The position numbers and the translations under genes were made by a program. 64,000 nucleotides of DNA from Saccharopolyspora galaxeae (GTDB lineage Bacteria; Actinomycetota; Actinomycetes; Mycobacteriales; Pseudonocardiaceae): contig NZ_JADDUE010000010.1 of assembly GCF_016526145.1 (NCBI RefSeq), forward strand, positions 1 through 64,000, written 5' to 3'. The notes below the pieces were generated by a model that saw nothing but the letters and a program-made list of their open reading frames with translations, ran no database searches and was not told the DNA's origin. Below, one piece after another: positions 1 through 64,000 of the stretch. Numbering within the stretch: position 1 is the stretch's first letter; every line of letters starts with the position of its first letter.

Positions 1-120
1 GTCGCCCGGCTGCACCTGGACGCGCTCGGGGTCAACCTCACCCGCATGACCAAGGCCCAGGCCGAGTACATCGGCGTCGACGTCAACGGGCCCTACAAGC
101 CCGAACACTACCGCTACTGA
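1..120 (+). CDS. ahcY: Adenosylhomocysteinase, C-terminal end (partial)
   Basis: Only the last 39 codons lie in the window; the reading frame is open from base 1 to the TGA at 118-120. The translated end contains KAQAEYIGV and finishes in YKPEHYRY. That matches the highly conserved tail of S-adenosyl-L-homocysteine hydrolase, whose KP(D/E)HYRY end contributes to the NAD site of the neighbouring subunit. The enzyme hydrolyses SAH to adenosine and homocysteine in the cytoplasmic methyl cycle. The gene continues upstream of the window. A 51-bp hairpin repeat starts four bases after the stop, and a second strong hairpin follows before the convergent acetyltransferase gene. Confidence 0.92.
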
Positions 121-124
121 TCCC

Positions 125-175
125 GAGTGAACGGACTGTTCGTCCCACTAGATCGGTCACACGGTCCGTTCACTC
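125..175 (+). repeat. 51-bp hairpin repeat, copy 1
   Basis: First of seven 51-bp copies. It begins GAGTGAACGG and ends CCGTTCACTC, so the outer ten bases pair perfectly. The centre reads CCCACTAGATCGG, which is less symmetrical than in other copies. It starts four bases after the ahcY stop codon. Taken here as the + orientation (TAGAT core on the + strand). Confidence 0.9.
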
Positions 176-185
176 GGCACGGTCG

Positions 186-220
186 GCCACCGCCCGGAGC
201 CGCAGCGCCCGGGCGGTGGC
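186..220. terminator. Strong hairpin between convergent genes
   Basis: A perfect 12-bp stem, GCCACCGCCCGG with CCGGGCGGTGGC, closes an 11-nt loop. It lies between convergent ahcY and the acetyltransferase gene. There is no U-tract, as is common in actinomycete terminators. It is separate from the 51-bp repeat next to it. Confidence 0.65.
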
Positions 221-274
221 GGGCCGGAAACCCCAGCAACGCCGGTCGAGGAGGCGGCGGTCGGCGGGGCGCCG

Positions 275-781
275 TCATCGGCCCAAGTGGGTCTCCTGGA
301 AAACGCCCATCCGCAGCGCGTTGTGGTAGCGGCCAGCGGAGAAGAACTCCTCCTTCAGCTCGCCTTCCACGACGAATCCGAGCTTTTCGTACACGCGGAT
401 CGCCTTGCGGTTCTCGGTGCTCACCAGCAGGTAGATCTTGTGCATGTTCAGCACCGAGAAGGCGTAGTCCAGCGCTCTGCGAGTCGCTTCGGTGGCCAGC
501 CCGCGCCCCTGGTGATCCGGCGCGACGATGATCTGGAACTCCGCGTTGCGGTGGATGTAGTCGATCTCCACCAGTTCCACCAGACCGCCCCGCGCGCCGT
601 CCACCTCGATCACGAACCGCCGCTCCCGCGTGTCGTGGATGTGCCGGGCGTAGATGTCCTGCAGCTCGACCAGCGCTTCGTACGGTTCCTCGAACCAGTA
701 GGTCATGATCTGCGAGTTGTTCGTCAACCCGTGCACGAACGGCAGATCCTCGCGCTCCAGCGCGCGCAGTCGAAGCGTCAT
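275..781 (-). CDS. GNAT acetyltransferase, spermidine N-acetyltransferase (SpeG)-like
   Basis: The 168-residue product has the full GNAT fold, including the acetyl-CoA loop DHQGRGLATEA near residues 111-121 and a late LGFVVEGELKEEF segment. The order FEEPYEAL, RRFVIEV, GLVELVEIDYIHRNAEFQI and YHNALRMG resembles SpeG-type polyamine acetyltransferases (about 170-185 residues). The likely reaction is acetyl-CoA-dependent N-acetylation of a polyamine, or of another small amine. I chose the ATG at 781 because GTGAGG precedes it and the GNAT homology starts there; the frame stays open upstream to 1126 but runs antisense to the VOC gene. Substrate identity is inferred from resemblance only. Confidence 0.8.
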   Translation of the reverse strand: MTLRLRALEREDLPFVHGLTNNSQIMTYWFEEPYEALVELQDIYARHIHDTRERRFVIEVDGARGGLVELVEIDYIHRNAEFQIIVAPDHQGRGLATEATRRALDYAFSVLNMHKIYLLVSTENRKAIRVYEKLGFVVEGELKEEFFSAGRYHNALRMGVFQETHLGR

Positions 782-853
782 GGGTGCATCCTCACCGATG
801 CCGCGCCGGCCGACAAAGCAGGCGGAAGGGCGCGGCAACGTACGATCCCGCGA

Positions 854-1246
854 ATGCGCATCGACCTGACCGCGCTGGTCGTCGACGACTACGACCGCGC
901 CATCGAGTTCTTCGTCGACGCCCTCGGGTTCGAGCTCATCGAGGACAAGCCGTCGCTGACCAACGACGGCCGCCCGAAGCGGTGGGTCGTCGTCCGGCCG
1001 CCAGGAGCGGAAACCGGCATCCTGCTCGCTCGCGCCGATGGCCACGAGCAGGCCGCCGCCGTCGGGCACCAGTTCGCGGGCAGAGTCGGCTTGTTCCTGC
1101 GCGTTGACGACTTCGACGCTGCTCACGACCGCATGACCGCGGCAGGCGTCGAGTTCGTCACCGCGCCGCGCGCCGAACCCTACGGGCGGGTCGCCGTCTT
1201 CCTGGACATCGCGGGCAACCGGTGGGACCTGCTCGGTCCGGCCTGA
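854..1246 (+). CDS. VOC (glyoxalase/bleomycin-resistance) superfamily protein
   Basis: A 130-residue, single-domain VOC protein. It opens with a beta-strand followed by DYDRAIEFFVDALGF, the hallmark of one VOC half. It ends with GRVAVFLDIAGNRWDLLG, the usual metal/substrate strand with the DPDGN-like turn replaced by DIAGN. Family members include glyoxalase I, extradiol dioxygenases and drug-binding proteins, so the substrate cannot be named. The start at 854 is the first ATG matching the family N-terminus. The gene is divergent from the acetyltransferase (start codons 73 bp apart) and converges on the split-barrel gene with a 15-bp gap. Confidence 0.8.
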   Translation: MRIDLTALVVDDYDRAIEFFVDALGFELIEDKPSLTNDGRPKRWVVVRPPGAETGILLARADGHEQAAAVGHQFAGRVGLFLRVDDFDAAHDRMTAAGVEFVTAPRAEPYGRVAVFLDIAGNRWDLLGPA

Positions 1247-1261
1247 CAGCGCCCGCAGCCC

Positions 1262-1759
1262 CTAGCCCGCGGAACCGCCGCGCCCGTCTCCGCTGATCTT
1301 GCGGGAGTCGTGGGTCTGCGGATAGGAGAGCGGTTCGACTCTGATCAGCACCCGGTTCGCGCTGTCGAGCAGCCGATGCATCCGATCCGGCGCGGCCGGT
1401 TGGAGGCGGGCGCTGAACAGTGGGAGCACCGCGTCGAGCGTCTCGCGGTCGCGGTGCACCGCGGCGCGTCCCCGCACGCGGACCATCCGGCGGCCGGGCA
1501 GATCCGTGCCGAGACTGCTGATCACCAGGCCCACCCGCGGGTCGGACTCGGCGCCCACGACGTGCGCGCGGCCGGACACCGCGGTGAGCCAGAAGACCTC
1601 GTCGTGGAAGAGGTGGCTCATCGTCACGCCGCCCGGCCAGCCCTCCGCGTCCAGGAACAGGAAGGTGCATTCCCGCGCTGCCTCGAACAATTCCCGGCGC
1701 GCGGCCATGTCCAGCCGGGCCTGATCCATCCGCTCGAGGTCGTTCTCGCCCACAGCCAT
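1262..1759 (-). CDS. Pyridoxamine 5'-phosphate oxidase-like flavin split-barrel protein
   Basis: 165 residues. The pattern FLDAEGWPGGVTMSHLFHDEVFWLTAVSGRAHVVGAES, read across residues 34-71, is typical of the FMN/F420-binding split barrel. A central GRRMVRVRGRAAVH strand and a VEPLSYPQ end support this. Such proteins are small oxidoreductases or cofactor-binding proteins; no substrate can be deduced. It is the last gene of a minus-strand series (SbnA-like enzyme, MFS, this gene) and starts 48 bp after the MFS stop. It may therefore be co-transcribed with them. Confidence 0.75.
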   Translation of the reverse strand: MAVGENDLERMDQARLDMAARRELFEAARECTFLFLDAEGWPGGVTMSHLFHDEVFWLTAVSGRAHVVGAESDPRVGLVISSLGTDLPGRRMVRVRGRAAVHRDRETLDAVLPLFSARLQPAAPDRMHRLLDSANRVLIRVEPLSYPQTHDSRKISGDGRGGSAG

Positions 1760-1807
1760 GCGCGGCAGTACACCGCACTGCGACCCGCGCAGACCACACC
1801 CGGCGGT

Positions 1808-3130
1808 TCACCGTTCGAGCCGCGAACCGCCGGAGTTCCCACCCACGGCGATCGGGATCGTCCGCTCGGCCGGGAGGTCCAGCTCGCCGCTCATCCGCCG
1901 CTTCACCGGCAACGTCGAAGCAGCAGCGGTGCCGCGAGCGCGCTCCGCCCGGGCCACCGGCAGACAGCAGGCGAAGGCGAGCGCACCTGCCGCGCCCATC
2001 AGGACGATCGACAGCGCCGGCGGGAAGACCGCCGCCATGGGACCGGCCAGCAGCGGCCCTGCGGACTGCCCGGCGAGCAGGAAGCTGTTGGCCGTGCCGA
2101 TCAGACCGCTGCGGCGATCCGCGGGCGCGTGCCTGCTGACGTGGAAGAACAACGACTGGGCCAACCCGGCGAACGCGGCTCCCTGCACGAGCCGCAGCAG
2201 TGCCAGTCCCACCGCGCCGAGTGGAAGCGCCTGCGCGGCGATGCTCACCGCGCAAACACCGGAGGCGATGGTCAGCGCGCGCACCGGCCGCTGCGCCAGG
2301 TCGTTGTGGCGGCCCCACCAGAACGACCCGAGCAGCGTCGCGCCCCAGGTCAACGACTGGAACACGCCGACCCACATCCCGGCGCCGTCCGCCGGATAGC
2401 TCCGCTGGACGTGCTCGGCGAAAACCGGGATCAAGCCGTACACGCCGAAGTAGGCCGCCACCGCCGCCACCGCGAGCGGCAGAGCACCGGGTAGCCGACG
2501 GAACCCGCCGCGCGACGCGTGCCCGGTGCCGCGAACGGCGGGTTCGGCCGAGCGCGGTTCGCGCAGGCCCGCGGCGCACGCCACCGCGAGCAATCCCGCA
2601 ATGGCCCCGACCGCGAGCATGAGCCCGCTGAGACCGCCGGCGCCGACGAGGAAACCCCCGGCCAGCGGACCGATCAGCGATCCCGCGGCGGTAGCGCTGA
2701 ACGACTTCCCCAGCGCGGCTCCCCGCTTGCCGCCCGGCGCGGCCGAGCCTGCGAACGCCTGGGCCGCTTCCACGACGCCACCCAGGCTCCCTTGCAGCAG
2801 TCGCCCGGCGACGAGCACCACCGGGTTCGCGGCCAGGGCCATGACCACCATCGACAGCGCCAGGCCCGCCAGGGCGCGAACCACCATCCAGTGCCGCCCG
2901 ATCCGGTCGCCGAGCCTGCCCCACAGCGGGGTGGCCGCGGTCAGCGCCAGCGCCGGGGCCGCGATGGCGACTCCGGCCCAGGTCTGCACCTGCGCCGTGC
3001 CGGTCACGCCCATTCCCTCGATGTAGAACGGCATGATCGGCACCAGCATCATCAAACCGGCGGTGTTGGTGAACTGCCCGGCCCACAGCAGCGCGATGTT
3101 GCGCCGATGGCGGTGCTCGGCGGTGCTCAC
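1808..3130 (-). CDS. MFS transporter in operon with an SbnA-like enzyme
   Basis: A 440-residue major facilitator protein with about 12 hydrophobic segments. The loop 2-3 motif GRLGDRIGRHW near residues 65-75 is the classic MFS signature. The GTG start at 3130 overlaps the TGA of the upstream PLP enzyme (GTGA), giving translational coupling. The frame stays open further upstream, but that part is antisense-like sequence inside the enzyme gene. Coupling to an amino-acid synthase suggests export of its product or of a derived metabolite, by analogy with staphyloferrin B loci, where SbnD is an MFS exporter. The cargo is inference. Confidence 0.82.
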   Translation of the reverse strand: MSTAEHRHRRNIALLWAGQFTNTAGLMMLVPIMPFYIEGMGVTGTAQVQTWAGVAIAAPALALTAATPLWGRLGDRIGRHWMVVRALAGLALSMVVMALAANPVVLVAGRLLQGSLGGVVEAAQAFAGSAAPGGKRGAALGKSFSATAAGSLIGPLAGGFLVGAGGLSGLMLAVGAIAGLLAVACAAGLREPRSAEPAVRGTGHASRGGFRRLPGALPLAVAAVAAYFGVYGLIPVFAEHVQRSYPADGAGMWVGVFQSLTWGATLLGSFWWGRHNDLAQRPVRALTIASGVCAVSIAAQALPLGAVGLALLRLVQGAAFAGLAQSLFFHVSRHAPADRRSGLIGTANSFLLAGQSAGPLLAGPMAAVFPPALSIVLMGAAGALAFACCLPVARAERARGTAAASTLPVKRRMSGELDLPAERTIPIAVGGNSGGSRLER

Positions 3131-4101
3131 GGCGCCTCCGCCAGGTCGCTGCCGACGTCGTCGCGCAGCACTTGTTCGGCCCACGCGTCGTCGTAGACGG
3201 TGTCCAGGTAGCGCTCGCCCCGGTCGGGCAGCAGCGCGACCACCCGCGCCGACTCCGGCAGGCGGGGCAGCAGCCGGTCCAAGGCGGAGATCACCGCGCC
3301 GGAGGAACCGCCGCCGAGGACGCCTTCGGTCCGGACCAGCCGCCGGCATCCGGTGGTGCTGGCGGCGTCGCCGACGTGCAGGACCTCGTCGACTTCCGCG
3401 GCGTTGAGGATCTCCGGGACCCGGCTCGCGCCGAAGCCGGGGATGCGGCGAGTGCCGGGCTCCGCCCCGAAGATCACCGATCCGACGGCGTCCACCGCCA
3501 CGACCAGCATCGCTGGATGGACCTCCCGCAGGCGGCGTGCGGTGCCCTGCAACGATCCCGTCGTCGAGACGGGGGCCACGAGGCAGTCGATCGGCCCGCT
3601 GACCGCGCTGAGGATCTCAGCTCCCACCGATTCGTAGTAGGCGCGCCAGTTGCGCTGGTTCGCGTACTGGTTGATCCAGACGACGCCGGGGTCCGCCTGC
3701 GCGTGCGCCTGCGCGCGGCGCACGCGGGTGTGCAGGTAGCCGCCCGCGTCGTCCGGCTCGGTGACCATGTCGACGTCGGCGCCGAACAGCTCCAGCAAGC
3801 GGAGGTTCGTCGTCGAGGTGTTGGGGTCGACCACGGCGGTGAACGAGAGCCCGTGCGTCCGGGCGGCCACGGCGAGCGCGATGCCGAGGTTGCCGGAGGT
3901 GCTCTCCACCAGCCGCATCCCCGGCACCAGGGTTCCCTCGCGCAGGCCCTGCTCGACGATGTAGCGGGCCGGGCGGTCCTTCATGCTTCCGCACGGGTTG
4001 AGCATTTCCAGCTTGGCGAGCACGTCTCGGCCCGGGAAGCATCGGCGCAGGCGCACCAGCGGGGTGGCGCCGACGCAGTCCAGAACGGAGTCGAATTCCA
4101 C
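3127..4101 (-). CDS. SbnA-like PLP enzyme (O-phosphoserine-dependent aminocarboxyethyl-glutamate synthase type)
   Basis: 324 residues, fold-type II PLP enzyme of the cysteine synthase family. The PLP lysine lies in GSMKDRPARYIVEQG near residues 38-52. The phosphate-binding loop is STSGNLGIA and the distal loop APVSTTGSLQG. The segments VDAVGSVIFG, GASRVPEILN and LLPDRGERYLDTVYDD match Staphylococcus SbnA much better than CysK, which has GSVKDR. SbnA joins O-phosphoserine and glutamate in L-2,3-diaminopropionate synthesis. Its dehydrogenase partner SbnB is absent here. Stop and MFS start overlap as GTGA. An ordinary cysteine synthase role is possible but less likely from the motifs. Confidence 0.8.
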   Translation of the reverse strand: MEFDSVLDCVGATPLVRLRRCFPGRDVLAKLEMLNPCGSMKDRPARYIVEQGLREGTLVPGMRLVESTSGNLGIALAVAARTHGLSFTAVVDPNTSTTNLRLLELFGADVDMVTEPDDAGGYLHTRVRRAQAHAQADPGVVWINQYANQRNWRAYYESVGAEILSAVSGPIDCLVAPVSTTGSLQGTARRLREVHPAMLVVAVDAVGSVIFGAEPGTRRIPGFGASRVPEILNAAEVDEVLHVGDAASTTGCRRLVRTEGVLGGGSSGAVISALDRLLPRLPESARVVALLPDRGERYLDTVYDDAWAEQVLRDDVGSDLAEAP

Positions 4102-4156
4102 TGCGACACCCTCCCGGCCGCGCAGGTTCCGGCCGCGCGGCCGAATTCACGGGAAA

Positions 4157-4183
4157 CACCGCCGCCCACACGCGGGGGCGGTG
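4157..4183 (-). terminator. Probable terminator of the His-rich membrane protein gene
   Basis: On the minus strand CACCGCCCCC and GGGCGGCGGTG can pair with a small bulge, followed by TTTCCC. It lies between the minus-strand gene ending at 4326 and the start of the SbnA-like gene at 4101. It would separate the two transcripts. Confidence 0.45.
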
Positions 4184-4325
4184 CACGAACGGAGAAATAC
4201 GGGACGCGGCCGTGCGGCGGCGAAGGCGCCGCACGGATCATCACCGGTGAAATGAGAAAAGCGCCGCGACCGCTCAGGGAATTCTCAGCTGGAATTCAGC
4301 GAACAGCGCAGCGCCGGGGCGCGAA

Positions 4326-4772
4326 TCAGGTGCGCGACACGCCGAGGGAGATCAACAGGGGGAAGCCGGCCAGCGGCCGTCGCGGTCCGGTCGACCAGGA
4401 CGACACCGGCCGCGATGAGCCGGGGCGCAGCAGGCCCGCCGCGACGATCAGCGCCAGAGCGAGCAATCCCAGCAGCTCTAGCTGCGAAGACTGGGACGGT
4501 GGCAGCGGGACGGCAACGTGCGAACCACCGACGGCGTGGCACACCGGGCCGGTGCCGGAGTGGTCGTCGTGCCCGTGCGCGGCGCCTGGTGAATGTGTGG
4601 AACCGGAGTCGTCCGCCGCCGGCGCGGAAGCGGAAACGGCGGCCGCGTTCGCCGCCGGACTCGCTTCGGCGTGCGGTGCGTGCGGCGGCAATGCGCACAT
4701 CAGGAAAGCTGAAAGGGCGAACAGTACCAGCGGGGCGAACCGCCGCTGGGAAAACCTGATCCCTTTCCGCAT
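4326..4772 (-). CDS. His-rich secreted or membrane protein, unknown function
   Basis: 148 residues. An N-terminal hydrophobic segment (about 13-31) follows basic residues, so it is a signal peptide or anchor. The middle is Ala/Ser-rich and holds a histidine cluster, THSPGAAHGHDDHSG and CHAVGGSH, near residues 59-87. A second hydrophobic helix lies at about 98-114. The layout resembles small copper-handling LpqS-like actinobacterial proteins, but I cannot assign a family. A TTAGGCT motif ends about seven bases before the ATG, which would suit a leaderless transcript. It is divergent from the second MFS gene. Metal binding is inferred from the His/Cys cluster. Confidence 0.6.
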   Translation of the reverse strand: MRKGIRFSQRRFAPLVLFALSAFLMCALPPHAPHAEASPAANAAAVSASAPAADDSGSTHSPGAAHGHDDHSGTGPVCHAVGGSHVAVPLPPSQSSQLELLGLLALALIVAAGLLRPGSSRPVSSWSTGPRRPLAGFPLLISLGVSRT

Positions 4773-5008
4773 GACGCCAGCCTAACAATGCCTTCTCCGA
4801 TCACGGGCCGGGCATGGTGGTCGTCACTCGGCCGGGATTTCTCGGCGCACCTGCAACCGGCATTCCCGGCGTGCCGCGCGATCTCCCGGCGGGGGCGGCA
4901 CGGTGGAACCGGCGCTCGTGCGGTTCGCGGCCGAACCGCCGCTCGGAATCCCGGCGGCCCGCTCGTGGTTGGCGCCCGGTGTGGATCGGCAACAACGAGG
5001 AGGCCCGA

Positions 5009-6259
5009 ATGGCACGCGCTTCCGGCACCCCGTCGGACGGCTTCCGAGCTGACGCGGCTGGGACGCGTCCGGACCGCGCCCGCGGGCAGGTGACGGGATG
5101 GCCCGCGGTCGCGCTGGTGGCCGTGGCGTTCGGGGTCGCGATGCTCGGCACGACGCTGCCGACGCCGCTGTACCCGTTGTACGAGCAGCTGTTCGGGTTC
5201 GGCGGGCTGATGACGACCGTGGTGTTCGCGGTCTACGCCGCCGGGGTCATAGCGGGCCTGCTGCTGTTCGGGCACTGGTCGGACCAGGTGGGGCGGCGCC
5301 GGATGCTGGCTGCCGGACTGGTGCTCTCGGCGGTCTCGGCCCTGGTGTTCGTGCTGCACCCCGCCGTGGGCTGGCTGCTGGTGGGGCGGGTGATCTCCGG
5401 GTTGTCGGCCGGGATCTTCACCGGGACCGCGACGGCGACGATCGTCGACCTCGCGCCGGATCCGAAACGGGCCGGACTGGTCGCGGCGGCGGTCAACATG
5501 GGCGGGTTGGGCGCCGGGCCGCTGCTGGCGGGCGCGGTGTCGCAGTACTTGCCGCTGCCGCTGGTGATGCCGTTCGTCGTGCAAGCGGCGTTGGTCGTGC
5601 TCGCACTGCTCGCACTCGTATTCGTGCCGGAGCCGGTGCGCCCGGTCGACCGTCCGCAGTTGCGGCCGCAGCGCGTCCAAGTGCCCGCCGAGATGCGCGG
5701 CGTGTTCATCCGCGCGGGCATCGCGGGATTCGCCGGGTTCGCGGTGCTGGGGCTGTTCACCGCGGTTTCCCCCTCGTTCCTGGGCGAACTGCTGGGGGAG
5801 CACAACCGCGCGTTGATCGGCGGTGTGGTGTTCGTGCTGTTCCTCGCGTCCACCGCGGGGCAAACGCTGTCACCGCGGCTGGGCGGGCAGCGCGCTTTGA
5901 TCACCGGCTGCGGCGGGCTCATCGCCGGGATGGTCCTGGTCGGTTCGAGCCTGCCTGCGCGCTCGCTCGGCCTGCTGCTCACCGGCGCCGTCATCGCCGG
6001 GCTGGGGCAGGGGCTCAGCTTCCGCGCCGGACTGGGATCGGTCACCGCGGCCGGTCCCGCCGCGCGGCGCGGCGAGATCACCTCGAGCTTCTTCGTGCTG
6101 CTCTACGTCGGCATCGCCATCCCGGTGATCGGCGAGGGCGCCGCGTCCGAAGCGTTCGGGCTGATCCCGTCCGGCATCACCTTCGCCACTTTCGTGGCCG
6201 CACTAGCCGCGACCGCCGTCGTGCTGCTCACCCTGCGCGCCCGCGCGGACACTCCCTAG
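5009..6259 (+). CDS. MFS transporter
   Basis: 416 residues with about 12 membrane segments. The cytoplasmic loop motif FGHWSDQVGRRRML near residues 87-100 identifies the major facilitator superfamily. MLGTTLPTPLYPLYEQLFGF in helix 1 is typical of drug/metabolite exporters of this branch. I chose the ATG at 5009 because GAGGAGG lies at 4997-5003. The upstream in-frame extension to 4814 lacks membrane character. It stands alone, divergent from the His-rich protein gene, with no recognisable regulator beside it. Cargo is unknown. Confidence 0.82.
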   Translation: MARASGTPSDGFRADAAGTRPDRARGQVTGWPAVALVAVAFGVAMLGTTLPTPLYPLYEQLFGFGGLMTTVVFAVYAAGVIAGLLLFGHWSDQVGRRRMLAAGLVLSAVSALVFVLHPAVGWLLVGRVISGLSAGIFTGTATATIVDLAPDPKRAGLVAAAVNMGGLGAGPLLAGAVSQYLPLPLVMPFVVQAALVVLALLALVFVPEPVRPVDRPQLRPQRVQVPAEMRGVFIRAGIAGFAGFAVLGLFTAVSPSFLGELLGEHNRALIGGVVFVLFLASTAGQTLSPRLGGQRALITGCGGLIAGMVLVGSSLPARSLGLLLTGAVIAGLGQGLSFRAGLGSVTAAGPAARRGEITSSFFVLLYVGIAIPVIGEGAASEAFGLIPSGITFATFVAALAATAVVLLTLRARADTP

Positions 6260-6361
6260 TCCCGGTGCGCGGTGCGCACAAGCGGCCACTCATATGAAAT
6301 TCCGTGAGATTCCGCGCACCGATGCCGGATAGCCGCGATCGCCGTGTCAGGGTGTGGCCCC

Positions 6362-7234
6362 ATGCGAGTGGAGCAGGTGGTCACGTGGATCGCTGCCGGA
6401 CTGGCGATCATCGCCGTGGGCGTCGCCGGCTGGCAGCTGTGGCTGGCCCGCCGGGAGGCCCGGCAGGCGATGCAGCGCTCGGAGTCGATCCGCCGCATGG
6501 CCGCGGCTTCCGAGAGCAACGCCGAGAAGGCCGCCGAGGCGGCCCGCAACTCCCACACCCAGGCGGAACGGGCCTGGGAGCAGGTCAAGCACGCCCGCAG
6601 CCAGCTCGAAGAGGCGCGCCAGGAACGCCGCGCCAGCACGCAGGCCGAGCAGTGGGAATGGGCCTACGCGGTGACCATGAGCGCCCGCGAACTGCTCGAC
6701 ACCAGCAATGAGCTGGTCCGCGTCGCGCTGGACTCCGGGGTGGCGCCGCACTACCGGCTCGCCGCGGACCGGCACTACCACCAGTCCGCCCAGCGGTGGC
6801 AGGAAACGATGGTGAAGGCGGTGGCGCGCACCGGGCCGGACCTGGAGCTGCAGCAGCAAGTGATCACCTTCAGCACGGTGCACCAGCGGTTGCACGGCCA
6901 CCTCGGAGTGCTCCTGCGCGCGATCGAAACCGGGTCGCTGGCCGAGGGGGACAAGCTCACCGACCAGGTCAACGGCTTGCGCAAGGAGCTCGGCAACGCG
7001 CATCGGCACTTGCAGCGCACCGTCAGCGCCAGCTTGGCGACGCCGGACACCCCGACGCAGCAGATCACCGCCGCGCGTTCGCAGCAGCCGTCGACCGAGC
7101 AGTCCTCAACCGGTCGGCCGCCGACCGGTCAGTCGCCGACAAGCCAGCCGTCGGCAAGCCAGCCCTCGACAAGCCAGCCGTCGGCAAGCCAGCCCTCGGC
7201 AAGCCAGCCCTCGACCAGCAGGACGACCGGCTAG
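6362..7234 (+). CDS. Membrane-anchored coiled-coil protein with SQPSA repeat tail
   Basis: 290 residues, not assignable to a family. One N-terminal membrane helix (about residues 7-26) is followed by an Arg/Glu/Ala-rich predicted coiled coil (about 30-95, containing EARQAMQRSES and QERRASTQAEQ). A helical region to about 240 follows. The last 45 residues are low-complexity Ser/Gln/Pro/Thr with five SQPS(A/T) units encoded by 15-bp tandem repeats. The layout resembles actinobacterial proteins with an N-terminal anchor and cytoplasmic coiled coil. GTG codons at 6344 and 6367 are alternative starts. The gene converges on the AcuI-like gene with a 12-bp gap. Confidence 0.6.
   Translation: MRVEQVVTWIAAGLAIIAVGVAGWQLWLARREARQAMQRSESIRRMAAASESNAEKAAEAARNSHTQAERAWEQVKHARSQLEEARQERRASTQAEQWEWAYAVTMSARELLDTSNELVRVALDSGVAPHYRLAADRHYHQSAQRWQETMVKAVARTGPDLELQQQVITFSTVHQRLHGHLGVLLRAIETGSLAEGDKLTDQVNGLRKELGNAHRHLQRTVSASLATPDTPTQQITAARSQQPSTEQSSTGRPPTGQSPTSQPSASQPSTSQPSASQPSASQPSTSRTTG
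7142..7216 (+). repeat. Five 15-bp tandem repeats inside a coding region
   Basis: Five in-frame units of the form AGCCAGCC(G/C)TCG(G/A)C(A/C) encode SQPSA or SQPST. Because the unit is a multiple of three, gain or loss of units keeps the reading frame and would change tail length between strains. Confidence 0.85.
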
Positions 7235-7246
7235 GACGCCGACCGC

Positions 7247-8236
7247 TCAGCTTCCGGCGATGTCGACGACGACCCGGCCCCGGGTGCCGCCCTGCAAAAT
7301 CTCGCCGGCCAGCCGCGGCACGTCGTCGAACGAGTGGACCGTCGTCGACTCGTCCAGCTGCTCCAGCGGCAGGTCCCGCTCCAGCCGCTGCCACGCCTTG
7401 GTGCGCACCGCGGTGGGGCACTGCACCGAGTCGACGCCGTGCAGTCCGATGCCGCGCAGGATGAACGGCATGATGCTGGCGGGCAGATCCGTGCCGCCCG
7501 CCATCCCGCACGCCGCGACCGACCCGCGGTAGGAGGTCTGCGCGAGAACGTTGGCCAGCGTGCTGCCGCCGACGGTGTCCACCGCCGCCAGCCAGCGCTG
7601 CTTGTCCAGCGGCCGACCGGAACCCGCGGCCAGTTCCTCGCGGCCCACGAAGGCGCTCGCGCCCAGTCGGCCCAGGTAGTCGTGCGCTTCCGGGCGGCCG
7701 GTGGCGGCCGTGACGCGGTAACCCAGGTGCGCCAGGATCGCGACGGCGACGCTGCCGACACCGCCTGCCGCGCCGGTGACGAGCACTTCGCCGTCGAGGT
7801 CGGGGGACAGGCCTGCTTCTTCGAGTTCCAGCACGCACAGCATCGCGGTCAGCCCGGCCGTGCCGATCGCCATCGTGCGCAGCTGCGTCAGGGCCTCCGG
7901 TTTGCGCACCAGCCAGTCCGAACGCACGCGCTGGCGCTCGGTGTACCCGCCGGGGTGCGTTTCGGACAGGCCGCAGCCGGTCAGCACGACCTCGTCGCCG
8001 GGCTCGAACTGCGGGGAGTCCGATGCGGACACGGTTCCGGCCAGGTCGATCCCGCAGACCATCGGGAACCGGCGGGCGATCTTGCCGTTGCCGGTGACGG
8101 CGAGCCCGTCCTTGTAGTTCAGCGAGGAGTACCGCACGTCGACCGTGACGTCACCGTCCGGCAGGTCGGTCTCGGAGAGTTCTTCGAACCGGGCCGGTCC
8201 GTCGCCGTGCGAGACCAGAGCGCGATGGGTTGCCAT
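7247..8236 (-). CDS. acuI: Quinone oxidoreductase, YhdH/YhfP (acryloyl-CoA reductase AcuI) family
   Basis: 329 residues, medium-chain dehydrogenase/reductase without structural zinc. SSLNYKDGLAVTGNGKIARRF at the N-terminus and the NADPH motif VTGAAGGVGSVAVAIL near residues 152-167 are diagnostic of the YhdH/AcuI subfamily. CGMAGGTDLPASIMPFILRGIGLHGVDS is its conserved late block. AcuI reduces toxic acryloyl-CoA to propionyl-CoA with NADPH; other members have broader ene-reductase activity. It is divergent from the split-barrel oxidoreductase gene across 137 bp. The symbol reflects family membership, and the substrate is not proven. Confidence 0.85.
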   Translation of the reverse strand: MATHRALVSHGDGPARFEELSETDLPDGDVTVDVRYSSLNYKDGLAVTGNGKIARRFPMVCGIDLAGTVSASDSPQFEPGDEVVLTGCGLSETHPGGYTERQRVRSDWLVRKPEALTQLRTMAIGTAGLTAMLCVLELEEAGLSPDLDGEVLVTGAAGGVGSVAVAILAHLGYRVTAATGRPEAHDYLGRLGASAFVGREELAAGSGRPLDKQRWLAAVDTVGGSTLANVLAQTSYRGSVAACGMAGGTDLPASIMPFILRGIGLHGVDSVQCPTAVRTKAWQRLERDLPLEQLDESTTVHSFDDVPRLAGEILQGGTRGRVVVDIAGS

Positions 8237-8373
8237 GCCGCCGTTCTACCCTGGCGGCCGCGGCACTGCCAACACCGGCCACCGTGGACAGGATGCTCCG
8301 CGCGGCCCGCGCGAGTTGATCGTAATAGCCTGCGAACGGTCAGTTCACACGATGCGATCGAGGAGGGGCAGCT

Positions 8374-8796
8374 GTGGCGAAGCCACCGGTTCCCGAAGCG
8401 GTGAAAGAACTTCTGGAGAAGCCGAACCCCGCGGTCATCACCAGCGTGCGCCCGGACGGCCAGCCCGTCTCGGTGGCCACCTGGTACCTGTGGGTCGACG
8501 GCCGCGTGCTGGTCAACATGGACGAAGGCCGCAAGCGGCTGGACTACCTGCGCAGCGAGCCCCGCACGACGCTGACGGCGCTCGACTCCGACGACTGGTA
8601 CACCCACATCAGCCTGCAGGGCCGGGTCGTCGAGCTGGTGGACGATCCCGACCTGTCGGACATCGACCGGATCGCCCGGCACTACACCGGGAACCAGTAC
8701 CACGTGCGGGACCGCAACCGGATCAGCGCGTGGATCGAAGTCGACCGGTGGCACGGCTGGGGCTCGATGGAGAACAAGGACGTCGCGCACCACTAG
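8374..8796 (+). CDS. PPOX-class F420-dependent oxidoreductase (FDOR-B type)
   Basis: 140 residues with the compact split-barrel of mycobacterial Rv1155-like enzymes. VITSVRPDGQPVSVATWYLW (about 22-41), GRKRLDYLRSEPRTTL and YTHISLQGRVVELVDD are the conserved blocks. Such enzymes use deazaflavin F420 or FMN to reduce small substrates. The GTG start at 8374 is preceded by GAGGAGGGG at an ideal distance. It is divergent from the AcuI-like gene and is followed by a binding-protein gene on the same strand 153 bp downstream. Confidence 0.82.
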   Translation: MAKPPVPEAVKELLEKPNPAVITSVRPDGQPVSVATWYLWVDGRVLVNMDEGRKRLDYLRSEPRTTLTALDSDDWYTHISLQGRVVELVDDPDLSDIDRIARHYTGNQYHVRDRNRISAWIEVDRWHGWGSMENKDVAHH

Positions 8797-8949
8797 GAGT
8801 CCGTCGACAGGGCTTGCGCAGCGATACCGGTTGCTCGGGTGATCGCTGCTCAGCGGCTCCGCCGCTGACAAGAGCAAGACCAAGAAGTGAGCGGACCGCC
8901 GCCCCGGAGCGCGAGGTCCGCTCACTCGTCGCTGATCGGGTGTGTGCCC

Positions 8950-9960
8950 ATGGCTGTGCGTGCGGTGCTGGTGACGCCGTTGTCCGGAGCGCTGGCGGAA
9001 TACGGCCGGGCCGGCGCCGCGGGACTGCGGTTGTGGGCCGATCGGTTCGCCGATCCCGGGCCGGTGCGCCTCGCGGTCATCGATGCGCACCCCGATCCGC
9101 GGGCAGCCGTGCGGGAGGCCGAACAGCACGAGCCGGACCTGCTGTTCGGTCCGTACGGCAGCGGCCCGATGGCGAAGGTCGCGGCGGCGACCGAACTGCC
9201 GGTGTTCAACCACGGCGGCGCACGGTTGGAACCGCGGGAGCACGTGGTGAACGTTCTCGCACCCGCGGCGAGCTACTTCCGCGGGGCGTTGGAAGCGCTG
9301 CAGCGGGAAGATCCCGGGATTCGCCGTGTTTCGGTGCTGCACGGCGAAACCGGCTTCGGTCGCGGTGTCGGCCGGGGTGCCGAGAAGACCGCGGAACGGC
9401 TCGGTCTTGCCGTCGAGCGCGTTGCCCTGCCCGTCGAACCGCCCGACGCCGACGTGCTGCTGGTAGCCGGCCGGTTCGAGGAAGAACTCGCCGTTGCGCG
9501 CCGGCTTCGGCGGGGGAGATGGGCGGCTTTCGTCGGTGCCGGAGTCGATGAAGTCCTCGCGGAACTGGGAGATCGCCGGGAAGGACTTCTCGGCCCCGCG
9601 CAGTGGCTGCCGTCCGCCGCGCCCGAACCCGACGAGGGGCCGACAGCGGCGGAATTCGTTGCCGCGTACCGGAATTCGACCGGCACCGAGCCGCCTTACC
9701 CCGCGGCGCAAGCGTTCGCTTCGGGAATCATCGCCGCCCGCTGCTTGCGCGAGGCCGGTGTACCGGACCGTTCCGGGTTGCTGGCGGCGGCGCGAAGGCT
9801 CGACCGCACGACGCTGTTCGGCCGCTTCCGGCTCGATCCTGCGAGCGGGCGGCAAGTCGGGCACCGCGTGCTGACGGTGCAGTGGCAGGACGGCGAGCGG
9901 GTCGTGGTGTGGCCGCCGGAGCAGGCGCGCGCGACGCTGCGCCGGCCACGAGCTAGGTAG
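8950..9960 (+). CDS. Leu/Ile/Val-binding-protein-like protein without signal peptide
   Basis: 336 residues resembling type I periplasmic-binding proteins. VRAVLVTPLSGALAEYGRAG is the strand-1/helix-1 block, LLFGPYGSGPMAKVAAATELPVFNHGGA the second, and SVLHGETGFGRGVGRGAEKTAE the inter-lobe segment. The usual signal peptide or lipobox is missing, and no permease or ATPase gene is nearby. It may therefore be a cytoplasmic ligand sensor or an orphan. I chose the ATG at 8950 because the fold begins there; a GTG at 8887 would add 21 non-homologous residues. The 3' end overlaps the convergent TetR gene by eight bases. Confidence 0.68.
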   Translation: MAVRAVLVTPLSGALAEYGRAGAAGLRLWADRFADPGPVRLAVIDAHPDPRAAVREAEQHEPDLLFGPYGSGPMAKVAAATELPVFNHGGARLEPREHVVNVLAPAASYFRGALEALQREDPGIRRVSVLHGETGFGRGVGRGAEKTAERLGLAVERVALPVEPPDADVLLVAGRFEEELAVARRLRRGRWAAFVGAGVDEVLAELGDRREGLLGPAQWLPSAAPEPDEGPTAAEFVAAYRNSTGTEPPYPAAQAFASGIIAARCLREAGVPDRSGLLAAARRLDRTTLFGRFRLDPASGRQVGHRVLTVQWQDGERVVVWPPEQARATLRRPRAR

Positions 9961-10555
9961 CCGGTTCGATCAGGCTGGAGATCGACGTGGCGACCGCGTC
10001 CAGCGCGTGCGTGTCCCGTGTGGACAGTGCGATCACGAACGCGCCCTGGATCAGCGCGAGGATGCTGTCGGCCAAGTCGCCGGTGCTGCTGTCGGTGCGC
10101 ACGTCGCCGCGTTCGCGGCCGCCTTCGAGCAGGTCGACCAGCTGCTGCTTCCACTGCAGCAGCTGCTCGCCGAGCCGGGCGCGGAACGGCTCCGACGCCG
10201 CGGCGACCTCGGTGGACAGCTTTCCGGCGAGGCAGGCGCGCTGGTGGCCGGATTCGACGAACAGCTCCGCCATCTCGCCGAAGTAGCCGGTGATCCGCTC
10301 AGCGGTGCGCAGCTCGTCGCGGGCGGACCAGCGCTCCAGCAGCTCGGCCTGGAACCGCCCGTAGCGGTCCAGCACGGCCTGCGCGAAGGCGTCCTTGGAA
10401 CCGAAGTGGTGGTAGAAGGAGCCCTTCGGCACGCCGGACTCCGCCAGCAACGCGTCCACGCTGGTGCCGTGGAAACCGTTGGCGTAGAGCATCTTCATGC
10501 CCTGGCGCAGCAGTCGCTCCTTGTGCGACATCCCCGCCGTGCGCGTCGTGTTCAT
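9953..10555 (-). CDS. TetR/AcrR-family repressor
   Basis: 200 residues. The N-terminal helix-turn-helix includes GFHGTSVDALLAESGVPKGSFYHHFGSKDAF at about 26-56, the canonical TetR DNA-binding block. The C-terminal domain has GHQRACLAGKLSTEVA, as in the NemR/LmrA/YxaF and AcuR-like branch, whose cysteine often senses electrophiles. It is divergent from the crotonase gene. A perfect inverted repeat at 10617-10634 lies between the two starts and is the likely operator for both. The effector is unknown. It may also touch acuI 2 kb away, since AcuR controls acuI in other bacteria, but that is speculation. Confidence 0.85.
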   Translation of the reverse strand: MNTTRTAGMSHKERLLRQGMKMLYANGFHGTSVDALLAESGVPKGSFYHHFGSKDAFAQAVLDRYGRFQAELLERWSARDELRTAERITGYFGEMAELFVESGHQRACLAGKLSTEVAAASEPFRARLGEQLLQWKQQLVDLLEGGRERGDVRTDSSTGDLADSILALIQGAFVIALSTRDTHALDAVATSISSLIEPAT

Positions 10556-10616
10556 CCGGTCAGTCCTGTTCCTGGGGAAGCGAGCCTGCTCGGATCCTAT
10601 CTGTTGACGGTTCCGT

Positions 10617-10634
10617 CTAGACGACTTAGTCTAG
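10617..10634. promoter_or_regulatory. Probable TetR operator
   Basis: CTAGAC-N6-GTCTAG is a perfect inverted repeat with six-base arms. It lies 62 bp upstream of the TetR start and 81 bp upstream of the crotonase start. TTGACG at 10605-10609+ could act as a -35 for the crotonase with the repeat in the spacer/-10 zone. TAGAC/GTCTA half-sites are known for NemR- and LmrA-type TetR proteins. Confidence 0.65.
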
Positions 10635-10715
10635 CGCCGCTTCCGATCGCTCGAACCCGCCGGGCAGCAGGCAGTTCCGCGCCCGGCCGCGAAACCCCGA
10701 AACACAGGAGCGGCA

Positions 10716-11507
10716 GTGCCCGACCAGGACGAGCCCGGCACCGTGACGATGCGGACCGAGGGCCGCATCGCGGTGATCACCGTTGAGAACGAGGCGAAGA
10801 AGAACTCCTACACGCCGGAGATGATCGAGCAGCTCAGCGCGCACCTGACCGCCTTCGACGAGGACGACGAGCTGTGGGCGGCGGTGTTCTGCTCGGCCGG
10901 TGAGCACACCACGGCCGGGCTGGACATGCCGAAGTTCTTCGGCCCGGACGCGACGGCGAAACCGCAGCGCGACGACATGGTCGACCCGTTCGGACTCGGC
11001 GAGCGGCGCTGCCGCAAACCCGTCATCGCCGTCGTGCAGGGCATCACCTACACCGTCGGCATCGAGATGATGCTGGCTGCCGACATCGTGGTGGCCGCCG
11101 ACACCGCGCGGTTCCAGCAGCTCGAATCCCGCCGCGGCATCGCACCGCTGGGCGGTGCGCACTTCCGCTACCTCACCCGCACCGGATGGGGCAACGCGAT
11201 GTACCACCTGATGCTCTGCGAGGAGTTCGACGCGCAGCGCGCGCGGGAGATCGGGTTCGTCCAGGAGGTCGTGCCGTACGGGCGGCACGTCGAGCGGGCC
11301 TTGGAACTCGCCGCCAAGATCTGCGAGAACGCGCCGATCGGAATCCGCGCGACGAAGCAGGCGGCGCGCACCTTCATCGACACCGCCGAAGAAGCCGCCA
11401 TCGCCGAAATCCCCCGCATCCGCGGGCAGGTCTTCGACACCGAAGATTTCGGCGAAGGCATCAAGTCCTTTGTGGAGCGCAGGCCGGCGGAGTTCCGCGG
11501 CCGCTGA
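10716..11507 (+). CDS. Enoyl-CoA hydratase/isomerase (crotonase) family protein
   Basis: 263 residues. Crotonase fold with an oxyanion-hole block HTTAGLDMPKFFGPD near residues 64-78. A second block is VVQGITYTVGIEMMLAADIV. The acidic residues of GIEMML and FQQLESRRGIAPLGG fall where the two catalytic glutamates of enoyl-CoA hydratase lie. The usual AGGDL motif is AGLDM, as in several crotonase subfamilies, so the exact acyl-CoA reaction is open. GTG start at 10716 with AGGAGCG upstream. It is controlled most likely by the divergent TetR gene. A strong terminator hairpin follows. Confidence 0.8.
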   Translation: MPDQDEPGTVTMRTEGRIAVITVENEAKKNSYTPEMIEQLSAHLTAFDEDDELWAAVFCSAGEHTTAGLDMPKFFGPDATAKPQRDDMVDPFGLGERRCRKPVIAVVQGITYTVGIEMMLAADIVVAADTARFQQLESRRGIAPLGGAHFRYLTRTGWGNAMYHLMLCEEFDAQRAREIGFVQEVVPYGRHVERALELAAKICENAPIGIRATKQAARTFIDTAEEAAIAEIPRIRGQVFDTEDFGEGIKSFVERRPAEFRGR

Positions 11508-11514
11508 GCGCACG

Positions 11515-11547
11515 GCGGGTGCGGCGCAGGCGGGACGCCGCACCCGC
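11515..11547. terminator. Bidirectional terminator hairpin
   Basis: GCGGGTGCGGCG pairs perfectly with CGCCGCACCCGC over 12 bp around a 9-nt loop. It occupies the short gap between the convergent crotonase and glyoxylate carboligase genes and can serve both. Confidence 0.8.
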
Positions 11548-11555
11548 TGCGATTC

Positions 11556-13247
11556 CTACACCGGCTCGGGTTCGGTCAGGGCGTCGATGCGAACGCCGTT
11601 GGCGGTGTTGCCCTCTCGTTCGATCATCACTTCGACCAGCACCGGCCTGCTGGTGGCCGCGGCCTCCGCGCGCGCCCACTCGATCGCCTCGGCCAGCTCG
11701 CCCGGCTCGTCGACCCGGCGGCCCGAGCAGCCGTAGGCTTCCATCACCTTGACGTTGTCCGTGCCGCGCTCGTCGTAGTGGATGTCCACTTCGGTGTTCA
11801 TGCCGTAGCCTTCCTCGGCCATCCGGATCAGGCCCAGGTACTCGTTGTTGAGCATGATGAGCACGAACGGCAGCCGGTACTGGGCGGCGACGGCGAGTTC
11901 CTCCACCAGGAACTGGAACGAGTAGTCCCCGACGACCGCCACGACCTCGGCATCCGGCTCGGCGGATTTCACCCCGATCGCGGCCGGGATCTCCCAGCCG
12001 AGCGGGCCGGTCTGCCCGCACACCTGGTAGTGCCGTGGCCGGTGGGTGCGCTGGAACTGCCCGGACCAGATCTGGTAGAGCCCGATCGCGGTGACGAAGT
12101 AGGTCTCCGGACCGAAGATCTCGTTGATCTCCTTGAACACCCGCGGAGCCTTGATCGGGGTGGTGTCGTAATCCTCCGGCCGGGTCAGGGTCTTCTTCAA
12201 CTCACCGATCCGGTCCAGCCACCGCGAGTAGTCCGGCTGCGCTTTTCGCCGCCGTGCCGCGGAGATCAACGCTCGCAGGAACAGCTCGGTGTCCGACACG
12301 ACGCCGAGGTCCGGGCCGAACACCTTCCCGATCTGCGTCGGGTCGATGTCCACGTGGATGAACTCCCGCTGCCCGCGGTAGACCTCCAGCGCGCCGGTGT
12401 GCCGATCGCCGAACCGCGCACCCAGCGCCAGCACCAGGTCGGATTCCAGGAACGACTGGTTGCCGTAGCGCTGGCTGGTCTGGATCCCGGTCATCCCGGC
12501 GAAGCGCTCGTGATCCTCCGGGAACGAGCCCTTTCCCATCAGCGTGACCTGCACCGGAATCCCGAGCAGGTCGCTGAGTTCGCGAAGCTGCTCGTGCGCG
12601 TCGGCCAGCACCACTCCGCCGCCGGCCAGCAGCAGCGGACGCTGCGCCGCCAGCAGCATGTCCAAGGCGCGTTCCACCCGCGGCTGGTGCGGCTCGACGG
12701 GATGCGCGGGAAGCGGTGCGTCCAGCGCCGAATCCCACTCGATCTCCTGGCGTTGGACGTCCAGCGGCAGGTCGATCAGCACCGGGCCCGGTCGACCGCA
12801 GCGGGCCGTGCGGAACGCCTCGCGGAAGATCCACGGCGCCTGCGCGGCCTCTTTGACCTGCACCGACCACTTCGTGACGGGTTCGGCGACCGAGACGATG
12901 TCGACGGCTTGGAACGCCTCCTGGTGCAGCTTCGACGACACCGCCTGCCCGGTTATGCAGACCATCGGGATGGAGTCGGCCTGCGCGGTGTACAGCCCGG
13001 TGATCATGTTGGTGCCCGCCGGGCCGGACGTGCCGATGGCGGTGCCGACGCGGCCGTTGGTGCGCGCCCAGCCGTCGGCCATGTGCGTGGCGCCCTCTTC
13101 GTGCCGCACGATCAGATGTTTGATGTCGCGGTGCTGCAGCGCCTGGTACAGCGGCAGGATGGCCGCCCCTGGACAGCCGAAGACGGTGTCCACGCCCTCG
13201 GACTCCAGCACGTCGGCGACGGCCTGCATGACAGGGACTTTCGGCAT
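11556..13247 (-). CDS. gcl: Glyoxylate carboligase (tartronate-semialdehyde synthase)
   Basis: 563 residues, ThDP-dependent. It condenses two glyoxylates to tartronate semialdehyde and CO2. FGCPGAAILPLYQAL, GTSGPAGTNMITGLYTAQADSIPMVCITGQA (read as blocks), the ThDP motif GDYSFQFLVEELAVAAQY with NNEYLGLIR, and a C-terminal VEVMIEREGNTANG support Gcl over acetolactate synthase. Odd point: the site that is Val in E. coli Gcl (RHVEG) is Glu here (RHEEG), the residue found in most other ThDP enzymes. ATG at 13247 follows GAGAGGGG. It is last in the hyi-glxR-gcl operon, 136 bp after glxR. Confidence 0.85.
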   Translation of the reverse strand: MPKVPVMQAVADVLESEGVDTVFGCPGAAILPLYQALQHRDIKHLIVRHEEGATHMADGWARTNGRVGTAIGTSGPAGTNMITGLYTAQADSIPMVCITGQAVSSKLHQEAFQAVDIVSVAEPVTKWSVQVKEAAQAPWIFREAFRTARCGRPGPVLIDLPLDVQRQEIEWDSALDAPLPAHPVEPHQPRVERALDMLLAAQRPLLLAGGGVVLADAHEQLRELSDLLGIPVQVTLMGKGSFPEDHERFAGMTGIQTSQRYGNQSFLESDLVLALGARFGDRHTGALEVYRGQREFIHVDIDPTQIGKVFGPDLGVVSDTELFLRALISAARRRKAQPDYSRWLDRIGELKKTLTRPEDYDTTPIKAPRVFKEINEIFGPETYFVTAIGLYQIWSGQFQRTHRPRHYQVCGQTGPLGWEIPAAIGVKSAEPDAEVVAVVGDYSFQFLVEELAVAAQYRLPFVLIMLNNEYLGLIRMAEEGYGMNTEVDIHYDERGTDNVKVMEAYGCSGRRVDEPGELAEAIEWARAEAAATSRPVLVEVMIEREGNTANGVRIDALTEPEPV

Positions 13248-13383
13248 GGTGTAGAAACCCCTCTCGGGTGCGGTCCGCGCACCCAGGCCGGGTGCGGGTG
13301 CGGGTGCATCGGTGCTCGGAGCGGGTGGGGCGGTTCGGATGCTTGGCGGCGCTGGACCGCCCACTCGCGGCTGGAGCGGCGCA

Positions 13384-14259
13384 TCACTCCCGTCCGCTGA
13401 GGCGGGCGATCTGGCGCTGCAGCGCGGAGTGGTCGAGCGCGCCGTCGCCTTGCGCCAACGCCGCTGCCATCAGCTGCGCGGCGACGGCGGTCATCGGGGT
13501 GACCACGCCGCGTTCCCGCGCCGCGCTCTGCGCGATGCCGAGGTCCTTGTGGTGCAGTTCGACCCGGAATCCCGGCCCGAACTCGCGATCGCGCATCTTG
13601 GCGTTCTTGGCCTCCAGCGCTTTGCTGCCCGCCAGTCCGCCGCCGAGCACGCGGAACGCCGATTCGGTGTCGACGTCGTGGGCTTCCAGGAACGTCAACG
13701 CTTCGGCGATCAGGCTCAGGTTGCCCGCGACGATCAGCTGGTTGGCGGCCTTGACGGTCTGCCCGGAACCTGCCGGTCCGACGTGGACGATCGTTTTGCC
13801 GACGATGTCGAGGACTTCCCGTGCGGCCGCGAAGTCCTCGGCCGACCCTCCGGCCATGATGGACAGCGCACCGTCGATCGCGCCCTGTTCACCGCCGCTT
13901 ACCGGGGCGTCCAGCGCCCGGATTCCGCGTTCCGCGGCGGACTCGGCCACCTGCCGGGACACGTCGGGGCGAATGGTGCTGAAGTCGATCAGCAGCGCGC
14001 CTTCGCGGGCGTGCGCGAGAACGCCGTCCGCGCCGAGCACGACCGCTTCGACGTCCGGGGAGTCCGGCAGCATCGTGGCCACGACATCGGCGTCCTGCAC
14101 GGCTTCGGCCACCGACGCGGCCGCCTTGCCGCCCCGCCCGACCAAATGGTCCACTTTGGACTTGCTGCGGTTGTAGCCGATCACTTCGTGTCCGGCCGCG
14201 GCGAGGTTGGCCGCCATCGGGCCGCCCATGATGCCCAGTCCGACGAAACCGATCCTCAT
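13384..14259 (-). CDS. glxR: 2-hydroxy-3-oxopropionate (tartronate semialdehyde) reductase
   Basis: 291 residues of the beta-hydroxyacid dehydrogenase family. It starts with the NAD(P) motif GFVGLGIMGGPMAANLAAAGH (residues 4-24). The substrate motif is DAPVSGGEQGAIDGALSIMAGG near residue 116-137. The catalytic lysine is in GQTVKAANQL near 169-178, and KDLGIAQSAARERG follows. It reduces tartronate semialdehyde, the Gcl product, to glycerate. Its ATG overlaps the hyi stop as ATGA, so the pair is translationally coupled. Pathway context makes the assignment firm. Confidence 0.92.
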   Translation of the reverse strand: MRIGFVGLGIMGGPMAANLAAAGHEVIGYNRSKSKVDHLVGRGGKAAASVAEAVQDADVVATMLPDSPDVEAVVLGADGVLAHAREGALLIDFSTIRPDVSRQVAESAAERGIRALDAPVSGGEQGAIDGALSIMAGGSAEDFAAAREVLDIVGKTIVHVGPAGSGQTVKAANQLIVAGNLSLIAEALTFLEAHDVDTESAFRVLGGGLAGSKALEAKNAKMRDREFGPGFRVELHHKDLGIAQSAARERGVVTPMTAVAAQLMAAALAQGDGALDHSALQRQIARLSGRE

Positions 14260-15074
14260 GCGTTGCCTCCGTTCAGCTCGTTGATCCAGTCGAAGCTCGC
14301 GGCGCTGGCGCCGCTGGGTTTGTACTCCAGTCCGATGTGGCCTCGGTAGCCGGTTCGGGACAGCGCGCGGAAGTAGTGCGCGAAATCGATCTCACCGGTG
14401 CCGGGTTCGTTGCGTCCCGGGGCGTCCGCGATCTGCACGTGCCCGATCGAGTCACCGCTGCGCTCGATCACCGCGGTCGCGTCGTCGCCGTTGACCACGA
14501 GGTGGTACAGGTCGAGCAACAACCGCAGATTGCCCACCGGACCGGCCCGGTGCACGCGGTCGATCACCGCCAGCGCGTCGGCTGCGGTCTTGAGCGGGTA
14601 AGCGGGTGTTCCGCTGACCGGCTCGATCAGCACGGTCGCGCCGATGCGCTCGGCAGCCCGCGCCGCCCGCAGCAGGTTCTCGGTCGCGACTTCGTCCTGC
14701 TCGGCGGGTTTCGCCTCGTCGAGGCGGTTTCCGTACAGCGCGTTGAAGGCGCCGCAGCCGAGGCGTTCGGCGATGCCGACGGCCACTTCGACGTTGTCGG
14801 CGAACTCGCCGGAGCGGGCGGGGTGCGAGAGCACGCCGCGCTCGCCGCCCGGCATGTCACCGGCGAAGAAGTTCAACCCGGTCAGCGACACCCCGGCTTG
14901 TTCGATCGCGCGCGCGAACCGGTCCACTTCGTGGTCGGACGGCACCGGTTGCGGGAACGGCCACCAGAACTCGACCGCGTCGAAGCCGGCGGCCTTGGCT
15001 GCCGCGGGGCGTTCGAGCAGGTCGAGTTCGGTGAACAGGATCGAGAGGTTGACGGTGTAGCGGCTGGGATCCAT
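14256..15074 (-). CDS. hyi: Hydroxypyruvate isomerase
   Basis: 272 residues, xylose-isomerase-like TIM barrel. FTELDLLERPAAAKAAGFDAVEFWWPF, GLNFFAGDMPGGERG, ATVLIEPVSGTP and LLLDLYHLVVNGDD, HVQIADAPGRNEPGTGEI and GLEYKP are the conserved metal and substrate blocks of Hyi, with acidic and His ligands all present. It interconverts hydroxypyruvate and tartronate semialdehyde beside Gcl and GlxR. The ATG at 15074 has AGGTGG upstream; the longer open frame to 15392 includes the promoter and operator and is rejected. First gene of the operon, so the operator at 15152-15166 should control all three genes. Confidence 0.9.
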   Translation of the reverse strand: MDPSRYTVNLSILFTELDLLERPAAAKAAGFDAVEFWWPFPQPVPSDHEVDRFARAIEQAGVSLTGLNFFAGDMPGGERGVLSHPARSGEFADNVEVAVGIAERLGCGAFNALYGNRLDEAKPAEQDEVATENLLRAARAAERIGATVLIEPVSGTPAYPLKTAADALAVIDRVHRAGPVGNLRLLLDLYHLVVNGDDATAVIERSGDSIGHVQIADAPGRNEPGTGEIDFAHYFRALSRTGYRGHIGLEYKPSGASAASFDWINELNGGNA

Positions 15075-15434
15075 CGGCCACCTGCCTTCGTCGTGTCGGG
15101 AGCGGGTTCCACGATTCGGCTTCCGCGGACTCCGCAGAGCGGAATCATAAATTTCGTAATACGAAAATATACTTTCGTGTGTCGATAGATTAACGACCCG
15201 GGTTTCGATGGTCAATGACGCGCTGTGATCACTTGCGGTGCCGGTCGGTGCCGGTCCTCGAGTACCGGCGGCTCGACGACGACCGTCCACAGTGGGCACC
15301 TGATGGGCCGTCCGTGGACGGAGATGTCGGCGCGGCGCTGGTCGTCCGGGAAGCGGCGCCGCTCGGAACGGCCCGGCACGGCGTGCCAGCACGCGCCCTT
15401 TACCTGCGAATGATTATATGCTTTTCTCGGTTCC
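15075..15434. other. 360-bp divergent promoter region, hyi operon / acyl-CoA ligase
   Basis: No gene. An unusually AT-rich stretch (about 15146-15192) holds the 15-bp palindrome and a repeated TTTCGT half-site upstream of hyi. Nearer the ligase start, ATTATATG at about 15412-15419 is a plausible -10 element. The 180 bp between looks like ordinary GC-rich spacer. Confidence 0.6.
15152..15166. promoter_or_regulatory. Palindromic operator of the hyi-glxR-gcl operon
   Basis: TTTCGTAATACGAAA is a perfect palindrome around one central base. A further TTTCGT half-site lies at 15173-15178. It is 78-92 bp upstream of the hyi ATG in an AT-rich island that probably includes the promoter. The regulator is not adjacent; IclR- or GntR-type control is usual for this pathway. 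Confidence 0.65.
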
Positions 15435-16988
15435 ATGCCGGGTTCGCGGAATGCCGAGGACACCAGCATCGGAGGCTGGCTCACCGGCGCCGCCGGGCGT
15501 GCGCGCGACCGCGCGACACTGCTGGTCGACGGTGCAACCATCCGCTGCGGCGAGCTGGACGCGGCGGCCGAGCGGCTGGCCGGCGGGTTCGCTGAGCTCG
15601 GATTGCGACCGGGCGACCGCGTCTGCCTGATGATGCGCAGCAGCACCGCCGCGTTGCAGGTGTGGTTCGCCGCGGCGAAGGCGGGTCTGGTCGAGGTGCC
15701 GCTGAACGTCTCCAGCGGCAGGTACCTGCTCACCTACTTCCTCCGGCAAGCGGGCGCCAAAGCCGTGGCCTGCGACGCCGAGTTCGAGCCGTTGGTCGCG
15801 GAGTGCGCGGCCGAGGTGCCCGAGATCGTCCACATCGTCGTGCACGGCGAACCCGAAACCGGTCAGCGGCTCGCCGACCTGGCCGCGCACTCCGCCGGAC
15901 CGCTGCCCGCGGTGCGGCCTACCGACCCGGCGGTCGTGCTCTACACCTCCGGCACGACCGGCCCGCCGAAGGGCGTCGTGCTCAGCCACCGCGCGAACAT
16001 CAACCTGGCCAGGCACACCGTCGAGCTTCTCGGCTACACCGCGGCCGACCGGCTCTACAGCGTTTTCCCGCTGTTCCACAGCAATGCCCGCTACTGCAGC
16101 GTGATGGCCGCCATCGAGGCGGGCGCCGATCTGGTGCTGGACCGGCGGTTCTCGGCGAGCGGGTTCTGGGACATCTGCCGGGAGCACGGGATCACGGCGT
16201 TCAACTACCAGGGCGCGATGCTCAGCATCCTGCACAAGCAGCCGCCGCGGCCGGACGACGCCGACAATCCGGTGCGGCTGGCCTTCGGCGCGCCCTGCCC
16301 GCCGGAGATCTTCGCGGACTTCGAGCGCCGGTTCGGGCTGCGGCTCACCGAGATCTACGGCAGCACCGAGGTTTCCATCGTCACCGACATGCCACCAGGC
16401 AGGCGCAAGATCGGCACAGCCGGCAAGGAGTCGGCGAACTACCAGGTGGCGGTCGTCGATGAGCGCGACGAACCGGTTTCTTCCGGCACCGCAGGGGAAA
16501 TCGTGGCCCGGCCGAAGAAGCCGGGGTGGATGTTCGACGGCTACCACGACATGCCCGAGGCGACCGCGAAGAGCTGGCGCAACCTGTGGTTCCACACCGG
16601 CGATCGCGGTTTCCTCGACGAGGACGGGTTCTTGGTGTTCCTCGACCGGCTCAAGGACACGATCCGGCGGCGTGGCGAGAACATCTCGACTTGGGAGGTC
16701 GAGCGGGTCGTCGCCGACCATCCCGCCGTGGCTCAGGCCGCGGCCTACGGCGTGCCGTCCGAACTGTCCGAAGAGGACGTGATGGTCGCGATCGTGGTGC
16801 GCAACGGGAAGCTGGTTGAACCGGCCGAGTTGCTGCGGCACTGCACGAGCGGCCTGACCGATTTCGCGGTTCCGCGCTACGTGCGGGTGCTCGACGAGCT
16901 GCCGATGACACCGAGCCAGCGGGTGGAGAAGTACAAGTTGCGCGAACAGGGCGTCACCGCCGATACGTGGGACCGGGAGAGCTCATGA
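15435..16988 (+). CDS. Class I adenylate-forming acyl-CoA synthetase
   Basis: 517 residues. The AMP-binding signature LYTSGTTGPPKGVVLSHRAN lies near residues 173-192. EIYGSTEVSIV is the A5 block, WFHTGDRGFLDEDGFLVFLDRLKDTIRRRGENIS combines A7 and A8, and SQRVEKYKLRE carries the catalytic A10 lysine. Resemblance is to CaiC/medium-chain acyl-CoA ligases. It ligates a carboxylic acid to CoA via an acyl-AMP. The stop overlaps the enoyl-CoA hydratase start (ATGA), so ligase and hydratase form a two-gene catabolic operon. No clear ribosome site precedes the ATG. The acid substrate is unknown. Confidence 0.85.
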   Translation: MPGSRNAEDTSIGGWLTGAAGRARDRATLLVDGATIRCGELDAAAERLAGGFAELGLRPGDRVCLMMRSSTAALQVWFAAAKAGLVEVPLNVSSGRYLLTYFLRQAGAKAVACDAEFEPLVAECAAEVPEIVHIVVHGEPETGQRLADLAAHSAGPLPAVRPTDPAVVLYTSGTTGPPKGVVLSHRANINLARHTVELLGYTAADRLYSVFPLFHSNARYCSVMAAIEAGADLVLDRRFSASGFWDICREHGITAFNYQGAMLSILHKQPPRPDDADNPVRLAFGAPCPPEIFADFERRFGLRLTEIYGSTEVSIVTDMPPGRRKIGTAGKESANYQVAVVDERDEPVSSGTAGEIVARPKKPGWMFDGYHDMPEATAKSWRNLWFHTGDRGFLDEDGFLVFLDRLKDTIRRRGENISTWEVERVVADHPAVAQAAAYGVPSELSEEDVMVAIVVRNGKLVEPAELLRHCTSGLTDFAVPRYVRVLDELPMTPSQRVEKYKLREQGVTADTWDRESS

Positions 16989-17746
16989 CCGACGAGCTGC
17001 TGCGCTTCACCCGCAACCAGAACGGGAACGTCCTGCTGTTGACGATGGATCGTCCCGAGAAGCTCAACGCCATGGACCGCACCTGGTTCCGCGAGCTGCG
17101 CGAGATCATGCAGGAGGCCGGGGTGGGCGACGACGTGCGCGCGATCGTGCTCACCGGATCCGGGCGGGCGTTCTCCGCGGGCGGGGACATCGACATGTTC
17201 CACGACCTCGCCGGTGACGTGGAAAAGGTGCGCCCGCACCTGAAACTCGTGTACGAAGCGTTCAACTCGGTGGAACGGTGCGCGGTTCCGGTGATCGCCG
17301 CGGTAAACGGTCTGGCCTACGGCGGCGGGACGGAGCTGGCGCTGGCCTGCGATGTCGTGCTGGCCGGGGAATCCGCGCGGTTCGCGTTCAAAGAACCGCA
17401 CGTCGGACTCATGCCGGGTTACGGGATCGTGCGCGGGCCCGAAGTGATGGGGCGGCATTGGACGCGATACCTGGCTCTGTCCGGAAGGACCATCGACGCG
17501 CAACGTGCGGTGCGGGCGGGTCTGGTGCAGGAGGTCCACTCCGACGAGGCGCTGCTCGCCGAGGCGATGGGGCTGGCGGGCGAGATCGCGGCGAACTCAC
17601 CGCTGTCGGTCCAGGTGGGGAAGTCGTTCATCAACCGCGACGCGGTCGGCGGATTCGCCGAATCCACCGAGGCGACGGCGCTGCTGTTCGGCTCCGGCGA
17701 ACACCGCGCGGCGGTCGAAGAATTCCGACGCGCAAGGGGTCGGTGA
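16985..17746 (+). CDS. Enoyl-CoA hydratase/isomerase family protein
   Basis: 253 residues, canonical crotonase. RPEKLNAMDRTWFREL, the oxyanion-hole block GRAFSAGGDIDMF near residues 60-72, AAVNGLAYGGGTELALACDVVLA and FAFKEPHVGLMPGYG are all in order. Glu in GGTELAL and Glu in FKEPHVGL match the two catalytic glutamates, so hydratase activity is plausible. It is coupled to the upstream ligase by an ATGA overlap and would act on the enoyl-CoA derived from the ligase product. A 51-bp repeat lies 19 bases after the stop. Confidence 0.86.
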   Translation: MTDELLRFTRNQNGNVLLLTMDRPEKLNAMDRTWFRELREIMQEAGVGDDVRAIVLTGSGRAFSAGGDIDMFHDLAGDVEKVRPHLKLVYEAFNSVERCAVPVIAAVNGLAYGGGTELALACDVVLAGESARFAFKEPHVGLMPGYGIVRGPEVMGRHWTRYLALSGRTIDAQRAVRAGLVQEVHSDEALLAEAMGLAGEIAANSPLSVQVGKSFINRDAVGGFAESTEATALLFGSGEHRAAVEEFRRARGR

Positions 17747-17765
17747 GACCTCTTCTGAGACGATG

Positions 17766-17816
17766 GAGCGAACGGACCGTTGGTCCCAATAGATTGGGCG
17801 AGCAGTCCGTTCACTC
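17766..17816 (+). repeat. 51-bp hairpin repeat, copy 2
   Basis: It begins GAGCGAACGG and ends CCGTTCACTC, with a CCCAATAGATTGGG core that is itself palindromic. + orientation. It sits between the convergent hydratase and acetyltransferase genes, 20 bases from each stop, and is the only hairpin there. Confidence 0.9.
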
Positions 17817-17835
17817 GGAACGACGCAACGATTGC

Positions 17836-18141
17836 TCAGAGCGCGAACCGCTCCCTGTCCTCGGCCGCGACGAGGTCCAGGTAGTCCGGGTGCTTGGCGA
17901 TGAACCCCCGCACGAAGGCGCAGAACGGCTGGACCTTGAGGTTCCGCTGCCGCGCATCGTCCAGGGCGCCCCGGATCAGTTTGCTGCCGAGTCCTTGGCC
18001 GGAGTAGGCCGGGTCGATCTCGGTGTGCAGCAACGCCATGAGGTCCCGGTGCAGGTGGTATTCGACGTGCCCCGCGGCCGCGCCGTCGGCGGTGAGCTCG
18101 TAACGGGTGCGGTCGGGCTGGTCGTTCACCTCGGTGTGCAC
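17836..18141 (-). CDS. Small GNAT N-acetyltransferase (YjdJ type)
   Basis: 101 residues. It matches the short GCN5-related group with blocks RYELTADGAAAGHVEYHLH, LLHTEIDPAYSGQGLGSKLI and PFCAFVRGFIAKHPDYLDLV. The acetyl-CoA loop is AYSGQGLGSKL, and the late CAFVRGFIAKHP motif is characteristic. I chose the GTG at 18141 because GAGGAGC precedes it; the frame extends to 18231 without homology. Acceptor is unknown. It lies downstream of accA on the same strand (222-bp gap), probably separately transcribed. Confidence 0.82.
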   Translation of the reverse strand: MHTEVNDQPDRTRYELTADGAAAGHVEYHLHRDLMALLHTEIDPAYSGQGLGSKLIRGALDDARQRNLKVQPFCAFVRGFIAKHPDYLDLVAAEDRERFAL

Positions 18142-18363
18142 GGGAGCTCCTCGGTTGCCGGATCGCGAGCTGCTGCGCCCCCATGGTGCTGCTCGGCGGC
18201 AGCGGAGGCCACCGGCTGTCAGGCGCATCACTCGGCTGCCTGCGACGCGTGATCAGCCCGTCAGCGGCGATGTCCAGGGATGACGCGGGACGCCGGAGCG
18301 GCCGAGTTCCGGCCACCCCGGCCCCACGATCTTCGATCACGACAACCACGAGCCTGCGAGGGC

Positions 18364-20160
18364 TCAGTCCGCGATCCGGCACAGCGCGGCACCTTGCGCG
18401 ATGGAGTCCCCGGCCGCGGCCTCCAGCCCGCTGACCGTTCCGCTCTTGTGCGCGGTGATGGAGTTCTCCATCTTCATCGCCTCGAGCACCAGCAGCAGAT
18501 CACCGGTTTCCACCTGCTGGCCGTCCTCCGCGGCGATTTTGACGACGGTGCCCTGCATCGGCGCGGTGACCGAGTCGCCCGAGGGCTGGGTGCCCGAACC
18601 ACGCCGCTTGCGCGCCGGAGCCGGTTTGGCGCGCTGGGCGGGGGGAGCCGGAGTCGCCGCGAAATCCGCGGGCAGCTTGACCTCCAGCCGCCGGCCGCCG
18701 ACCTCGACGACGACCTCACGACCGTCCTGTGCGGACTCCGGAGCCTCCGGCGCGGGAGCCGGCGAGATCGTGTTGGCGAACTCGGTCTCGATCCAGCGGG
18801 TGTGCACGTCGAATCCGGATTCCGCGGTGAACGCGGGATCCCGCACCACGGCACGGTGAAACGGCAGCACCGTGGGGATTCCTTCGACCGTCATCTCCTC
18901 CAGAGCGCGGCGCGCCCGCTGCAGCGCCTGCGCGCGGGACGCGCCGGTGACGATGAGCTTCGCGAGCAGCGAGTCGAAGTTCCCGCCGATCGTGGTGCCC
19001 TCGTCGATGCCGCCGTCCACCCGGACACCCGGGCCGGACGGGGTGCGCAGGCGGGTCACCTTGCCGGGCGCGGGCATGAAGTCGCGTCCCGGATCCTCGC
19101 CGTTTATGCGGAATTCGATGGAGTGGCCGACCGGCTCCGGATCGGTGGTGTGCCGCAGCCGCTCGCCCTCGGCGATGCGGAACTGCTCGCGCACCAGGTC
19201 CAGTCCGGTGGTCTCCTCGGAGACCGGGTGCTCGACCTGCAGCCGGGTGTTGACCTCCAGGAACGAGATCGTGCCGTCCTCGCCGACGAGGAATTCCACC
19301 GTGCCCGCGCCGGAGTAGTGCGCTTCGGCGCAGATCGCCCGCGCCGCCTGGTGAATCCGGTCGCGCTGCTCGCCGGTCAGGAATGGGGCCGGGGCCTCCT
19401 CGACGAGCTTCTGGTGCCGCCGCTGCAGGGTGCAGTCGCGGGTGCCGACCACGACCACGTTGCCGTGCTGGTCGGCCAGCACCTGGGCTTCGACGTGCCG
19501 CGGCCGGTCCAGGTAGCGCTCCACGAAGCACTCCCCGCGGCCGAACGCCGAAGCGGCCTCGCGGAACGCGGACTCGTAGAGTTCGGGGATTTCTTCCAGC
19601 GTGCGCGCGACCTTCAGCCCGCGGCCACCGCCGCCGGATGCGGCCTTGATGGCGACCGGAAGACCGTGCTCGGTGGCGAACCGCACGACCTCGTCGGCGT
19701 CGCCCACCGGGTCCTTGGTGCCCGGCACCAGGGGCGCTCCCGCGCGGTCGGCGATGTGCCGCGCGGTGACCTTGTCGCCGAGGTCGCGGATCGCCTGCGG
19801 GGACGGGCCGATCCACACCAGACCGGCGTCGAGCACGGCCTGGGCGAAATCGGCGTTCTCGGACAGGAATCCGTAACCGGGGTGCACCGCATCGGCACCG
19901 GAGCGCCGCGCGGCGTCGAGGACCTTCTCGAAGTCCAGGTAGCTGTCCGCGGCGGTCTGCCCGCCGAGGGCGAACGCCTCGTCGGCCAGCCGCACGAAAG
20001 GTGCTTCGGCGTCCGGCTCGGCGTAGACGGCCACGCTTGCGATCTCCTCGTCCTGGCAGGCGCGGACCACGCGCACCGCGATCTCGCCGCGGTTGGCGAT
20101 CAGCACCTTCTTGAGCGCAGCGCTGGGCAGGTCAGCGCTGGACTGGTCGCTGTGAGGCAT
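18364..20160 (-). CDS. accA: Acyl-CoA carboxylase alpha subunit (biotin carboxylase + biotin carrier)
   Basis: 598 residues. Biotin carboxylase domain from about 15: [16 protein letters not shown], the ATP-grasp loop [15 protein letters not shown] near 173-187, and [18 protein letters not shown] near 293-310. A Pro/Ala linker (about 490-525) leads to the biotinyl domain, with the biotin lysine in EAMKMEN near residue 561. It carboxylates its own biotin with ATP and bicarbonate for the beta subunit, giving malonyl- or methylmalonyl-CoA. Third gene of accD-accE-accA. A 141-bp gap with 23-bp tandem repeats separates it from accE. Confidence 0.93.
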
Positions 20161-20218
20161 GTTCGTTCTGCTCCCGCAAGTAGTCGCCGAGCGGTGCTCG
20201 GTGTCGGAAACTCCCGCT

Positions 20219-20301
20219 GCGCGGTGTCGGAAATGCGCGAGGCGCGGTGTTTGATGTGCGCGTCGCGCGGTGTTTGATGCGCGCGTCCGCGCGGTGCATC
20301 C
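20219..20301. repeat. Tandem ~23-bp repeats in the acc operon
   Basis: Three and a half imperfect units beginning GCGCGGTGT start at 20219, 20242, 20265 and 20289. The last unit runs into the accE stop codon. Units two and three share GCGCGGTGTTTGATG. The array lies between accE and accA. Confidence 0.75.
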
Positions 20302-20520
20302 TCACCAGGAAGCGGGTGAGGGCGACCAGGCGTTCGGCGGCTGGTAGCCGAACACCTGCCAGCGCGCGGGGGTCGTGGGTCGTGGTTTCGCGGGCTCCGG
20401 CGCGGAACCGGCCGCCGCGCCCAGCGCGATCAGCGCCGCGGCGAGCTCGGGATCGTCCGGATTGCCGCGCAGTACCCGGAAGTTCTGCTCGTCGTGCATG
20501 TCGGTGTCCACTTCGGTCAC
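20302..20520 (-). CDS. accE: Acyl-CoA carboxylase epsilon subunit
   Basis: 72 residues, the short, poorly conserved subunit specific to actinobacterial acyl-CoA carboxylases. FRVLRGNPDDPELAAALIAL near the start is the typical RV(V/L)RG..DPEELAAL pattern. The C-terminal RWQVFGYQPPNAWSPSPASW fits the usual W-rich tail. GTG at 20520 overlaps the accD TGA as GTGA; an internal ATG at 20499 is an alternative. Epsilon subunits stabilise the alpha-beta complex. Position between beta and alpha genes confirms the call. Confidence 0.85.
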   Translation of the reverse strand: MTEVDTDMHDEQNFRVLRGNPDDPELAAALIALGAAAGSAPEPAKPRPTTPARWQVFGYQPPNAWSPSPASW

Positions 20521-22127
20521 ATCGGCGGGATGCCGTGCCTGCGGTGCGGCAGGCTCGCCTTCTTGCGGCGCAGCATTTCCAGCGTGCGGGCCAGCACGTG
20601 CCTGGTCTCGGCCGGATCGATCACGTCGTCGACCAGGCCGCGCTCGGCCGCGTAGTAGGGGTGCATGAGTTCTTCGCGGTATTGCTCGGTGAGGTCGGCG
20701 CGCGCTTGCTCCGGATCCTCGGCCGCGGCGATCTCCTTGCGGAACACGATGTTGGCGGCACCGTCCGCGCCCATCACGGCGATTTCGTTGCTGGGCCAGG
20801 TGAACGACACGTCGGCGCCGATGGAGCGCGAGTCCATCACGATGTACGCGCCGCCGTACGCCTTGCGCAGGATGACCTGCACGCGCGGAACGCTCGCGGA
20901 GCAGTAGGCGTAGAGCAACTTGGCTCCATGCCGGATGATTCCCTGGTGCTCCTGATCGGTACCGGGGAGGAAGCCGGGCACGTCGACGAGCGTCACCAGC
21001 GGAATGCCGAACGCGTCGCAGGTGTGCACGAACCGCGCGGCCTTCTCGGACGCGTTGATGTCCAGCGCCCCGGCCAGCGTCTGCGGCTGGTTGGCGATCA
21101 GCCCGACGGGATGCCCGTCGATGCGGGCGAACGCGCACAGCACGTTGTTCGCCCAGTGCTGGTGCACTTCGAGGTAGTCCCCGTCGTCGGCGACCTCGTC
21201 GAGCACCGCGCGCATGTCGTAGGAGCGGTTCGGTTCGGCGGGCACCAGCTCGGTCAGCGAGTCGTTGCGCCGGTCGGCGGGGTCGCCGCTGTCGCTCACC
21301 GGCGGCGTTTCCTGGTTGTTGGACGGCAGCAGCGTAACCAGGTACCGCACGTCCTCGAGGCATTCGCGCTCGTCGTCGTGCACGAACGCGGCCACTCCGG
21401 ACCGGGTGGAGTGCACGTCGGCTCCGCCGAGCTCGTCGTGCGTGACCGCTTCGCCCGTGACGGCCTCCACCACCTCGGGACCGGTGATGAACATCTGCGA
21501 GATGTCCCGCACGATGAACACGAAATCCGTCAGCGCGGGGGAGTAGGCCGCGCCACCGGCGCACGGTCCGAGCATCACGCTGATCTGCGGGATCACCCCG
21601 GAAGCACGGACGTTGCGGCTGAAGATGCCGCCGTAGCCGGCCAGCGCCGTGACGCCCTCCTGGATCCGGGCGCCCGCGCCGTCGTTGAGACTGATCAGCG
21701 GCGCACCCGCCGTCTCGGCCATGTCCATGATCTTGTGGATCTTCTGCGCGTGCGATTCACCGAGCGAGCCGCCGAAAACGCGGAAGTCGTGCGCGTAGAC
21801 GAACACCGTGCGGTCGTCGATCTTGCCCCAACCGGTGATGACGCCGTCGGTGTGCGGGCGGTTGCGTTCCAGTCCGAAACCGGTGGCGCGGTGCCTGCGC
21901 AGTCCTTCGACCTCGACGAACGAATCAGCATCGAGCAGGGCCTCGATCCGTTCCCGGGCGGTGAGCTTGCCCTTGGCGTGCTGGCGCTCGGTGGCCTTCT
22001 CGCCAGGCCCGTCGTGGACGGTCCGGCGCTTTTCGTGCAGCTGGTCCACTCGGGAACGCATGTCCTGGGGGATGGACGTCTCCGGCGGTGCCGGAGTGCT
22101 GTCCTGGGCGTCGTTGACGCGGGTCAT
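20517..22127 (-). CDS. accD: Acyl-CoA carboxylase beta subunit (carboxyltransferase)
   Basis: 536 residues. Carboxyltransferase with two crotonase-like halves: RIEALLDADSFVEVEGL, NDGAGARIQEGVTALAGYGGIF and MLGPCAGGAAYSPALTDFVF in the N-half. The C-half has LVDVPGFLPGTDQEHQGIIRHGAKLLYAY and RKAYGGAYIVM, plus a final PHRRHGIPPM end typical of propionyl/acetyl-CoA carboxylases. Most similar in pattern to actinobacterial PccB/AccD. It transfers CO2 from biotin on AccA to acyl-CoA. First gene of the operon, coupled to accE. No strong ribosome site precedes the ATG at 22127. Confidence 0.92.
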   Translation of the reverse strand: MTRVNDAQDSTPAPPETSIPQDMRSRVDQLHEKRRTVHDGPGEKATERQHAKGKLTARERIEALLDADSFVEVEGLRRHRATGFGLERNRPHTDGVITGWGKIDDRTVFVYAHDFRVFGGSLGESHAQKIHKIMDMAETAGAPLISLNDGAGARIQEGVTALAGYGGIFSRNVRASGVIPQISVMLGPCAGGAAYSPALTDFVFIVRDISQMFITGPEVVEAVTGEAVTHDELGGADVHSTRSGVAAFVHDDERECLEDVRYLVTLLPSNNQETPPVSDSGDPADRRNDSLTELVPAEPNRSYDMRAVLDEVADDGDYLEVHQHWANNVLCAFARIDGHPVGLIANQPQTLAGALDINASEKAARFVHTCDAFGIPLVTLVDVPGFLPGTDQEHQGIIRHGAKLLYAYCSASVPRVQVILRKAYGGAYIVMDSRSIGADVSFTWPSNEIAVMGADGAANIVFRKEIAAAEDPEQARADLTEQYREELMHPYYAAERGLVDDVIDPAETRHVLARTLEMLRRKKASLPHRRHGIPPM

Positions 22128-22394
22128 GGAAGAACTCTGCCAATCAGGGAAGCAGGGGCGATCATGGATGAGCGGCCGATCGAGGAGCGGCCGACATGTT
22201 GGCTCGACACCGTCCGATGAGGACCGATGCGATCGATTTGCTGCACCGTCCGGCACCCGCACCGGACATCGTCCGGGACGGGCGCCGAGCGGCGCGGATT
22301 TTCCGGCGGCGGAGGGAAACGAGGTGGTCAGCCTCCGCCAGGCGCCCCATTGCGCGGTCGTTGCGGCACCCGCGGTCCCGCGGATGCCGCGATC

Positions 22395-23831
22395 TCAGGC
22401 GGGGACCGGGGTTTCGCGGTCGGTGACCAGCCGGGCCCGCCGCTGCCCGTGCCCGCTCGCCTGCTCGAAGGCGTACCCGATCCGCAGCAGGTCGAGATCG
22501 CGCTGCGGCGGGCCGACCAGCTGCACGCCCATCGGAAGCCCGCTTTCGGTGAAACCGGCCGGTACCGACAGCGCGGGCAGGCCGGTGACCGAGACCCACG
22601 AGCACGAGCGCATCCAGTCGAGGTAGCTCTCCTGCGGGATTCCCGTGATGCGCTGCGGGAATTCCTGCGCGAGGTCGAACGGCGCAACTTGGCTCACCGG
22701 CAGCGCCAGCACGTCGTAGTGCTCGAAGAACGCCTGCATCGTGTGGAACAGCTTGGTGTGCAGCATCGCGGCCCTGCCGATGTCCGGCCCGCTGAGCCTG
22801 CGGCCGTGCTCGATGTTGCGCGCCAGGCTGGACTTGACGTGCTCGCGGTGCTTGTCGAACAGCTCGCCCAGGGTCATCTCCAGGCTCCAGGACCGCAGCA
22901 CCTGGAACGCTTCGTCGGCGCCGGTGAAGTCCGGGCAGGTGTCGTCGACCTGGCAGCCCAGTTCCTCGAACACGGCAGCCTGGCGCTGCACCAGCTCGGC
23001 GGCCTCCGGCTCCACCGCCAATTCCCCGCCGAAGTCGGGGGAAACGGCGACGCGCAGTCCGCGAACATCGCTTTGCAGCGGCACGGCGAACTGCTCGCCC
23101 GGATCGTTCAGCGACTGCGGGCAGCGCTGGTCCGGCCCGGCGATCACGGACATCGCAAGTGCCACGTCGGACACCGAGCGGGCCATCGGCCCGTGCACGG
23201 TCAGCCGGTCCCAGCCGTACTTCGCGCGGATCGGCACCCGTCCCGGGGAGGGCCGGAACCCGACGACGTTGCAGAACGCCGCGGGGAACCGCAGCGAACC
23301 GCCCATGTCGCTGCCGTCGGCGAGGGGATGCATCCCGGCGGCGAGAGCGGCCGCGGCACCGCCGCTGCTCCCACCCGGCGTGCGGGTGAGGTCGTAGGGG
23401 TTGCGGGTCGGTCCGAACAACGGGTTGAACGTGTGCGCCCCGGCGGAGAACTCCGGGACGTTGGTCTTGCCGATGGTGATCGCGCCCGCGGCCCGCAACC
23501 GCTCGACGATCAGCTCGTCGCGCTTCGGGGTGCGGTCCCGCAGGATCGGCGAACCGGATGTCGTGCGGATCCCGGAGGTGGCGTGGGTGTCCTTGTGCGC
23601 GATGGGAATTCCGTGCAGCGGGCCCACTTCGGCCCCCGACGCGAGCTGATCGTCGGCGGCGCGGGCCTGCTCCATCGCCTGTTCGGCGACGAGGGTGACG
23701 ATCGCGTTCACGTGCGGGTTGAGTTGCTCTACCTGGTCGAGGTGGCTTCGCACCACCTCGCGGGCGCTGAGCTCGCCGGACCGCACAGCGGCGGCGAGTT
23801 CACCCGCGGTTTGCCAGTGGACGGGGGTCAT
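22395..23831 (-). CDS. Amidase (amidase-signature family)
   Basis: 478 residues. The Ser-cisSer-Lys triad is visible: Lys in GIPIAHKDTHATSGI near residue 80, and the Gly/Ser block TPGGSSGGAAAALAAGMHPLADGSDMGGSLR (read as parts) carrying both serines. FNPLFGPTRNPYDLTRTPGG precedes it. These enzymes hydrolyse amides to acid and ammonia; the exact substrate is not predictable. The ATG at 23831 has a perfect GGAGG seven bases upstream. A GntR regulator gene lies upstream on the same strand. An AT-rich segment with CGAAATTTTGCG (about 23925-23936) probably holds its promoter. Confidence 0.87.
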   Translation of the reverse strand: MTPVHWQTAGELAAAVRSGELSAREVVRSHLDQVEQLNPHVNAIVTLVAEQAMEQARAADDQLASGAEVGPLHGIPIAHKDTHATSGIRTTSGSPILRDRTPKRDELIVERLRAAGAITIGKTNVPEFSAGAHTFNPLFGPTRNPYDLTRTPGGSSGGAAAALAAGMHPLADGSDMGGSLRFPAAFCNVVGFRPSPGRVPIRAKYGWDRLTVHGPMARSVSDVALAMSVIAGPDQRCPQSLNDPGEQFAVPLQSDVRGLRVAVSPDFGGELAVEPEAAELVQRQAAVFEELGCQVDDTCPDFTGADEAFQVLRSWSLEMTLGELFDKHREHVKSSLARNIEHGRRLSGPDIGRAAMLHTKLFHTMQAFFEHYDVLALPVSQVAPFDLAQEFPQRITGIPQESYLDWMRSCSWVSVTGLPALSVPAGFTESGLPMGVQLVGPPQRDLDLLRIGYAFEQASGHGQRRARLVTDRETPVPA

Positions 23832-24094
23832 TGTTTCCTCCAGCGCAGCCGGCGACGGCCCGCGCGGCGGTGAGCGGGCTGGAGTCGGAGCGGACGACGT
23901 GAGCAACACTAAAGACGAAATTTTGCGAAAAGTTGAACAGGGGGCGCACAGCGTCATAATCAGGACACCGCCGGACAATCGTGCGGTATCGCGACCTGCG
24001 AGGACAATCTTCCGCGCGGCATTGAGTGACTTCGACCACGCCCTATTGGGTGCACCGCGGAGAGTACTGGATTTCCGGCTGGATTCGGCTCGGA

Positions 24095-24718
24095 TCAGTG
24101 CGCGGAAGCGTTCAGGTGCCTGGCCATTTCGAGTCCTGCGGTATGGGCGTGACCTGCTGCGATCGCTTCGGCGATGCGTGCGTGCTCGGCCGCGGCCGAC
24201 CCGCTGCGGGGTTCGCAGGGCGGGCTTTCCGCGTATTCCGCGGCTTCCCGCGCGAAATCGGCCAGCAGTGGGTTGTGCGCCGCCTCGCGCACCGTTTCAT
24301 GAAAATGTTCTAATATTCCTTGACCGTGCGCGGTCACTGCCGAGTCAAGGCTTGCGAGATCGGTGTCACCGCGATTCCGCGCGGCGAGTTCGGCGAGCTT
24401 CACCTCCAATGCCCGGTGCGCCTCGACCGCGGTCTCCGCGGCGTCCCGATCCGTGCGCGGTTGCGCGCCCGCCGCGTCGAGGTCGGTCCGGAGGTAGGTG
24501 CCGTTGCCGTGGCACACCTGCACGACGCCCTCGGATTCCAGTGCCACGACGGCTTGTTTGACCGAAGCGCGGCTCACGCCCAGCAGTTCGGCGAGCCTGC
24601 GTTCCGGTGGCAGGCGATCGCCCGTGCGCAGCCCTTCCGCGGCGATGTGCTCGCGCAGTTGGGCCAGCACCTGCTCGTAGAGCCGGGAGCGGTTCACTTC
24701 GCGGAAAACGGTCGGCAA
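24095..24718 (-). CDS. GntR-family transcriptional regulator (FadR/FCD type)
   Basis: 207 residues. The winged helix includes LREHIAAEGLRTGDRLPPERRLAELLGVSRASVKQAVVALESEGVV (residues about 21-66), standard for GntR. The C-terminal part has ALEVKLAELAARNR and HFHETVREAAHNPLL, as in an FCD-type helical ligand domain. The start is a TTG at 24718 with GAGGTG upstream. It lies upstream of the amidase on the same strand and likely controls it together with itself. Ligand is unknown. Confidence 0.83.
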   Translation of the reverse strand: MPTVFREVNRSRLYEQVLAQLREHIAAEGLRTGDRLPPERRLAELLGVSRASVKQAVVALESEGVVQVCHGNGTYLRTDLDAAGAQPRTDRDAAETAVEAHRALEVKLAELAARNRGDTDLASLDSAVTAHGQGILEHFHETVREAAHNPLLADFAREAAEYAESPPCEPRSGSAAAEHARIAEAIAAGHAHTAGLEMARHLNASAH

Positions 24719-24945
24719 GTGGCACCTCGCTGGAGTCGGGCACTTCGGACGATCCCGAATTTAGACAGCCGAAGTGGCCGAGTGGCTGAACCAACTGTGA
24801 CGCGCCGGTTAACAGAGCTCGCGTAAGGATGAGATCTGCCGCACAGGACGGTGTCCTATGTGGACCGTCCGCACAATTCGGTTGGTGCGGAGCGCGGCGC
24901 TACTGGTGCCAAGCGCGGCGAGGCGTTGCGGAGCACCGGCCGGAT

Positions 24946-25797
24946 TCAGTGCAGCCGGTCGCTGTTGTCCAGGATGGCTGCGGAAAGCGCCGCGGCGGGC
25001 CCTTCGTCCGTGCCGTAACCGCCCAGCAGCACGAACTCCACCTCTCCCGGGTCGGGAAGCCGGGCGTGCGCGGGCAGCTGGCGCAATCCTTCCGGCACCA
25101 GGCTGCGAGCGTGCACCGCGACCCCCAGCCCGGCCAGTGCCGCGGCGCGCAATCCGCTGAAGCTCCCGCTGGTGCACGTGATCCGCCATGAAAGTCCTTG
25201 CCGTTCCAGCGTTTCCAGCGCCTGCGCGCGCGTGATGCTCGGCGGCGGGTACAGGATCAGCGGCACCGGCTCGCCCGGATCCAGCGACAGATCCTCGCGC
25301 CCGATCCACACCAGCGGTTCCCGCCACACCAGCCTGCCCACCGACTGCCCGGGGCGGCGCTTGCCGAAGACGAGGTCGAGTTCGTCGTTGTGCAGCTGCT
25401 CGTGCAGCGTGCCGCTCATCCCGACGGTCAGCTCCAGGTCGACCAGCCGGTGCGAACGCCGGAACTCGGCCAGGATCTCCGGCAGCTTGGACAGCACGAA
25501 GTCCTCCGAGGCGCCGAAGCGCAACCGCCCGCGCAGTTCGGAACCGGCGAAGTAGCTCGTCGCGCGCTCGTTGGCCGCGAGGATGCTGCGCGCGAAACCC
25601 ACCATCGCCTCGCCGTCGGCGGTGAGCGCGACGGCGTGCGTGCTGCGGGTGAACAGCCGCCGGGACGCGACCTGCTCGAGCTTGCGGACGTGCTGGCTGA
25701 CTGTGGATTGCCGCACACCGAGCCGCTGCGCGGCCTGGGTGAAGCTCCGCGTCTGCGCCACCACGAGGAACGTCCTGAGCAGGGCCGGAGGGAACAT
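24946..25797 (-). CDS. LysR-family transcriptional regulator
   Basis: 283 residues. N-terminal helix-turn-helix LRTFLVVAQTRSFTQAAQRLGVRQSTVSQHVRKLEQ (about 7-42) is the LysR signature. It is followed by a linker helix and a periplasmic-binding-like effector domain containing LRFGASEDFVLSKLPEILAEF and LAGLGVAVHARSLVPEGLRQL. It is divergent from the SBF-like transporter gene with 115 bp between starts, the classic arrangement for LysR control of its neighbour. The ligand is probably the transported organic anion, which is inference. Confidence 0.87.
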   Translation of the reverse strand: MFPPALLRTFLVVAQTRSFTQAAQRLGVRQSTVSQHVRKLEQVASRRLFTRSTHAVALTADGEAMVGFARSILAANERATSYFAGSELRGRLRFGASEDFVLSKLPEILAEFRRSHRLVDLELTVGMSGTLHEQLHNDELDLVFGKRRPGQSVGRLVWREPLVWIGREDLSLDPGEPVPLILYPPPSITRAQALETLERQGLSWRITCTSGSFSGLRAAALAGLGVAVHARSLVPEGLRQLPAHARLPDPGEVEFVLLGGYGTDEGPAAALSAAILDNSDRLH

Positions 25798-25912
25798 CGA
25801 CGGCCACGTTATCGCGCTTCGCGATAACCGTCACCACGGAAATCGTGGTTCACAGCCAACCGAGCGGTGGCTGAGACTCGCGGCGAGTCAACCCGTCCGG
25901 TGAGGAAGGCAC

Positions 25913-26920
25913 ATGAGCACGCTGCTGCGCCGTCTGCGCCCCGATCCCTACGTCCTCGCCTTGCTGGCCACCGTCGGCGTCGCCGCGCTGGCGCCCGCCA
26001 GCGGTGCGGGCGCGACCGTCGCCGACAGCGTCACCGACGTGGCCATCGCCGGGCTGTTCTTCCTCTACGGCGCGCGGCTTTCATCCCGCGCCGTCCTCGA
26101 TGGACTCAAGCACTGGCGGCTGCACGTCGTGGTGTTCCTGTGCACCTTCGCACTGTTCCCGCTGCTCGGGCTCGGCGCGAACCTGCTGGTTCCGGTGGTG
26201 CTCACGCCCGCGCTCTACAGCGGTGTGCTGTTCCTGTGCACGCTTCCGTCCACTGTGCAGTCTTCGATCGCTTTCACCGCCACAGCGGGCGGAAACGTGG
26301 CGTCCGCGATCTGCTCGGCGTCACTGTCCAACATGGCCGGTATCGCGCTCACGCCGTTGCTCGTCGCACTGCTGATGGGTGGCGACGGCGGCGGGATCTC
26401 CGCGAGCTCGGTGCTGAGCCTGGTCTTCCAGCTGCTGCTGCCGTTCGTGGTGGGACACCTGTCGCGGCGCTGGATCGGCGACGGGATCGAGCGGCACAAG
26501 AAGGTGCTGAGCTACTACGACCGCGGCTCCATCCTGCTGATCGTCTACGTCGCGTTCAGCAAGAGCATGGCGGGCGGTATCTGGCAGCAGATCGGCGTGC
26601 TCCAGCTCGCGGCGCTGTTCGCGGTGATCGCGGTGCTGCTGACCGCGGTGCTGCTGATCACCAGGGGAGCCGCCCGCGTGCTCGGGTTCGACCGCGGCGA
26701 CGAGAAGGCGATCGTGTTCTGCGGCTCGGTCAAGAGCCTCGCCACCGGGTTGCCCATCGCGAACGTGCTGTTCCCCAGCACCTTGGTCGGGCTGGTCGTG
26801 CTGCCGGTGATGCTCTACCACCTGACGCAGCTGATCGTGTGCGCGGTGCTGGCGCAGCGGCAGGGCAGCGCCGCCGAGCCGCAGCGCGCGCCGGAACCCG
26901 AGGTCGCGGCCGCACGCTGA
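25913..26920 (+). CDS. Bile acid:sodium symporter-like transporter (SBF-like)
   Basis: 335 residues with about ten membrane helices. The patterns GLFFLYGARLSSRAVLDGLKHWRLHV, FLCTLPSTVQSSIAFTATAGGNVASAICSASLSN and FCGSVKSLATGLPIANVLF fit the SBF-like/YfeH branch of the bile acid/Na+ symporter superfamily. The unwound-helix regions PSTVQSS and the KSLATGLP segment correspond to the crossover helices. It would import an organic anion with sodium. LysR gene divergent upstream. The last 20 residues are charged and cytoplasmic. Confidence 0.83.
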   Translation: MSTLLRRLRPDPYVLALLATVGVAALAPASGAGATVADSVTDVAIAGLFFLYGARLSSRAVLDGLKHWRLHVVVFLCTFALFPLLGLGANLLVPVVLTPALYSGVLFLCTLPSTVQSSIAFTATAGGNVASAICSASLSNMAGIALTPLLVALLMGGDGGGISASSVLSLVFQLLLPFVVGHLSRRWIGDGIERHKKVLSYYDRGSILLIVYVAFSKSMAGGIWQQIGVLQLAALFAVIAVLLTAVLLITRGAARVLGFDRGDEKAIVFCGSVKSLATGLPIANVLFPSTLVGLVVLPVMLYHLTQLIVCAVLAQRQGSAAEPQRAPEPEVAAAR

Positions 26921-27103
26921 GCAGCCGCGCACCCGTGCTGCGCGTACCGGTGACGCTCCTTGCCAGCTCCGCGCGCTTCTCCGTAGCGTAATCGTCGTGA
27001 ACTGGGCCACGGGGCGGTCCAGGTGTCTGTCGTTCCGCGGTGATCCCGTCGGCGCCCGCGACCCGATCCGCGGCACTCGACCACGGGCTCGACGAGGAGC
27101 ACG

Positions 27104-29062
27104 ATGATGACGACGCGAGCAGCCGAGCAAGCACCGGCACATCCGCTCGACCGCCTGCAACCGGCAGAAATCCGCACCGCCCGCGAGGTCCTGCGCGAAA
27201 CCGGAGCCGCCGGAGCATCGACCCGCTTCGCCTACCTCGGCCTGGAGGAACCGCCGAAGGCCGACGTGCTGGCGTTCCGGGACGGCGACCCGGTACCGCG
27301 CCGCGTCAAGGCGCTGCTGCTGGAGACCGGCAGCGGCCGGGTCACCGAGGCCGTGGTGTCGCTGCCGGATCGCGCGGTGGGATCGCTGCGCGAGGTGGAC
27401 GTGGTCGCCGAAGGGCAGCCGCCGATCCTCGGCGAGGACCTCGCAGGTGTCGGCGAGATCGTCGCCGCCGACGAGCGGTGGACCTACGCGCTGGCCCGGC
27501 GCGGCATCAACGACACCGCGCAGGTGCGCGCCTGCCCGCTGTCCGCGGGCGTGTTCGACATCCCCGGCGAGCAAGGCCGCCGGATGGTGCGCGTGCTCAG
27601 CTTCCTGCAGCACCGCCCGGAGGATCACCCGTGGGCGCACCCGATCGACGGCCTGGTCGCCTACGTGGACCTGATCGAGCGCAAGGTCCTCGACGTGATC
27701 GACCACGCGCTCGTGCCGATCCCCGCCGAGGAGGGGAATTTCGACGATCCGGAGCAGACCGGGCCGGCCCGCACCGACTTGCGGCCGATCGAGATCAGCC
27801 AGCCGGAAGGACCCAGCTTCACCGTCTCCGGCGATGCGGTGAGCTGGCACGACTGGCGGTTCCGGATCGGCTTCGACGCCCGCGAAGGCTTGGTGCTGCA
27901 CCAGATCCACTACCGGGACGGGGACCGGCTGCGACCGATCGTGCACCGCGCGTCGATCGCCGAGATGGTCGTGCCCTACGGCGATCCGGGCCCGGTGCGG
28001 TTCTGGCAGAGCTACTTCGACGCCGGGGAGTACCTGCTGGGCAAGCAGGTGAACTCGCTGCGGCGCGGCTGCGACTGCCTCGGCGAGATCCGCTACTTCG
28101 ACGTCACCGTCGCCGACGACCACGGCGAACCGCTGACCGTCGACAACGCGATCTGCCTGCACGAGGAGGACGCCGGGCTGCTGTGGAAGCACACCGACAT
28201 CTTCACCGGTTCCAAGCAGGCGCGGCGGCAGCGCAGGCTGGTCATCTCCTTCTTCGCCACCATCGGCAACTACGACTACGGCTTCTACTGGTACCTCTAC
28301 CTGGACGGCACGATCCAGTTGGAGGTCAAGTCGACCGGTGTCGTGTTCACCTCCGCTTACCCGGGGACTGCGGACCCGGGGGCTGCGGACCCGGGGGCTG
28401 CGTACCCGGACGGCGGGTATCCGTGGGCGAGCGAGCTCGCGCCGGGCCTCGGGGCGCCGTTCCACCAGCACCTGTTCGGCGCGCGGCTGGACATGATGGT
28501 GGACGGGCTGCGCAACGCCGTCGACGAGGTCGAGGTGCGGCGGGTGCCGATGGGCGCGGAGAACCCGCACGGCAACGGATTCACCCGCACCTCGATCCGG
28601 CTGGAGACGGAATCCGGGCGGATGGCCGACAATTCGGTCGCGCGGAGCTGGCGGGTGACGAACCCGGAAGTCACCAACCGGCTCGGCCGACCGGTCGGCT
28701 ACGTGCTGCATCCGCAGGGGCAGCCGACGTTGCTGGCCGATGACGACTCCCCGAACGCGCGCCGGGCGGTGTTCGCGACCAAGCACCTGTGGGTGTCGCG
28801 GTACCGGGACGGGCAGCGCTGGCCCGCGGGTGAGCACGTCAACCAGAACGCGGGCGGTGCCGGGGTTCCCGAGTACGTCGCCGCGGGCGAATCGATCGAC
28901 GGTGCCGATCTGGTGCTGTGGCACACCTTCGGCACGACGCACTTCCCGCGCACCGAGGACTGGCCGGTGATGCCGATCGACACCTGCGGATTCACGTTGA
29001 AGCCCAACGGATTCTTCGACCGGAACCCCACATTGGACGTTCCCGCACCGCCCTGCCACTGA
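27104..29062 (+). CDS. Copper-containing primary-amine oxidase
   Basis: 652 residues, full-length copper amine oxidase like Arthrobacter phenylethylamine oxidase. The topaquinone tyrosine is Tyr390 in IGNYDYGFYWY and the catalytic base Asp306 in YFDAGEYLLG. Copper ligands are His454, His456 (PFHQHLFGARLDM) and His613 (FGTTHFPRTEDWPVMP). It oxidises primary amines to aldehydes with release of H2O2 and NH3. Compared with known enzymes, a Pro/Gly/Ala insertion encoded by 15-bp tandem repeats lies between the TPQ strand and the His pair. Tandem ATGs at 27104 and 27107. Two 51-bp repeats follow. Confidence 0.93.
   Translation: MMTTRAAEQAPAHPLDRLQPAEIRTAREVLRETGAAGASTRFAYLGLEEPPKADVLAFRDGDPVPRRVKALLLETGSGRVTEAVVSLPDRAVGSLREVDVVAEGQPPILGEDLAGVGEIVAADERWTYALARRGINDTAQVRACPLSAGVFDIPGEQGRRMVRVLSFLQHRPEDHPWAHPIDGLVAYVDLIERKVLDVIDHALVPIPAEEGNFDDPEQTGPARTDLRPIEISQPEGPSFTVSGDAVSWHDWRFRIGFDAREGLVLHQIHYRDGDRLRPIVHRASIAEMVVPYGDPGPVRFWQSYFDAGEYLLGKQVNSLRRGCDCLGEIRYFDVTVADDHGEPLTVDNAICLHEEDAGLLWKHTDIFTGSKQARRQRRLVISFFATIGNYDYGFYWYLYLDGTIQLEVKSTGVVFTSAYPGTADPGAADPGAAYPDGGYPWASELAPGLGAPFHQHLFGARLDMMVDGLRNAVDEVEVRRVPMGAENPHGNGFTRTSIRLETESGRMADNSVARSWRVTNPEVTNRLGRPVGYVLHPQGQPTLLADDDSPNARRAVFATKHLWVSRYRDGQRWPAGEHVNQNAGGAGVPEYVAAGESIDGADLVLWHTFGTTHFPRTEDWPVMPIDTCGFTLKPNGFFDRNPTLDVPAPPCH
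28358..28402 (+). repeat. Three 15-bp tandem repeats inside the amine oxidase gene
   Basis: Three in-frame units, (T/G)ACCCGGGGRCTGCG at 28358, 28373 and 28388, encode YPGTA, DPGAA, DPGAA, followed by a related YPDGG. They lie in a surface loop between the topaquinone strand and the copper-ligand HQH and lengthen that loop. Confidence 0.85.
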
Positions 29063-29084
29063 CCCTCCCACTGCCACGAGCCTG

Positions 29085-29135
29085 GAGCGAACGGCCTGTT
29101 CGCCCAATCTATTGGGACCAACGGTCCGTTCACTC
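29085..29135 (-). repeat. 51-bp hairpin repeat, copy 3 (inverted)
   Basis: It begins GAGCGAACGG and ends CCGTTCACTC, but the core reads CCAATCTATTGGG, so it is inverted relative to copies 1, 2, 5, 6 and 7. It starts 22 bases after the amine oxidase stop. Confidence 0.9.
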
Positions 29136-29195
29136 CGGTATGAGTGCGCGGATCGAGCGGCGCCCGCGTGTGTCGGCCGAGTGCCCCTGATCGCG

Positions 29196-29246
29196 GAGTG
29201 AACGGCCTGTTCGTCCAATCTATTGGGACCAGCGGGCCGTTCACTC
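29196..29246 (-). repeat. 51-bp hairpin repeat, copy 4 (inverted)
   Basis: It has perfect outer arms GAGTGAACGG/CCGTTCACTC and the CCAATCTATTGGG core. Same inverted orientation as copy 3, 60 bp away, forming a direct tandem pair between the amine oxidase and corA genes. Confidence 0.9.
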
Positions 29247-29324
29247 CGGGCGCAACGTGCTCGGAAACCGCGTACCCGGCGCGGTTAGGGTGGCGTGCCG
29301 GACACGCAGGGAGGGCATCACCGG

Positions 29325-30440
29325 ATGGCACAGCAAGGCCCGCGGCTGCCGGGGGCGCGCCGCGGGGCAGCAGGCGAGCAGGCCGGGCACGAAGCCCGCG
29401 TCGAACAGGCGTCGCCGGACGAACGGCTGGTCGGCACCGCGATCTACGTCGACGGCCGGCGCGCGCGCTCGCCGGAGTCGCTGGCCGAGACCAGTCGCGC
29501 GCTGGCGGACGAGGACGGCGCGATGGCCTGGGTCGGGCTCTACCGCCCCAGCGCCGAGGAACTGCAGGCCGCGGCCGAGGAGTTCGGGCTGCACGAACTC
29601 GCCGTCGAAGACGCCATCCTGGCCCACCAGCGGCCCAAGGTGGAACGCTACGACGAAACGCTGTTCGTGGTGCTGCGGCCCGCGCGCTACCTGGACGAGA
29701 CCGAGCAGGTCGAACTCGGTGAGCTGCACCTGTTCATCGGCCCGGACTTCGTGCTGACCGTGCGGCACGGCCGCTCCCCGGACCTGTCCGCGGTGCGCGA
29801 CCGCATGGAAGCAGCGCCGGAGCTGTTGCGCCGCGGGCCGCACGCGGTGCTCTACGCCGTGCTGGACGCCGTGGTCGACGACTACGCGCCGGTGGTGGAA
29901 GGCGTGCAGCACGACATCGACGAGATCGAAACGCAGGTGTTCGGTGGTGACCCGAACGCATCCCGGCGCACCTACCAGCTCTCCCGCGAAGTCATCGAGC
30001 TGCAGCGGGCCACCAGCCCGCTGCTGGGAATCCTGGAGGAAGTCGGCGCGAACTACGCCGAGCGCGACGCCGACGCGGAACTGCACCGCCGCTTGCGGGA
30101 CGTGACCGACCACGCGACCACGGTCGCCGAGCGGGTCGGCGGCTTCCGGCAGATGATCTCCGACATCCTCTCGGTCAACGCCACGCTGGTCACCCAGGAG
30201 CAGAACGAGAAGATGAAGAGCCTCACCGAGGCCAGCTACGCGCAGAGCGAGCAAGTCAAGAGCATCTCCTCGTGGGCGGCGATCCTGTTCGCGCCGACGC
30301 TGGTCGGCACCGTCTACGGGATGAACTTCGACGCCATGCCCGAGCTGCACTGGAGCTTCGGTTACCCGATGGCGGTCGGGCTGATGATCGTCGTCTGCGT
30401 GCTGCTGTACGTGGTGTTCAAGCGGCGCGACTGGCTCTGA
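29325..30440 (+). CDS. corA: CorA-family magnesium/cobalt transporter
   Basis: 371 residues. The signature VGTVYGMNFDAMPEL near residues 325-339 contains the YGMNF filter motif at the end of TM1. The last helix MAVGLMIVVCVLLYVVFKRRDWL follows. The N-terminal two thirds form the cytoplasmic funnel domain (VGLYRPSAEELQAAAEEFGLHELAVEDAI). CorA forms pentameric Mg2+ channels. I chose the ATG at 29325, preceded by GGGAGGG; GTG at 29295 would add ten residues. It converges on the epimerase gene with a 24-bp gap. Confidence 0.9.
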   Translation: MAQQGPRLPGARRGAAGEQAGHEARVEQASPDERLVGTAIYVDGRRARSPESLAETSRALADEDGAMAWVGLYRPSAEELQAAAEEFGLHELAVEDAILAHQRPKVERYDETLFVVLRPARYLDETEQVELGELHLFIGPDFVLTVRHGRSPDLSAVRDRMEAAPELLRRGPHAVLYAVLDAVVDDYAPVVEGVQHDIDEIETQVFGGDPNASRRTYQLSREVIELQRATSPLLGILEEVGANYAERDADAELHRRLRDVTDHATTVAERVGGFRQMISDILSVNATLVTQEQNEKMKSLTEASYAQSEQVKSISSWAAILFAPTLVGTVYGMNFDAMPELHWSFGYPMAVGLMIVVCVLLYVVFKRRDWL

Positions 30441-30464
30441 GGGCGTGCCGGGAAATCGCCGCCG

Positions 30465-31403
30465 TCAGCGGGAAATCGCGGTGCGGAACCAGTCGAGCGT
30501 GGTCTCCAGCGCGGTCACCAGCGGGGTCGGTCGCGTGCCGAAGGTCCGCTCGAACGCTCCCGAATCCATCACCTGGTGCTCGGTGTGCTGGTAGAACAGC
30601 TCGGCGTACTCGCCCATGAAGACCTCGTCGAACGGTCCGAACGGTTCGGGCTCGCGCAGCACGTGGACGTCGAGCGGGCGGCCCGCGAGCTTGCCGATGA
30701 TCTCGTGCACCTCCCGCGTCGTGCTCGCCGGTGCGGTGGGCAGGTGCCAGACCTGCCCGTCCGATTCCGGGTGCTCGCCGAGCGCGGCGAGGCCCGCGGC
30801 GACGTCGTCGATGAAGGTGTAGCTGTGCAGCAGGTCGAGGTTCCCGAAGCCCAGCACCCGGCCGCCGGTCAGCGCGGGCGGGAACGCGGTCGCCCCGAGC
30901 GTCGAGTTGAATACGCCGGGGCCGAAGAAGTCCGCTGACCGGCCCAGCGCGACCCGGACCCGGCCCGAGCGGTGCGCGGCGAGGTAGTTCTCGTCCAGTT
31001 CGGCGCGCATCCGGCCCTTGCGGGTGGTCGCGGTCATCGGGGTGCGCTCGGTCATCACCGCCCCGCCCGTTTCGCCGTACGGGTAGAGCGTGTCCAGCAC
31101 GACGAGTCGCGCGTCCGCTTCGGCCGCGGCCGCCAGCACCGCGTCCTGGACCTTCGGCAGCACTTCGACCTGCCGGTGGTATTCGACGTTGACGCAGTGG
31201 TGCACGACGTCCGCGCCGTGCACGGCGGTCCGCAGCTCGGCGGCGTCGAGCACGTCCGCGCGCGCCCGCTCGACCCCTTCGGCGTCCGGGCCTGCGCCGC
31301 TGCGGTTGACCAGACGGGCGCGGTGACCGCGGCGGGCGAGTTCGCGGGCCAGCGCCGTTCCGGCCGGACCCGCTCCCAGCACGACGTGCAGCTGCTGCGG
31401 CAT
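30465..31403 (-). CDS. NAD(P)-dependent epimerase/dehydratase-family (extended SDR) protein
   Basis: 312 residues. The Rossmann motif VLGAGPAGTALARELARRGH lies at residues 7-26. YPYGET near 110 stands where the SDR YxxxK active site is expected, but the following lysine is not in the canonical place, as in atypical SDRs. HSYTFIDDVAAGLAALGEH and AFERTFGTRPTPLVTALETTLDWF are typical extended-SDR blocks. The reaction cannot be named. It is divergent from a TetR gene, with a clear operator between them, so the pair likely responds to an inducing chemical. Confidence 0.78.
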   Translation of the reverse strand: MPQQLHVVLGAGPAGTALARELARRGHRARLVNRSGAGPDAEGVERARADVLDAAELRTAVHGADVVHHCVNVEYHRQVEVLPKVQDAVLAAAAEADARLVVLDTLYPYGETGGAVMTERTPMTATTRKGRMRAELDENYLAAHRSGRVRVALGRSADFFGPGVFNSTLGATAFPPALTGGRVLGFGNLDLLHSYTFIDDVAAGLAALGEHPESDGQVWHLPTAPASTTREVHEIIGKLAGRPLDVHVLREPEPFGPFDEVFMGEYAELFYQHTEHQVMDSGAFERTFGTRPTPLVTALETTLDWFRTAISR

Positions 31404-31430
31404 GGATGCTCCTTGTTATGGTGTGTCGCC

Positions 31431-31451
31431 TTAGTTATGGACCGTAACTAA
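31431..31451. promoter_or_regulatory. TetR operator between divergent genes
   Basis: TTAGTTA-N7-TAACTAA, a perfect inverted repeat with seven-base arms, lies 28 bp from the epimerase ATG and 41 bp from the TetR GTG. The spacer also pairs in part (GG/CC). The AT-rich arms look like overlapping -10 elements, so repressor binding would block both promoters. Confidence 0.75.
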
Positions 31452-31491
31452 AGCTAGACTAGGTCGCGGAACGTGGCAAGGAGGAACATCT

Positions 31492-32184
31492 GTGGCCGAG
31501 GGCGCGACGACACCGCGGGACCGGTTCCGCGAGCAGACCAGGGGCGAGATCAAGGCGATCGCCCTGCGGCAGCTGTCCGAAGGCGGGATCGGCGCGATCG
31601 CGCTGACCCGGATAGCCAAGGAGCTCGGCCTGTCCGGGCCCGCGCTCTACAGGTACTACGCCGGGCGGGACGAGCTGATCAGCGAGCTGGTCCGGGACGC
31701 CTACGACGACTTGGCCGCGGCCGTGTCCGCCCCTGCCGAGCCGGATTCGCCGCCGCGCGCCCGGTTGTTGCGGCTCGGGCGCGCGTACCGGGCGTGGGCG
31801 CGCGAACAACCGCACCGCTACCTGCTGATCTTCGGGTCACCGCTGCCGGGCTACGCAGCGCCGCCGGACACCGTGGCCAACGCGCGCGCGGCGCTGGAAC
31901 CGGTGGTGCGGGTGTTCGCCGCCGCGCGCCCCGATCAGCAGCCGCTCGTCGACCAGCTGCAACGGTGGAACGAACGAGATCCCGCCGTGGCGGCCTGGAC
32001 CGGTGCGCACGTCGAACCCGCAGCGGCCGGAGCCGCGCTGGCCGGGGCGGTCACGGCGCTGTCCCGCCTGCACGGCATCGTCGGGCTCGAAGTCAACGGC
32101 CAATTCGCCGGCATGGGGCACGATCCGGGCGAGTTGCTGGACGCCGAACTCGGGCTGCTCGCCGACACCTACCGGCTGCCGTGA
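31492..32184 (+). CDS. TetR/AcrR-family regulator with WHG-type C-terminal domain
   Basis: 230 residues. Helix-turn-helix block GGIGAIALTRIAKELGLSGPALYRYYAGRDELI at about 31-63. The C-terminal region with AREQPHRYLLIFGSPLPGYAAP and LSRLHGIVGLEVNGQF matches the WHG (TetR_C_13) ligand domain named for its Trp-His-Gly motif; here the triplet reads LHG. GTG start at 31492 with AAGGAGG upstream. It very likely represses itself and the divergent epimerase gene through the repeat at 31431-31451. Confidence 0.87.
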   Translation: MAEGATTPRDRFREQTRGEIKAIALRQLSEGGIGAIALTRIAKELGLSGPALYRYYAGRDELISELVRDAYDDLAAAVSAPAEPDSPPRARLLRLGRAYRAWAREQPHRYLLIFGSPLPGYAAPPDTVANARAALEPVVRVFAAARPDQQPLVDQLQRWNERDPAVAAWTGAHVEPAAAGAALAGAVTALSRLHGIVGLEVNGQFAGMGHDPGELLDAELGLLADTYRLP

Positions 32185-32186
32185 GC

Positions 32187-32205
32187 GTCCCGGCCGGAGC
32201 GGGAC
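32187..32205. terminator. Short convergent terminator hairpin
   Basis: GTCCCG pairs with CGGGAC around a 7-nt loop in the 27-bp gap between the convergent TetR and DUF574 genes. Confidence 0.5.
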
Positions 32206-32211
32206 TTCGGC

Positions 32212-33069
32212 TCAGGACCGTTCGGCGCGGCGCGGCTTCCGGGCGACGCCCGCCCAGACCAGGGACTCCGACGGGTCGTCGAAGCTGATCGCGGTCTGCC
32301 CGTCGCCGTGCTCCGGGCGCCACAGCGGGGTCCAGGTGGCTCCCGGCTCGGCGACCTCGAAGTCGCCGAAGAGCGCCTCGATCTCGCGGTGCGAGCGCCA
32401 CAGCACCGGAGTGGCGGTGTGGTCGTACATCGCCGCGCACTCGGCCATTTCCGTTGCCAGCCCGTCCGGCACGTCGTCCGCGGTGCCGTGCGACAACGCC
32501 AGGTAGGAGCCGGGGGAGAGCAGTTCGCGGAACCGCTCGACGCAGGCGGGGCCGATGTCCTGGCCTTGATCGTCGAGCTGTTGCACGTGCAGCACCGCGA
32601 TCATCAGCAGCGCGACGGGCTCGCGCAGCTTCAGGATTCCGGTGCCCGCCACGGCTTGCCACAGCTCGTCGGGTTCGCACAGGTCGGCGCGGAGCACGCC
32701 GTGCCGCCGCGGGTCACCGTTGCGCTCCAGCTCCAGTTCGGAGTGCGCGACGGCCACCTCCTCGTTGTCCACGTAGACCACCCGGGCCTCGACACCGGCG
32801 TCCGCGGCGATCTGGTGGGTGGCGCCCATCGTGGGCACGCCCGCGCCGACGTCGATGAACTGCCGAATTCCTTGGGACAGCAGGTAGCGCACCACGCGGT
32901 GCAGGAACAGCCGGTTGGCCTTCGCCACGGATTCGACGAACGGGAAGCGTTCCAGCGCGCGCCTGCCGAATTCGCGGTCCACCGCGTAATTGGCCTGCCC
33001 GCCCAGGTAGAAGTCGTAGACGCGCGCGACGTTGGGCTGGTGCGTATCGATCTTGCGTTGCCGGACCAC
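32212..33069 (-). CDS. DUF574-type SAM-dependent methyltransferase, copy 1
   Basis: 285 residues. It matches the actinobacterial SAM-dependent methyltransferase family once called DUF574. PNVARVYDFYLGGQANYAVDREFG opens the protein, IRQFIDVGAGVPTMGATHQIA is the SAM motif I near 70-90, and VVYVDNEEVAVAHSELEL the acidic motif II. FSFDDPSESLVWAGVARKP-like text closes it (here SFDDPSESL). Substrates of the family are mostly unknown. GTG start with GAGGAG upstream. It is paralogous to the next gene upstream, and both promoters share TTACCACA. Confidence 0.85.
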   Translation of the reverse strand: MVRQRKIDTHQPNVARVYDFYLGGQANYAVDREFGRRALERFPFVESVAKANRLFLHRVVRYLLSQGIRQFIDVGAGVPTMGATHQIAADAGVEARVVYVDNEEVAVAHSELELERNGDPRRHGVLRADLCEPDELWQAVAGTGILKLREPVALLMIAVLHVQQLDDQGQDIGPACVERFRELLSPGSYLALSHGTADDVPDGLATEMAECAAMYDHTATPVLWRSHREIEALFGDFEVAEPGATWTPLWRPEHGDGQTAISFDDPSESLVWAGVARKPRRAERS

Positions 33070-33189
33070 GGGGATCTCCTCACCGAACGAGCACGCCGAT
33101 CACGACCGAAGAACGCGAAGGCCAATGGTTACCACACGTGGCCGGAGGGCAGTCGACCGCCTACTGGCGGACCGTGCTCGTGGCCGGAC

Positions 33190-34044
33190 TCAGAACACCT
33201 GCGGCCGTGGCTTGCGGGCGACGCCCGCCCAGCCGATGGACTCCGAAGGATCGCTGAACCCGAGGTCCGGCTCGCTGGAATCGCCGTACTCCGGGCGCCA
33301 CAGCGGGGTCCAGGTCATGCCCGGCTCGACCAGTTCGAAGTCCCCGAACAGCGCCTCGATCTCGGATTGCGAGCGCCAGATCACCGGGGTCGCGGTGTGG
33401 TCGTACATCGCCGCGAACTCGGCCATCTTGGTGGCCCGCCCGTCGGGAACCTGATCGTCGGTGCCGTGCGAGAGCGCGAAGTAGGAACCGGGCGAGATCA
33501 GCTCGCGCAACCGCGCGACCGATGCCGGGCCGACATCGCGGCCGGCGTCGTCGAGCTGCTTGACGTGCAGCACGGCCAGCAGCAGCACCGCGACCGGTTC
33601 GCGCAGCGTCACGATTCCGGAGGTCGCCACGGCCTGCCACAGCTCGTCCGGTTCGCGGAGGTCGGCGCGCACCACGGTGTGCCGCCGCGGGTCGCCGTCG
33701 CGCTCCAGCTCCAGCTTCGACTGCGCCACCGCGACGTCCTCGTTGTCGACGTAGACGACGCGGGCGCCACCGGCCTCGGCGGCGATCTGGTGCGTCGCGC
33801 CCATCGTGGGCACGCCCGAGCCGATGTCGATGAACTGCCGGACGCCTTGGGACAGCAGGTAGCGCACGGTCCGGTGCAGGAACAGCCGGTTCGCCTTCGC
33901 GACCGATTCCACGAACGGGAACCGCTGCAGCGCGCGTTTGACGAACTCGCGGTCCACCGCGTAGTTCGCCGCCCCGCCGAGGAAGTAGTCGTAGACGCGG
34001 GCGACGTTGGGCTGCTGCGTGTCGCTGCTGCGCTGCCGGACCAA
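33190..34044 (-). CDS. DUF574-type SAM-dependent methyltransferase, copy 2
   Basis: 284 residues and about three quarters identical by eye to the downstream copy, with the same blocks PNVARVYDYFLGGAANYAV, VRQFIDIGSGVPTMGATHQI and VVYVDNEDVAVAQSKLEL. TTG start at 34044 with GAGGAG upstream, where copy 1 uses GTG. The duplication includes the promoter area: TTACCACA occurs 67 bp upstream here and 60 bp upstream of copy 1. Differences cluster at the C-terminus and in a few central segments, so the two may differ in acceptor. Function is unknown beyond probable methyl transfer. Confidence 0.85.
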   Translation of the reverse strand: MVRQRSSDTQQPNVARVYDYFLGGAANYAVDREFVKRALQRFPFVESVAKANRLFLHRTVRYLLSQGVRQFIDIGSGVPTMGATHQIAAEAGGARVVYVDNEDVAVAQSKLELERDGDPRRHTVVRADLREPDELWQAVATSGIVTLREPVAVLLLAVLHVKQLDDAGRDVGPASVARLRELISPGSYFALSHGTDDQVPDGRATKMAEFAAMYDHTATPVIWRSQSEIEALFGDFELVEPGMTWTPLWRPEYGDSSEPDLGFSDPSESIGWAGVARKPRPQVF

Positions 34045-34348
34045 CAGGGCTCCTCACCGCCCGGTGGCACCGGGTGTGGTTGAAGAAGTGCTTGCCGTGT
34101 CGATCAAGGTTTACCACATCGTCCCACTTTGGAGGTAATCGGCTACGCCGGGTGGCTGTTCTGCGTCGGGAGCTCCCGCCCGGCCGCCGTTCCGGTGCGG
34201 GTCGAGCTGACCGCGAGCAATGCCCTCGCCGCATCGGAACATGCGAAAACGGTGTTAGATCCGCATCCGGGCTCGTCCTAGTCTTCGATCCCGCCGGACC
34301 GTAGGCGGGCGAGGCGGCGCCGCCGGTTTCGCACCGGGAAGGACGACG
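34045..34348. other. 304-bp divergent spacer, methyltransferase / hexarate transporter
   Basis: No gene. The left part carries the copy-2 methyltransferase promoter with TTACCACA at 34111-34118. The right part (about 34230-34300) has a slightly AT-richer stretch around GAAAACGGTGTTAGATCC that may be the gudP-type promoter. I see no convincing operator. Confidence 0.5.
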
Positions 34349-35722
34349 ATGTCTGAGACCGAACCGAGGGTCAGCGCGGAAAATGGGGCAGGCGCGGGAA
34401 GTCCGGCCGGGCCCAGGGTGCCGACCCGGATGCTGGTGCTCGCGCTGATCTTCGTGATCACCACGGTGAACTACGCGGATCGCAGCAGCCTGTCGATCAC
34501 CGGTAGCAGCGTGCAGGCCGATCTGGGCTTCAGCACCGTGCAGCTGGGCTACATCTTCTCGGCGTTCAGCTGGGCCTACGTGATCGCGCAACTGCCCGGC
34601 GGCGTGCTGCTCGACCGGTTCGGCGCGCGCCGGATCTACGGCCTGAGCCTGGTGCTGTGGACGTTGGTCACGCTCGCGGTGAGCCTCGTCGGGCTGATCA
34701 CGACACCGGTGCTGGTGGCCGTGACGACCATCTTTGTGCTGCGGCTGCTGCTGGGCGCCTTCGAATCCCCGGCGTTTCCCGCCAACGCCCGGGTGGCGAC
34801 GACCTGGTTCCCGACCGCGGAGCGGGGCAGGGCCACGGCGGTGTTCAACTCCGCGCAGTACTTCGCCACCGCCGCGTTCGCGCCGGTCATGGGGTGGCTG
34901 ACGCACCAGTTCGGCTGGCGCTGGGTGTTCGTGATGCTCGGTGCGCTGGGGCTGGTGCTGGCCGTGCTGTGGTTCCGGTGGATGGATTCGCCGCGGAACC
35001 ATCCGCGCGTGAGCGCGAAGGAGCTGGGAACGATCCGCGACGGCGGCGGGCTCGTCGACCTCGATGAGGCGGGTGCGCGCGGCGCATCGCGGGAGGCGCT
35101 GAACTGGCGCAGCCTCGGGAAGATCTTCACCTTCCGCGGGCTGTGGGGCGTCTACATCACGCAGTACGCGATCAACGCGCTGACGTACTTCTTCATCACC
35201 TGGTTCCCGGTTTACTTGGTGCAGGGCCGCGGATTGTCGCTTCTCGAAGTCGGTTTCGTCGCGGCGCTCCCGGCGCTGTGCGGGTTCGGCGGCGGGCTGC
35301 TCGGCGGCTTCTTCTCGGACGCGTTGCTGCGTCGCGGGCTTTCGGTGACCGCCGCGCGCAAAATCCCTTCTGTGCTCGGGATGGTGCTGGCCACCAGCAT
35401 CGGGCTGTGCAATCTCACCGACAGCAGCGCGCTGATCATCGCGCTGATGACGCTGGCGTTCTTCGGCAAGGGGCTCGGCGCGCTCGGCTGGGCGATCACC
35501 ACCGACATCGCGCCGCCGGAGGCCGCGAGTTTCGTCGGCTCGACCATGAACGCGTTCGGCAACGCCGCGGGGATCGTCACGCCGATCGTCATCGGCTACA
35601 CCGTGCAGGTCACCGGTTCCTTCCACACCGCGTTGTGGTTCGTGGCCGCGCACGGACTGCTCGCACTGGTCGGTTTCGCGGTGATGGGCCCGATCAAACG
35701 AATCCAGTTCGACGCGGACTGA
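34349..35722 (+). CDS. gudP: MFS transporter, anion:cation symporter branch (glucarate/galactarate type)
   Basis: 457 residues, 12 helices. ITTVNYADRSSLSITGSSVQADLGFSTVQLGYIFSAFSWAYV (blocks) and QLPGGVLLDRFGARRIYG are characteristic of the ACS family that includes GudP, GarP and D-galactonate transporters. RLLLGAFESPAFPANARVATTWFP near residues 131-154 is another family block. It should import hexarates with protons. The dehydratase gene starts 60 bp downstream on the same strand and uses such substrates, which supports the call. The symbol reflects this context. Confidence 0.83.
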   Translation: MSETEPRVSAENGAGAGSPAGPRVPTRMLVLALIFVITTVNYADRSSLSITGSSVQADLGFSTVQLGYIFSAFSWAYVIAQLPGGVLLDRFGARRIYGLSLVLWTLVTLAVSLVGLITTPVLVAVTTIFVLRLLLGAFESPAFPANARVATTWFPTAERGRATAVFNSAQYFATAAFAPVMGWLTHQFGWRWVFVMLGALGLVLAVLWFRWMDSPRNHPRVSAKELGTIRDGGGLVDLDEAGARGASREALNWRSLGKIFTFRGLWGVYITQYAINALTYFFITWFPVYLVQGRGLSLLEVGFVAALPALCGFGGGLLGGFFSDALLRRGLSVTAARKIPSVLGMVLATSIGLCNLTDSSALIIALMTLAFFGKGLGALGWAITTDIAPPEAASFVGSTMNAFGNAAGIVTPIVIGYTVQVTGSFHTALWFVAAHGLLALVGFAVMGPIKRIQFDAD

Positions 35723-35782
35723 GTAGTCCTCTGTGGAGGATCCGTTCGCTGAAGCGCCGCACACGTCACGAATGGAGCGACC

Positions 35783-36913
35783 ATGAGCACGGGTTTCGAC
35801 CGGATCAGCCGGGTGAAGATCTCGTCGATCACACTGCCGCTGCCGACCGCGATCTCCGACGCCAAGGTGCTCACCGGCAGGCAACGGCCGATGACCGAGG
35901 TCGCGATGCTGTTCGCCGAGATCAGCACCGACGACGGCGCGGAAGGCATCGGCTTCAGCTACTCCAAGCGCGCGGGCGGACCCGGCCAGTTCGCGCACGC
36001 GCGCGAGATCGCACCGGTGCTGCTGGACGAGGATCCCAGCGACATCGGCAAGATCTGGGACAAGCTCGTCTGGGCGGGCGCCTCGGTCGGGCGCAGCGGA
36101 CTGGCGATCCAGGCGATCGCCGCCTTCGACGTCGCGCTGTGGGACCTCAAGGCCAAGCGCGCGGACTTGCCGCTGGGCAAACTCCTTGGGGCGCACAGGG
36201 ATTCGGTGCGCTGCTACAACACATCGGGTGGATTTCTGCACGCGCCGATCGAAGAAGTCGTGGAACGCGCCGCGAGCTCGGTGCGCGACGGCATCGGCGG
36301 GATCAAGCTGAAAGTCGGGCACCCGGACGGCGCCGCGGACCTGGCCAGGGTCAGCGCGGTCCGGGAGAAGCTCGGCGATTCCGTCCCGCTGATGGTCGAC
36401 GCGAACCAGCAGTGGGACCGGACCGCGGCGCGCCGGATGTGCCGGGCACTCGAACCGCTGGAACTGGTGTGGATCGAGGAACCGCTGGACGCCTACGACT
36501 CCGCGGGCCACCACGCGCTGGCGTCCACATTCGACACTCCGATCGCGACCGGCGAGATGCTGGCGAGCACCGCCGAGCACGCGGAGCTCATCCGGCTCGG
36601 CGGCGCCGACGTGGTGCAGCCGGACGCTCCCCGCATCGGCGGGATCTCGCGATTCCTGAAGGTCATGGCGCTGGCCGAGCAGCAGCACCTGCAACTCGCG
36701 CCGCACTTCGCGATGGAGATCCACGTGCACCTCGCCGCGGCGTATCCGCACGAACCGTGGGTGGAGCACTTCGAGTGGCTGGACCCGTTGTTCAACGAGC
36801 ACTTGGAGATCTCCGACGGGCGGATGCACCTGTCCGCGCGTCCCGGGCTCGGCGTGACGCTCAGCGATCAGGCCCGCGCGTGGACCGTCGCCGAGCACGA
36901 GGTCACCGGCTGA
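35783..36913 (+). CDS. L-talarate/galactarate dehydratase (enolase superfamily)
   Basis: 376 residues of the mandelate racemase subgroup. FSYSKRAGGPGQFAHAREI near 58-76 is specific to TalrD/GalrD. The KxK base pair is K175-L-K177 (GIKLKVG). Metal ligands are D206 (VDANQQW), E232 (WIEEPLD) and E258 (ATGEML), and the second base is H308 (APHFAMEIH), with D281 as its partner. It dehydrates talarate or galactarate to 5-keto-4-deoxyglucarate. It forms an operon with the upstream transporter. No aldolase gene is nearby, so later steps must be encoded elsewhere. Confidence 0.88.
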   Translation: MSTGFDRISRVKISSITLPLPTAISDAKVLTGRQRPMTEVAMLFAEISTDDGAEGIGFSYSKRAGGPGQFAHAREIAPVLLDEDPSDIGKIWDKLVWAGASVGRSGLAIQAIAAFDVALWDLKAKRADLPLGKLLGAHRDSVRCYNTSGGFLHAPIEEVVERAASSVRDGIGGIKLKVGHPDGAADLARVSAVREKLGDSVPLMVDANQQWDRTAARRMCRALEPLELVWIEEPLDAYDSAGHHALASTFDTPIATGEMLASTAEHAELIRLGGADVVQPDAPRIGGISRFLKVMALAEQQHLQLAPHFAMEIHVHLAAAYPHEPWVEHFEWLDPLFNEHLEISDGRMHLSARPGLGVTLSDQARAWTVAEHEVTG

Positions 36914-36985
36914 TCACCCGGCCGCCGCAGCGATCCGTGCGGGCAACGGTCATTCGGGCAACAGCAGTCTTCCGACCGGCCGAAG

Positions 36986-38005
36986 TCACCCGGGCAGCCA
37001 CCGGGGAGTCACGCTGGGCACCACGACTTCCCCGGTGCAGCGCCCGGATTCGTCCAGCAGCCAGCCCATCCGCTTGGCCACCCGCAGCACCAGCACCCGC
37101 TCGTTGATCGACAGCCGCGGCAGCTTCTCGGCCAGCAGCAGCTCCAGCCGCCGCAGATCGGCGGGCGAACGCGCCCACAGCTGGAAAAGCAGGTTCGCCT
37201 TGCCCACTGTCGACACGCACAGCCGCAGTTCGGCGAGGGTGCGCAACGAGCGCACCGTGCGGTCCAGTTCCGCGGCGGGCAGCTCGGCCAGGAAGATGCA
37301 CGACATCGGCCACTGCGAACGGACCTGCGCCACGTCGCAGCGGAAGGACAGCTGCTCCGAGGCCAGCAACCTGCCGACCTGCCGCCGCACCGTGGCCGGA
37401 TTGCGGTCGAGGACGCGCGCGATGTCGGCGGCGCTGCGCCGTCCATCGTGGATCAGCGCCTCGACCAGCGGCCAGTAGTGCTCCGGGAGCGAGGTGAACC
37501 CGTCAGTCCGCGGTGCGGCGGCCTGCAGCTCGGATCGCTGTGCCGGGTCGAGCGCGTCGAGCCGCCAGCGGCTGCCCTCCGTGTGCACCTTCGTCGCCAG
37601 GTGCGTGTCGACCCGCTGCACGCCCGGGATCCGCGGCAGCTCGTCGAGCGCGAACCGCGTCAGCGAGTCGTGGTCCGGAGTCAGCACGGTGATGATCAGG
37701 TCCCGGCCGCTGGCGGTCTCGTCGATCGTGGCCGCCCGCGGGTCGCGGCACAACGCGCCGATGACCTCGCTCCGCCGCTGCGGGGCGACGTCGAGCTCGA
37801 CGAACGCGAGCGTGACCGTGCTCAGCTTCCCGCCCGCGTGCGCGGTGACCCACGCCGTTCCGCTGGAGCGCAGCCGTTCCCAGCGCGCGGCCAGCGTCGT
37901 CGCCGTCGAACCGAGCACGCGCGCGGCATCCGCCCAGCTCACCCGAGGTGCGATCTGCAGGGCGTGCAGCAGTGACAGGTCCTGCTCGTCCAGCAGCGGA
38001 TGCAC
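36986..38005 (-). CDS. Double-module Lrp/AsnC-like transcriptional regulator
   Basis: 339 residues with two Lrp-type halves. The first half has a helix-turn-helix (LLDEQDLSLLHALQIAPRVSWADAARVLG, blocks) and an RAM-like domain VTLAFVELDVAPQRRSEVIGAL. The second repeats this with LVEALIHDGRRSAADIARVLDRNPATVRRQVGRL and CIFLAELPAAELDRTVRSL. Classical Lrp proteins have a single module of about 150 residues. It is divergent from the MHS transporter and M20 amidohydrolase genes, which it probably regulates in response to an amino-acid-like ligand. Confidence 0.82.
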   Translation of the reverse strand: MHPLLDEQDLSLLHALQIAPRVSWADAARVLGSTATTLAARWERLRSSGTAWVTAHAGGKLSTVTLAFVELDVAPQRRSEVIGALCRDPRAATIDETASGRDLIITVLTPDHDSLTRFALDELPRIPGVQRVDTHLATKVHTEGSRWRLDALDPAQRSELQAAAPRTDGFTSLPEHYWPLVEALIHDGRRSAADIARVLDRNPATVRRQVGRLLASEQLSFRCDVAQVRSQWPMSCIFLAELPAAELDRTVRSLRTLAELRLCVSTVGKANLLFQLWARSPADLRRLELLLAEKLPRLSINERVLVLRVAKRMGWLLDESGRCTGEVVVPSVTPRWLPG

Positions 38006-38248
38006 GAATCACCTCCAGCAGCGCTTCGCGGTGCACGAATCCTTCGATCTGTTCGACCGTTGTTCCCGCAGCAGCACACTGCCTGTCACCTCAGCACGCC
38101 GTGTCGCCGATCACTCCGCGGGGTCCGGTGCCCGGTGGTGCCCAGTGCGAGCCGGGGCTCGTCGAGCCCGGAGCTGCCGCCGCGATGGACGCCCGCAGCC
38201 GGGTGCCGGACCGCGAGGTCCCCGGCTGAAGTGAAAGCAGGTGCCGAA

Positions 38249-39574
38249 GTGACCGAGCCGAACCACCCACCGAACGGCGCCGCACCGGCGCCACCGGCCG
38301 TGCGCCGCAAAGCCGTGCTGGCGGCGTCGATCGGCAACTTCGTCGAATGGTTCGAGTTCACCCTCTACGGGTTCTTCGCCGCCGCCATCGCGGTGAACTT
38401 CTTCCCCGTCCCGGACGGCACGAGCTCGCTGATCCCCACGTTCGCCGCGTTCGGCATCTCGTTCGTGCTGCGCCCGCTCGGCGCGCTGGTGTTCGGGCAC
38501 TTCGGTGACCGGCTCGGCAGGCGCGGCACGCTCGCCGTGTCGCTGATCGGGATGTCGGCGGCCACCTTCGTGATCGGCGTGCTGCCGAACGCCGACACCA
38601 TCGGTGTGCTCGCGCCGATCCTGCTGATCGTGGCGCGGGTGGCGCAGGGGTTCTCCGCCGGTGGCGAGTTCGGCGGCGCGACGGCCTACATGGTCGAGTA
38701 CGCGCCCGAGCACCGGAGGAACTTCTTCGGCAGCTGGCAGTTCTTCACCCAGATGCTGGCCGGGCTCGCCGGTTCCGCGGTCGGTGCTTCGCTGAGCGCG
38801 GTGCTCAGCGAGCAGGCCCTCAACGCGTGGGGCTGGCGGATTCCGTTCCTGCTCACGTTGCCGCTCGGCGTCATCGGCTTCTACCTGCGGCTGCGCCTGG
38901 ACGAGACACCTCAGTTCAAGGCCGAGCAGGGCGGCGAACGGGGCGCGCCGCTGCCGACGGTGCTGCGCGAGCACTGGCCGAACGTGCTGAAGGTGATCGG
39001 CTTGATGATCACCGGCACGACGTTCTTCTACATGGTGCAAGCGTTCTTCCCGGCGTTCCTGGTCGAGCAGGTCGGTCTCGCGCGCGGGCAGATGTTCGCC
39101 GCGATGATGATCGGTACCTGCGCGCAGCTGGTGCTGATCCCGCTGTGGGCGCTGTACGCGGACCGCATCGGGCGGCGCAGGCCGATGCTCGTCGGTTCGC
39201 TGGCCGTGCTGGTGGTGTGCGCGGTGCCCACGTACCTGCTGTTCCTGCACGGCACGTTCGGCTCGGCCGCGCTCGGTTACCTCGTGCTGGCCGTGGTGCT
39301 CGCGCCGATGACCGGGTGCTTGGCCACGGCGCTGGCCGAGAGCTTCCCGACCAGCGTGCGCTACAGCGGGCTCTCGGTCGCCTACAGCGTCTCCGTGTCG
39401 GTGTTCGGCGGCTTCACGCCGCTGATCCTGAGCGCGCTGGCCGCGAGCGGCCGGCTGGCACCCGCCTACTACCTGGTGGGGGCTGCGGTGCTGTCGCTGG
39501 TGGCCGCGCTGCTGCTGCCGGAGTCCGCGCAAAGCAGCGATCCGGCGTCGGATCGCGACGGCGCCGCGGTGTGA
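38249..39574 (+). CDS. MFS transporter, metabolite:H+ symporter (MHS) family
   Basis: 441 residues. ASIGNFVEWFEFTLYGFFAA in helix 1, GALVFGHFGDRLGRRGTL in loop 2-3 and ARVAQGFSAGGEFGGATAYMVEYAP are diagnostic of MHS transporters (ProP, KgtP, ShiA). These import osmolytes, dicarboxylates or related small acids with protons. GTG at 38249 with GCAGG seven bases upstream; an in-frame GTG at 38231 is an alternative. A 28-bp gap to the amidohydrolase gene indicates an operon, suggesting uptake of the N-acyl amino acid that the hydrolase cleaves. Confidence 0.87.
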   Translation: MTEPNHPPNGAAPAPPAVRRKAVLAASIGNFVEWFEFTLYGFFAAAIAVNFFPVPDGTSSLIPTFAAFGISFVLRPLGALVFGHFGDRLGRRGTLAVSLIGMSAATFVIGVLPNADTIGVLAPILLIVARVAQGFSAGGEFGGATAYMVEYAPEHRRNFFGSWQFFTQMLAGLAGSAVGASLSAVLSEQALNAWGWRIPFLLTLPLGVIGFYLRLRLDETPQFKAEQGGERGAPLPTVLREHWPNVLKVIGLMITGTTFFYMVQAFFPAFLVEQVGLARGQMFAAMMIGTCAQLVLIPLWALYADRIGRRRPMLVGSLAVLVVCAVPTYLLFLHGTFGSAALGYLVLAVVLAPMTGCLATALAESFPTSVRYSGLSVAYSVSVSVFGGFTPLILSALAASGRLAPAYYLVGAAVLSLVAALLLPESAQSSDPASDRDGAAV

Positions 39575-39602
39575 ATTCGGGATTCTCAAGGGGAAAGGGG
39601 CC

Positions 39603-40802
39603 ATGGTGTCCATAGTGGAGGATGCGCGCGAGATGTCCGGCGAGCTGGTGCGGCTGCGCCGCCACCTGCACCGCGAACCGGAAGTCGGCCTGCAACTGCC
39701 GCGCACGCAGGACAGCGTGCTCGCCGAACTCGACGGGCTCGGCCTGGAAGTGCGCACGGGCGGGCAATGCACGTCGGTCACCGCGGTGCTGCGCGGCTCA
39801 GCGCAGTCACAGCGCACGGTCCTGCTGCGCGCCGACATGGACGCCTTGCCCGTCCACGAGCGCACCGGGCTCGACTACGCCTCGACGAACGGCGCGATGC
39901 ACGCCTGCGGGCACGACCTGCACACTGCAATGCTCACCGGCGCGGCCCGGCTGCTCTCGCAGCACCGCGACCGGCTCGCCGGAGACGTGGTGCTGATGTT
40001 CCAGCCGGGCGAGGAGGGCTACGACGGCGCCGGGACGATGATCGACGAAGGAGTGCTCGACGCCGCCGGTCGCCGGGCCGACACCGCCTACGCCATGCAC
40101 GTGTTCTCCTCCGCCGCGCCGCACGGGAAGTTCGTCAGCAGGCCCGGCGCGGCGCTGTCCGCATCGGACGAGCTGAAAGTGGTGGTTCGAGGCGCCGGCG
40201 GGCACGGTTCCGCACCGCACCGGGCGCACGATCCGGTTCCCGCGATGGCGGAGATGATCACCGGGCTGCAGACGATGGTGGGGCGGCGGTTCGACATCTT
40301 CGACCCGGTGGTGGTCACGGTCGGCACGGTGCGCGCGGGCACCGCGCACAACGTCATCCCGGACACCGCCGAGTTCGGCGCCACGGTGCGGTCGTTCTCG
40401 GCGGACGCCCGGGCGCGGGTCCGCGCGCTGACCGAGGAGTTGCTGCACGGCATCGCAGCCGCGCACGGCGTGACCGTGGACGTCGAGTTGGCCGAGGGCT
40501 ATCCGGTCACGGTCACCGACGCCGCGGAAACCGGGTTCGTCGCCGCCACGATCGCCGAGCTGTTCGGCGACACCCGCTACGAGGAACTGGCCAACCCCCT
40601 CGGCGGTTCGGAGGACTTCTCGCGGGTGCTCCAGCACGTGCCGGGCGGCTTCGTGGGGCTCAGCGCGGTGCCGCCGGAGGCCGACCCCCGCACGGCGCCC
40701 TACAACCACAGCCCGCTGGCGGTCTACGACGACTCGGTGCTCGCCGAAGGCGCCGCGCTCTACGCCGAACTGGCCGTGCGGCGGCTGATGCTGCACGAGT
40801 AG
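39603..40802 (+). CDS. M20-family amidohydrolase (hippurate hydrolase-like)
   Basis: 399 residues. Metallopeptidase M20D pattern: RRHLHREPEVGLQLPRTQ, LLRADMDALPVHERTGLDYAS, MHACGHDLHTAMLTGAARLL with the CGHD metal site near residues 102-105. The FQPGEEGYDGAGTMI block carries the catalytic Glu pair. The dimerisation lid follows (VVVRGAGGHGSAPHRAHDPV). Family members hydrolyse N-acyl or N-benzoyl amino acids. Co-transcribed with the MHS transporter and faced by the Lrp-like regulator, so a peptide- or amino-acid-conjugate scavenging unit is likely. Confidence 0.88.
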   Translation: MVSIVEDAREMSGELVRLRRHLHREPEVGLQLPRTQDSVLAELDGLGLEVRTGGQCTSVTAVLRGSAQSQRTVLLRADMDALPVHERTGLDYASTNGAMHACGHDLHTAMLTGAARLLSQHRDRLAGDVVLMFQPGEEGYDGAGTMIDEGVLDAAGRRADTAYAMHVFSSAAPHGKFVSRPGAALSASDELKVVVRGAGGHGSAPHRAHDPVPAMAEMITGLQTMVGRRFDIFDPVVVTVGTVRAGTAHNVIPDTAEFGATVRSFSADARARVRALTEELLHGIAAAHGVTVDVELAEGYPVTVTDAAETGFVAATIAELFGDTRYEELANPLGGSEDFSRVLQHVPGGFVGLSAVPPEADPRTAPYNHSPLAVYDDSVLAEGAALYAELAVRRLMLHE

Positions 40803-41196
40803 GCCGGTCGACGTGCGCGCCGTCCCGGAGGCTCGGGTCGCTCGCACGGTTGATCGAAGCCGGATGTCAGGCCCGCAGGCAGCGGTCACTCCCGGAGGGG
40901 CGGGCGGGGGTGCGCTCCGCCGCGAACGACCCGGCGAAGAATTGCGGACGCCCGCGCTAATTATCGGGCGCTGCTCTTTTCGGATTCCCGGTGCGACTCG
41001 TCCGGGTGTAGCACCGCATCGGGTTTCTCCGCGCCATTCCCCGGTGTCCCGGCCGCTGTTACGGTCCGAAGTGCGGCGCATTTCGCAGTCGATTCCAGAG
41101 CATTGTCCGGACGCCGCATTGTTCGGGCGCCGCATCGTCCGGAAACAGCGCAGGCGCGCGCCGTTGAGGCGGCGGTTCGTCCGAGAGGCGGCAGCG
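40803..41196. other. 394-bp intergenic region before the terpene operon
   Basis: No gene. The frame of the prenyl synthase is open back to 40813 but shows no family homology. Around 40960-40990 there is an AT-richer patch (CTAATTATCGGG, CTCTTTTC). CTGTTACGGT near 41057-41066 could be a -10. Three 16-bp tandem units lie at 41101-41148. Confidence 0.55.
41101..41148 (+). repeat. Three 16-bp tandem repeats upstream of the prenyl synthase
   Basis: Units CATTGTCCGGACGCCG, CATTGTTCGGGCGCCG and CATCGTCCGGAAACAG follow head to tail, ending 48 bp before the ATG. The first two differ at two positions and the third degenerates at its end. The TCCGGA core is palindromic. They may be iterated regulator sites or part of the leader. 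Confidence 0.7.
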
Positions 41197-42315
41197 ATGG
41201 CTCGACCCGACCTGGCGGAAACCTCCGAACAACCCCCGATGGTCCCGCTGGAGCTCCTGCGCCGGGACGTGGACACCGTGCTGGAGCGGTTCATGGGCTC
41301 CTGCTCGGCACGCGCCCCCGATCCCGGCCTGCCGCCGCTGATCGAGGTCGTCCGGGACTTCCAGGCGGGCGGCAAACGGCTGCGCCCGCTGTTCTGCTGC
41401 GCCGGATTCGCCGCAGCGGGCGGGGATCCGCGCAGCGAGGTGGTGCTCGGCGTGGCAGCGGCGCTGGAGCTGTTCCACTCCTTCGCGTTGATCCACGACG
41501 ACGTGATGGACGGTTCCGACCAGCGGCGCGGCAAACCGACCGTGCACCGCCGGTTCGGGGCGCAGGTGCCGGAACAGCGTGGTGCACCGGGAGCTTCCGG
41601 CGCGGCACCGGCTCCGGTCGATGCCGGGTTCGGCGTCAACGTGGCGATCCTGCTCGGCGACGCGTGCCTGGTGTGGTCCGACGAGCTGTTGCACAGCGCG
41701 GGGATCCCGCAGCAGCGGTGGGCGGACGTGCGGCCGTTCGTGCAGGCCATGCGCACCGAACTCATCGCGGGGCAGTACCTGGACCTGGCGGGCGAGGGCG
41801 CGCTGGACCCGCTGGACCAGGCGTGGCGGGTGATCCGGCACAAGACCGCGGCCTACACCGTGGCCCGGCCGATGCAGATCGGCGCCGCGCTCGCCGGTGC
41901 GGACCGCGAGCTGCTGGCCCGCTGCGCGGAGTTCGGCTTCCTGCTCGGCACGGCGTTCCAGCTGCGCGACGACCTGCTCGGAGTGTTCGGCGACCCGGCC
42001 GTGACCGGGAAATCCAGGCTGGACGACTTGCGCGCGGGAAAGCCGACGGTGCTCATCGGACTCACGTGGCGGCGCGCCACCGAGCAGCAGCGCCGCACGA
42101 TCCGGCGGCTGCACGGTGCGCCCGGGCTCGACGAGGAAGGGGCGGCGCAACTGCGCGGCATCATCGACGAAACCGGGGCGCACCGGGCGGTTCGCGAGCT
42201 GATCGAGCAGCGCACGGCCGAAGCGCTGGGTGTGCTCGGGCGAATGCCGGTGCGCCGGCCGGTGCGGGAAAGCCTCGCGGAACTCGCCGGGCAGGCCACC
42301 CGGCGGCAGCGCTGA
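41197..42315 (+). CDS. Polyprenyl diphosphate synthase (geranylgeranyl-type)
   Basis: 372 residues, trans-isoprenyl diphosphate synthase. GGKRLRP at 58-64 binds IPP. The first Asp-rich motif is D101-D-V-M-D105 in FALIHDDVMDGSDQRRG, and the second is FQLRDDLLGVFGD. Phe96 is five residues before the first motif with no insertion in it, a pattern of short-chain (C20-type) enzymes. A Gly/Ala/Pro-rich loop after residue 125 is unusually long. ATG at 41197 with GAGAGG upstream. First gene of an operon with the Trp/Asp-rich protein and ABC1 kinase. It likely feeds the nearby terpene synthase. Confidence 0.87.
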   Translation: MARPDLAETSEQPPMVPLELLRRDVDTVLERFMGSCSARAPDPGLPPLIEVVRDFQAGGKRLRPLFCCAGFAAAGGDPRSEVVLGVAAALELFHSFALIHDDVMDGSDQRRGKPTVHRRFGAQVPEQRGAPGASGAAPAPVDAGFGVNVAILLGDACLVWSDELLHSAGIPQQRWADVRPFVQAMRTELIAGQYLDLAGEGALDPLDQAWRVIRHKTAAYTVARPMQIGAALAGADRELLARCAEFGFLLGTAFQLRDDLLGVFGDPAVTGKSRLDDLRAGKPTVLIGLTWRRATEQQRRTIRRLHGAPGLDEEGAAQLRGIIDETGAHRAVRELIEQRTAEALGVLGRMPVRRPVRESLAELAGQATRRQR

Positions 42316-42378
42316 ACGCCGCCCGTTGCGCGAGTGCCACCACGCAATCGAAAACGAATGCAATGAGGAGGATCGCAA

Positions 42379-42786
42379 ATGGGCACCATCGACACTTTTC
42401 GCGACCTCGTCGGAAACATCGCCGACGATGCGAAAAAAGCGTTCGACGAACTCCTGGATCGGCGCTGCGACGATTGGGACGGGGATTACTGGGACGACCC
42501 GTGGGACTGCGATCCGTGGGACTGGGACGATCGGCCCGGGGATGATTGGCGCAGGGGTGATCGGCGCACCGGGAATCGGCGCGGCGACTACCGCCGCCGC
42601 GGCCAGCGCCGCGGCAGTCCCCGAGTGGTCGAGGCCGGCCGCTCGCACCCGGCCGTGGCCGAGCCGCGGCGCAGCCCGGAGGACGGGCTGCCGGACCAGA
42701 TAAGGCAGCTCAACGACTCGGTCGACTCGTTGCGGGCTTCGCTGCAGCAGGCACCGGGCCCGGCCGCGCCCGAGCACCGGACCTGA
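42379..42786 (+). CDS. Trp/Asp-rich small protein of unknown function
   Basis: 135 residues, no family recognised. Residues 1-28 form an amphipathic helix-like start (TFRDLVGNIADDAKKAFDELL). Residues 31-57 are extremely Asp/Trp-rich, with seven Trp and a repeated (D/P)WD pattern. Residues 57-82 are Arg-rich. A final helix-like segment, PDQIRQLNDSVDSLRASL, spans 105-122. An excellent GAGGAGG ribosome site precedes the ATG, and the TGA overlaps the next ATG (TGATG). Tight coupling between prenyl synthase and ABC1 kinase genes argues for a real protein, perhaps an acidic metal-binding or scaffold partner. Confidence 0.7.
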   Translation: MGTIDTFRDLVGNIADDAKKAFDELLDRRCDDWDGDYWDDPWDCDPWDWDDRPGDDWRRGDRRTGNRRGDYRRRGQRRGSPRVVEAGRSHPAVAEPRRSPEDGLPDQIRQLNDSVDSLRASLQQAPGPAAPEHRT

Positions 42787-44270
42787 TGGGCCTGGACCGG
42801 CTGCGGCGAGTCGCCGGGGTGCTCGGTGCGCTGTGCCGCACCGAGCTCACCCGGACCGTGCACCGCGGAACCGGCGACGCGGCCCCGCACGAGCGCGCTC
42901 GCGAGGTCCGGCGGGCGCTGGAGGAGCTCGGCCCGTTCTACATCAAGCTCGGGCAGATGCTCTCCACCCGCCCGGACATCGTCTCCCGGACGATGATCGC
43001 CGAGCTGGAGAACCTGCACGACCACGTGCACCCGCTGCCGTTCTCGGATTTCGAGTCGGTGCTGGCCGCCGACCTGGGCAGCGAGTGGAAGGAGCAGTTC
43101 CGCGACTTCGACATCCTCGAACCCGTCGGCACCGCCTCGCTGGCGCAGGTCTACCGGGTCACGTTGCGCGACGGCTCGCCCGGCGTGGTCAAGATCCAGC
43201 GCCCGGACGTGGCCGCGACCGTGCTGGAGGACATGGCGCTGCTGCGGAAAGCGGCGCGCATCGTCGGCAAGGGAGCGCCGCGGTTCAACGCGGTCGTCGA
43301 CATCGACGCGATGCTGGGCGTGCTGTTCGACGCGATGCGCCCGGAACTGGACTTCACCGCCGAGGCCGCGAACATGCGCGAAGCCCGCAAAGCCGTCCGC
43401 GACTTCCCGACGCTGGACGTGCCGACGGTGGTGCAGGCGACCCGGCACGTGCTGGTGCAGACGCTGGCACCGGGCCGGTCGGTGCGCGAGATCGCGCCCG
43501 AGGAACTTCCCGCGGCGCTGCGCAAAGCGATCGGCACGGACCTGCTGGCGTTGCAGTTCCGGGGTTTCTTCGTGAACCGCATGTTCCACGCCGACCCGCA
43601 CCCGGGCAACATCTTCGTCGACGGCGAAGGCCGGGCCACGCTGATCGACTGGGGCATGGTCGGCCGGGTCGACCGCCGCACCAGCATGACGATCATGCTG
43701 GTGCTGTTGCACCTGGCGCGCAACGACGGGCACGGGCTGGCCAAGGCGTGGACCGAACTCGGCCACGCCACCGCCTGGGCGGACGTGCCCGCGTTCGCCG
43801 CGGACATGGCCGCGCTGACGCCGCAGATCGCGGCGGCCTCGTTGTCCGAGCTGAACTTCGGGGTGACGCTGACCAGCGTGCTGCAGCAGTCCACCAAGCG
43901 CGGCATCAAGACCAACCCGGTGATCTCGGTGCTGGGCAAGTCGTTCGCCAACATGGAAGGCTCGGTGCGCTTCCTCGCCCCGGAACTGTCCATCACGGAC
44001 GTGTTCCAGCAGCAATTGGCGCGGATGCTGGCCGAACTTGCCAAGGATGCACTGTCAGCGGGCAACGCCGCGCGCACGCTGGTGGAGCTGATGCTTGTCG
44101 CGGACACGCTCACGGAGCAGGCGCGCAGCGTCACCGGCGACCTGTCCGATCGGGAATTCACCTTCCACGTCAACCAGAACGCGCCCGCGCGGACCCCGCG
44201 TTCCACGAGGCTGCGCGACGGCTTGGCGGGCGCGGCGCTCGCCGCGCTGTGGGCGCGCCGCAACCGGTGA
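42786..44270 (+). CDS. ABC1/UbiB-family atypical kinase
   Basis: 494 residues. The family-specific KxGQ motif is K54-L-G-Q57 in FYIKLGQMLSTRPDI. A nucleotide-loop variant GTASLAQVYR (115-124) is followed by the lysine strand VVKIQRPD. The kinase core has FHADPHPGNIFVDGEGRATLIDWGMVGR, where the metal-binding motif is IDWG instead of the usual LDFG. A C-terminal hydrophobic stretch (LAGAALAALW) may contact membrane. ABC1 proteins support isoprenoid quinone metabolism and extraction of prenyl lipids from membranes. In operon with a prenyl synthase it may act on a terpenoid or quinone, which is inference. Confidence 0.88.
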   Translation: MGLDRLRRVAGVLGALCRTELTRTVHRGTGDAAPHERAREVRRALEELGPFYIKLGQMLSTRPDIVSRTMIAELENLHDHVHPLPFSDFESVLAADLGSEWKEQFRDFDILEPVGTASLAQVYRVTLRDGSPGVVKIQRPDVAATVLEDMALLRKAARIVGKGAPRFNAVVDIDAMLGVLFDAMRPELDFTAEAANMREARKAVRDFPTLDVPTVVQATRHVLVQTLAPGRSVREIAPEELPAALRKAIGTDLLALQFRGFFVNRMFHADPHPGNIFVDGEGRATLIDWGMVGRVDRRTSMTIMLVLLHLARNDGHGLAKAWTELGHATAWADVPAFAADMAALTPQIAAASLSELNFGVTLTSVLQQSTKRGIKTNPVISVLGKSFANMEGSVRFLAPELSITDVFQQQLARMLAELAKDALSAGNAARTLVELMLVADTLTEQARSVTGDLSDREFTFHVNQNAPARTPRSTRLRDGLAGAALAALWARRNR

Positions 44271-44273
44271 TCG

Positions 44274-44324
44274 GAGTGAACGGCCCGCTGGTCCCACTAG
44301 ATTGGACGAACAGTCCGTTCACTC
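44274..44324 (+). repeat. 51-bp hairpin repeat, copy 5
   Basis: Perfect outer arms GAGTGAACGG/CCGTTCACTC, core CCCACTAGATTGG. It starts three bases after the ABC1 kinase stop codon and is followed 24 bp later by copy 6 in the same orientation. Confidence 0.9.
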
Positions 44325-44348
44325 GGAACGTTCCGGCGGGTGCGTTTG

Positions 44349-44399
44349 GAGTGAACGGAACTTTGGTCCCACTAGATTGGTCAAACGGTCCGTTCACTC
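44349..44399 (+). repeat. 51-bp hairpin repeat, copy 6
   Basis: Perfect outer arms, core CCCACTAGATTGG. Direct tandem partner of copy 5. It ends 46 bp before the DUF397 start codon and so would also form part of that gene's upstream region. Confidence 0.9.
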
Positions 44400-44445
44400 G
44401 GGGCGAAAGGTTCCGGGGGCGGGCAGCGATGTTGGAGGAGAGCAC

Positions 44446-44640
44446 ATGACGCGACAGGTGACGGGATGGCGGAAATCCAGCCGGTCATCACAGCAGACCG
44501 CTTGCGTCGAGGTAGGCCGTGCTGCTGGCGGCGCAGCGGTGCGTGACACCAAAGATCGCGCCGCCGGGTACTTCACCACGACGAGCGGCCAGTGGACCGC
44601 GTTCGTCGAAGCCGTCAAAGACGGGCGCTTCGACGGCTGA
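44446..44640 (+). CDS. DUF397 domain protein
   Basis: 64 residues. The whole protein is one DUF397 domain: GWRKSSRSSQQTACVEVGRAAGGAAVRDTKDR in blocks, ending in WTAFVEAVKDGRFDG. ATG at 44446 has GGAGGAG upstream. DUF397 genes are numerous in actinomycetes and usually sit beside an XRE-type regulator, for which they act like small antagonists. No such regulator gene is adjacent here, so this copy is an orphan. Confidence 0.88.
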   Translation: MTRQVTGWRKSSRSSQQTACVEVGRAAGGAAVRDTKDRAAGYFTTTSGQWTAFVEAVKDGRFDG

Positions 44641-44649
44641 ACCTAGCGA

Positions 44650-44682
44650 TGATCCCCGGCGGAACGCGACCGCCGGGGATCA
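44650..44682. terminator. Bidirectional terminator hairpin
   Basis: TGATCCCCGGCGG pairs perfectly over 13 bp with CCGCCGGGGATCA around a 7-nt loop. It lies between the convergent DUF397 and terpene synthase genes, nine bases after one stop and 30 bases before the other. Confidence 0.88.
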
Positions 44683-44711
44683 CGCATGAGGCGACCCCGC
44701 AACGCGGCCGA

Positions 44712-45839
44712 CTAGTCGAGTTGCGTCCACCACCAGGCGATCGACGGGAAGGGCAGCGGCTCCGCGCGGCGCACTGCAGGAGAGTCCACAACGGACCCAT
44801 TCAACCGCAGCCGTACGGCCGGAGTGATCCCGTCCGCGGCGTAGAGCACGGTGTACCGGGGAGTCCGCAGGCTCCAGTCGATGTTGGCGCGGATGCCGTG
44901 GGCGAGGCTGTCCAGGTAGATCCGCAACGGCTCGGAGGCGCCGCGGCGGACCTGCTCGCGCAACCGCAGGAACAGCAGCATCAGCCGGTCCCGGTAGGCG
45001 ATCGCGGTCGCCTCGGCTTCCTGCACATCGGTGCCGGTGACGGTGCGCACCGCGTCGTTGAGGTTGTGCCCGTCCTGCTGGCCGAGCATTTCCTTGTGCC
45101 GGGAGACCCGGTCGTTGTCCAGCGCGGCCACCATCCAGAACAGTTCGGTCAGCGCCCGCACCGGCGCGGCGTGCAGTTCGGAACCGGGAATTTCGGCCGC
45201 ATTGGCGAATTCGAACATGGATTGGGTCGGCGGGCCGCCGCAGTCGTGCAGGCGGACGACGAAGAAGTCGTCGAGGGTCTTCGGTCCACCCGCGGCGCGT
45301 TGCGCGTTCAGCTGCACGACTCCGAACAACCACCTGCGGTGCGCGTTGATCCACCGTTCGGTCTGGGCCGGAGTCGCCAGCCGCCGGTAGGAATGCGCCA
45401 GATCGCAGAGCCCGAGCAGGTGCGGATCCCCGCGGCACAGCGATTCATCACCGGTGTCCAGGATGCGCAGCAGTCGCGCGGCCACCGGGATGAACCGGGT
45501 CGGGTCCGTGCAATTGCCGCCTTCGTCGCAATGCGCGTCGTCGAAGGAGAATCCCCAATACACCCAGTTCGCGGCGATCTGGTAGTGCTCGGTCACCGCG
45601 TTCGGCACCATTCCGCCGTAGAAATCGGCCGAGGTGGAGGCGTACCAGCGCTCCAGTTCGCCCGCGTTGCGCACCAGGCCGAGCCGCTGCGCCCACTGCC
45701 CGGAACGGCGGTGCACCGCGTCCTTGTCCGGGTGCATCACGGGTTCGATCGGGCAGAAGAAGGGCGGGATTTCGATGTGCTGCTCGGTCGGCCCGGCGTC
45801 GGGCTCCGCCGGTGCCGCGCTGCTCGTCCGCACGTCCAT
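44712..45839 (-). CDS. Class I terpene synthase
   Basis: 375 residues, bacterial terpene cyclase fold. The Asp-rich metal motif lies in FSFDDAHCDEGG (D100, D101, D105, E106). The NSE triad is N242-D-R-V-S246-R-H-K-E250. The diphosphate sensor region is R196-L-H-D199, and the C-terminal RY pair is R328-Y329. It ionises a prenyl diphosphate with Mg2+ and cyclises it; product is not predictable. The tail carries three consecutive Trp. ATG at 45839 preferred; GTG at 45845 is an alternative. The PLAT-like gene ends 83 bp upstream on the same strand, and a prenyl synthase lies 3.5 kb away. Confidence 0.9.
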   Translation of the reverse strand: MDVRTSSAAPAEPDAGPTEQHIEIPPFFCPIEPVMHPDKDAVHRRSGQWAQRLGLVRNAGELERWYASTSADFYGGMVPNAVTEHYQIAANWVYWGFSFDDAHCDEGGNCTDPTRFIPVAARLLRILDTGDESLCRGDPHLLGLCDLAHSYRRLATPAQTERWINAHRRWLFGVVQLNAQRAAGGPKTLDDFFVVRLHDCGGPPTQSMFEFANAAEIPGSELHAAPVRALTELFWMVAALDNDRVSRHKEMLGQQDGHNLNDAVRTVTGTDVQEAEATAIAYRDRLMLLFLRLREQVRRGASEPLRIYLDSLAHGIRANIDWSLRTPRYTVLYAADGITPAVRLRLNGSVVDSPAVRRAEPLPFPSIAWWWTQLD

Positions 45840-45922
45840 GTTCACCCCGAGATCGTCGTTGCGGCGGTTCACCTGGGAAAGCAGAGCCGGAGCGCCGGGT
45901 GGGGCCGGCGCTCCGGGCGGGC

Positions 45923-46345
45923 TCACGTCCGGGTCAGGTACAGGACGAGCCCGTAGGGCTGGTGCAGCCAGATCTGCTGTCCGGTGCCTTCCAGCCGCGA
46001 GTTGTCGAATTCCCGCGGACGGTATTCCGGGTTGACCACCACCCAAACCCGTTCGACCAGCCAGCCGGGGTACTCGCCGGCCGGGTGCATTCGGATGTAG
46101 GTGGGAAACCGCTCCAGGTCCTCGGTTTCCAGTTGCGGACGTCTGGGGTCTTTGTACTGGGCGTCGGTGACGTTGGCTCCTTCGCCGAGCACGAACCGGT
46201 CGGTCTCGCCGCGCCGGAAGTCGTCCCGGCCGGTGCTGAGCCCGAATTCGCGTCCGGCGATGCCGAGGTAGACATCGCTTCTGGTGTCCGCGTTCGCTGC
46301 GTCGGCGGTGGCGATGTTCGCTTCGATCCGGGTGATGGACGCCAT
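45923..46345 (-). CDS. PLAT/LH2-like single-domain protein upstream of the terpene synthase
   Basis: 140 residues, no signal peptide. ITRIEANIATADAANADTRSDVYLGIAGREFGLS, DDFRRGETDRFVLGEGANV and YPGWLVERVWVVVN follow the order of the PLAT/LH2 beta-sandwich (T.D..V+L.I.G, F.RG..D.F, GW+++.V.V), read here as blocks. PLAT domains bind lipids or protein partners, for example in lipoxygenases. GTGAGG lies before the ATG. It precedes the terpene synthase by 83 bp and is probably co-transcribed. A role in delivering a hydrophobic substrate or product is inference. The domain call is by eye. Confidence 0.62.
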   Translation of the reverse strand: MASITRIEANIATADAANADTRSDVYLGIAGREFGLSTGRDDFRRGETDRFVLGEGANVTDAQYKDPRRPQLETEDLERFPTYIRMHPAGEYPGWLVERVWVVVNPEYRPREFDNSRLEGTGQQIWLHQPYGLVLYLTRT

Positions 46346-46569
46346 GCTCGCCTCACTTCCTCTGCTCGTTCCGGCGCTCCCGCCGGGTTTTCGGAAACGG
46401 CGGAGTGTGCTGGTAGCGGAAATGTCCCGGGAACGGAATCGATTCTAAGGCTCGCGCGGCGGCGTCGGCACTGCGCTGAGCGGGTCACGCCCGTGACACT
46501 TTGGTGCGCGGGTGCCGAATTGTTCCCGATCGAGCTCGGGGTGTTCCGGTGTCGCGGAAAATTGCGGTT

Positions 46570-47484
46570 TCAGCGCGGTGCCGGCCAGGACTCCAGCGTG
46601 CGCCGGGTCTCGAAGCGCCGCAGCAGGCCGGTGCGCGGATCCCGGAATTCGAGCACGGACGCGAGCAACTGCAACGGGTCGGTGAAGTCGTCGTCGGCGC
46701 GGTCCCGGACCTGCGGGTAGAGGTCGTCGCCCGCGATCGGCACACCCAGCGCGGCCAGGTGCACCCGCAGCTGGTGGGTGCGTCCTGTCGTGGGCAGCAG
46801 CCGGTAGCGGCCCAGGCCGTCGCGGTGCTCGATGAGCTCCACGCGGGTTTCGCTGTTCGGCGGGCCAGGAACCTCTTGCGCCTGCAGCACACCGCGTTCT
46901 TTGACGATCCTGCTGCGCACCGTGCGCGGCAGCACCAGCTGTGGATCGTGCCGGGCCACGGCGAGGTATTCCTTGCGCACCGCCCGGTCCTGGAACAAGC
47001 CCTGGTACTCGCGCCGCGCATCGGGCCGGACGGTGAACAGCACCAGCCCGGCCGTCATCCGGTCCAGCCGGTGCGCCGGGCTCAGCTCCGGCAGCTCCAG
47101 CTCGCGGCGCAACCGCACCAGCGCGGTCTCGGTGATGTGCCCGCCGCGCGGGGTCGTCGCCAGGAAATGCGGCTTGTCCGCGACGAGGATGTCCGCGTCC
47201 CGGTGCAGCACCTCGACGGAGTGCGGAACGGGCGGTTCCGGCGCGGTTTCGCGCTGCATCCACAGCGAAGTGCGCGGCGCGAACGGGGTTTCGGCATCGA
47301 CGAGCCCGCCCGGACCGGCGACCCGCTGCTCGCGCAGCATCCGATCGACCTCGGCTGCGGCGATGGGCAGCCGGTCGACGAGGTGGTCCCGCATGGTCGG
47401 CCACGTCCCGCCGTCCGGCGTGCGCAGCCGCACGGCGTCCAAGCCGTCCCGCTGCGGGAACGGGGAACGGGGTTTGCGTCGCAT
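46570..47484 (-). CDS. RluA-family pseudouridine synthase
   Basis: 304 residues. The catalytic block is LSPAHRLDRMTAGLVLFTV, with the active Asp in HRLDR. ILVADKPHFLATTPRGG is the preceding motif I, and GRYRLLPTTGRTHQLRVHLAALGVPIAGDDLYP the RNA-binding motif III. The N-terminus resembles a degenerate S4-like segment (RDHLVDRLPIAAAEVDRMLREQRV). It isomerises uridines in rRNA or tRNA; the target is not predictable. It is transcribed alone, away from tRNA-Cys. Confidence 0.87.
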   Translation of the reverse strand: MRRKPRSPFPQRDGLDAVRLRTPDGGTWPTMRDHLVDRLPIAAAEVDRMLREQRVAGPGGLVDAETPFAPRTSLWMQRETAPEPPVPHSVEVLHRDADILVADKPHFLATTPRGGHITETALVRLRRELELPELSPAHRLDRMTAGLVLFTVRPDARREYQGLFQDRAVRKEYLAVARHDPQLVLPRTVRSRIVKERGVLQAQEVPGPPNSETRVELIEHRDGLGRYRLLPTTGRTHQLRVHLAALGVPIAGDDLYPQVRDRADDDFTDPLQLLASVLEFRDPRTGLLRRFETRRTLESWPAPR

Positions 47485-47927
47485 CGCTGCCCAGCTTATG
47501 AGCCCGTCTTTGAACTCGTTTTGGGTAGGTGCCCGGGTAGCGGAACCTCATGCGCCGGTGCTCGGGTTGCGTACGTGGCGGAACCGGCTGACGCCGCTTG
47601 AAAAGGACAAACACCCAGAGCCGAACTTGGGATCCAAGACCGGCGCCAAGGGCTCCTCGCAGACGCATCTGCGCAGGTGATAGCGGGCCCAGCGGCTCGT
47701 TGCGTGATCGACCACTTCGCGGACAGCGCCCGTTCGGCGCAACTCGCGCCCACGCTGTGGGACGGCTCGGGCGGCGATTGACGCCCGGCACCGGTGGCGC
47801 AAGAATCCTCGGCATGAGTTCTGGTCTGGTCGCTCGCTTGCACGTCGATCTGCGGCGGCACGCAAGCGCGATCTGTGCTCGCTGAGCCGGAACGCGGCCG
47901 CGCCCGTCGTCCTTTGTGGACTTCCGT
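47485..47927. other. 443-bp region without a gene before tRNA-Cys
   Basis: No convincing ORF. It contains a 38-bp-spaced imperfect direct repeat, GTAGCGGAACC at 47537-47547 and GTGGCGGAACC at 47575-47585. GC content is patchy. A short CTTTGTGGACTTCC lies just before the tRNA and may belong to its promoter or leader. The remainder shows nothing I can name and could be gene remnants. Confidence 0.5.
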
Positions 47928-47998
47928 GGCGGAGTGACCGAGCGGCTAGGTAAGGGCCTGCAAAGCCCTTCACGCGGGTTCGAATCCCGTCTCCGCCT
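47928..47998 (+). tRNA. tRNA-Cys (anticodon GCA)
   Basis: 71-nt cloverleaf. Acceptor stem GGCGGAG/CTCCGCC, anticodon loop CTGCAAA with GCA at 47960-47962 on an AGGGC/GCCCT stem, and a T-arm containing GGTTCGAATCC. The discriminator base is U, as expected for tRNA-Cys. The 3' CCA is not encoded. Confidence 0.95.
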
Positions 47999-48194
47999 CA
48001 AAAACCAGCCCGCACGTCCGTCCATTCCGGACAGGAATCGGCTGATCCTCGACGGACGCCCGATGCGCGTTCCAGGTCGAGCGCACCTGCCGCGGCCCGA
48101 AGCCGAGCAGCAGCGGGCTTTCCGGCCGCAGTCCCGCAATCGCCGGGCGCGCGGCTCGGTGGACCACATCGAAACTCCTGTGGAGGAGGCAGCG

Positions 48195-49316
48195 TTGACG
48201 CCGCTTTCGGTCCTGGACCTCGCACCGGTTTCCGCCGGGAGCACCGCTGCCGAGGCGCTGCACGACACCGTCGACCTCGCGCGGCACGTCGACCGCCTCG
48301 GATATCGACGCTTCTGGCTGGCAGAACACCACCTGGCGCCCGGGGTGGCATCGTCATCTCCCGCGGTGCTGATCGGCTCCGTGCTCGGCGCCACCGGCCG
48401 GATCCGGGTCGGCTCCGGTGCCGTGCTGCTCGGCCTGCACACGCCGCTGCGCGTCGCCGAGGACTTCGGCACCCTCGCGCACCTGCACCCGGATCGCGTC
48501 GACCTCGGCCTCGGGCGTTCCGGGCTGGCCAAGGCCGCCGAGCTGGCCACCGCACGACAAGGGGCGCCGCGACCGCTGGAATCCCGAGTGGTGGACGGTT
48601 TGCCGGTGCCGCGCGCGGCGCTGCGCCCGGGTTCGCGGGCGGCGGCCGAGCGGCTGGCCGCGCACTCCCGGCTGCTCGGCGCGAACGGCGGCGACGACGA
48701 CTACGGCGAACAAGTCCGCGAAGTCCTCGCGTGGCTGGATGGCACGTTCCTCGACGGCGACGGGTTGCCCGCGCGGGCGGTGTCCGCGGAAGGCGCGTCG
48801 TTGCAGGTGTGGATCCTGGGTGCCAGCGCGGGCCAGAGCTCGCGGACGGCGGGTGAGCACGGGCTGCCGTTCGTCGCGAACTACCACACGGTACCGGGCG
48901 CGGTACTGGAAACCGCCGCCTCGTACCGGGAATCCTTCCGGCCTTCGGCCCAGCTGGCCGAGCCGTACCTGATCGTCTCGGCGGACGTGCTGGTCGCCGA
49001 GGACGATGCGACCGCGCGCCACCTCGCCGAACCCTTCGCGGAGTGGGTGCACGAGATCCGCTACGGCGAGGGCGCTCCGCCGTACTCGACGCCTGCGGAT
49101 TCGGCGGGCCGTGGCTGGACCGAGGGCCAGCTGGAAGGGGTCGCCGACCGGTTGCAGACCCGCATCGTCGGCTCCCCGGAAACCGTCGTGGAACGGCTGG
49201 ACGTGCTGCGCCGCGTCACCGGCGCGGACGAGCTGCTGATCACCACGATCACCCACGGGCACCGGGATCGGCTGCGGTCTTTCGAGCTGCTCGCCGAAGC
49301 CTGGGCGCAGCGCTGA
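48195..49316 (+). CDS. LLM-class flavin-dependent oxidoreductase (luciferase-like)
   Basis: 373 residues. SVLDLAPVSAGSTAAEALHDTVDLARHVDRLGYRRFWLAEHH, AVLIGSVLGATGRIRVGSGAVLLGLHTPLRVAEDFGTLAHLHPDRVDLGLGR (blocks) and ELLITTITHGHRDRLRSFELL are typical of bacterial luciferase-like monooxygenases of the LuxA/MsnO group. They use FMNH2 or F420. The start is a TTG at 48195 with GGAGGAGG at 48182-48189. The frame is open back to 47916, but that part includes the tRNA gene and is rejected. Substrate is unknown. Confidence 0.87.
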   Translation: MTPLSVLDLAPVSAGSTAAEALHDTVDLARHVDRLGYRRFWLAEHHLAPGVASSSPAVLIGSVLGATGRIRVGSGAVLLGLHTPLRVAEDFGTLAHLHPDRVDLGLGRSGLAKAAELATARQGAPRPLESRVVDGLPVPRAALRPGSRAAAERLAAHSRLLGANGGDDDYGEQVREVLAWLDGTFLDGDGLPARAVSAEGASLQVWILGASAGQSSRTAGEHGLPFVANYHTVPGAVLETAASYRESFRPSAQLAEPYLIVSADVLVAEDDATARHLAEPFAEWVHEIRYGEGAPPYSTPADSAGRGWTEGQLEGVADRLQTRIVGSPETVVERLDVLRRVTGADELLITTITHGHRDRLRSFELLAEAWAQR

Positions 49317-49318
49317 TC

Positions 49319-49356
49319 GGCCGCGGACTCGCCGGGCCGCGGGCAGGGGCCGCGGC
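49319..49356. terminator. Possible terminator hairpin
   Basis: GCCGCGG and CCGCGGC in the 42-bp gap between two convergent genes can pair; a third CCGCGG inside the loop allows alternative folds. Confidence 0.4.
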
Positions 49357-49358
49357 TG

Positions 49359-49973
49359 TCAGCACAACGGCGAGATGGCCGTCGGGTAGGCGATCGTGGA
49401 TGTCGCGCTGGTGATGTTCTCCGGCTCGTGCCGCGGCGGCCAGATCCCGCGCGCGAGCGCGTCGCCCCGGATCTCCTGGCGCGCCTTGAGGTCCGGGTAC
49501 GGCCAGACGTGGGTGATGCGGGGTGCCCCGTCCAGCGCGAACATCGCCGTCGTCAGCGGATACATCCGGGTTCTTCGCGGTAGTGCGTCGTGCCATCCCG
49601 ACATCGTGGGCGTCAGCCCGCCGATTCTGAGGTGGTAGGTGTGGAACTCGTAGACCCCGCCGAAGTGTCCGGTCTGGATCGGCGGCAGGTACGGGAACGG
49701 TGCGAACGTCTCGATGTGGAACCGTTCCAGGTGCGCCCCGATGCCGAACGGGTCGCCGGTGGTCAGCACCCGCTGCCGTTCTTGGGCGATCTGCTGGGCA
49801 TCATCGAATTCCCGCAGCAGCAACAGGTCGCCGCCGTCCGCGCCGTGCTCGGTCTCCCAGCAGCCCAGCAGCCGTCCTCGGGTGCCGTCGCTGGTGTAGA
49901 TTTCCAGCGCGGTGAGGGCGTCGGAAATCGCCCCCGGCTTCATCGACAGCGTGGTGAGTTCGTGGAGCTGCAT
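49359..49973 (-). CDS. NIPSNAP-family protein
   Basis: 204 residues made of two ferredoxin-like NIPSNAP halves. MQLHELTTLSMKPGAISDALTALEIY opens the first. GGVYEFHTYHLRIGGLTPTMSGWHDALPRRTRMYPLT is the strongly conserved start of the second, and ITHVWPYPDLKARQEIR completes it. The family function in bacteria is unclear; some members look like dimeric alpha-beta barrel enzymes. It stands alone on the minus strand. A TGAGACGATCTCA palindrome lies 109 bp upstream of the start. Confidence 0.82.
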   Translation of the reverse strand: MQLHELTTLSMKPGAISDALTALEIYTSDGTRGRLLGCWETEHGADGGDLLLLREFDDAQQIAQERQRVLTTGDPFGIGAHLERFHIETFAPFPYLPPIQTGHFGGVYEFHTYHLRIGGLTPTMSGWHDALPRRTRMYPLTTAMFALDGAPRITHVWPYPDLKARQEIRGDALARGIWPPRHEPENITSATSTIAYPTAISPLC

Positions 49974-50081
49974 CCGGTTCCTTCCTCGGACTGGCCGCGA
50001 GGTGTTCGCGCGGCGGCGCGCCGCGGTAGCGTACTGAGCGCGTCAATGATCCGTTGTGGACAGGTCCCGTTCAGTCGAACC

Positions 50082-50094
50082 TGAGACGATCTCA
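50082..50094. promoter_or_regulatory. Palindrome upstream of the NIPSNAP gene
   Basis: TGAGACGATCTCA is an inverted repeat with five-base arms next to an AATTTT tract, between the binding-lipoprotein and NIPSNAP genes. It may be an operator, but no regulator gene is adjacent. Confidence 0.4.
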
Positions 50095-50227
50095 AATTTT
50101 GCGTTCGGCCGCGTCAGCCGCGGAAATGCCGTGGTGGTGCCGGTTTCGCGCGAATTCGCCCGAGCCGCCGAGCCGCTGTGCCGCCGATGTCCGTCCTCAT
50201 CGGACAAGGGTTTTCCCTCGGTTTCGG

Positions 50228-51205
50228 CTAGCGGTGTTGCGCCGCCGCGGACAGATCCGGCACGACGTTGTCGATCAGGTGCGGAATCGCCAGCACACCG
50301 GGTTCGCGCAACGCCAGCCAGGAATCCGCGAGCACCGGCAGGTAACCGCCGCGCCGCACCACGTTCAGATTCCGGAAAACCGGGGAACTCTCCAGCTGCG
50401 GGCGCAGGGCCGGATCCGGGTAGGAAGTCAGCAGCACGTCGGTGTCCACTCGGTGCAGGCTTTCCGCGCTCAGCTGAGCGGAGAATCCTTTGCCCGGAAG
50501 ATGTTGTGCGGCCGAGGCGAACCGCATTCCGAATTGTGCGAGTGTGCGGGCTGTGACGTCGCGCGGTGTGCGGATCACGCCGAGCCCGCCCGGGCTGTGC
50601 GCGAGCGTGATCGCGAACTCCGCGCCTGCCAACTGCGGGTGCGCCGCCGAAGCATCCCGCATTCGGCGCTCCACATCGGACACCAGGTCGTCCGCTCGGG
50701 CGGATTCGCCCAACGCTGCGCCGACCTGCCGCGTGGTGGCCTGCCAAGGTTCCTCGTCCGGCGCGGTTTCGAATGCCGTGGTCGGCGCGATCGCCGACAG
50801 CGCCGGGTATTCGCGGTCGATGTAGTAGTCGCTGCCCGCCAGGATCAGGTCCGGGTGCAAAGCGGCGATGGCTTCGGCCGAATATCCCTCGGAGGTCGGC
50901 CGCAGCGTCGTGGGGTGCCAGTCGGGACGCCGCTGCCACGGCGGCAATTCCGCCGACAACGGCAGTCCCACCCCTACTGGTCGCACGCCCAGCGCCAGCG
51001 CCGCGTCCACGTCGGCAGGACCGAGCGCGACCACTCGCGCCGGATGTCGCGGCACGAACGCCGTGCCTAGCCGATGCGCCACCGGAGTCCGCGGCTCGGC
51101 GGGCGGCGGAGCGGTCCCCGCGCACCCGCCGAGCAGGACCAGCAGCAGCAACACCGCCGCCACGCGTTTCGTCCCGGAGGGCTGAGCACGTCCCGCAGCG
51201 ATCAC
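50228..51205 (-). CDS. Iron-siderophore ABC transporter substrate-binding lipoprotein (orphan)
   Basis: 325 residues. A type II signal peptide ends in the lipobox LLGGCAG near residue 27. The class III binding-protein fold follows: RVVALGPADVDAALALGVRPVGVG, AIAALHPDLILAGSDYYIDREYPALSAIAPT and a long backbone helix around 150-180. It should bind a ferric siderophore at the outer membrane face. No permease or ATPase genes are adjacent. GTG at 51205 lies only eight bases from a TAGCCT -10-like element, so the mRNA may be leaderless. An iron box overlaps that promoter. Confidence 0.87.
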   Translation of the reverse strand: MIAAGRAQPSGTKRVAAVLLLLVLLGGCAGTAPPPAEPRTPVAHRLGTAFVPRHPARVVALGPADVDAALALGVRPVGVGLPLSAELPPWQRRPDWHPTTLRPTSEGYSAEAIAALHPDLILAGSDYYIDREYPALSAIAPTTAFETAPDEEPWQATTRQVGAALGESARADDLVSDVERRMRDASAAHPQLAGAEFAITLAHSPGGLGVIRTPRDVTARTLAQFGMRFASAAQHLPGKGFSAQLSAESLHRVDTDVLLTSYPDPALRPQLESSPVFRNLNVVRRGGYLPVLADSWLALREPGVLAIPHLIDNVVPDLSAAAQHR

Positions 51206-51208
51206 GCG

Positions 51209-51227
51209 AGTAAGGCTACCCTTGCTC
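51209..51227 (-). promoter_or_regulatory. Iron box (DtxR/IdeR/DmdR type)
   Basis: AGTAAGGCTACCCTTGCTC is close to the actinobacterial iron-repressor consensus, core TAGGCTAACCT. It covers the likely -10 of the siderophore-binding lipoprotein gene, so transcription should be blocked when iron is sufficient. Confidence 0.7.
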
Positions 51228-51331
51228 GCGGCTCGGTCGGGAGCGCCGGATTCCGGCCGAGCGGGCTCGTGCCGGTTGCTCGGTCGGAAAACCGCAGCGC
51301 GGAGCCGCGCGCGATCTCCGGTCGGGAATCC

Positions 51332-51772
51332 TCAGTCCTGCACCGGTTCCAGCACGAACACCGGGATGACCCGGTCGGTCTTGGTCTGGTACTCGGCGTA
51401 CTGCGGGAACGTCTCCACGGCCCGATCCCACCAGCGGGCGCGCTCGTCGCCTTCGGCCAGGTGCGCGCGGTACTCCCGCACATCGGCACCGTCCTGCAGC
51501 CGGACCAGTGGGTTCGCGCGCAGGTTGTGGTACCAGTTCGGGTTCTTCGGGGAGCCGCCGAGCGAGGCCACCGCGGCGTACCGCTCGCCGTCGCTCACCC
51601 GGATCACCGGTGACTTGCGGACCGCCCCGCTCTTGGCTCCCTCGGTGGTCAGCACCACGCACGGGTACCCGTTGATCGTGCGGCCCTCCGCGCCGCCGGT
51701 GGCCTCGTAGCGGGAGACCTGGTCGGCCACCCAGTCGAACGTGCTGGGAGCGTATTCGCCTTGGAAGGACAT
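51332..51772 (-). CDS. Deazaflavin-dependent nitroreductase-family oxidoreductase (DDN-like)
   Basis: 146 residues. TINGYPCVVLTTEGAKSGAVRKSPVIRVSDGERYAAVASLGGSPKNPNWYHNLRANPLV (read in blocks) is the signature of the F420-dependent DDN family, with the conserved TxGAKSG and NPxWYHNLxANP motifs. Members reduce quinones and nitro compounds with F420H2. GGAGGAAA precedes the ATG at 51772. It is divergent from the PadR gene across 270 bp. The frame is open to 51994 but has no homology there. Confidence 0.87.
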   Translation of the reverse strand: MSFQGEYAPSTFDWVADQVSRYEATGGAEGRTINGYPCVVLTTEGAKSGAVRKSPVIRVSDGERYAAVASLGGSPKNPNWYHNLRANPLVRLQDGADVREYRAHLAEGDERARWWDRAVETFPQYAEYQTKTDRVIPVFVLEPVQD

Positions 51773-52042
51773 GCGGTTTCCTCCTGCCGATCGGTAGTGC
51801 CCGCGCAGCGGGTCCACAACCGGCAACGCCTGCGGGGCTGCGAACAATCCCGGCACGTCGGCGCGGTCCGGGACGGCGGGCCGAATTCTTTCGGCATCCA
51901 TTGTGGACGGAACTGGTGCCGCGCGGAACGCACCGCCTTCGGCGAGTCGGCCCGAATGCGGAGCCGATCTCGCGGGGGTCGTCGGCCGCGCCACGTTTCC
52001 GGGAATTGATCTTGGTCGACGGTCACCGAATCATAGGTTACT

Positions 52043-52585
52043 GTGACACATGTGTGGATAGACGTCCTCCTGCTGGCGAATCTGGCCGAACAGCCGTGCC
52101 ACGGATACGAACTCCGCAGGAGGGTCGAGCACAGCACCGGCTACGCCCTGTCCAACAACTCGCTGTACCCGGCGCTGCGACGATTCACCGAAGCCGGGGC
52201 CGTCACGCGCACCCAGGAGCCGCAAGAGGGCCGTCCGCCCCGGCACGTCTACGAACTCACCGACGTAGGCCGGGAATTGCTGCACGACATGCTCGCCGAC
52301 CTGCCCGAGGAACTCGCGCGGGACGAGCCGGAGTTCATGTCGCGGCTGGCGTTCTTCGACTGGCTCACCCCGGACGAACGGCTGCGCGTGCTCGACGCGC
52401 GCCGCAGCGCCTTGAAGAACCGCCGCGAGCGGATCGCCGCGTTCTGCGCGCAGGCCGAGCCGGGCGGCTGGAGCCACGAGGCGCTGCGCGAGACGAGCCG
52501 CCGCATCCACGCCGAACTCGACTGGCTCGACCAGGTGCGCACCGGCGCGCCTGATGGTCCACCGCGAAAAGAGGAGATCGGATGA
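52043..52585 (+). CDS. PadR-family transcriptional regulator
   Basis: 180 residues. Winged helix with [48 protein letters not shown] in blocks, typical PadR, and a C-terminal helical domain containing [31 protein letters not shown] at 52043 lies shortly after TAGGTT, so the transcript may be leaderless. A 10-bp palindrome ACACATGTGT at 52046-52055 overlaps the start. The stop overlaps the P450 start as ATGA, so regulator and P450 are one operon. Confidence 0.87.
52046..52055. promoter_or_regulatory. Palindrome at the PadR start, possible autoregulatory site
   Basis: ACACATGTGT is a perfect 10-bp palindrome three bases inside the GTG start. PadR proteins often bind ATGT/ACAT half-sites at their own promoters. 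Confidence 0.45.
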
Positions 52586-53793
52586 CCGCGCCCGCCCTGC
52601 CGCAGCTACCTTTCGACCGTCCGAACGTGCTGGAACTGGCCCCGCTCTACGACGTGCTGCGGCGGCAGGCGCCGATCTCCCGGGTGCGCACGCCCGCCGG
52701 TGATCAAGCGTGGCTGGTGACCTCCTACGACGAGGCTCGGGTGCTGTTCGCCGACCCGCGGTTCGGCCGCTCGCACCCGGCGCCGGAGCGGGCCGCGCGG
52801 ATCTCGAACGCCGCGATCATCAACGGGCCCACCGCCGACTACGACACCGAACGCGCCGAGCACACCCGGATGCGCAAGCTGCTCACGCCCGCGTTCTCCG
52901 CGAAGCGGATGCGGCTGCTGACCGATCACGTGCGGGAGATCGTGGACGAGCGCCTCGATGCGTTGCAGGCGGCGCACGACCGGGCACCGGGTGAACCGGT
53001 GGACCTGCACGAGCACCTGTCGTTCCCGCTGCCGGTCCGGGTGATCTGCGGCCTGCTCGGGGTGCCGTTCGCCGACCGCGAGTACTTCCACGGCCTGTCG
53101 GACCGGATGAACCGGATGAGTTCCGGTGACGACCCGCAGGACGCTGCGGAGGAGTTCCGCGCCTACATGGGCAGGCTCGCCGAGGCCAAGCGCGCCGAAC
53201 CGGGCGAGGACGTGGTCTCCGACCTCGTGGCCGCGCAGCGGGACGACCCGGACTTCGACGACGCGGAGATGACGAAACTGGCCCGCGGGCTGCTGTTCGC
53301 CGGGCACGAGACCACGGTCAACCAGATCGACATCGGTGTGCTGATGCTGCTGACCGATCCGGCGCGGCGGGATGCGTTCGCCGCCGACCCGGAAGGTCTG
53401 GTGCAGCAGACCGTGGAGGAGATGCTGCGGTTGTCCGCGCCGGGTGGGCTCGGCCTGCTGCGGTACGCGCACGAGGACGTCGAGATCGGCGGTGTGACGA
53501 TCGAGACCGGTGACGCGGTGGTGATCTCGCAGGCCGCGGCGAACCGGGACGCGGCGGTGTTCGCGGACGCGGAGGACTTCGACCCGTCGCGGCGGCCCAA
53601 CACGCACCTGGCCTTCGGGCACGGCGCGCACTTCTGCATCGGTGCGAGCCTGGCCCGCACCGAGCTGCGGGTGGTGTTCACCGCGCTGTTCCAGCGCTTC
53701 CCGCAGCTGCGCCTCGGCGTCGGGCTGGACGAACTGGTGGTGCGCAGCGACCGCGTCACCGGGGGAGTCGAGGGGCTGCCCGTCACCTGGTGA
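52582..53793 (+). CDS. Cytochrome P450
   Basis: 403 residues, soluble bacterial class I P450. The I-helix oxygen motif is A240-GHETT, the ExxR motif lies in [11 protein letters not shown], and the heme-thiolate Cys352 is in [32 protein letters not shown] is the C-helix block. It hydroxylates an unknown hydrophobic substrate using ferredoxin electrons. It is coupled to the upstream PadR regulator, suggesting induction by a phenolic or xenobiotic ligand. No ferredoxin gene is adjacent. A 51-bp repeat lies 15 bases after the stop. Confidence 0.92.
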
Positions 53794-53808
53794 GCGCTGA
53801 ACCCAGCT

Positions 53809-53859
53809 GAGCGAACGGACCGCTCGTCCCAATAGATTGGACGAACGGTCCGTTCGCTC
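53809..53859 (+). repeat. 51-bp hairpin repeat, copy 7
   Basis: It begins GAGCGAACGG and ends CCGTTCGCTC, so both arm ends carry compensating changes that keep pairing. The core is CCCAATAGATTGG. It fills the gap between the convergent P450 and transketolase genes and ends one base before the transketolase stop. Confidence 0.9.
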
Positions 53860-53860
53860 G

Positions 53861-54853
53861 TCAGCCGAGTTCGGTGAGCACCCGGTCGACGATGGTGTTG
53901 CGGGCGAGTCCGTAGCGTTCGTGCAACGTGGGCAGTGCGCCCGCGTCCAGGAACTCGTCCGGCAGCGAGATCGGTGCGACCCGGGTGCCGCGGCCGGCTT
54001 TGACCAGCTCGGCGGCCAGCGTCTCGAACAGCCCGCCGACCACGGTGTGGTTCTCCAGCGTGACCACCAGCCGGTCGCCTGCGGCTTCGGCTAGCACGGT
54101 CTCGGTGTCGAACGGTTTGATCGTGGGGCTGTGCACCACCGCGACGTCGACGTTGTGCGCGGCCAGGTCCTCGGCTGCCTGCAGCGCGCGCATCGTCATC
54201 AGTCCACTCGAGACGAATACGACGTCGTTGCCGCCGCGCAGCACGGAAGCCTTGCCCAGCTGGAAGGTGTGGTCGTACTCGTCGAGCACGGTCGGCACCT
54301 TGCCGCGCAACAGCCGCAGGTACGTAGGTCCCTGCGATGCGGCCAGTTGCGGTAACGCCTGCTCGATGTCCACCGAGTCGCATGGGTCCACAATGGTCAG
54401 ATTCGGCATCCCGCGGAAGATCGCGATGTCCTCGGTGGCCTGGTGGCTCGGGCCGTATCCGGTGGTAAGGCCGGGCAGGCCGCCGACGATGTTCACGTTC
54501 AGGTTCGGCTCGGCGATGTCCAGGCACAGGAAGTCGTACGCGCGCCGGGACGCGAACACGCTGTAGGTGGAGGCGAACGGCACCAGGCCGACCTCGGCCA
54601 TCCCGGCGGCCGTGCCGAAAAGCAGCTGTTCGGCCATGCCCATCTGGAAGTAGCGGTCCGGGTGGGCCTCTGCGAACACGTGCATGTCGGTGTACTTGCC
54701 CAGGTCGGCGGTGAGCCCGACGATCCGCTGGTCGCGCTCGGCCGCGGCGGCCAGCGCGTGGCCGAACGGCGCCGGAGCGGTGCGCTGGTCGGCATCGGCG
54801 AACGACGCGATCATCGCCGAGGTGGTGAGGCGCTTCTTGGTGGGCGTGCTCAT
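53861..54853 (-). CDS. Transketolase, C-terminal subunit
   Basis: 330 residues, the pyrimidine-binding and C-terminal domains of a split transketolase. IVGLTADLGKYTDMHVFAEAHPDRYFQMGMAEQLLFGTAAGMA carries the conserved catalytic Glu (MAEQ). PGLTTGYGPSHQATEDIAIFRGMPNLTIVDPCD and VVTLENHTVVGGLFETLAAELV are family blocks. The ATG overlaps the N-terminal subunit stop (ATGA), so the two are made in equal amounts. Together they form a ThDP-dependent ketol transferase. Small split transketolases often serve specialised sugar or antibiotic pathways; the role here is open. Confidence 0.88.
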   Translation of the reverse strand: MSTPTKKRLTTSAMIASFADADQRTAPAPFGHALAAAAERDQRIVGLTADLGKYTDMHVFAEAHPDRYFQMGMAEQLLFGTAAGMAEVGLVPFASTYSVFASRRAYDFLCLDIAEPNLNVNIVGGLPGLTTGYGPSHQATEDIAIFRGMPNLTIVDPCDSVDIEQALPQLAASQGPTYLRLLRGKVPTVLDEYDHTFQLGKASVLRGGNDVVFVSSGLMTMRALQAAEDLAAHNVDVAVVHSPTIKPFDTETVLAEAAGDRLVVTLENHTVVGGLFETLAAELVKAGRGTRVAPISLPDEFLDAGALPTLHERYGLARNTIVDRVLTELG

Positions 54854-55737
54854 CGTGTCGTCGCTCCTTCGCCGTCGGTCAGCTGCTCGCGGCACTGTTG
54901 CCACTCGTGCTCGTCGATGCGCATGAAGTGCGCCTTCTCGCGGGTTTCCAGCAACGGGACGCCGCGTCCGATCCGCGTGTCGCAGAGGATCACCGACGGC
55001 CGCCCGCGCGAACTCGCCTGCTCCGCGGCGGCGTCGAACGCGGCAAGCAGCGCTTCGACGTCGTTGCCGTCCACGCGCTGGGTGAACCAGCCGCAGGCGG
55101 CCCACTTCTGCTCGGCGGGTTCGATGCCGAGCACGCCGGCGGTCTTCCCGTCGGCTTGCAGCGCGTTCATGTCCACCATCGCGGTCAGCGCGCCGAGTTC
55201 GTGGTGCGCGGCACCCATGGCGGCTTCCCAAGTGGAGCCCTCGTTCAGCTCCCCGTCGGAGAGGAAGTTGAACACCCGGGCCGGGTTGTCCTGGTGCCGC
55301 AGCCCGAGCGCCATCCCGACGGCCACGGTCAGCCCGTGCCCGAGGGAGCCGCCGGAGATCTCCATTCCGGGCGTGTAGGTCGCCATCCCGGACATCGGCA
55401 GCCGCGAGCCGTCCGAGCCGTAGGTCTCCAGTTCGTCCACCGGAACGGTTCCCACCTCGGCCAGCGCGGCGTACAGCGCGATCGCGTAATGCCCGGTGGA
55501 CAGCAAGAAACGGTCGCGTTCGGACCAATGTGGATCGTCGGCTCGCAGCCGGAGCTGGTCGACGTAGCTGACCGCGAGCATGTCGGCGACGCCGAGCGCT
55601 TGGCCGACGTAGCCCTGCCCTTGCGCCTCGCCCATGTTGAGGATGTGGTGGCGCATCCGGTATGCGGCGGCGCGCACCCGCGCGGCCCGTTCCGCGAGTT
55701 CCGGACTCGCGGTAAGCGGCTGGTCCACTGTGGTCAT
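54850..55737 (-). CDS. Transketolase, N-terminal subunit
   Basis: 295 residues, the ThDP-pyrophosphate-binding half. YRMRHHILNMGEAQGQGYVGQALGVADML, STGHYAIALYAALAEVG and PGMEISGGSLGHGLTVAVGMALG are standard blocks. The metal/ThDP motif reads FLSDGELNEGSTWEAAMGA, with Ser in place of the first Gly of GDG. GAGGAAGGA precedes the ATG at 55737. A GntR regulator gene lies 121 bp upstream on the same strand, so the unit is GntR-tktN-tktC. Confidence 0.88.
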   Translation of the reverse strand: MTTVDQPLTASPELAERAARVRAAAYRMRHHILNMGEAQGQGYVGQALGVADMLAVSYVDQLRLRADDPHWSERDRFLLSTGHYAIALYAALAEVGTVPVDELETYGSDGSRLPMSGMATYTPGMEISGGSLGHGLTVAVGMALGLRHQDNPARVFNFLSDGELNEGSTWEAAMGAAHHELGALTAMVDMNALQADGKTAGVLGIEPAEQKWAACGWFTQRVDGNDVEALLAAFDAAAEQASSRGRPSVILCDTRIGRGVPLLETREKAHFMRIDEHEWQQCREQLTDGEGATTR

Positions 55738-55858
55738 GGTATTCCTTCCTCTTGTAGCGGAGTCGGAATTCGTTGCAGCGAGGCCGCAATCGGCGACCGG
55801 TCCGAATCCGGGCAGCACGACGCGGCGCGCCGTGCGGGCGCGGGGGAGTTCGCCGCTG

Positions 55859-56554
55859 TCAGCGGCCGGTCAGCGAGGACCACACCTCGAAATGGCGTCG
55901 CATGGCCGTTCGGGCGCCTTCGCCGTCGCGTTCCGAAACCGCGTCGACGATTCCGTAGTGGACGGTGTCGATGGCCCGGGTCTGGCCCGCTTTCAGGGTT
56001 TCCTGGCGGACCGCGGTGTGCCTGCGCTCGACCACCTCGTCGCGCAGCACGTGACCGAGCCCGTCGTGCAGCATCGTGAAGATCGGGTTGTCCACAATGA
56101 CGAACAGGTGCCGGTGGAACTCCAGGTCCGCCTCCAGCGCCCGGTCGTCCGCACCGGCGGCGCTTGCCTGCACCATTTCGTCGACCAGACCGCGCAGCGT
56201 GTCGACGTCGTCGGCGGTGGCCTGCCGGGCGGCGGCCTCGGACATCGAGATCTCCAGCATTTCCCGGGCGGCGCGGAACTGGCCACCGCCGAGCTGGCCG
56301 AGTTCGCTGGAGAGGTCGAAGTACAGCTGCAGGAAGCTCGCGTCCGGCACGCCCAGGTAGGAGCCGCGGCCCTGGGTCCTGGTCAGGAACCCCATCGTCT
56401 CCAGCATGGACAGCTGTTCGCGCAGCGAGCCGCGGCTGATCTCCAGCGAGTCCACCAGCTCCCGCTCGGTCGGCAGCCGCAGGTTGCCGGTGCCGGGCTC
56501 CTGGTTCGCCTGCTCGGCGAGGCTGCGCACCAGATACGCGAGATCGACTCCCAC
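55859..56554 (-). CDS. GntR-family regulator (FadR subfamily)
   Basis: 231 residues. Winged helix LRLPTERELVDSLEISRGSLREQLSMLETMGFLTRTQGRGSYLG (about 25-68, blocks) and an FCD ligand domain with EADLEFHRHLFVIVDNPIFTMLHDGL and ARTAMRRHFEVW. The His/Asp pattern (DLEFHRHLF plus late H residues) fits metal-dependent sugar-acid or organic-acid sensing. It lies directly upstream of the split transketolase. A TTGGTAGGACCAA site precedes its start, matching the FadR-type consensus. Autoregulation plus control of the transketolase is likely. Confidence 0.87.
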   Translation of the reverse strand: MGVDLAYLVRSLAEQANQEPGTGNLRLPTERELVDSLEISRGSLREQLSMLETMGFLTRTQGRGSYLGVPDASFLQLYFDLSSELGQLGGGQFRAAREMLEISMSEAAARQATADDVDTLRGLVDEMVQASAAGADDRALEADLEFHRHLFVIVDNPIFTMLHDGLGHVLRDEVVERRHTAVRQETLKAGQTRAIDTVHYGIVDAVSERDGEGARTAMRRHFEVWSSLTGR

Positions 56555-56573
56555 CGGAACCTCCCAGGCCGAC

Positions 56574-56586
56574 TTGGTAGGACCAA
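56574..56586. promoter_or_regulatory. FadR-type GntR operator
   Basis: TTGGTAGGACCAA has five-base arms and contains TGGTAGGACCA, which fits the TNGTNNNACNA consensus of FadR-subfamily regulators. It lies 20 bp upstream of the GntR start, where it could block transcription of the GntR-transketolase unit. Confidence 0.72.
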
Positions 56587-56700
56587 TGCCGAAAACCTAG
56601 TTACCAGCCTGAGCGCCTGTCAACGCTTTGGTTAAACCTTTTCGTTCCCGGTCCGGACGACGACACGCCCGGCGCTCACCCGGACGGAGCGGACCGCGTG

Positions 56701-56746
56701 GAGCGAAGGACTCCTTCTACCGAACGGGCGACGAGGTCCTTCACTC
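56701..56746. repeat. 46-bp variant hairpin repeat carrying a stop codon
   Basis: It begins GAGCGAAGGAC and ends GTCCTTCACTC, giving an 11-bp stem with one mismatch. Architecture and ends resemble the 51-bp family (GAGYGAA.../...TTCACTC), but the core differs. On the minus strand its GAGTGA end supplies the last Glu codon and TGA stop of the lactate-monooxygenase-like gene. Confidence 0.7.
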
Positions 56747-58036
56747 CGAACCGGTGGGGGTGCGGCGCAGCGCGTCCGGGGTGAGGGAAGCGGGGGAGGT
56801 GTGGCCGCTGAGGCCGAGGGTCAGGTCGAACTCGGCGACTATGTCGGCGACCGCGTCGTGTGCGCCGTCCGCGCCGTTGACGGCGAGCCCGTACAGGTAG
56901 GGCCTGCCGACGGCGACCGCATCGGCACCCAGCGCGAGTGCTTTGAACACGTCGGCGCCGCCGCGGATGCCGCTGTCGAACAGCACCGTGAGCGCATCAC
57001 CGACGACGGGCGCGATCTCGGCGAGCGCGTCCAGCGCGGCGATCGAGCCGTCCACCTGCCGCCCGCCGTGGTTGGACACCACGATTCCGTCCACTCCGGA
57101 GTCGGCCGCGCGCCGCGCGTCGTCCGGGTGCAGCACGCCCTTGAGCACGATTGGCAAGTCGGTGCGGTCCCGCAGCGTGGCGATGTCCGACCAGCCCAGG
57201 GACGGCCGCGAGTAGGTGTCCAAAAAGGTCTGAACTGCCGCCCGCGGTTCCGGTGAACGCAGATTTCCCAGCAGCGAGCCGGGAAAACGACGACTCATCG
57301 ACAGCAATGCGCGGATAGCCGAGAGCGTGACCGAAACCGCTGAGCCACTGTCCTTTCCGGACTCGACCCGTTCGCGGATCATCTGCCGGAACCGCGGATC
57401 CGATGTGTACTGCGCGATCCCGCGTCCTTGGGCGAACGGCAGCGAACCGAGGTTGAGGTCCTGCGGCCGCCATCCGAGCAGCGTCGTGTCCAGCGTGACG
57501 ACGATCGCCTCGGCGCCGCAGCGCTTCGCCCGGTCCAGGAAGCTGTCGACCAGCTCCTCCTCGGTGCTCCAGTACAGCTGGAACCACCGCGGCGCGTCAC
57601 CCATGGCAGCGGCGCACTGCTCCATCGGTGTGCAAGCCTGGCTGGAGAACATATACGGCAGGCCGAGCCTTGCCGCGGCGGTGGCGATGCCGATGTCGGC
57701 GCTGGGATGCACCAGGTCCGCGGCGCCGATCGGGGCGAACAGGACCGGTGCGGGGATCCGGCGTCCGAACAGCTGCACGCTCAGGTCCCGCTCGGACACG
57801 TCGCGCAGCATCCGCGGCACGATCGACCACCGGTCGAAGGCGTCGCGGTTGGCGCGCATCGTCGCACCCGAGCCTGCGCCACCAGCGACGTAGGCCCAGC
57901 CCCGTGCCGTGGTCTTGCGCTTCGCGAGCCTGCTCAACGCGGCGAAGTCGGTGGGTACGGCCGGTCGTCGGCCGGAAACCCCGGCGCGGTAGATGGCCGA
58001 CTGCCGGTCGCGGCCGTAACCCTGCGCGTCGGACAT
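56741..58036 (-). CDS. FMN-dependent alpha-hydroxy-acid oxidase, lactate 2-monooxygenase-like
   Basis: 431 residues. GWAYVAGGAGSGATMRANRDAFDRWSIVPRMLRDVSERDLSVQLFG, APVLFAPIGAADLVHP, WFQLYWSTEEELVDSFLDRAKRCG and VTLDTTLLGWRPQDLN (blocks) follow Mycobacterium lactate 2-monooxygenase closely. The active-site block GVDGIVVSNHGGRQVDGS holds the catalytic His and substrate Arg. It oxidises lactate or another 2-hydroxy acid with O2. The ATG at 58036 follows GGAGGG about 11 bases upstream. The stop codon lies inside a hairpin repeat at 56701-56746. Confidence 0.86.
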   Translation of the reverse strand: MSDAQGYGRDRQSAIYRAGVSGRRPAVPTDFAALSRLAKRKTTARGWAYVAGGAGSGATMRANRDAFDRWSIVPRMLRDVSERDLSVQLFGRRIPAPVLFAPIGAADLVHPSADIGIATAAARLGLPYMFSSQACTPMEQCAAAMGDAPRWFQLYWSTEEELVDSFLDRAKRCGAEAIVVTLDTTLLGWRPQDLNLGSLPFAQGRGIAQYTSDPRFRQMIRERVESGKDSGSAVSVTLSAIRALLSMSRRFPGSLLGNLRSPEPRAAVQTFLDTYSRPSLGWSDIATLRDRTDLPIVLKGVLHPDDARRAADSGVDGIVVSNHGGRQVDGSIAALDALAEIAPVVGDALTVLFDSGIRGGADVFKALALGADAVAVGRPYLYGLAVNGADGAHDAVADIVAEFDLTLGLSGHTSPASLTPDALRRTPTGSE

Positions 58037-58127
58037 CTCCCAGCCCTCCCTGTCGATTTGCGGCACGACGATGTTCCGCTTTCGGGGTCCGATCATCGCC
58101 GCAGGAGCGCACCGCGTCCACACCGGG

Positions 58128-58754
58128 TCACCCGCCCGGCTCGCCGTACCAGCGCCACGAAGTCCGGCGCGGCAGCCCGGGCAGCTCGATCCGCCCGGTC
58201 GCCCACAACAGGCTCGGCCACGGCTCCGCTCCGGTGGACACGTCCGGGAACAACCGCTCCAGCACGAGCTCGCACAGCTCCGCGGGCGGATCCCAGTCGA
58301 GCCCGAGGCCGTGTGCCAGATCATCGGTGTGCACAAGGGTTTCCACGATTCCCATCGCTGCGAAACCGGCCGCGTCGGAGGCGCCGAAGATGTGGTGCGC
58401 GCGGACCTGCGGCGGCGTCGTGCGCACCATCGCGCTCAGCAGCGCCCCGCTCGCCTCGAGCGCCCGGAGGAGCCCGTCCGGTCCGGCACCGCGGTCGGCG
58501 TGCACGGCGTTCATCGGCCCGCCCGGGCGGCGTGCCGAGTACGAGAAGCCGATCAGGTCGTCCAGCGGGGGAGTCCGCGGGCCGAGCTGGGCCGCGTAGC
58601 CGAACAGGTCGTCGCCGAGGTGCTCGGCCGTCTCCCAGCAGTCCCATTCCAGCGCTCCGGCGGTTTCGCCCCAGGCGTCCGGCGGTGCCTGCCGCAGCAG
58701 GTCCACGGCGAGGTGCACGGCGCGGTCGAGGTGTTCAGCGGTGATGGTCGGCAT
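58128..58754 (-). CDS. Maleylpyruvate isomerase/DinB-fold (mycothiol-dependent type) protein
   Basis: 208 residues. The four-helix DinB/MDMPI pattern is visible: AVHLAVDLLRQAPPDAWGETAG and LEWDCWETAEHLGDDLFGYAAQ at the N-terminus. MGIVETLVHTDDLAHGLGLDWDPPAELCELVLERLFP in the middle contains the histidine of the metal site (ETLVHTDDLA). Such proteins catalyse thiol-dependent isomerisations or conjugations with mycothiol. Specific substrate is unknown. It lies between the lactate monooxygenase-like and MarR genes on the same strand (33 bp from MarR), so it may share the MarR transcript. Confidence 0.77.
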   Translation of the reverse strand: MPTITAEHLDRAVHLAVDLLRQAPPDAWGETAGALEWDCWETAEHLGDDLFGYAAQLGPRTPPLDDLIGFSYSARRPGGPMNAVHADRGAGPDGLLRALEASGALLSAMVRTTPPQVRAHHIFGASDAAGFAAMGIVETLVHTDDLAHGLGLDWDPPAELCELVLERLFPDVSTGAEPWPSLLWATGRIELPGLPRRTSWRWYGEPGG

Positions 58755-58787
58755 GGCACGAACCTTGGCACCGACCGCGCGCCCGGG

Positions 58788-59270
58788 CTATTCCTTTTCG
58801 AGCCGGGCCAGGCCGCGGTACTGCGCATCGATCACTTCGGCGAGCCTGTTGAGCTGCCGCGCGAGCTGCCACCGCTCGTCCGGGCTGAATTCCGCGTAAC
58901 CGGCGGCCTGCGCGCGGCGCTGGCGGGTGCGCAGCCGGTCCAGCTCCGCGGCTCCTTCGGGAGTGAGCCCGATCAGCACGCGTCGCTCGTCGTCCGGGCT
59001 GCGGCGGCGGGTGACGAAACCCTTGCCTTCGAGCTGCTTGAGCATCCGGGTCGCGGTCGGCAACGCGACGCCCGCCGCTACCGCGAGGTCGCCGACGGGC
59101 AGTTCGCCCTCGCCGGCCAGCGGCAGCACCAGTGCGAGCTGGGCGAGCGAGAGGCCGCCCGCGCCGGCGTTGGCGGCCCGCGCGCGGCGCATGGCCAGGA
59201 ACAGCGCGTCGGTGGCCCGCGAGAGCTCGGATGTCCCGTCGTGCTCGGGATTTTGCGGCGCTTGCGACAT
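58788..59270 (-). CDS. MarR-family transcriptional regulator
   Basis: 160 residues. The winged helix LPVGDLAVAAGVALPTATRMLKQLEGKGFVTRRRSPDDERRVLIGLTPEGAAELDRLR (blocks, about 77-134) is the MarR signature, including the DxRxxxxxLT wing. It is divergent from the amidohydrolase gene with 53 bp between starts. Two inverted repeats fill that gap, so autoregulation and control of the amidohydrolase are very likely. The DinB-fold gene downstream may be in the same transcript. Confidence 0.88.
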   Translation of the reverse strand: MSQAPQNPEHDGTSELSRATDALFLAMRRARAANAGAGGLSLAQLALVLPLAGEGELPVGDLAVAAGVALPTATRMLKQLEGKGFVTRRRSPDDERRVLIGLTPEGAAELDRLRTRQRRAQAAGYAEFSPDERWQLARQLNRLAEVIDAQYRGLARLEKE

Positions 59271-59276
59271 GGCTGC

Positions 59277-59307
59277 TACCTTACCGGAAAGGTAGTTAGC
59301 AAGCTAA
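59277..59307. promoter_or_regulatory. Two adjacent inverted repeats, MarR operators
   Basis: TACCTT-N6-AAGGTA at 59277-59294 and TTAGCAAGCTAA at 59296-59307 are both perfect inverted repeats. They sit side by side between the divergent MarR and amidohydrolase starts, which are only 53 bp apart. Confidence 0.75.
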
Positions 59308-59323
59308 GTAATTCGGAGGAGAC

Positions 59324-60247
59324 ATGACCGGGCGCATCGATGTCCACCACCACGTCGTGCCGCCCCGCTACCGGCAGCGGCTCTCGCGCGCCGGCGTTTC
59401 CGCGGGCGGCCGCGGGATTCCGGAATGGAGTGCGGATGCCTCGCTGGAGCTGATGCAGCGCAACGGGATCGAGGCGGCCATCCTGTCGATCACCACTCCC
59501 GGCGTGGAGCCTTGGCTGAACGACGGCGCCCGCGAGTTCGCGCGCGAGCTCAACGAGTTCTGCGCCGGGCTGGCTGCGGAACATCCCGGACGCTTCGGAT
59601 TCTGGGCCACGTTGACGTTGCCGGACGTGAACGGTGCGGTGCACGAGGCCGCCTACGCGCTGGACGAGCTGCACGCGGACGGAGTGGTGTTGCTTGCCAA
59701 CAGCAACGGGACTTACCTCGGCGATCCGGAGTTCGACCCGTTGATGGCCGAATTGGACGCTCGTGCGGCTGTGGTGTTCGTGCACCCGTCCGAGCTGCCC
59801 GCCGAGCCCGTTCCCGGGGTTCCGCCCTATGCGGCGGATTTCCTGCTCGACACCACCCGGGCGGCGGTGAACCTGGCCGCCCGCGGCGTACCGCGCCGGT
59901 TCCCGAACATCAAGATCATCTTGCCGCACGCGGGCGGGTTCCTGCCGTACGCGGCCGAACGCATCGCCGGTTCGCTCGCCCTCGACGATCCGAGCCGTGA
60001 TGCCGGGCAGCTGTTGGCGGACCTGCGCGGCTTCTACTTCGACACCGCGCTGTCGGCCTCCGAGTACTCACTTCCGGCGCTGACCCGGTTCGCCGAGCTC
60101 GGGCACGTGCTGTTCGGCAGCGATTTCCCCTACGCCACGGCAGAAATGGCGACCTGGTTCACCGGCAAGCTGGACGCCTGGGACGGAATCGACCACGCCG
60201 AAGTGGACCGGGTCAACGCCGGGCGGCTGTTGCCCCGGTTCGGTTGA
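59324..60247 (+). CDS. Amidohydrolase-2 family (ACMSD-like) metal-dependent hydrolase/decarboxylase
   Basis: 307 residues. The N-terminal metal motif is IDVHHHVVPPRY (HxH). HPSELPAEPVPGVPPYAADFLLDTTRAAVNLA, IKIILPHAGGFLPYAAERI and VLFGSDFPYATAEM supply the further His and Asp ligands. Family members include aminocarboxymuconate-semialdehyde decarboxylase and gamma-resorcylate decarboxylase, acting on aromatic-derived acids. GGAGGAG precedes the ATG at 59324. Divergent MarR control fits degradation of an aromatic compound. An IclR gene follows 67 bp downstream. Confidence 0.86.
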   Translation: MTGRIDVHHHVVPPRYRQRLSRAGVSAGGRGIPEWSADASLELMQRNGIEAAILSITTPGVEPWLNDGAREFARELNEFCAGLAAEHPGRFGFWATLTLPDVNGAVHEAAYALDELHADGVVLLANSNGTYLGDPEFDPLMAELDARAAVVFVHPSELPAEPVPGVPPYAADFLLDTTRAAVNLAARGVPRRFPNIKIILPHAGGFLPYAAERIAGSLALDDPSRDAGQLLADLRGFYFDTALSASEYSLPALTRFAELGHVLFGSDFPYATAEMATWFTGKLDAWDGIDHAEVDRVNAGRLLPRFG

Positions 60248-60314
60248 CGCCGGTTCCCGGACGTGCGCCCGGCGGTCAGAGCCAAGATCCCGAACAGCAG
60301 AATACGATTCTCGG

Positions 60315-61082
60315 ATGAAGAACAAGCCGCCGTACGCGCTCAGCTCCGTCGACAACGCGTTGCTGCTGCTGCAACTGCTGCGCGACCAAGGTGGGCTCCG
60401 GGTCAGCGACGCGGCAGAAGAGCTCGGCATCGCCCGTTCCACGGCGCACCGGCTGCTTTCCATGCTGGTGTACCGCGATTTCGCGATCCAGGACGACAAC
60501 CGGACCTACGTTCCCGGCCCGGCGCTGGCGGCCGGCCGGGTCTCCGGGCGGCCGAACCAGCTCCTGCGCCGCGCGGTTCACCCGCACATGGACGCGCTGT
60601 GCGAGCGGGTGCAGGAAACGGTCAACCTGCTCGTGCGGGTCGGCACTCAGACGAGGTTCCTCGCTTCGGTCGAATCGACGCGGCTGCTGCACGTCGGCGA
60701 TCGGCAGGGCGGAGTCCTGTCCGCACACCTTTCCTCCGGTGGCAAGGCGCTGCTCGCGGAACTGGGGCAGGACCAGCTCGAACAGCTCTACCGCAGGGAA
60801 GGGGATGCCGACCGGTTGTCCGAGAAGGACTGGAAAGCGCTGCTGCGGGAACTTCGCCTGGTGCGCAAGCAGGGTTACTCGATCAACCGGGACAAGACCG
60901 AGACCGGGGTGTCGGCAGTGGGCGCGGTGCTGCGCGACGCGTCGGGCGAGGCGGTGGCCGCGTTCTCGGTCTCAGTGCCCTCGGCCCGATTCGACGCCCA
61001 GCGGATTCCGCACCTCGTGCGGGAAATGCGTGCCGCTGTGGCGCGGGCCGAAACGGCGTTGCACAGCACCGAGTCGCGCTGA
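60315..61082 (+). CDS. IclR-family transcriptional regulator
   Basis: 255 residues. Helix-turn-helix LSSVDNALLLLQLLRDQGGLRVSDAAEELGIARSTAHRLLSMLVYRDFA (blocks, about 9-57). The IclR effector domain has ETVNLLVRVGTQTRFLASVES, HLSSGGKALLAEL and QGYSINRDKTETGVSAVGAVLRDASGEAVAAFSVSVPSARF in order. IclR regulators control aromatic-acid and glyoxylate pathways. It lies downstream of the ACMSD-like gene on the same strand and may control it or a distant operon; the hyi operator 45 kb away is only a possibility. Confidence 0.88.
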   Translation: MKNKPPYALSSVDNALLLLQLLRDQGGLRVSDAAEELGIARSTAHRLLSMLVYRDFAIQDDNRTYVPGPALAAGRVSGRPNQLLRRAVHPHMDALCERVQETVNLLVRVGTQTRFLASVESTRLLHVGDRQGGVLSAHLSSGGKALLAELGQDQLEQLYRREGDADRLSEKDWKALLRELRLVRKQGYSINRDKTETGVSAVGAVLRDASGEAVAAFSVSVPSARFDAQRIPHLVREMRAAVARAETALHSTESR

Positions 61083-61084
61083 GT

Positions 61085-63841
61085 TCAGCGCGAGGCCGAA
61101 CGGTCCCGCGCGGGCAGCCGGTCCACCGGCACCGGCTTGCCGAAGTAGTAGCCCTGCCCCTGGTCGCACCCGATGTCGCGCAGGATCTCCAGCTGCCGCG
61201 GGGTTTCCACGCCCTCGGCGACCACCGAGAGCCCGACCGCGTGCGCCATCGCCACGATGCTGGTCACGATCGCCTCCACGTCGTCGGACTCGCCGAGGTC
61301 GGTGATGAACGACCGGTCGATCTTGAGCGTGTCCAGCGGCAGCCGCCGCAACTGCGCCAGCGAGGAATACCCGGTGCCGAAGTCGTCGATCGCCAGGAAC
61401 ACGCCCAGCCCGCGCAGCGCCCGCAGCATCCGCACCGCCGAGGTCGCGTCCTGCATGAGCGCGTTCTCGGTGACCTCCAGGCACAGCGCGCCCGGGGGCA
61501 GCCCGGACTCCGCCAGCGCGGCCCGCACCTTCGACTGCAACCGCGGGTCGCCGAGCTGGCGCGGTGAGAGGTTCGCGTTCAGCTGCAGCGGACCGCCGTG
61601 CCGCTGGCGCAGCGCTGCGACCTCGCGGGTGACCGTGCGCAGCATGAACTCCCCGATGTTGTTGATCAGGTCGCTCTCCTCGGCCAGCGGGATGAACTCG
61701 CCGGGCGAGATCGTGCCGTGCTCCGGGTGGTCCCAGCGCAGCAGCCCCTCCACCGCGACCATCTCGCCGGTGCGCAGATCCACCACCGGCTGGTGCGCCA
61801 CCCACAGCTGCTCGAGCGCGGCGGCATTGCGCAGATCCTGTTCCAGCAGCATGTGCCGCTGCACCCGCTCGCGGAGTTCCACGTCGAAGAACGCGTAGCG
61901 GCCGCGGCCCTCGGACTTGGCCCGGTACATCGCCACGTCGGCGTCGCGCAGCAGGTCCTGGGCGCTGCGGTCGTCCCCGGGCGCGGAAACGACGATGCCG
62001 ACGCTGGCGTCCACGTGCAGCCGGATGCCCTCCACGTGCGTCGGCTCGGTGAGCGTGCGCAGCAGGTGCTCCGCCCGCACGCACCGCTGTTCGTCGTCGA
62101 GCTCTTCGTGCGTGGCGACCACGAACTCGTCCCCGCCGAGCCTGCCGACCAGATCGCCCTCGGAGGTGGCCCGCACCAGCCGCTGCCCGATGTTGCGCAG
62201 CACCTCGTCGCCGACGCCGTGGCCCAGCGAATCGTTGACGAGCTTGAAGTTGTCCAGGTCCACGAACAGCACCGTCATCGGGCGGGTGCGCGGATCGGCG
62301 CGGACGGTGGCCTCCAGGTGCTGCAGCACCATCGTGCGGTTCGCCAGCCCGGTCAGCGGGTCGTGCGTGGCCTCGTGCTCGAGCCGTTCGCGGGCCGCGC
62401 GGCTCTCGGTGATGTCGGTGAACGACACCAGCACCCGGTGCGGCGGCCTGTCGTCCGGGTTCAGCGCCCGGGCCGTGGTGGCCAGCCACACGCTGCTGCC
62501 GTCCCCCCGCTGCACCCGCACCACCCGCGAGTTCACCGGACGGCCGGTGCGCTGGGTGACCCGGGACGGGCGCTGGTCCAGCGGCACCACGCGGCCGGTC
62601 TCGTCGAACATCGGCCAGCTGGCCAGCTCCGACCCGACGAGCTCGGCGCGGTTCGTGCGCAGGATCCGCAGCGCCGCCGGATTGGCCGACTCGAAGGTTC
62701 CGTCCGGCCCGCCGACGAGCACCCCCTCGTCCAGCGCGTCGATGACCGTGGCGAAGTGCCGTTCGGCGCGGCGGCGCGCCGTCTCGTCCGCGCAGACCAA
62801 CACGAAGCCGTCGTCCATCTCGGCCACCGAGATCCGCACCCGCAGCGCGTGGCCGTCGACGTCGCGGTGCAGCGACTCCAGCACCCCGCCCTCGGCTCCC
62901 AGCAGGTCGGCGGGCCGCAGCGGGGCGCCGACCAGGTCGCCGACGTGCCTGCCGAACGCCTTGCCGGACGCCACCCCGTAGACCGCCTCGGCCGCCGGGT
63001 TCCAGCTGGTGACCACGCCCTCCCGATCGGTCGCGATGATCGCGTTGCTGACGTGCTGGACCAGTGCGGCCTGGTAGCGCAACGTGGCCTCGGCGGCCTT
63101 CTTGGTCGTGATGTCGCGCAGGATCACCTGCAGCGCCGGGTGGCCTTCCCAGCTGGTGCGTACCGAAACCAGCTCGACCGGGACGACCTTGCCGTCCTGG
63201 CGGGTCAGTTCGGCCTCCGAGGGCTTGGTGCGGGAACCGGGCGCCGTCAGCCCGCGGAGGCGTTCGTACATGGCGGTCAGCGAGCGCGGCCGCACGAACT
63301 CGGTGATCGGGCGTCCGATCAGCTCGTCGTAGCGCAAGCTGAGCATCTCCAGCGTGGAGGAGTTCGCGTAGCGCACCAACCCGTCCTGGTGCACGCAGAT
63401 CGCGTCCGGGCTCAGCTCCACCAGCAGCCGGTACCGGTCGGCCAGGTCGGTGAGGTTCTGCCGATCCTGGCGCGCCTTGGTGACGTCGCTGGCCACGCCG
63501 ATCAGGTCAGCGCCGCGGTCGGCGCCCATGCGGCGCGCGTGGAAGCGCACGAACCGGGTCTCGCCGTTCGAGTCCTGCACCGGCTGCTCCAGCTCGAGGT
63601 CTTGCCAGGCATCGGTGGTGCGGGCCGAGAGCGTCAGCGGCTCCAGCAGCTGGTGCAGGCGGGTGCGCAGGTCTTCCACACCGGATCCGGGCACGCCGAG
63701 AAGGACGTCCATCCCGGACGTCCAGGCGGTTCTGCCGTCGGCGAACCGCAGCGACCACTGCACCGCACCGTGCGCGGCAAGCGCCAGGTCGAGGAACTCG
63801 TGATCCAGTCCGGCGCCGAGCGGTTCCGGATCAACGTCCAT
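61085..63841 (-). CDS. Multi-PAS GGDEF-EAL protein (cyclic-di-GMP turnover)
   Basis: 918 residues, apparently cytoplasmic. Four PAS-like segments fill residues 1-460 (for example ELSPDAICVHQDGLVRYANSS and HVSNAIIATDREGVVTSWNPAA). The GGDEF domain has an intact GRLGGDEF near 566-573, but the position of the RxxD inhibitory site reads SEGD. The EAL domain starts as EGL but retains EVTEN, AIDDFGTGYSSL, LKIDRSF, AEGVET and GQGYYFGKP, so phosphodiesterase residues are present. It could both make and degrade c-di-GMP in response to PAS ligands. BldD-like sites lie upstream. Confidence 0.9.
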   Translation of the reverse strand: MDVDPEPLGAGLDHEFLDLALAAHGAVQWSLRFADGRTAWTSGMDVLLGVPGSGVEDLRTRLHQLLEPLTLSARTTDAWQDLELEQPVQDSNGETRFVRFHARRMGADRGADLIGVASDVTKARQDRQNLTDLADRYRLLVELSPDAICVHQDGLVRYANSSTLEMLSLRYDELIGRPITEFVRPRSLTAMYERLRGLTAPGSRTKPSEAELTRQDGKVVPVELVSVRTSWEGHPALQVILRDITTKKAAEATLRYQAALVQHVSNAIIATDREGVVTSWNPAAEAVYGVASGKAFGRHVGDLVGAPLRPADLLGAEGGVLESLHRDVDGHALRVRISVAEMDDGFVLVCADETARRRAERHFATVIDALDEGVLVGGPDGTFESANPAALRILRTNRAELVGSELASWPMFDETGRVVPLDQRPSRVTQRTGRPVNSRVVRVQRGDGSSVWLATTARALNPDDRPPHRVLVSFTDITESRAARERLEHEATHDPLTGLANRTMVLQHLEATVRADPRTRPMTVLFVDLDNFKLVNDSLGHGVGDEVLRNIGQRLVRATSEGDLVGRLGGDEFVVATHEELDDEQRCVRAEHLLRTLTEPTHVEGIRLHVDASVGIVVSAPGDDRSAQDLLRDADVAMYRAKSEGRGRYAFFDVELRERVQRHMLLEQDLRNAAALEQLWVAHQPVVDLRTGEMVAVEGLLRWDHPEHGTISPGEFIPLAEESDLINNIGEFMLRTVTREVAALRQRHGGPLQLNANLSPRQLGDPRLQSKVRAALAESGLPPGALCLEVTENALMQDATSAVRMLRALRGLGVFLAIDDFGTGYSSLAQLRRLPLDTLKIDRSFITDLGESDDVEAIVTSIVAMAHAVGLSVVAEGVETPRQLEILRDIGCDQGQGYYFGKPVPVDRLPARDRSASR

Positions 63842-63874
63842 GAATCATCCAGTGCACGCCTTCCACATTGCTCG

Positions 63875-63917
63875 TCACCGTTGGTGGTGGCGCTCCGTCA
63901 CTGATCACCGCCGGTGA
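63875..63917. promoter_or_regulatory. Two BldD-like palindromes upstream of the GGDEF-EAL gene
   Basis: TCACCGTTGGTGG at 63875-63887 and the perfect palindrome TCACCGCCGGTGA at 63905-63917 keep the outer TnACn/nGTnA part of the BldD consensus but not its centre. They lie 35-76 bp upstream of the start codon. Confidence 0.35.
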
Positions 63918-64000
63918 CATCCCAGAGTGTCAACTTACGCCGATGGCCGCCTCGCCCACAGTTTCCCATGCGCCCCACTCCGCGACTGTCCTGAGTGGTC

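Follow-up and report, generated by a model that had tools for sequence, protein, structure and literature searches.

A family of REP/BIME-like 51-bp palindromes at gene ends in Saccharopolyspora

By sequence comparison, Saccharopolyspora galaxeae carries a high-copy family of 51-bp palindromes that are located at gene ends, singly or in pairs, keep their places between strains, are gained and lost in tandem, have species-typical sequences and include a set of slowly changing conserved columns. By position, abundance and pairing, the 51-mer is REP/BIME-like, and it represents a new sequence type. The interpretation that we favor, with a probability of roughly 0.46, is that these extragenic palindromes are spread and homogenized by recombination, sit in the places of hairpin terminators and may be read as bound duplex DNA.

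Copies, anatomy and genomic position

The window (the whole stretch of DNA analyzed, 64,000 nucleotides of contig NZ_JADDUE010000010.1, with a G+C content of 70%) contains seven copies (Table 1). The coordinates, the uniform length of exactly 51 bp and the arms GAGYGAACGG and CCGTTCRCTC that had been given for them in the sequence-only reading, an earlier set of remarks on the window, were all borne out, as was the observation that the copies begin 3 to 22 bases past a stop codon (4, 19, 22, 3 and 15 bp for copies 1, 2, 3, 5 and 7, respectively, the stops upstream of copies 3 and 7 being TGA) or follow a neighboring copy (copies 4 and 6). Copy 7 ends 1 bp short of the stop of the converging gene, and copies 3 and 4 have the core reversed relative to the other copies in the window. 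Copies 5 and 6 form a pair of 75 bp from start to start, which lacks the box described below. A small DUF397 gene (44446-44640, + strand) separates copy 6 from a terpene synthase gene and has its own classical hairpin behind it (44650-44682, -27.3 kcal/mol); this hairpin and the one near copy 1 (186-220, -31.0 kcal/mol), to which the same reading had pointed as independent structures, are both present. At the gathering score, the only Rfam match in the whole window is a tRNA at 47928-47998, with none at the palindromes. The window also contains a tandem gene duplication, in which two adjacent genes at 32212-34044 repeat each other at a spacing of about 975 bp (a 300-nt block is 80% and a 279-nt block 86% identical).

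Table 1. Palindrome copies and the associated box in the window
Feature	Position	Strand	Context
Copy 1, 51-bp palindrome	125..175	+	Convergent gene ends; 4 bp past TGA 118-120
Copy 2	17766..17816	+	Convergent ends of enoyl-CoA hydratase and small acetyltransferase-like genes; TGA 19 bp upstream
Copy 3	29085..29135	-	3' member of a pair by core orientation; after copper amine oxidase gene
Box, GCCGACAC...CGATCC type	29150..29177	-	In the spacer of copies 3 and 4; first base 42 bp outside copy 3, directed at copy 3
Copy 4	29196..29246	-	First member of the copy 3/4 pair; follows neighbor copy
Copy 5	44274..44324	+	Short-spacer pair with copy 6; 3 bp after ABC1-kinase stop (TGA)
Copy 6	44349..44399	+	Second pair member, directly behind copy 5; ahead of DUF397 gene
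Copy 7	53809..53859	+	Between converging P450 and transketolase-type genes

Every exact-arm copy among the matches listed is 51 bp long. The arms (positions 1-10 and 42-51) are nearly invariant, positions 4 and 48 excepted, and the unit ends are GAGT or GAGC on one side and CACTC or CGCTC on the other, the flanks not being conserved to that degree. Further inward, conservation is seen at columns 12, 14, 16, 18, 20 and 21 and at their mirror positions, and variation at columns 11, 13, 15 and 17 and, in the right half, at 33, 35, 39 and 41. Each arm is itself a dyad, such that the unit consists of two GTGAACGGNCCGTTC-like dyads with centers at positions 11 and 41, i.e. 30 bp apart. The LexA box (GAAC N4 GTTC) does not fit the 51-mer dyad, in which the spacing is 5.

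The units occur singly, in pairs and in short arrays; the two members have the same orientation in 25 of the 29 pairs and opposite orientations in the remaining 4. A second conserved box, GCCGACACGCCCGCGC...CGATC, is located beyond one edge of the element and directed at it. With up to 2 mismatches, 30 of 59 occurrences of the box are close to an element. In a matrix search, 43 of 126 copies have the box and 83 have none, a share that is indicative given that the matrix was built from 47 flanks of the same copies (with the threshold placed at the 99% level for shuffled sequences). The box is located 5' of the core in 39 of these 43 copies (on both sides in 11 of the 39) and on the 3' side only in 4, and lies 41-44 bp from the element in 46 of 54 placements; many of the longer pairs carry it in the spacer.

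Genome-wide (6.4 Mb in 34 contigs), the exact-arm pattern is matched by 118 copies versus 0 for a reversed-pattern control, which excludes chance. A genome search with a covariance model of the 51-mer, as proposed in the sequence-only reading, yields at least 150 distinct matches for a model built from 40 copies, which strongly decayed copies escape. With a weight matrix derived from 40 copies (score >30), we obtained 126 copies that form 97 clusters, 68 single and 29 pairs. The clusters are located between convergent genes in 48 cases, tandem genes in 42 and divergent genes in 6, with 1 at an edge, exact fractions being limited by the sample (2.05 of 6.4 Mb, in part picked for the presence of copies) and by the purpose-built gene caller (1747 genes in the sample), which missed the DUF397 gene so that copies 5 and 6, really between two + strand genes, were tallied as convergent. 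In this sample, intergenic regions of at least 51 bp total 47 kb (convergent), 157 kb (tandem) and 98 kb (divergent). Among intergenic regions of at least 57 bp on C1 (1-244000), C11 and C3, an element is present in 22 of the 144 convergent ones, in 22 of the 427 between tandem genes and in 3 of the 211 between divergent genes.

None of the 97 clusters reaches further than 15 bp into a called gene, in agreement with the extragenic location described earlier for the window, and in 6 of them the element itself supplies the stop codon (GAGTGA, a 6-bp overlap). The distance to the nearest stop, a mapping that the sequence-only reading had suggested, has a median of 19 bp compared with 32 bp if placement were uniform (n = 90; none of 200 draws was this low); convergent ends are favored, and 37 of the 42 tandem clusters are closer to the stop than to the following start. 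Among relatives, all 24 loci examined (12 from congeners and 12 of 13 from other genera, locus L145 being left out) were called intergenic, 12 of them convergent, 9 tandem and 2 divergent, with 1 at a locus edge.

Conserved letters and the terminator niche

A palindrome at gene ends might function as an RNA hairpin, either as a two-way transcription terminator or as an mRNA 3'-end stabilizer, with its letters conserved by shared descent. The position in the niche of terminators fits this explanation, as do the strong folds of the seven window copies (all 10 strands folded reach -21.8 to -42.6 kcal/mol) and the unbiased orientation of the core that a two-way terminator predicts (21 same and 30 opposite in tandem contexts, 29 and 29 in convergent ones). 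The pairing itself, however, shows no sign of selection. The sequence-only reading had taken the arm changes of copy 7 to imply selection on the fold; the C4/G48 change is real and does pair, but the 108 distinct copies do not support such selection and contain no compensatory change, the absence of which had been named in advance as counting against the claim. Among arm pairs, none has a significant Watson-Crick excess over shuffled columns in these 108 copies (smallest p 0.10). Positions 4 and 48 are independent (59 Watson-Crick pairs versus 60.3 expected), and the pairs 11-41 (53 versus 63.9) and 13-39 (40 versus 56.5) fall below chance. Of 171 column pairs, 23 reach p up to 0.0025, and the sole mirror pair among them goes against pairing; subfamily history may be the cause of these deficits, and we do not claim selection for mismatch.

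Three further tests give the same picture. Mismatches between arms are slightly more numerous within a copy (3.99) than between copies (3.70); real copies fold slightly worse than two-copy chimeras (-29.4 versus -30.4 kcal/mol); and transcript-sense G-U mismatches are no more frequent than A-C ones (105 versus 112 in 51 tandem copies, 109 versus 125 in 58 convergent copies). Nor does the stem extend into the flanks, where no pairing excess was found at 15 offsets, and the element is not followed by a T run: none is apparent in the flank composition, and a pattern scan of positions 42000-55200 gives none at copies 5-7. Selection on RNA pairing is thus unsupported by four tests (column pairs, mismatch types, mismatches within and between copies, chimera folds). 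Given that there is no pairing excess and that chimeras fold as well, it is the letters and not the pairs that are kept. A terminator that needs just a strong stem would demand no compensatory change, so that a role as RNA is still conceivable; we consider it unlikely.

The relationship between the element and hairpin terminators can be seen from the intergenic regions themselves. Of the convergent intergenic regions that lack the element, 54% (39-71%, length-matched) contain a strong hairpin (-28 kcal/mol or stronger), compared with 24% of the tandem regions that lack it and 9% of the divergent ones. When the element is masked, another strong hairpin is found in 29% of the convergent intergenic regions that have it (31 of 46 had enough sequence), which is about the tandem level. 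This depletion of other hairpins beside the element implies that the element tends to occupy terminator places, and the fact that half-sites are conserved while pairing is not constrained suggests that the element is recognized as duplex DNA. Under the model we propose, a putative dimeric protein would recognize the gene-end element as double-stranded DNA, and the resulting complex might end or insulate transcription from both sides, where other gene pairs use a hairpin terminator; these are the least certain steps of the model. A protein-binding site, which was among the options listed in the sequence-only reading, is kept as a possible role. Stated widely, that the 51-mer is a selected gene-end element of the REP kind appears somewhat more probable than the opposite; the bound-DNA mechanism by itself is proposed tentatively, at odds clearly below even. 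A much more specific scenario, in which a dedicated dimeric protein sits at over 100 gene ends on paired dyads of 17 bp, spaced 30 bp apart, and insulates convergent units, with the site and the protein coevolving into a genus-specific version, seems to us rather improbable.

A protein dedicated to the element could alternatively serve to organize the chromosome, like those that bind nucleoid-occlusion and macrodomain sites. Apart from the 30-bp distance between the dyads, this possibility is suggested by the distribution of copies along the chromosome. In strain G074 of the same species, 850 kb without a listed copy (G074:C1:4692815-5542784), the largest gap between listed copies (the 99.9th percentile under random placement is 641 kb), is centered about 60 kb from the dnaA antipode. 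Furthermore, each of the complete congener genomes has one dense stretch of 0.2-0.6 Mb (G004:C1:5.22-5.42 Mb, G003:C1:5.30-5.87 Mb and G001:C1:0.69-0.92 Mb), some 0.9-1.6 Mb away from dnaA, and in G074 the copies are dense at about 0.65-1.2 Mb. The exclusion from the terminus that is hinted at by G074 is not repeated, however, in G001, G003 and G004, all of which have copies within about 160 kb of the dnaA antipode, and we regard a chromosome-organizing function as highly improbable.

Stability and turnover between strains and species

The covariance model detects at least 150 matches in strain G074 as well. Of the 62 copies on C1, C11 and C3, 61 align in place (at least 40 columns) in this strain and 54 are unchanged; the sole exception is a member of an exchanged pair (see below). 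Matching the strains by position only, by which 146 of 150 listed copies have a G074 counterpart no more than about 42 kb from where it is expected, proved too coarse. Strict collinear chains include 113 of the 150 listed copies at 3 kb versus 70-73 in redrawn controls, and 76 versus 38-45 at 300 bp.

Between the two strains, the element has 33 changes in 3123 sites (0.0106), compared with 164 in 9925 (0.0165) for other intergenic DNA, 219 in 13159 (0.0166) for third codon positions and 61 in 13148 (0.0046) for second codon positions. The changes are clumped, with 25 of the 33 in three copies (12, 7 and 6); the 6 belong to copy 7, whose place is taken in G074 by a diverged 47-nt version. The 19 variable columns account for 22 changes and the other 32 columns (about 1960 sites) for 11, a rate close to that of second codon positions in a contrast that is partly circular given that the variable columns were defined from the same genome. 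Taken as a whole, the element appears to change only moderately slower than other intergenic DNA. A first sample, 18 of the 30 top-scoring loci that lie within the genome's own DNA, had given 2 changes in 1377 sites and was biased by score; a second, of 40 loci selected for their place (minus a 269-bp piece of L341), gave 30 of 2397 versus 123 of 6137. The smaller rate difference in the place-based census of the 62 copies than in the first, score-biased sample led us to slightly lower our confidence both in the wider statement on a selected gene-end element and in the bound-DNA mechanism.

Several loci differ between the strains in the number or identity of the units. At C1:183863, a single copy corresponds in G074 to two identical 51-mers with a 34-bp spacer, and at C34:331855 a single copy corresponds to a pair with a spacer that is box-like by eye; in both cases, the flanks are intact. 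Loss via recombination between 51-mers, or gain, would explain such differences. At C1:149793-149946, a whole pair differs between the strains in sequence and box orientation, with the outer junctions in agreement, i.e. a cassette has been exchanged; the differences continue roughly 100 bp into the left flank, and import of a longer tract is possible. Copies might multiply and become homogenized via recombination between 51-mers, through tandem duplication, deletion and cassette exchange. Two other strain differences were noted next to copies: a tandem duplication of 16 bp in which one element ends (C21:546891 versus L362), and about 1.1 kb of extra DNA in G074 (L387, C1:1341800-1343700) beside copy C11:497834, compared with C11:497768-498218, with 43 bp of the own sequence matched at either end of the extra DNA.

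One copy has been a target of insertion. A 15,553-bp insert with a G+C content of 64% (G000:C11:246776-262344; L046, L047) is located within a 51-mer that is intact in G074 (empty site L382). The left junction keeps the first 15 bases of the 51-mer and the right junction the last 47, with a common 11-bp core, GAACGGCCTGT, which is present in 36 of 110 copies; the census copies 246713 and 262340 flank the insert. The insert encodes an FtsK/SpoIIIE-like protein, a pSAM2-type (RepSA-type) replication initiator, a small helix-turn-helix protein and a phage-type integrase, a gene set of the kind encoded by actinomycete integrative elements. The use of a copy as the landing site of an integrative element ties such repeats to gene transfer.

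The family is largely a feature of the genus. Each of the four other congeners has at least 99 matches (the two strands of the palindrome may count apart), at least one match is found in 8 of 31 genomes from other genera of the family, and none in 24 genomes from other families of the order; in a search of 296 genomes of the class at 1e-6 with stricter filters, matches were found only in the own genome and, at one locus, in one other. Counts of the dyad GAACGGNCCGTTC range from 87 to 274 in 6 genomes of the genus (0-2 for the control) and are at least 34 in 7 of the other 194 genomes of the family sampled (G025, G087, G093, G138, G144, G149 and G180). Same-length look-alikes with other letters exist, judging from the sequences, in a small number of further genera of this family. 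In two such genera, the dyads form arrays, namely a tandem array with a period of 30 in G017 (L158) and a single array of 17 TTGAACGGTCCGTTCAA-type dyads (up to 3 mismatches) between converging genes in G025 (L152, about 1438-2070), with spacings of mostly 31-33 or 23 bp. A model search of 20 named-organism loci (of 80 fetched) gave no match and hence no named carrier species. By protein similarity, the nearest named match is Saccharopolyspora sp. NFXS83 (89%), in a comparison from which the window's own genome and its close relatives may be missing; the best named protein matches also indicate the family Pseudonocardiaceae. We found no account of the 51-bp family, or of the letters of the 13-bp dyad, in the literature searched.

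Congeners have species-typical cores (7 to 17 copies each), mostly at other sites. In a comparison of orthologous intergenic regions, which the sequence-only reading had recommended, the element is mostly not shared at gene ends near the window; the P450 gene end is occupied in S. galaxeae, G001, G002 and G003 (1, 3, 3 and 3 copies, with different cores) and empty in G004. Homogenization inside each genome would produce this pattern, as would a single niche being occupied repeatedly.

The species-typical cores and the turnover of sites between species are also what would be expected of selfish REP- or MITE-like DNA that has no host function, is tolerated at gene ends and is selected out elsewhere, as are the changes in tandem number, the cassette exchange, the avoidance of genes and promoters, and a total rate of change only moderately under that of other intergenic DNA. 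This explanation is at odds with the retention of 61 of 62 copies in place on three contigs, with the slow change of the conserved columns and with the lack of signs of transposition. Specifically, a flanking repeat of at least 7 bp that could be a target-site duplication is present in 5 of 68 singles (7.4%) versus 8.5% under the null, and no transposase was recognized by eye among the ordinary-looking genes of 10 intervals between close copies, which cover part of the genome. Mobilization by a RAYT/IS200 enzyme was rejected because the Y1 transposase domain (PF01797) is found in none of the four congeners; the single Y1 match of the own genome (G000:C30:59796-60101, L212) is of the IS200/IS605 type by NCBIfam and has no element within its 3.3-kb locus. 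We therefore consider purely selfish DNA doubtful and prefer the reading of the 51-mer as a recombination-spread gene-end element.

Comparison with known repeats

REP-like repeats are best known from Proteobacteria, and many of them are explained by RAYT transposases. The suggestion in the sequence-only reading that the family could be REP-like fits the genome-wide data in that the elements are dispersed, extragenic and tied to gene ends; the selection on the fold through compensation that it had added did not hold up. REPs are units of 20-40 bp that lie within about 20 bp of 3' ends, prefer convergent and tandem over divergent intergenic regions, form pairs and arrays, and can supply a stop codon with their ends (PMC3733652). 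Unit length apart, the 51-mer resembles the GTAG REPs and BIMEs in all these aspects of a high-copy extragenic palindrome, including the stop codon, and it differs from the RAYT-associated GTAG REPs in its length of 51 bp, the lack of a GTAG/GTGG head, the lack of compensatory change and of a G-U excess, and the actinomycete host. Given that head tag, unit length and RAYT all fail, it does not belong to the GTAG family. In PMC3733652, the terms Actinobacteria and Actinomycet are absent from the main text, and the REP counts given for three actinomycete genomes in PMC12306157 are for other families. As in BIMEs, paired units (29 of 97 clusters) are combined with a conserved linker motif, here the box mostly 41-44 bp outside the element. 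The location at gene ends and the lack of a detected dedicated transposase are shared with the CGTC-tagged REPs, which have no dedicated transposase (PMC3733652); unlike those, the 51-mer has no terminal CGTC, this motif occurring only inside the arm (positions 17-20), where the first base, position 17, is divided between C (56) and G (52) among the 108 copies. Insertion of mobile DNA into REPs has also been reported (PMC1525189), and one 51-mer has received the integrative element.

Other types of repeats are less similar. Like MITEs, the element is short, non-coding and dispersed and has inverted-repeat ends, but there is no target-site duplication, a cognate transposase was not found and the entire unit is palindromic. 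With intrinsic terminators it shares a stem-loop at gene ends, and it departs from them in the missing T run and in a sequence that is conserved without compensation. A precedent for recognition of such repeats as a duplex is the action of gyrase on E. coli REPs (PMC3733652).

The family thus shows that an abundance and a position comparable to those of REPs can be found in an actinomycete genus in which no Y1 was detected in any of four congeners and in which half-sites, and not pairing, are conserved. It separates gene-end position and homogenization from the RAYT model and makes the possible DNA-binding role of a REP-like repeat directly testable.
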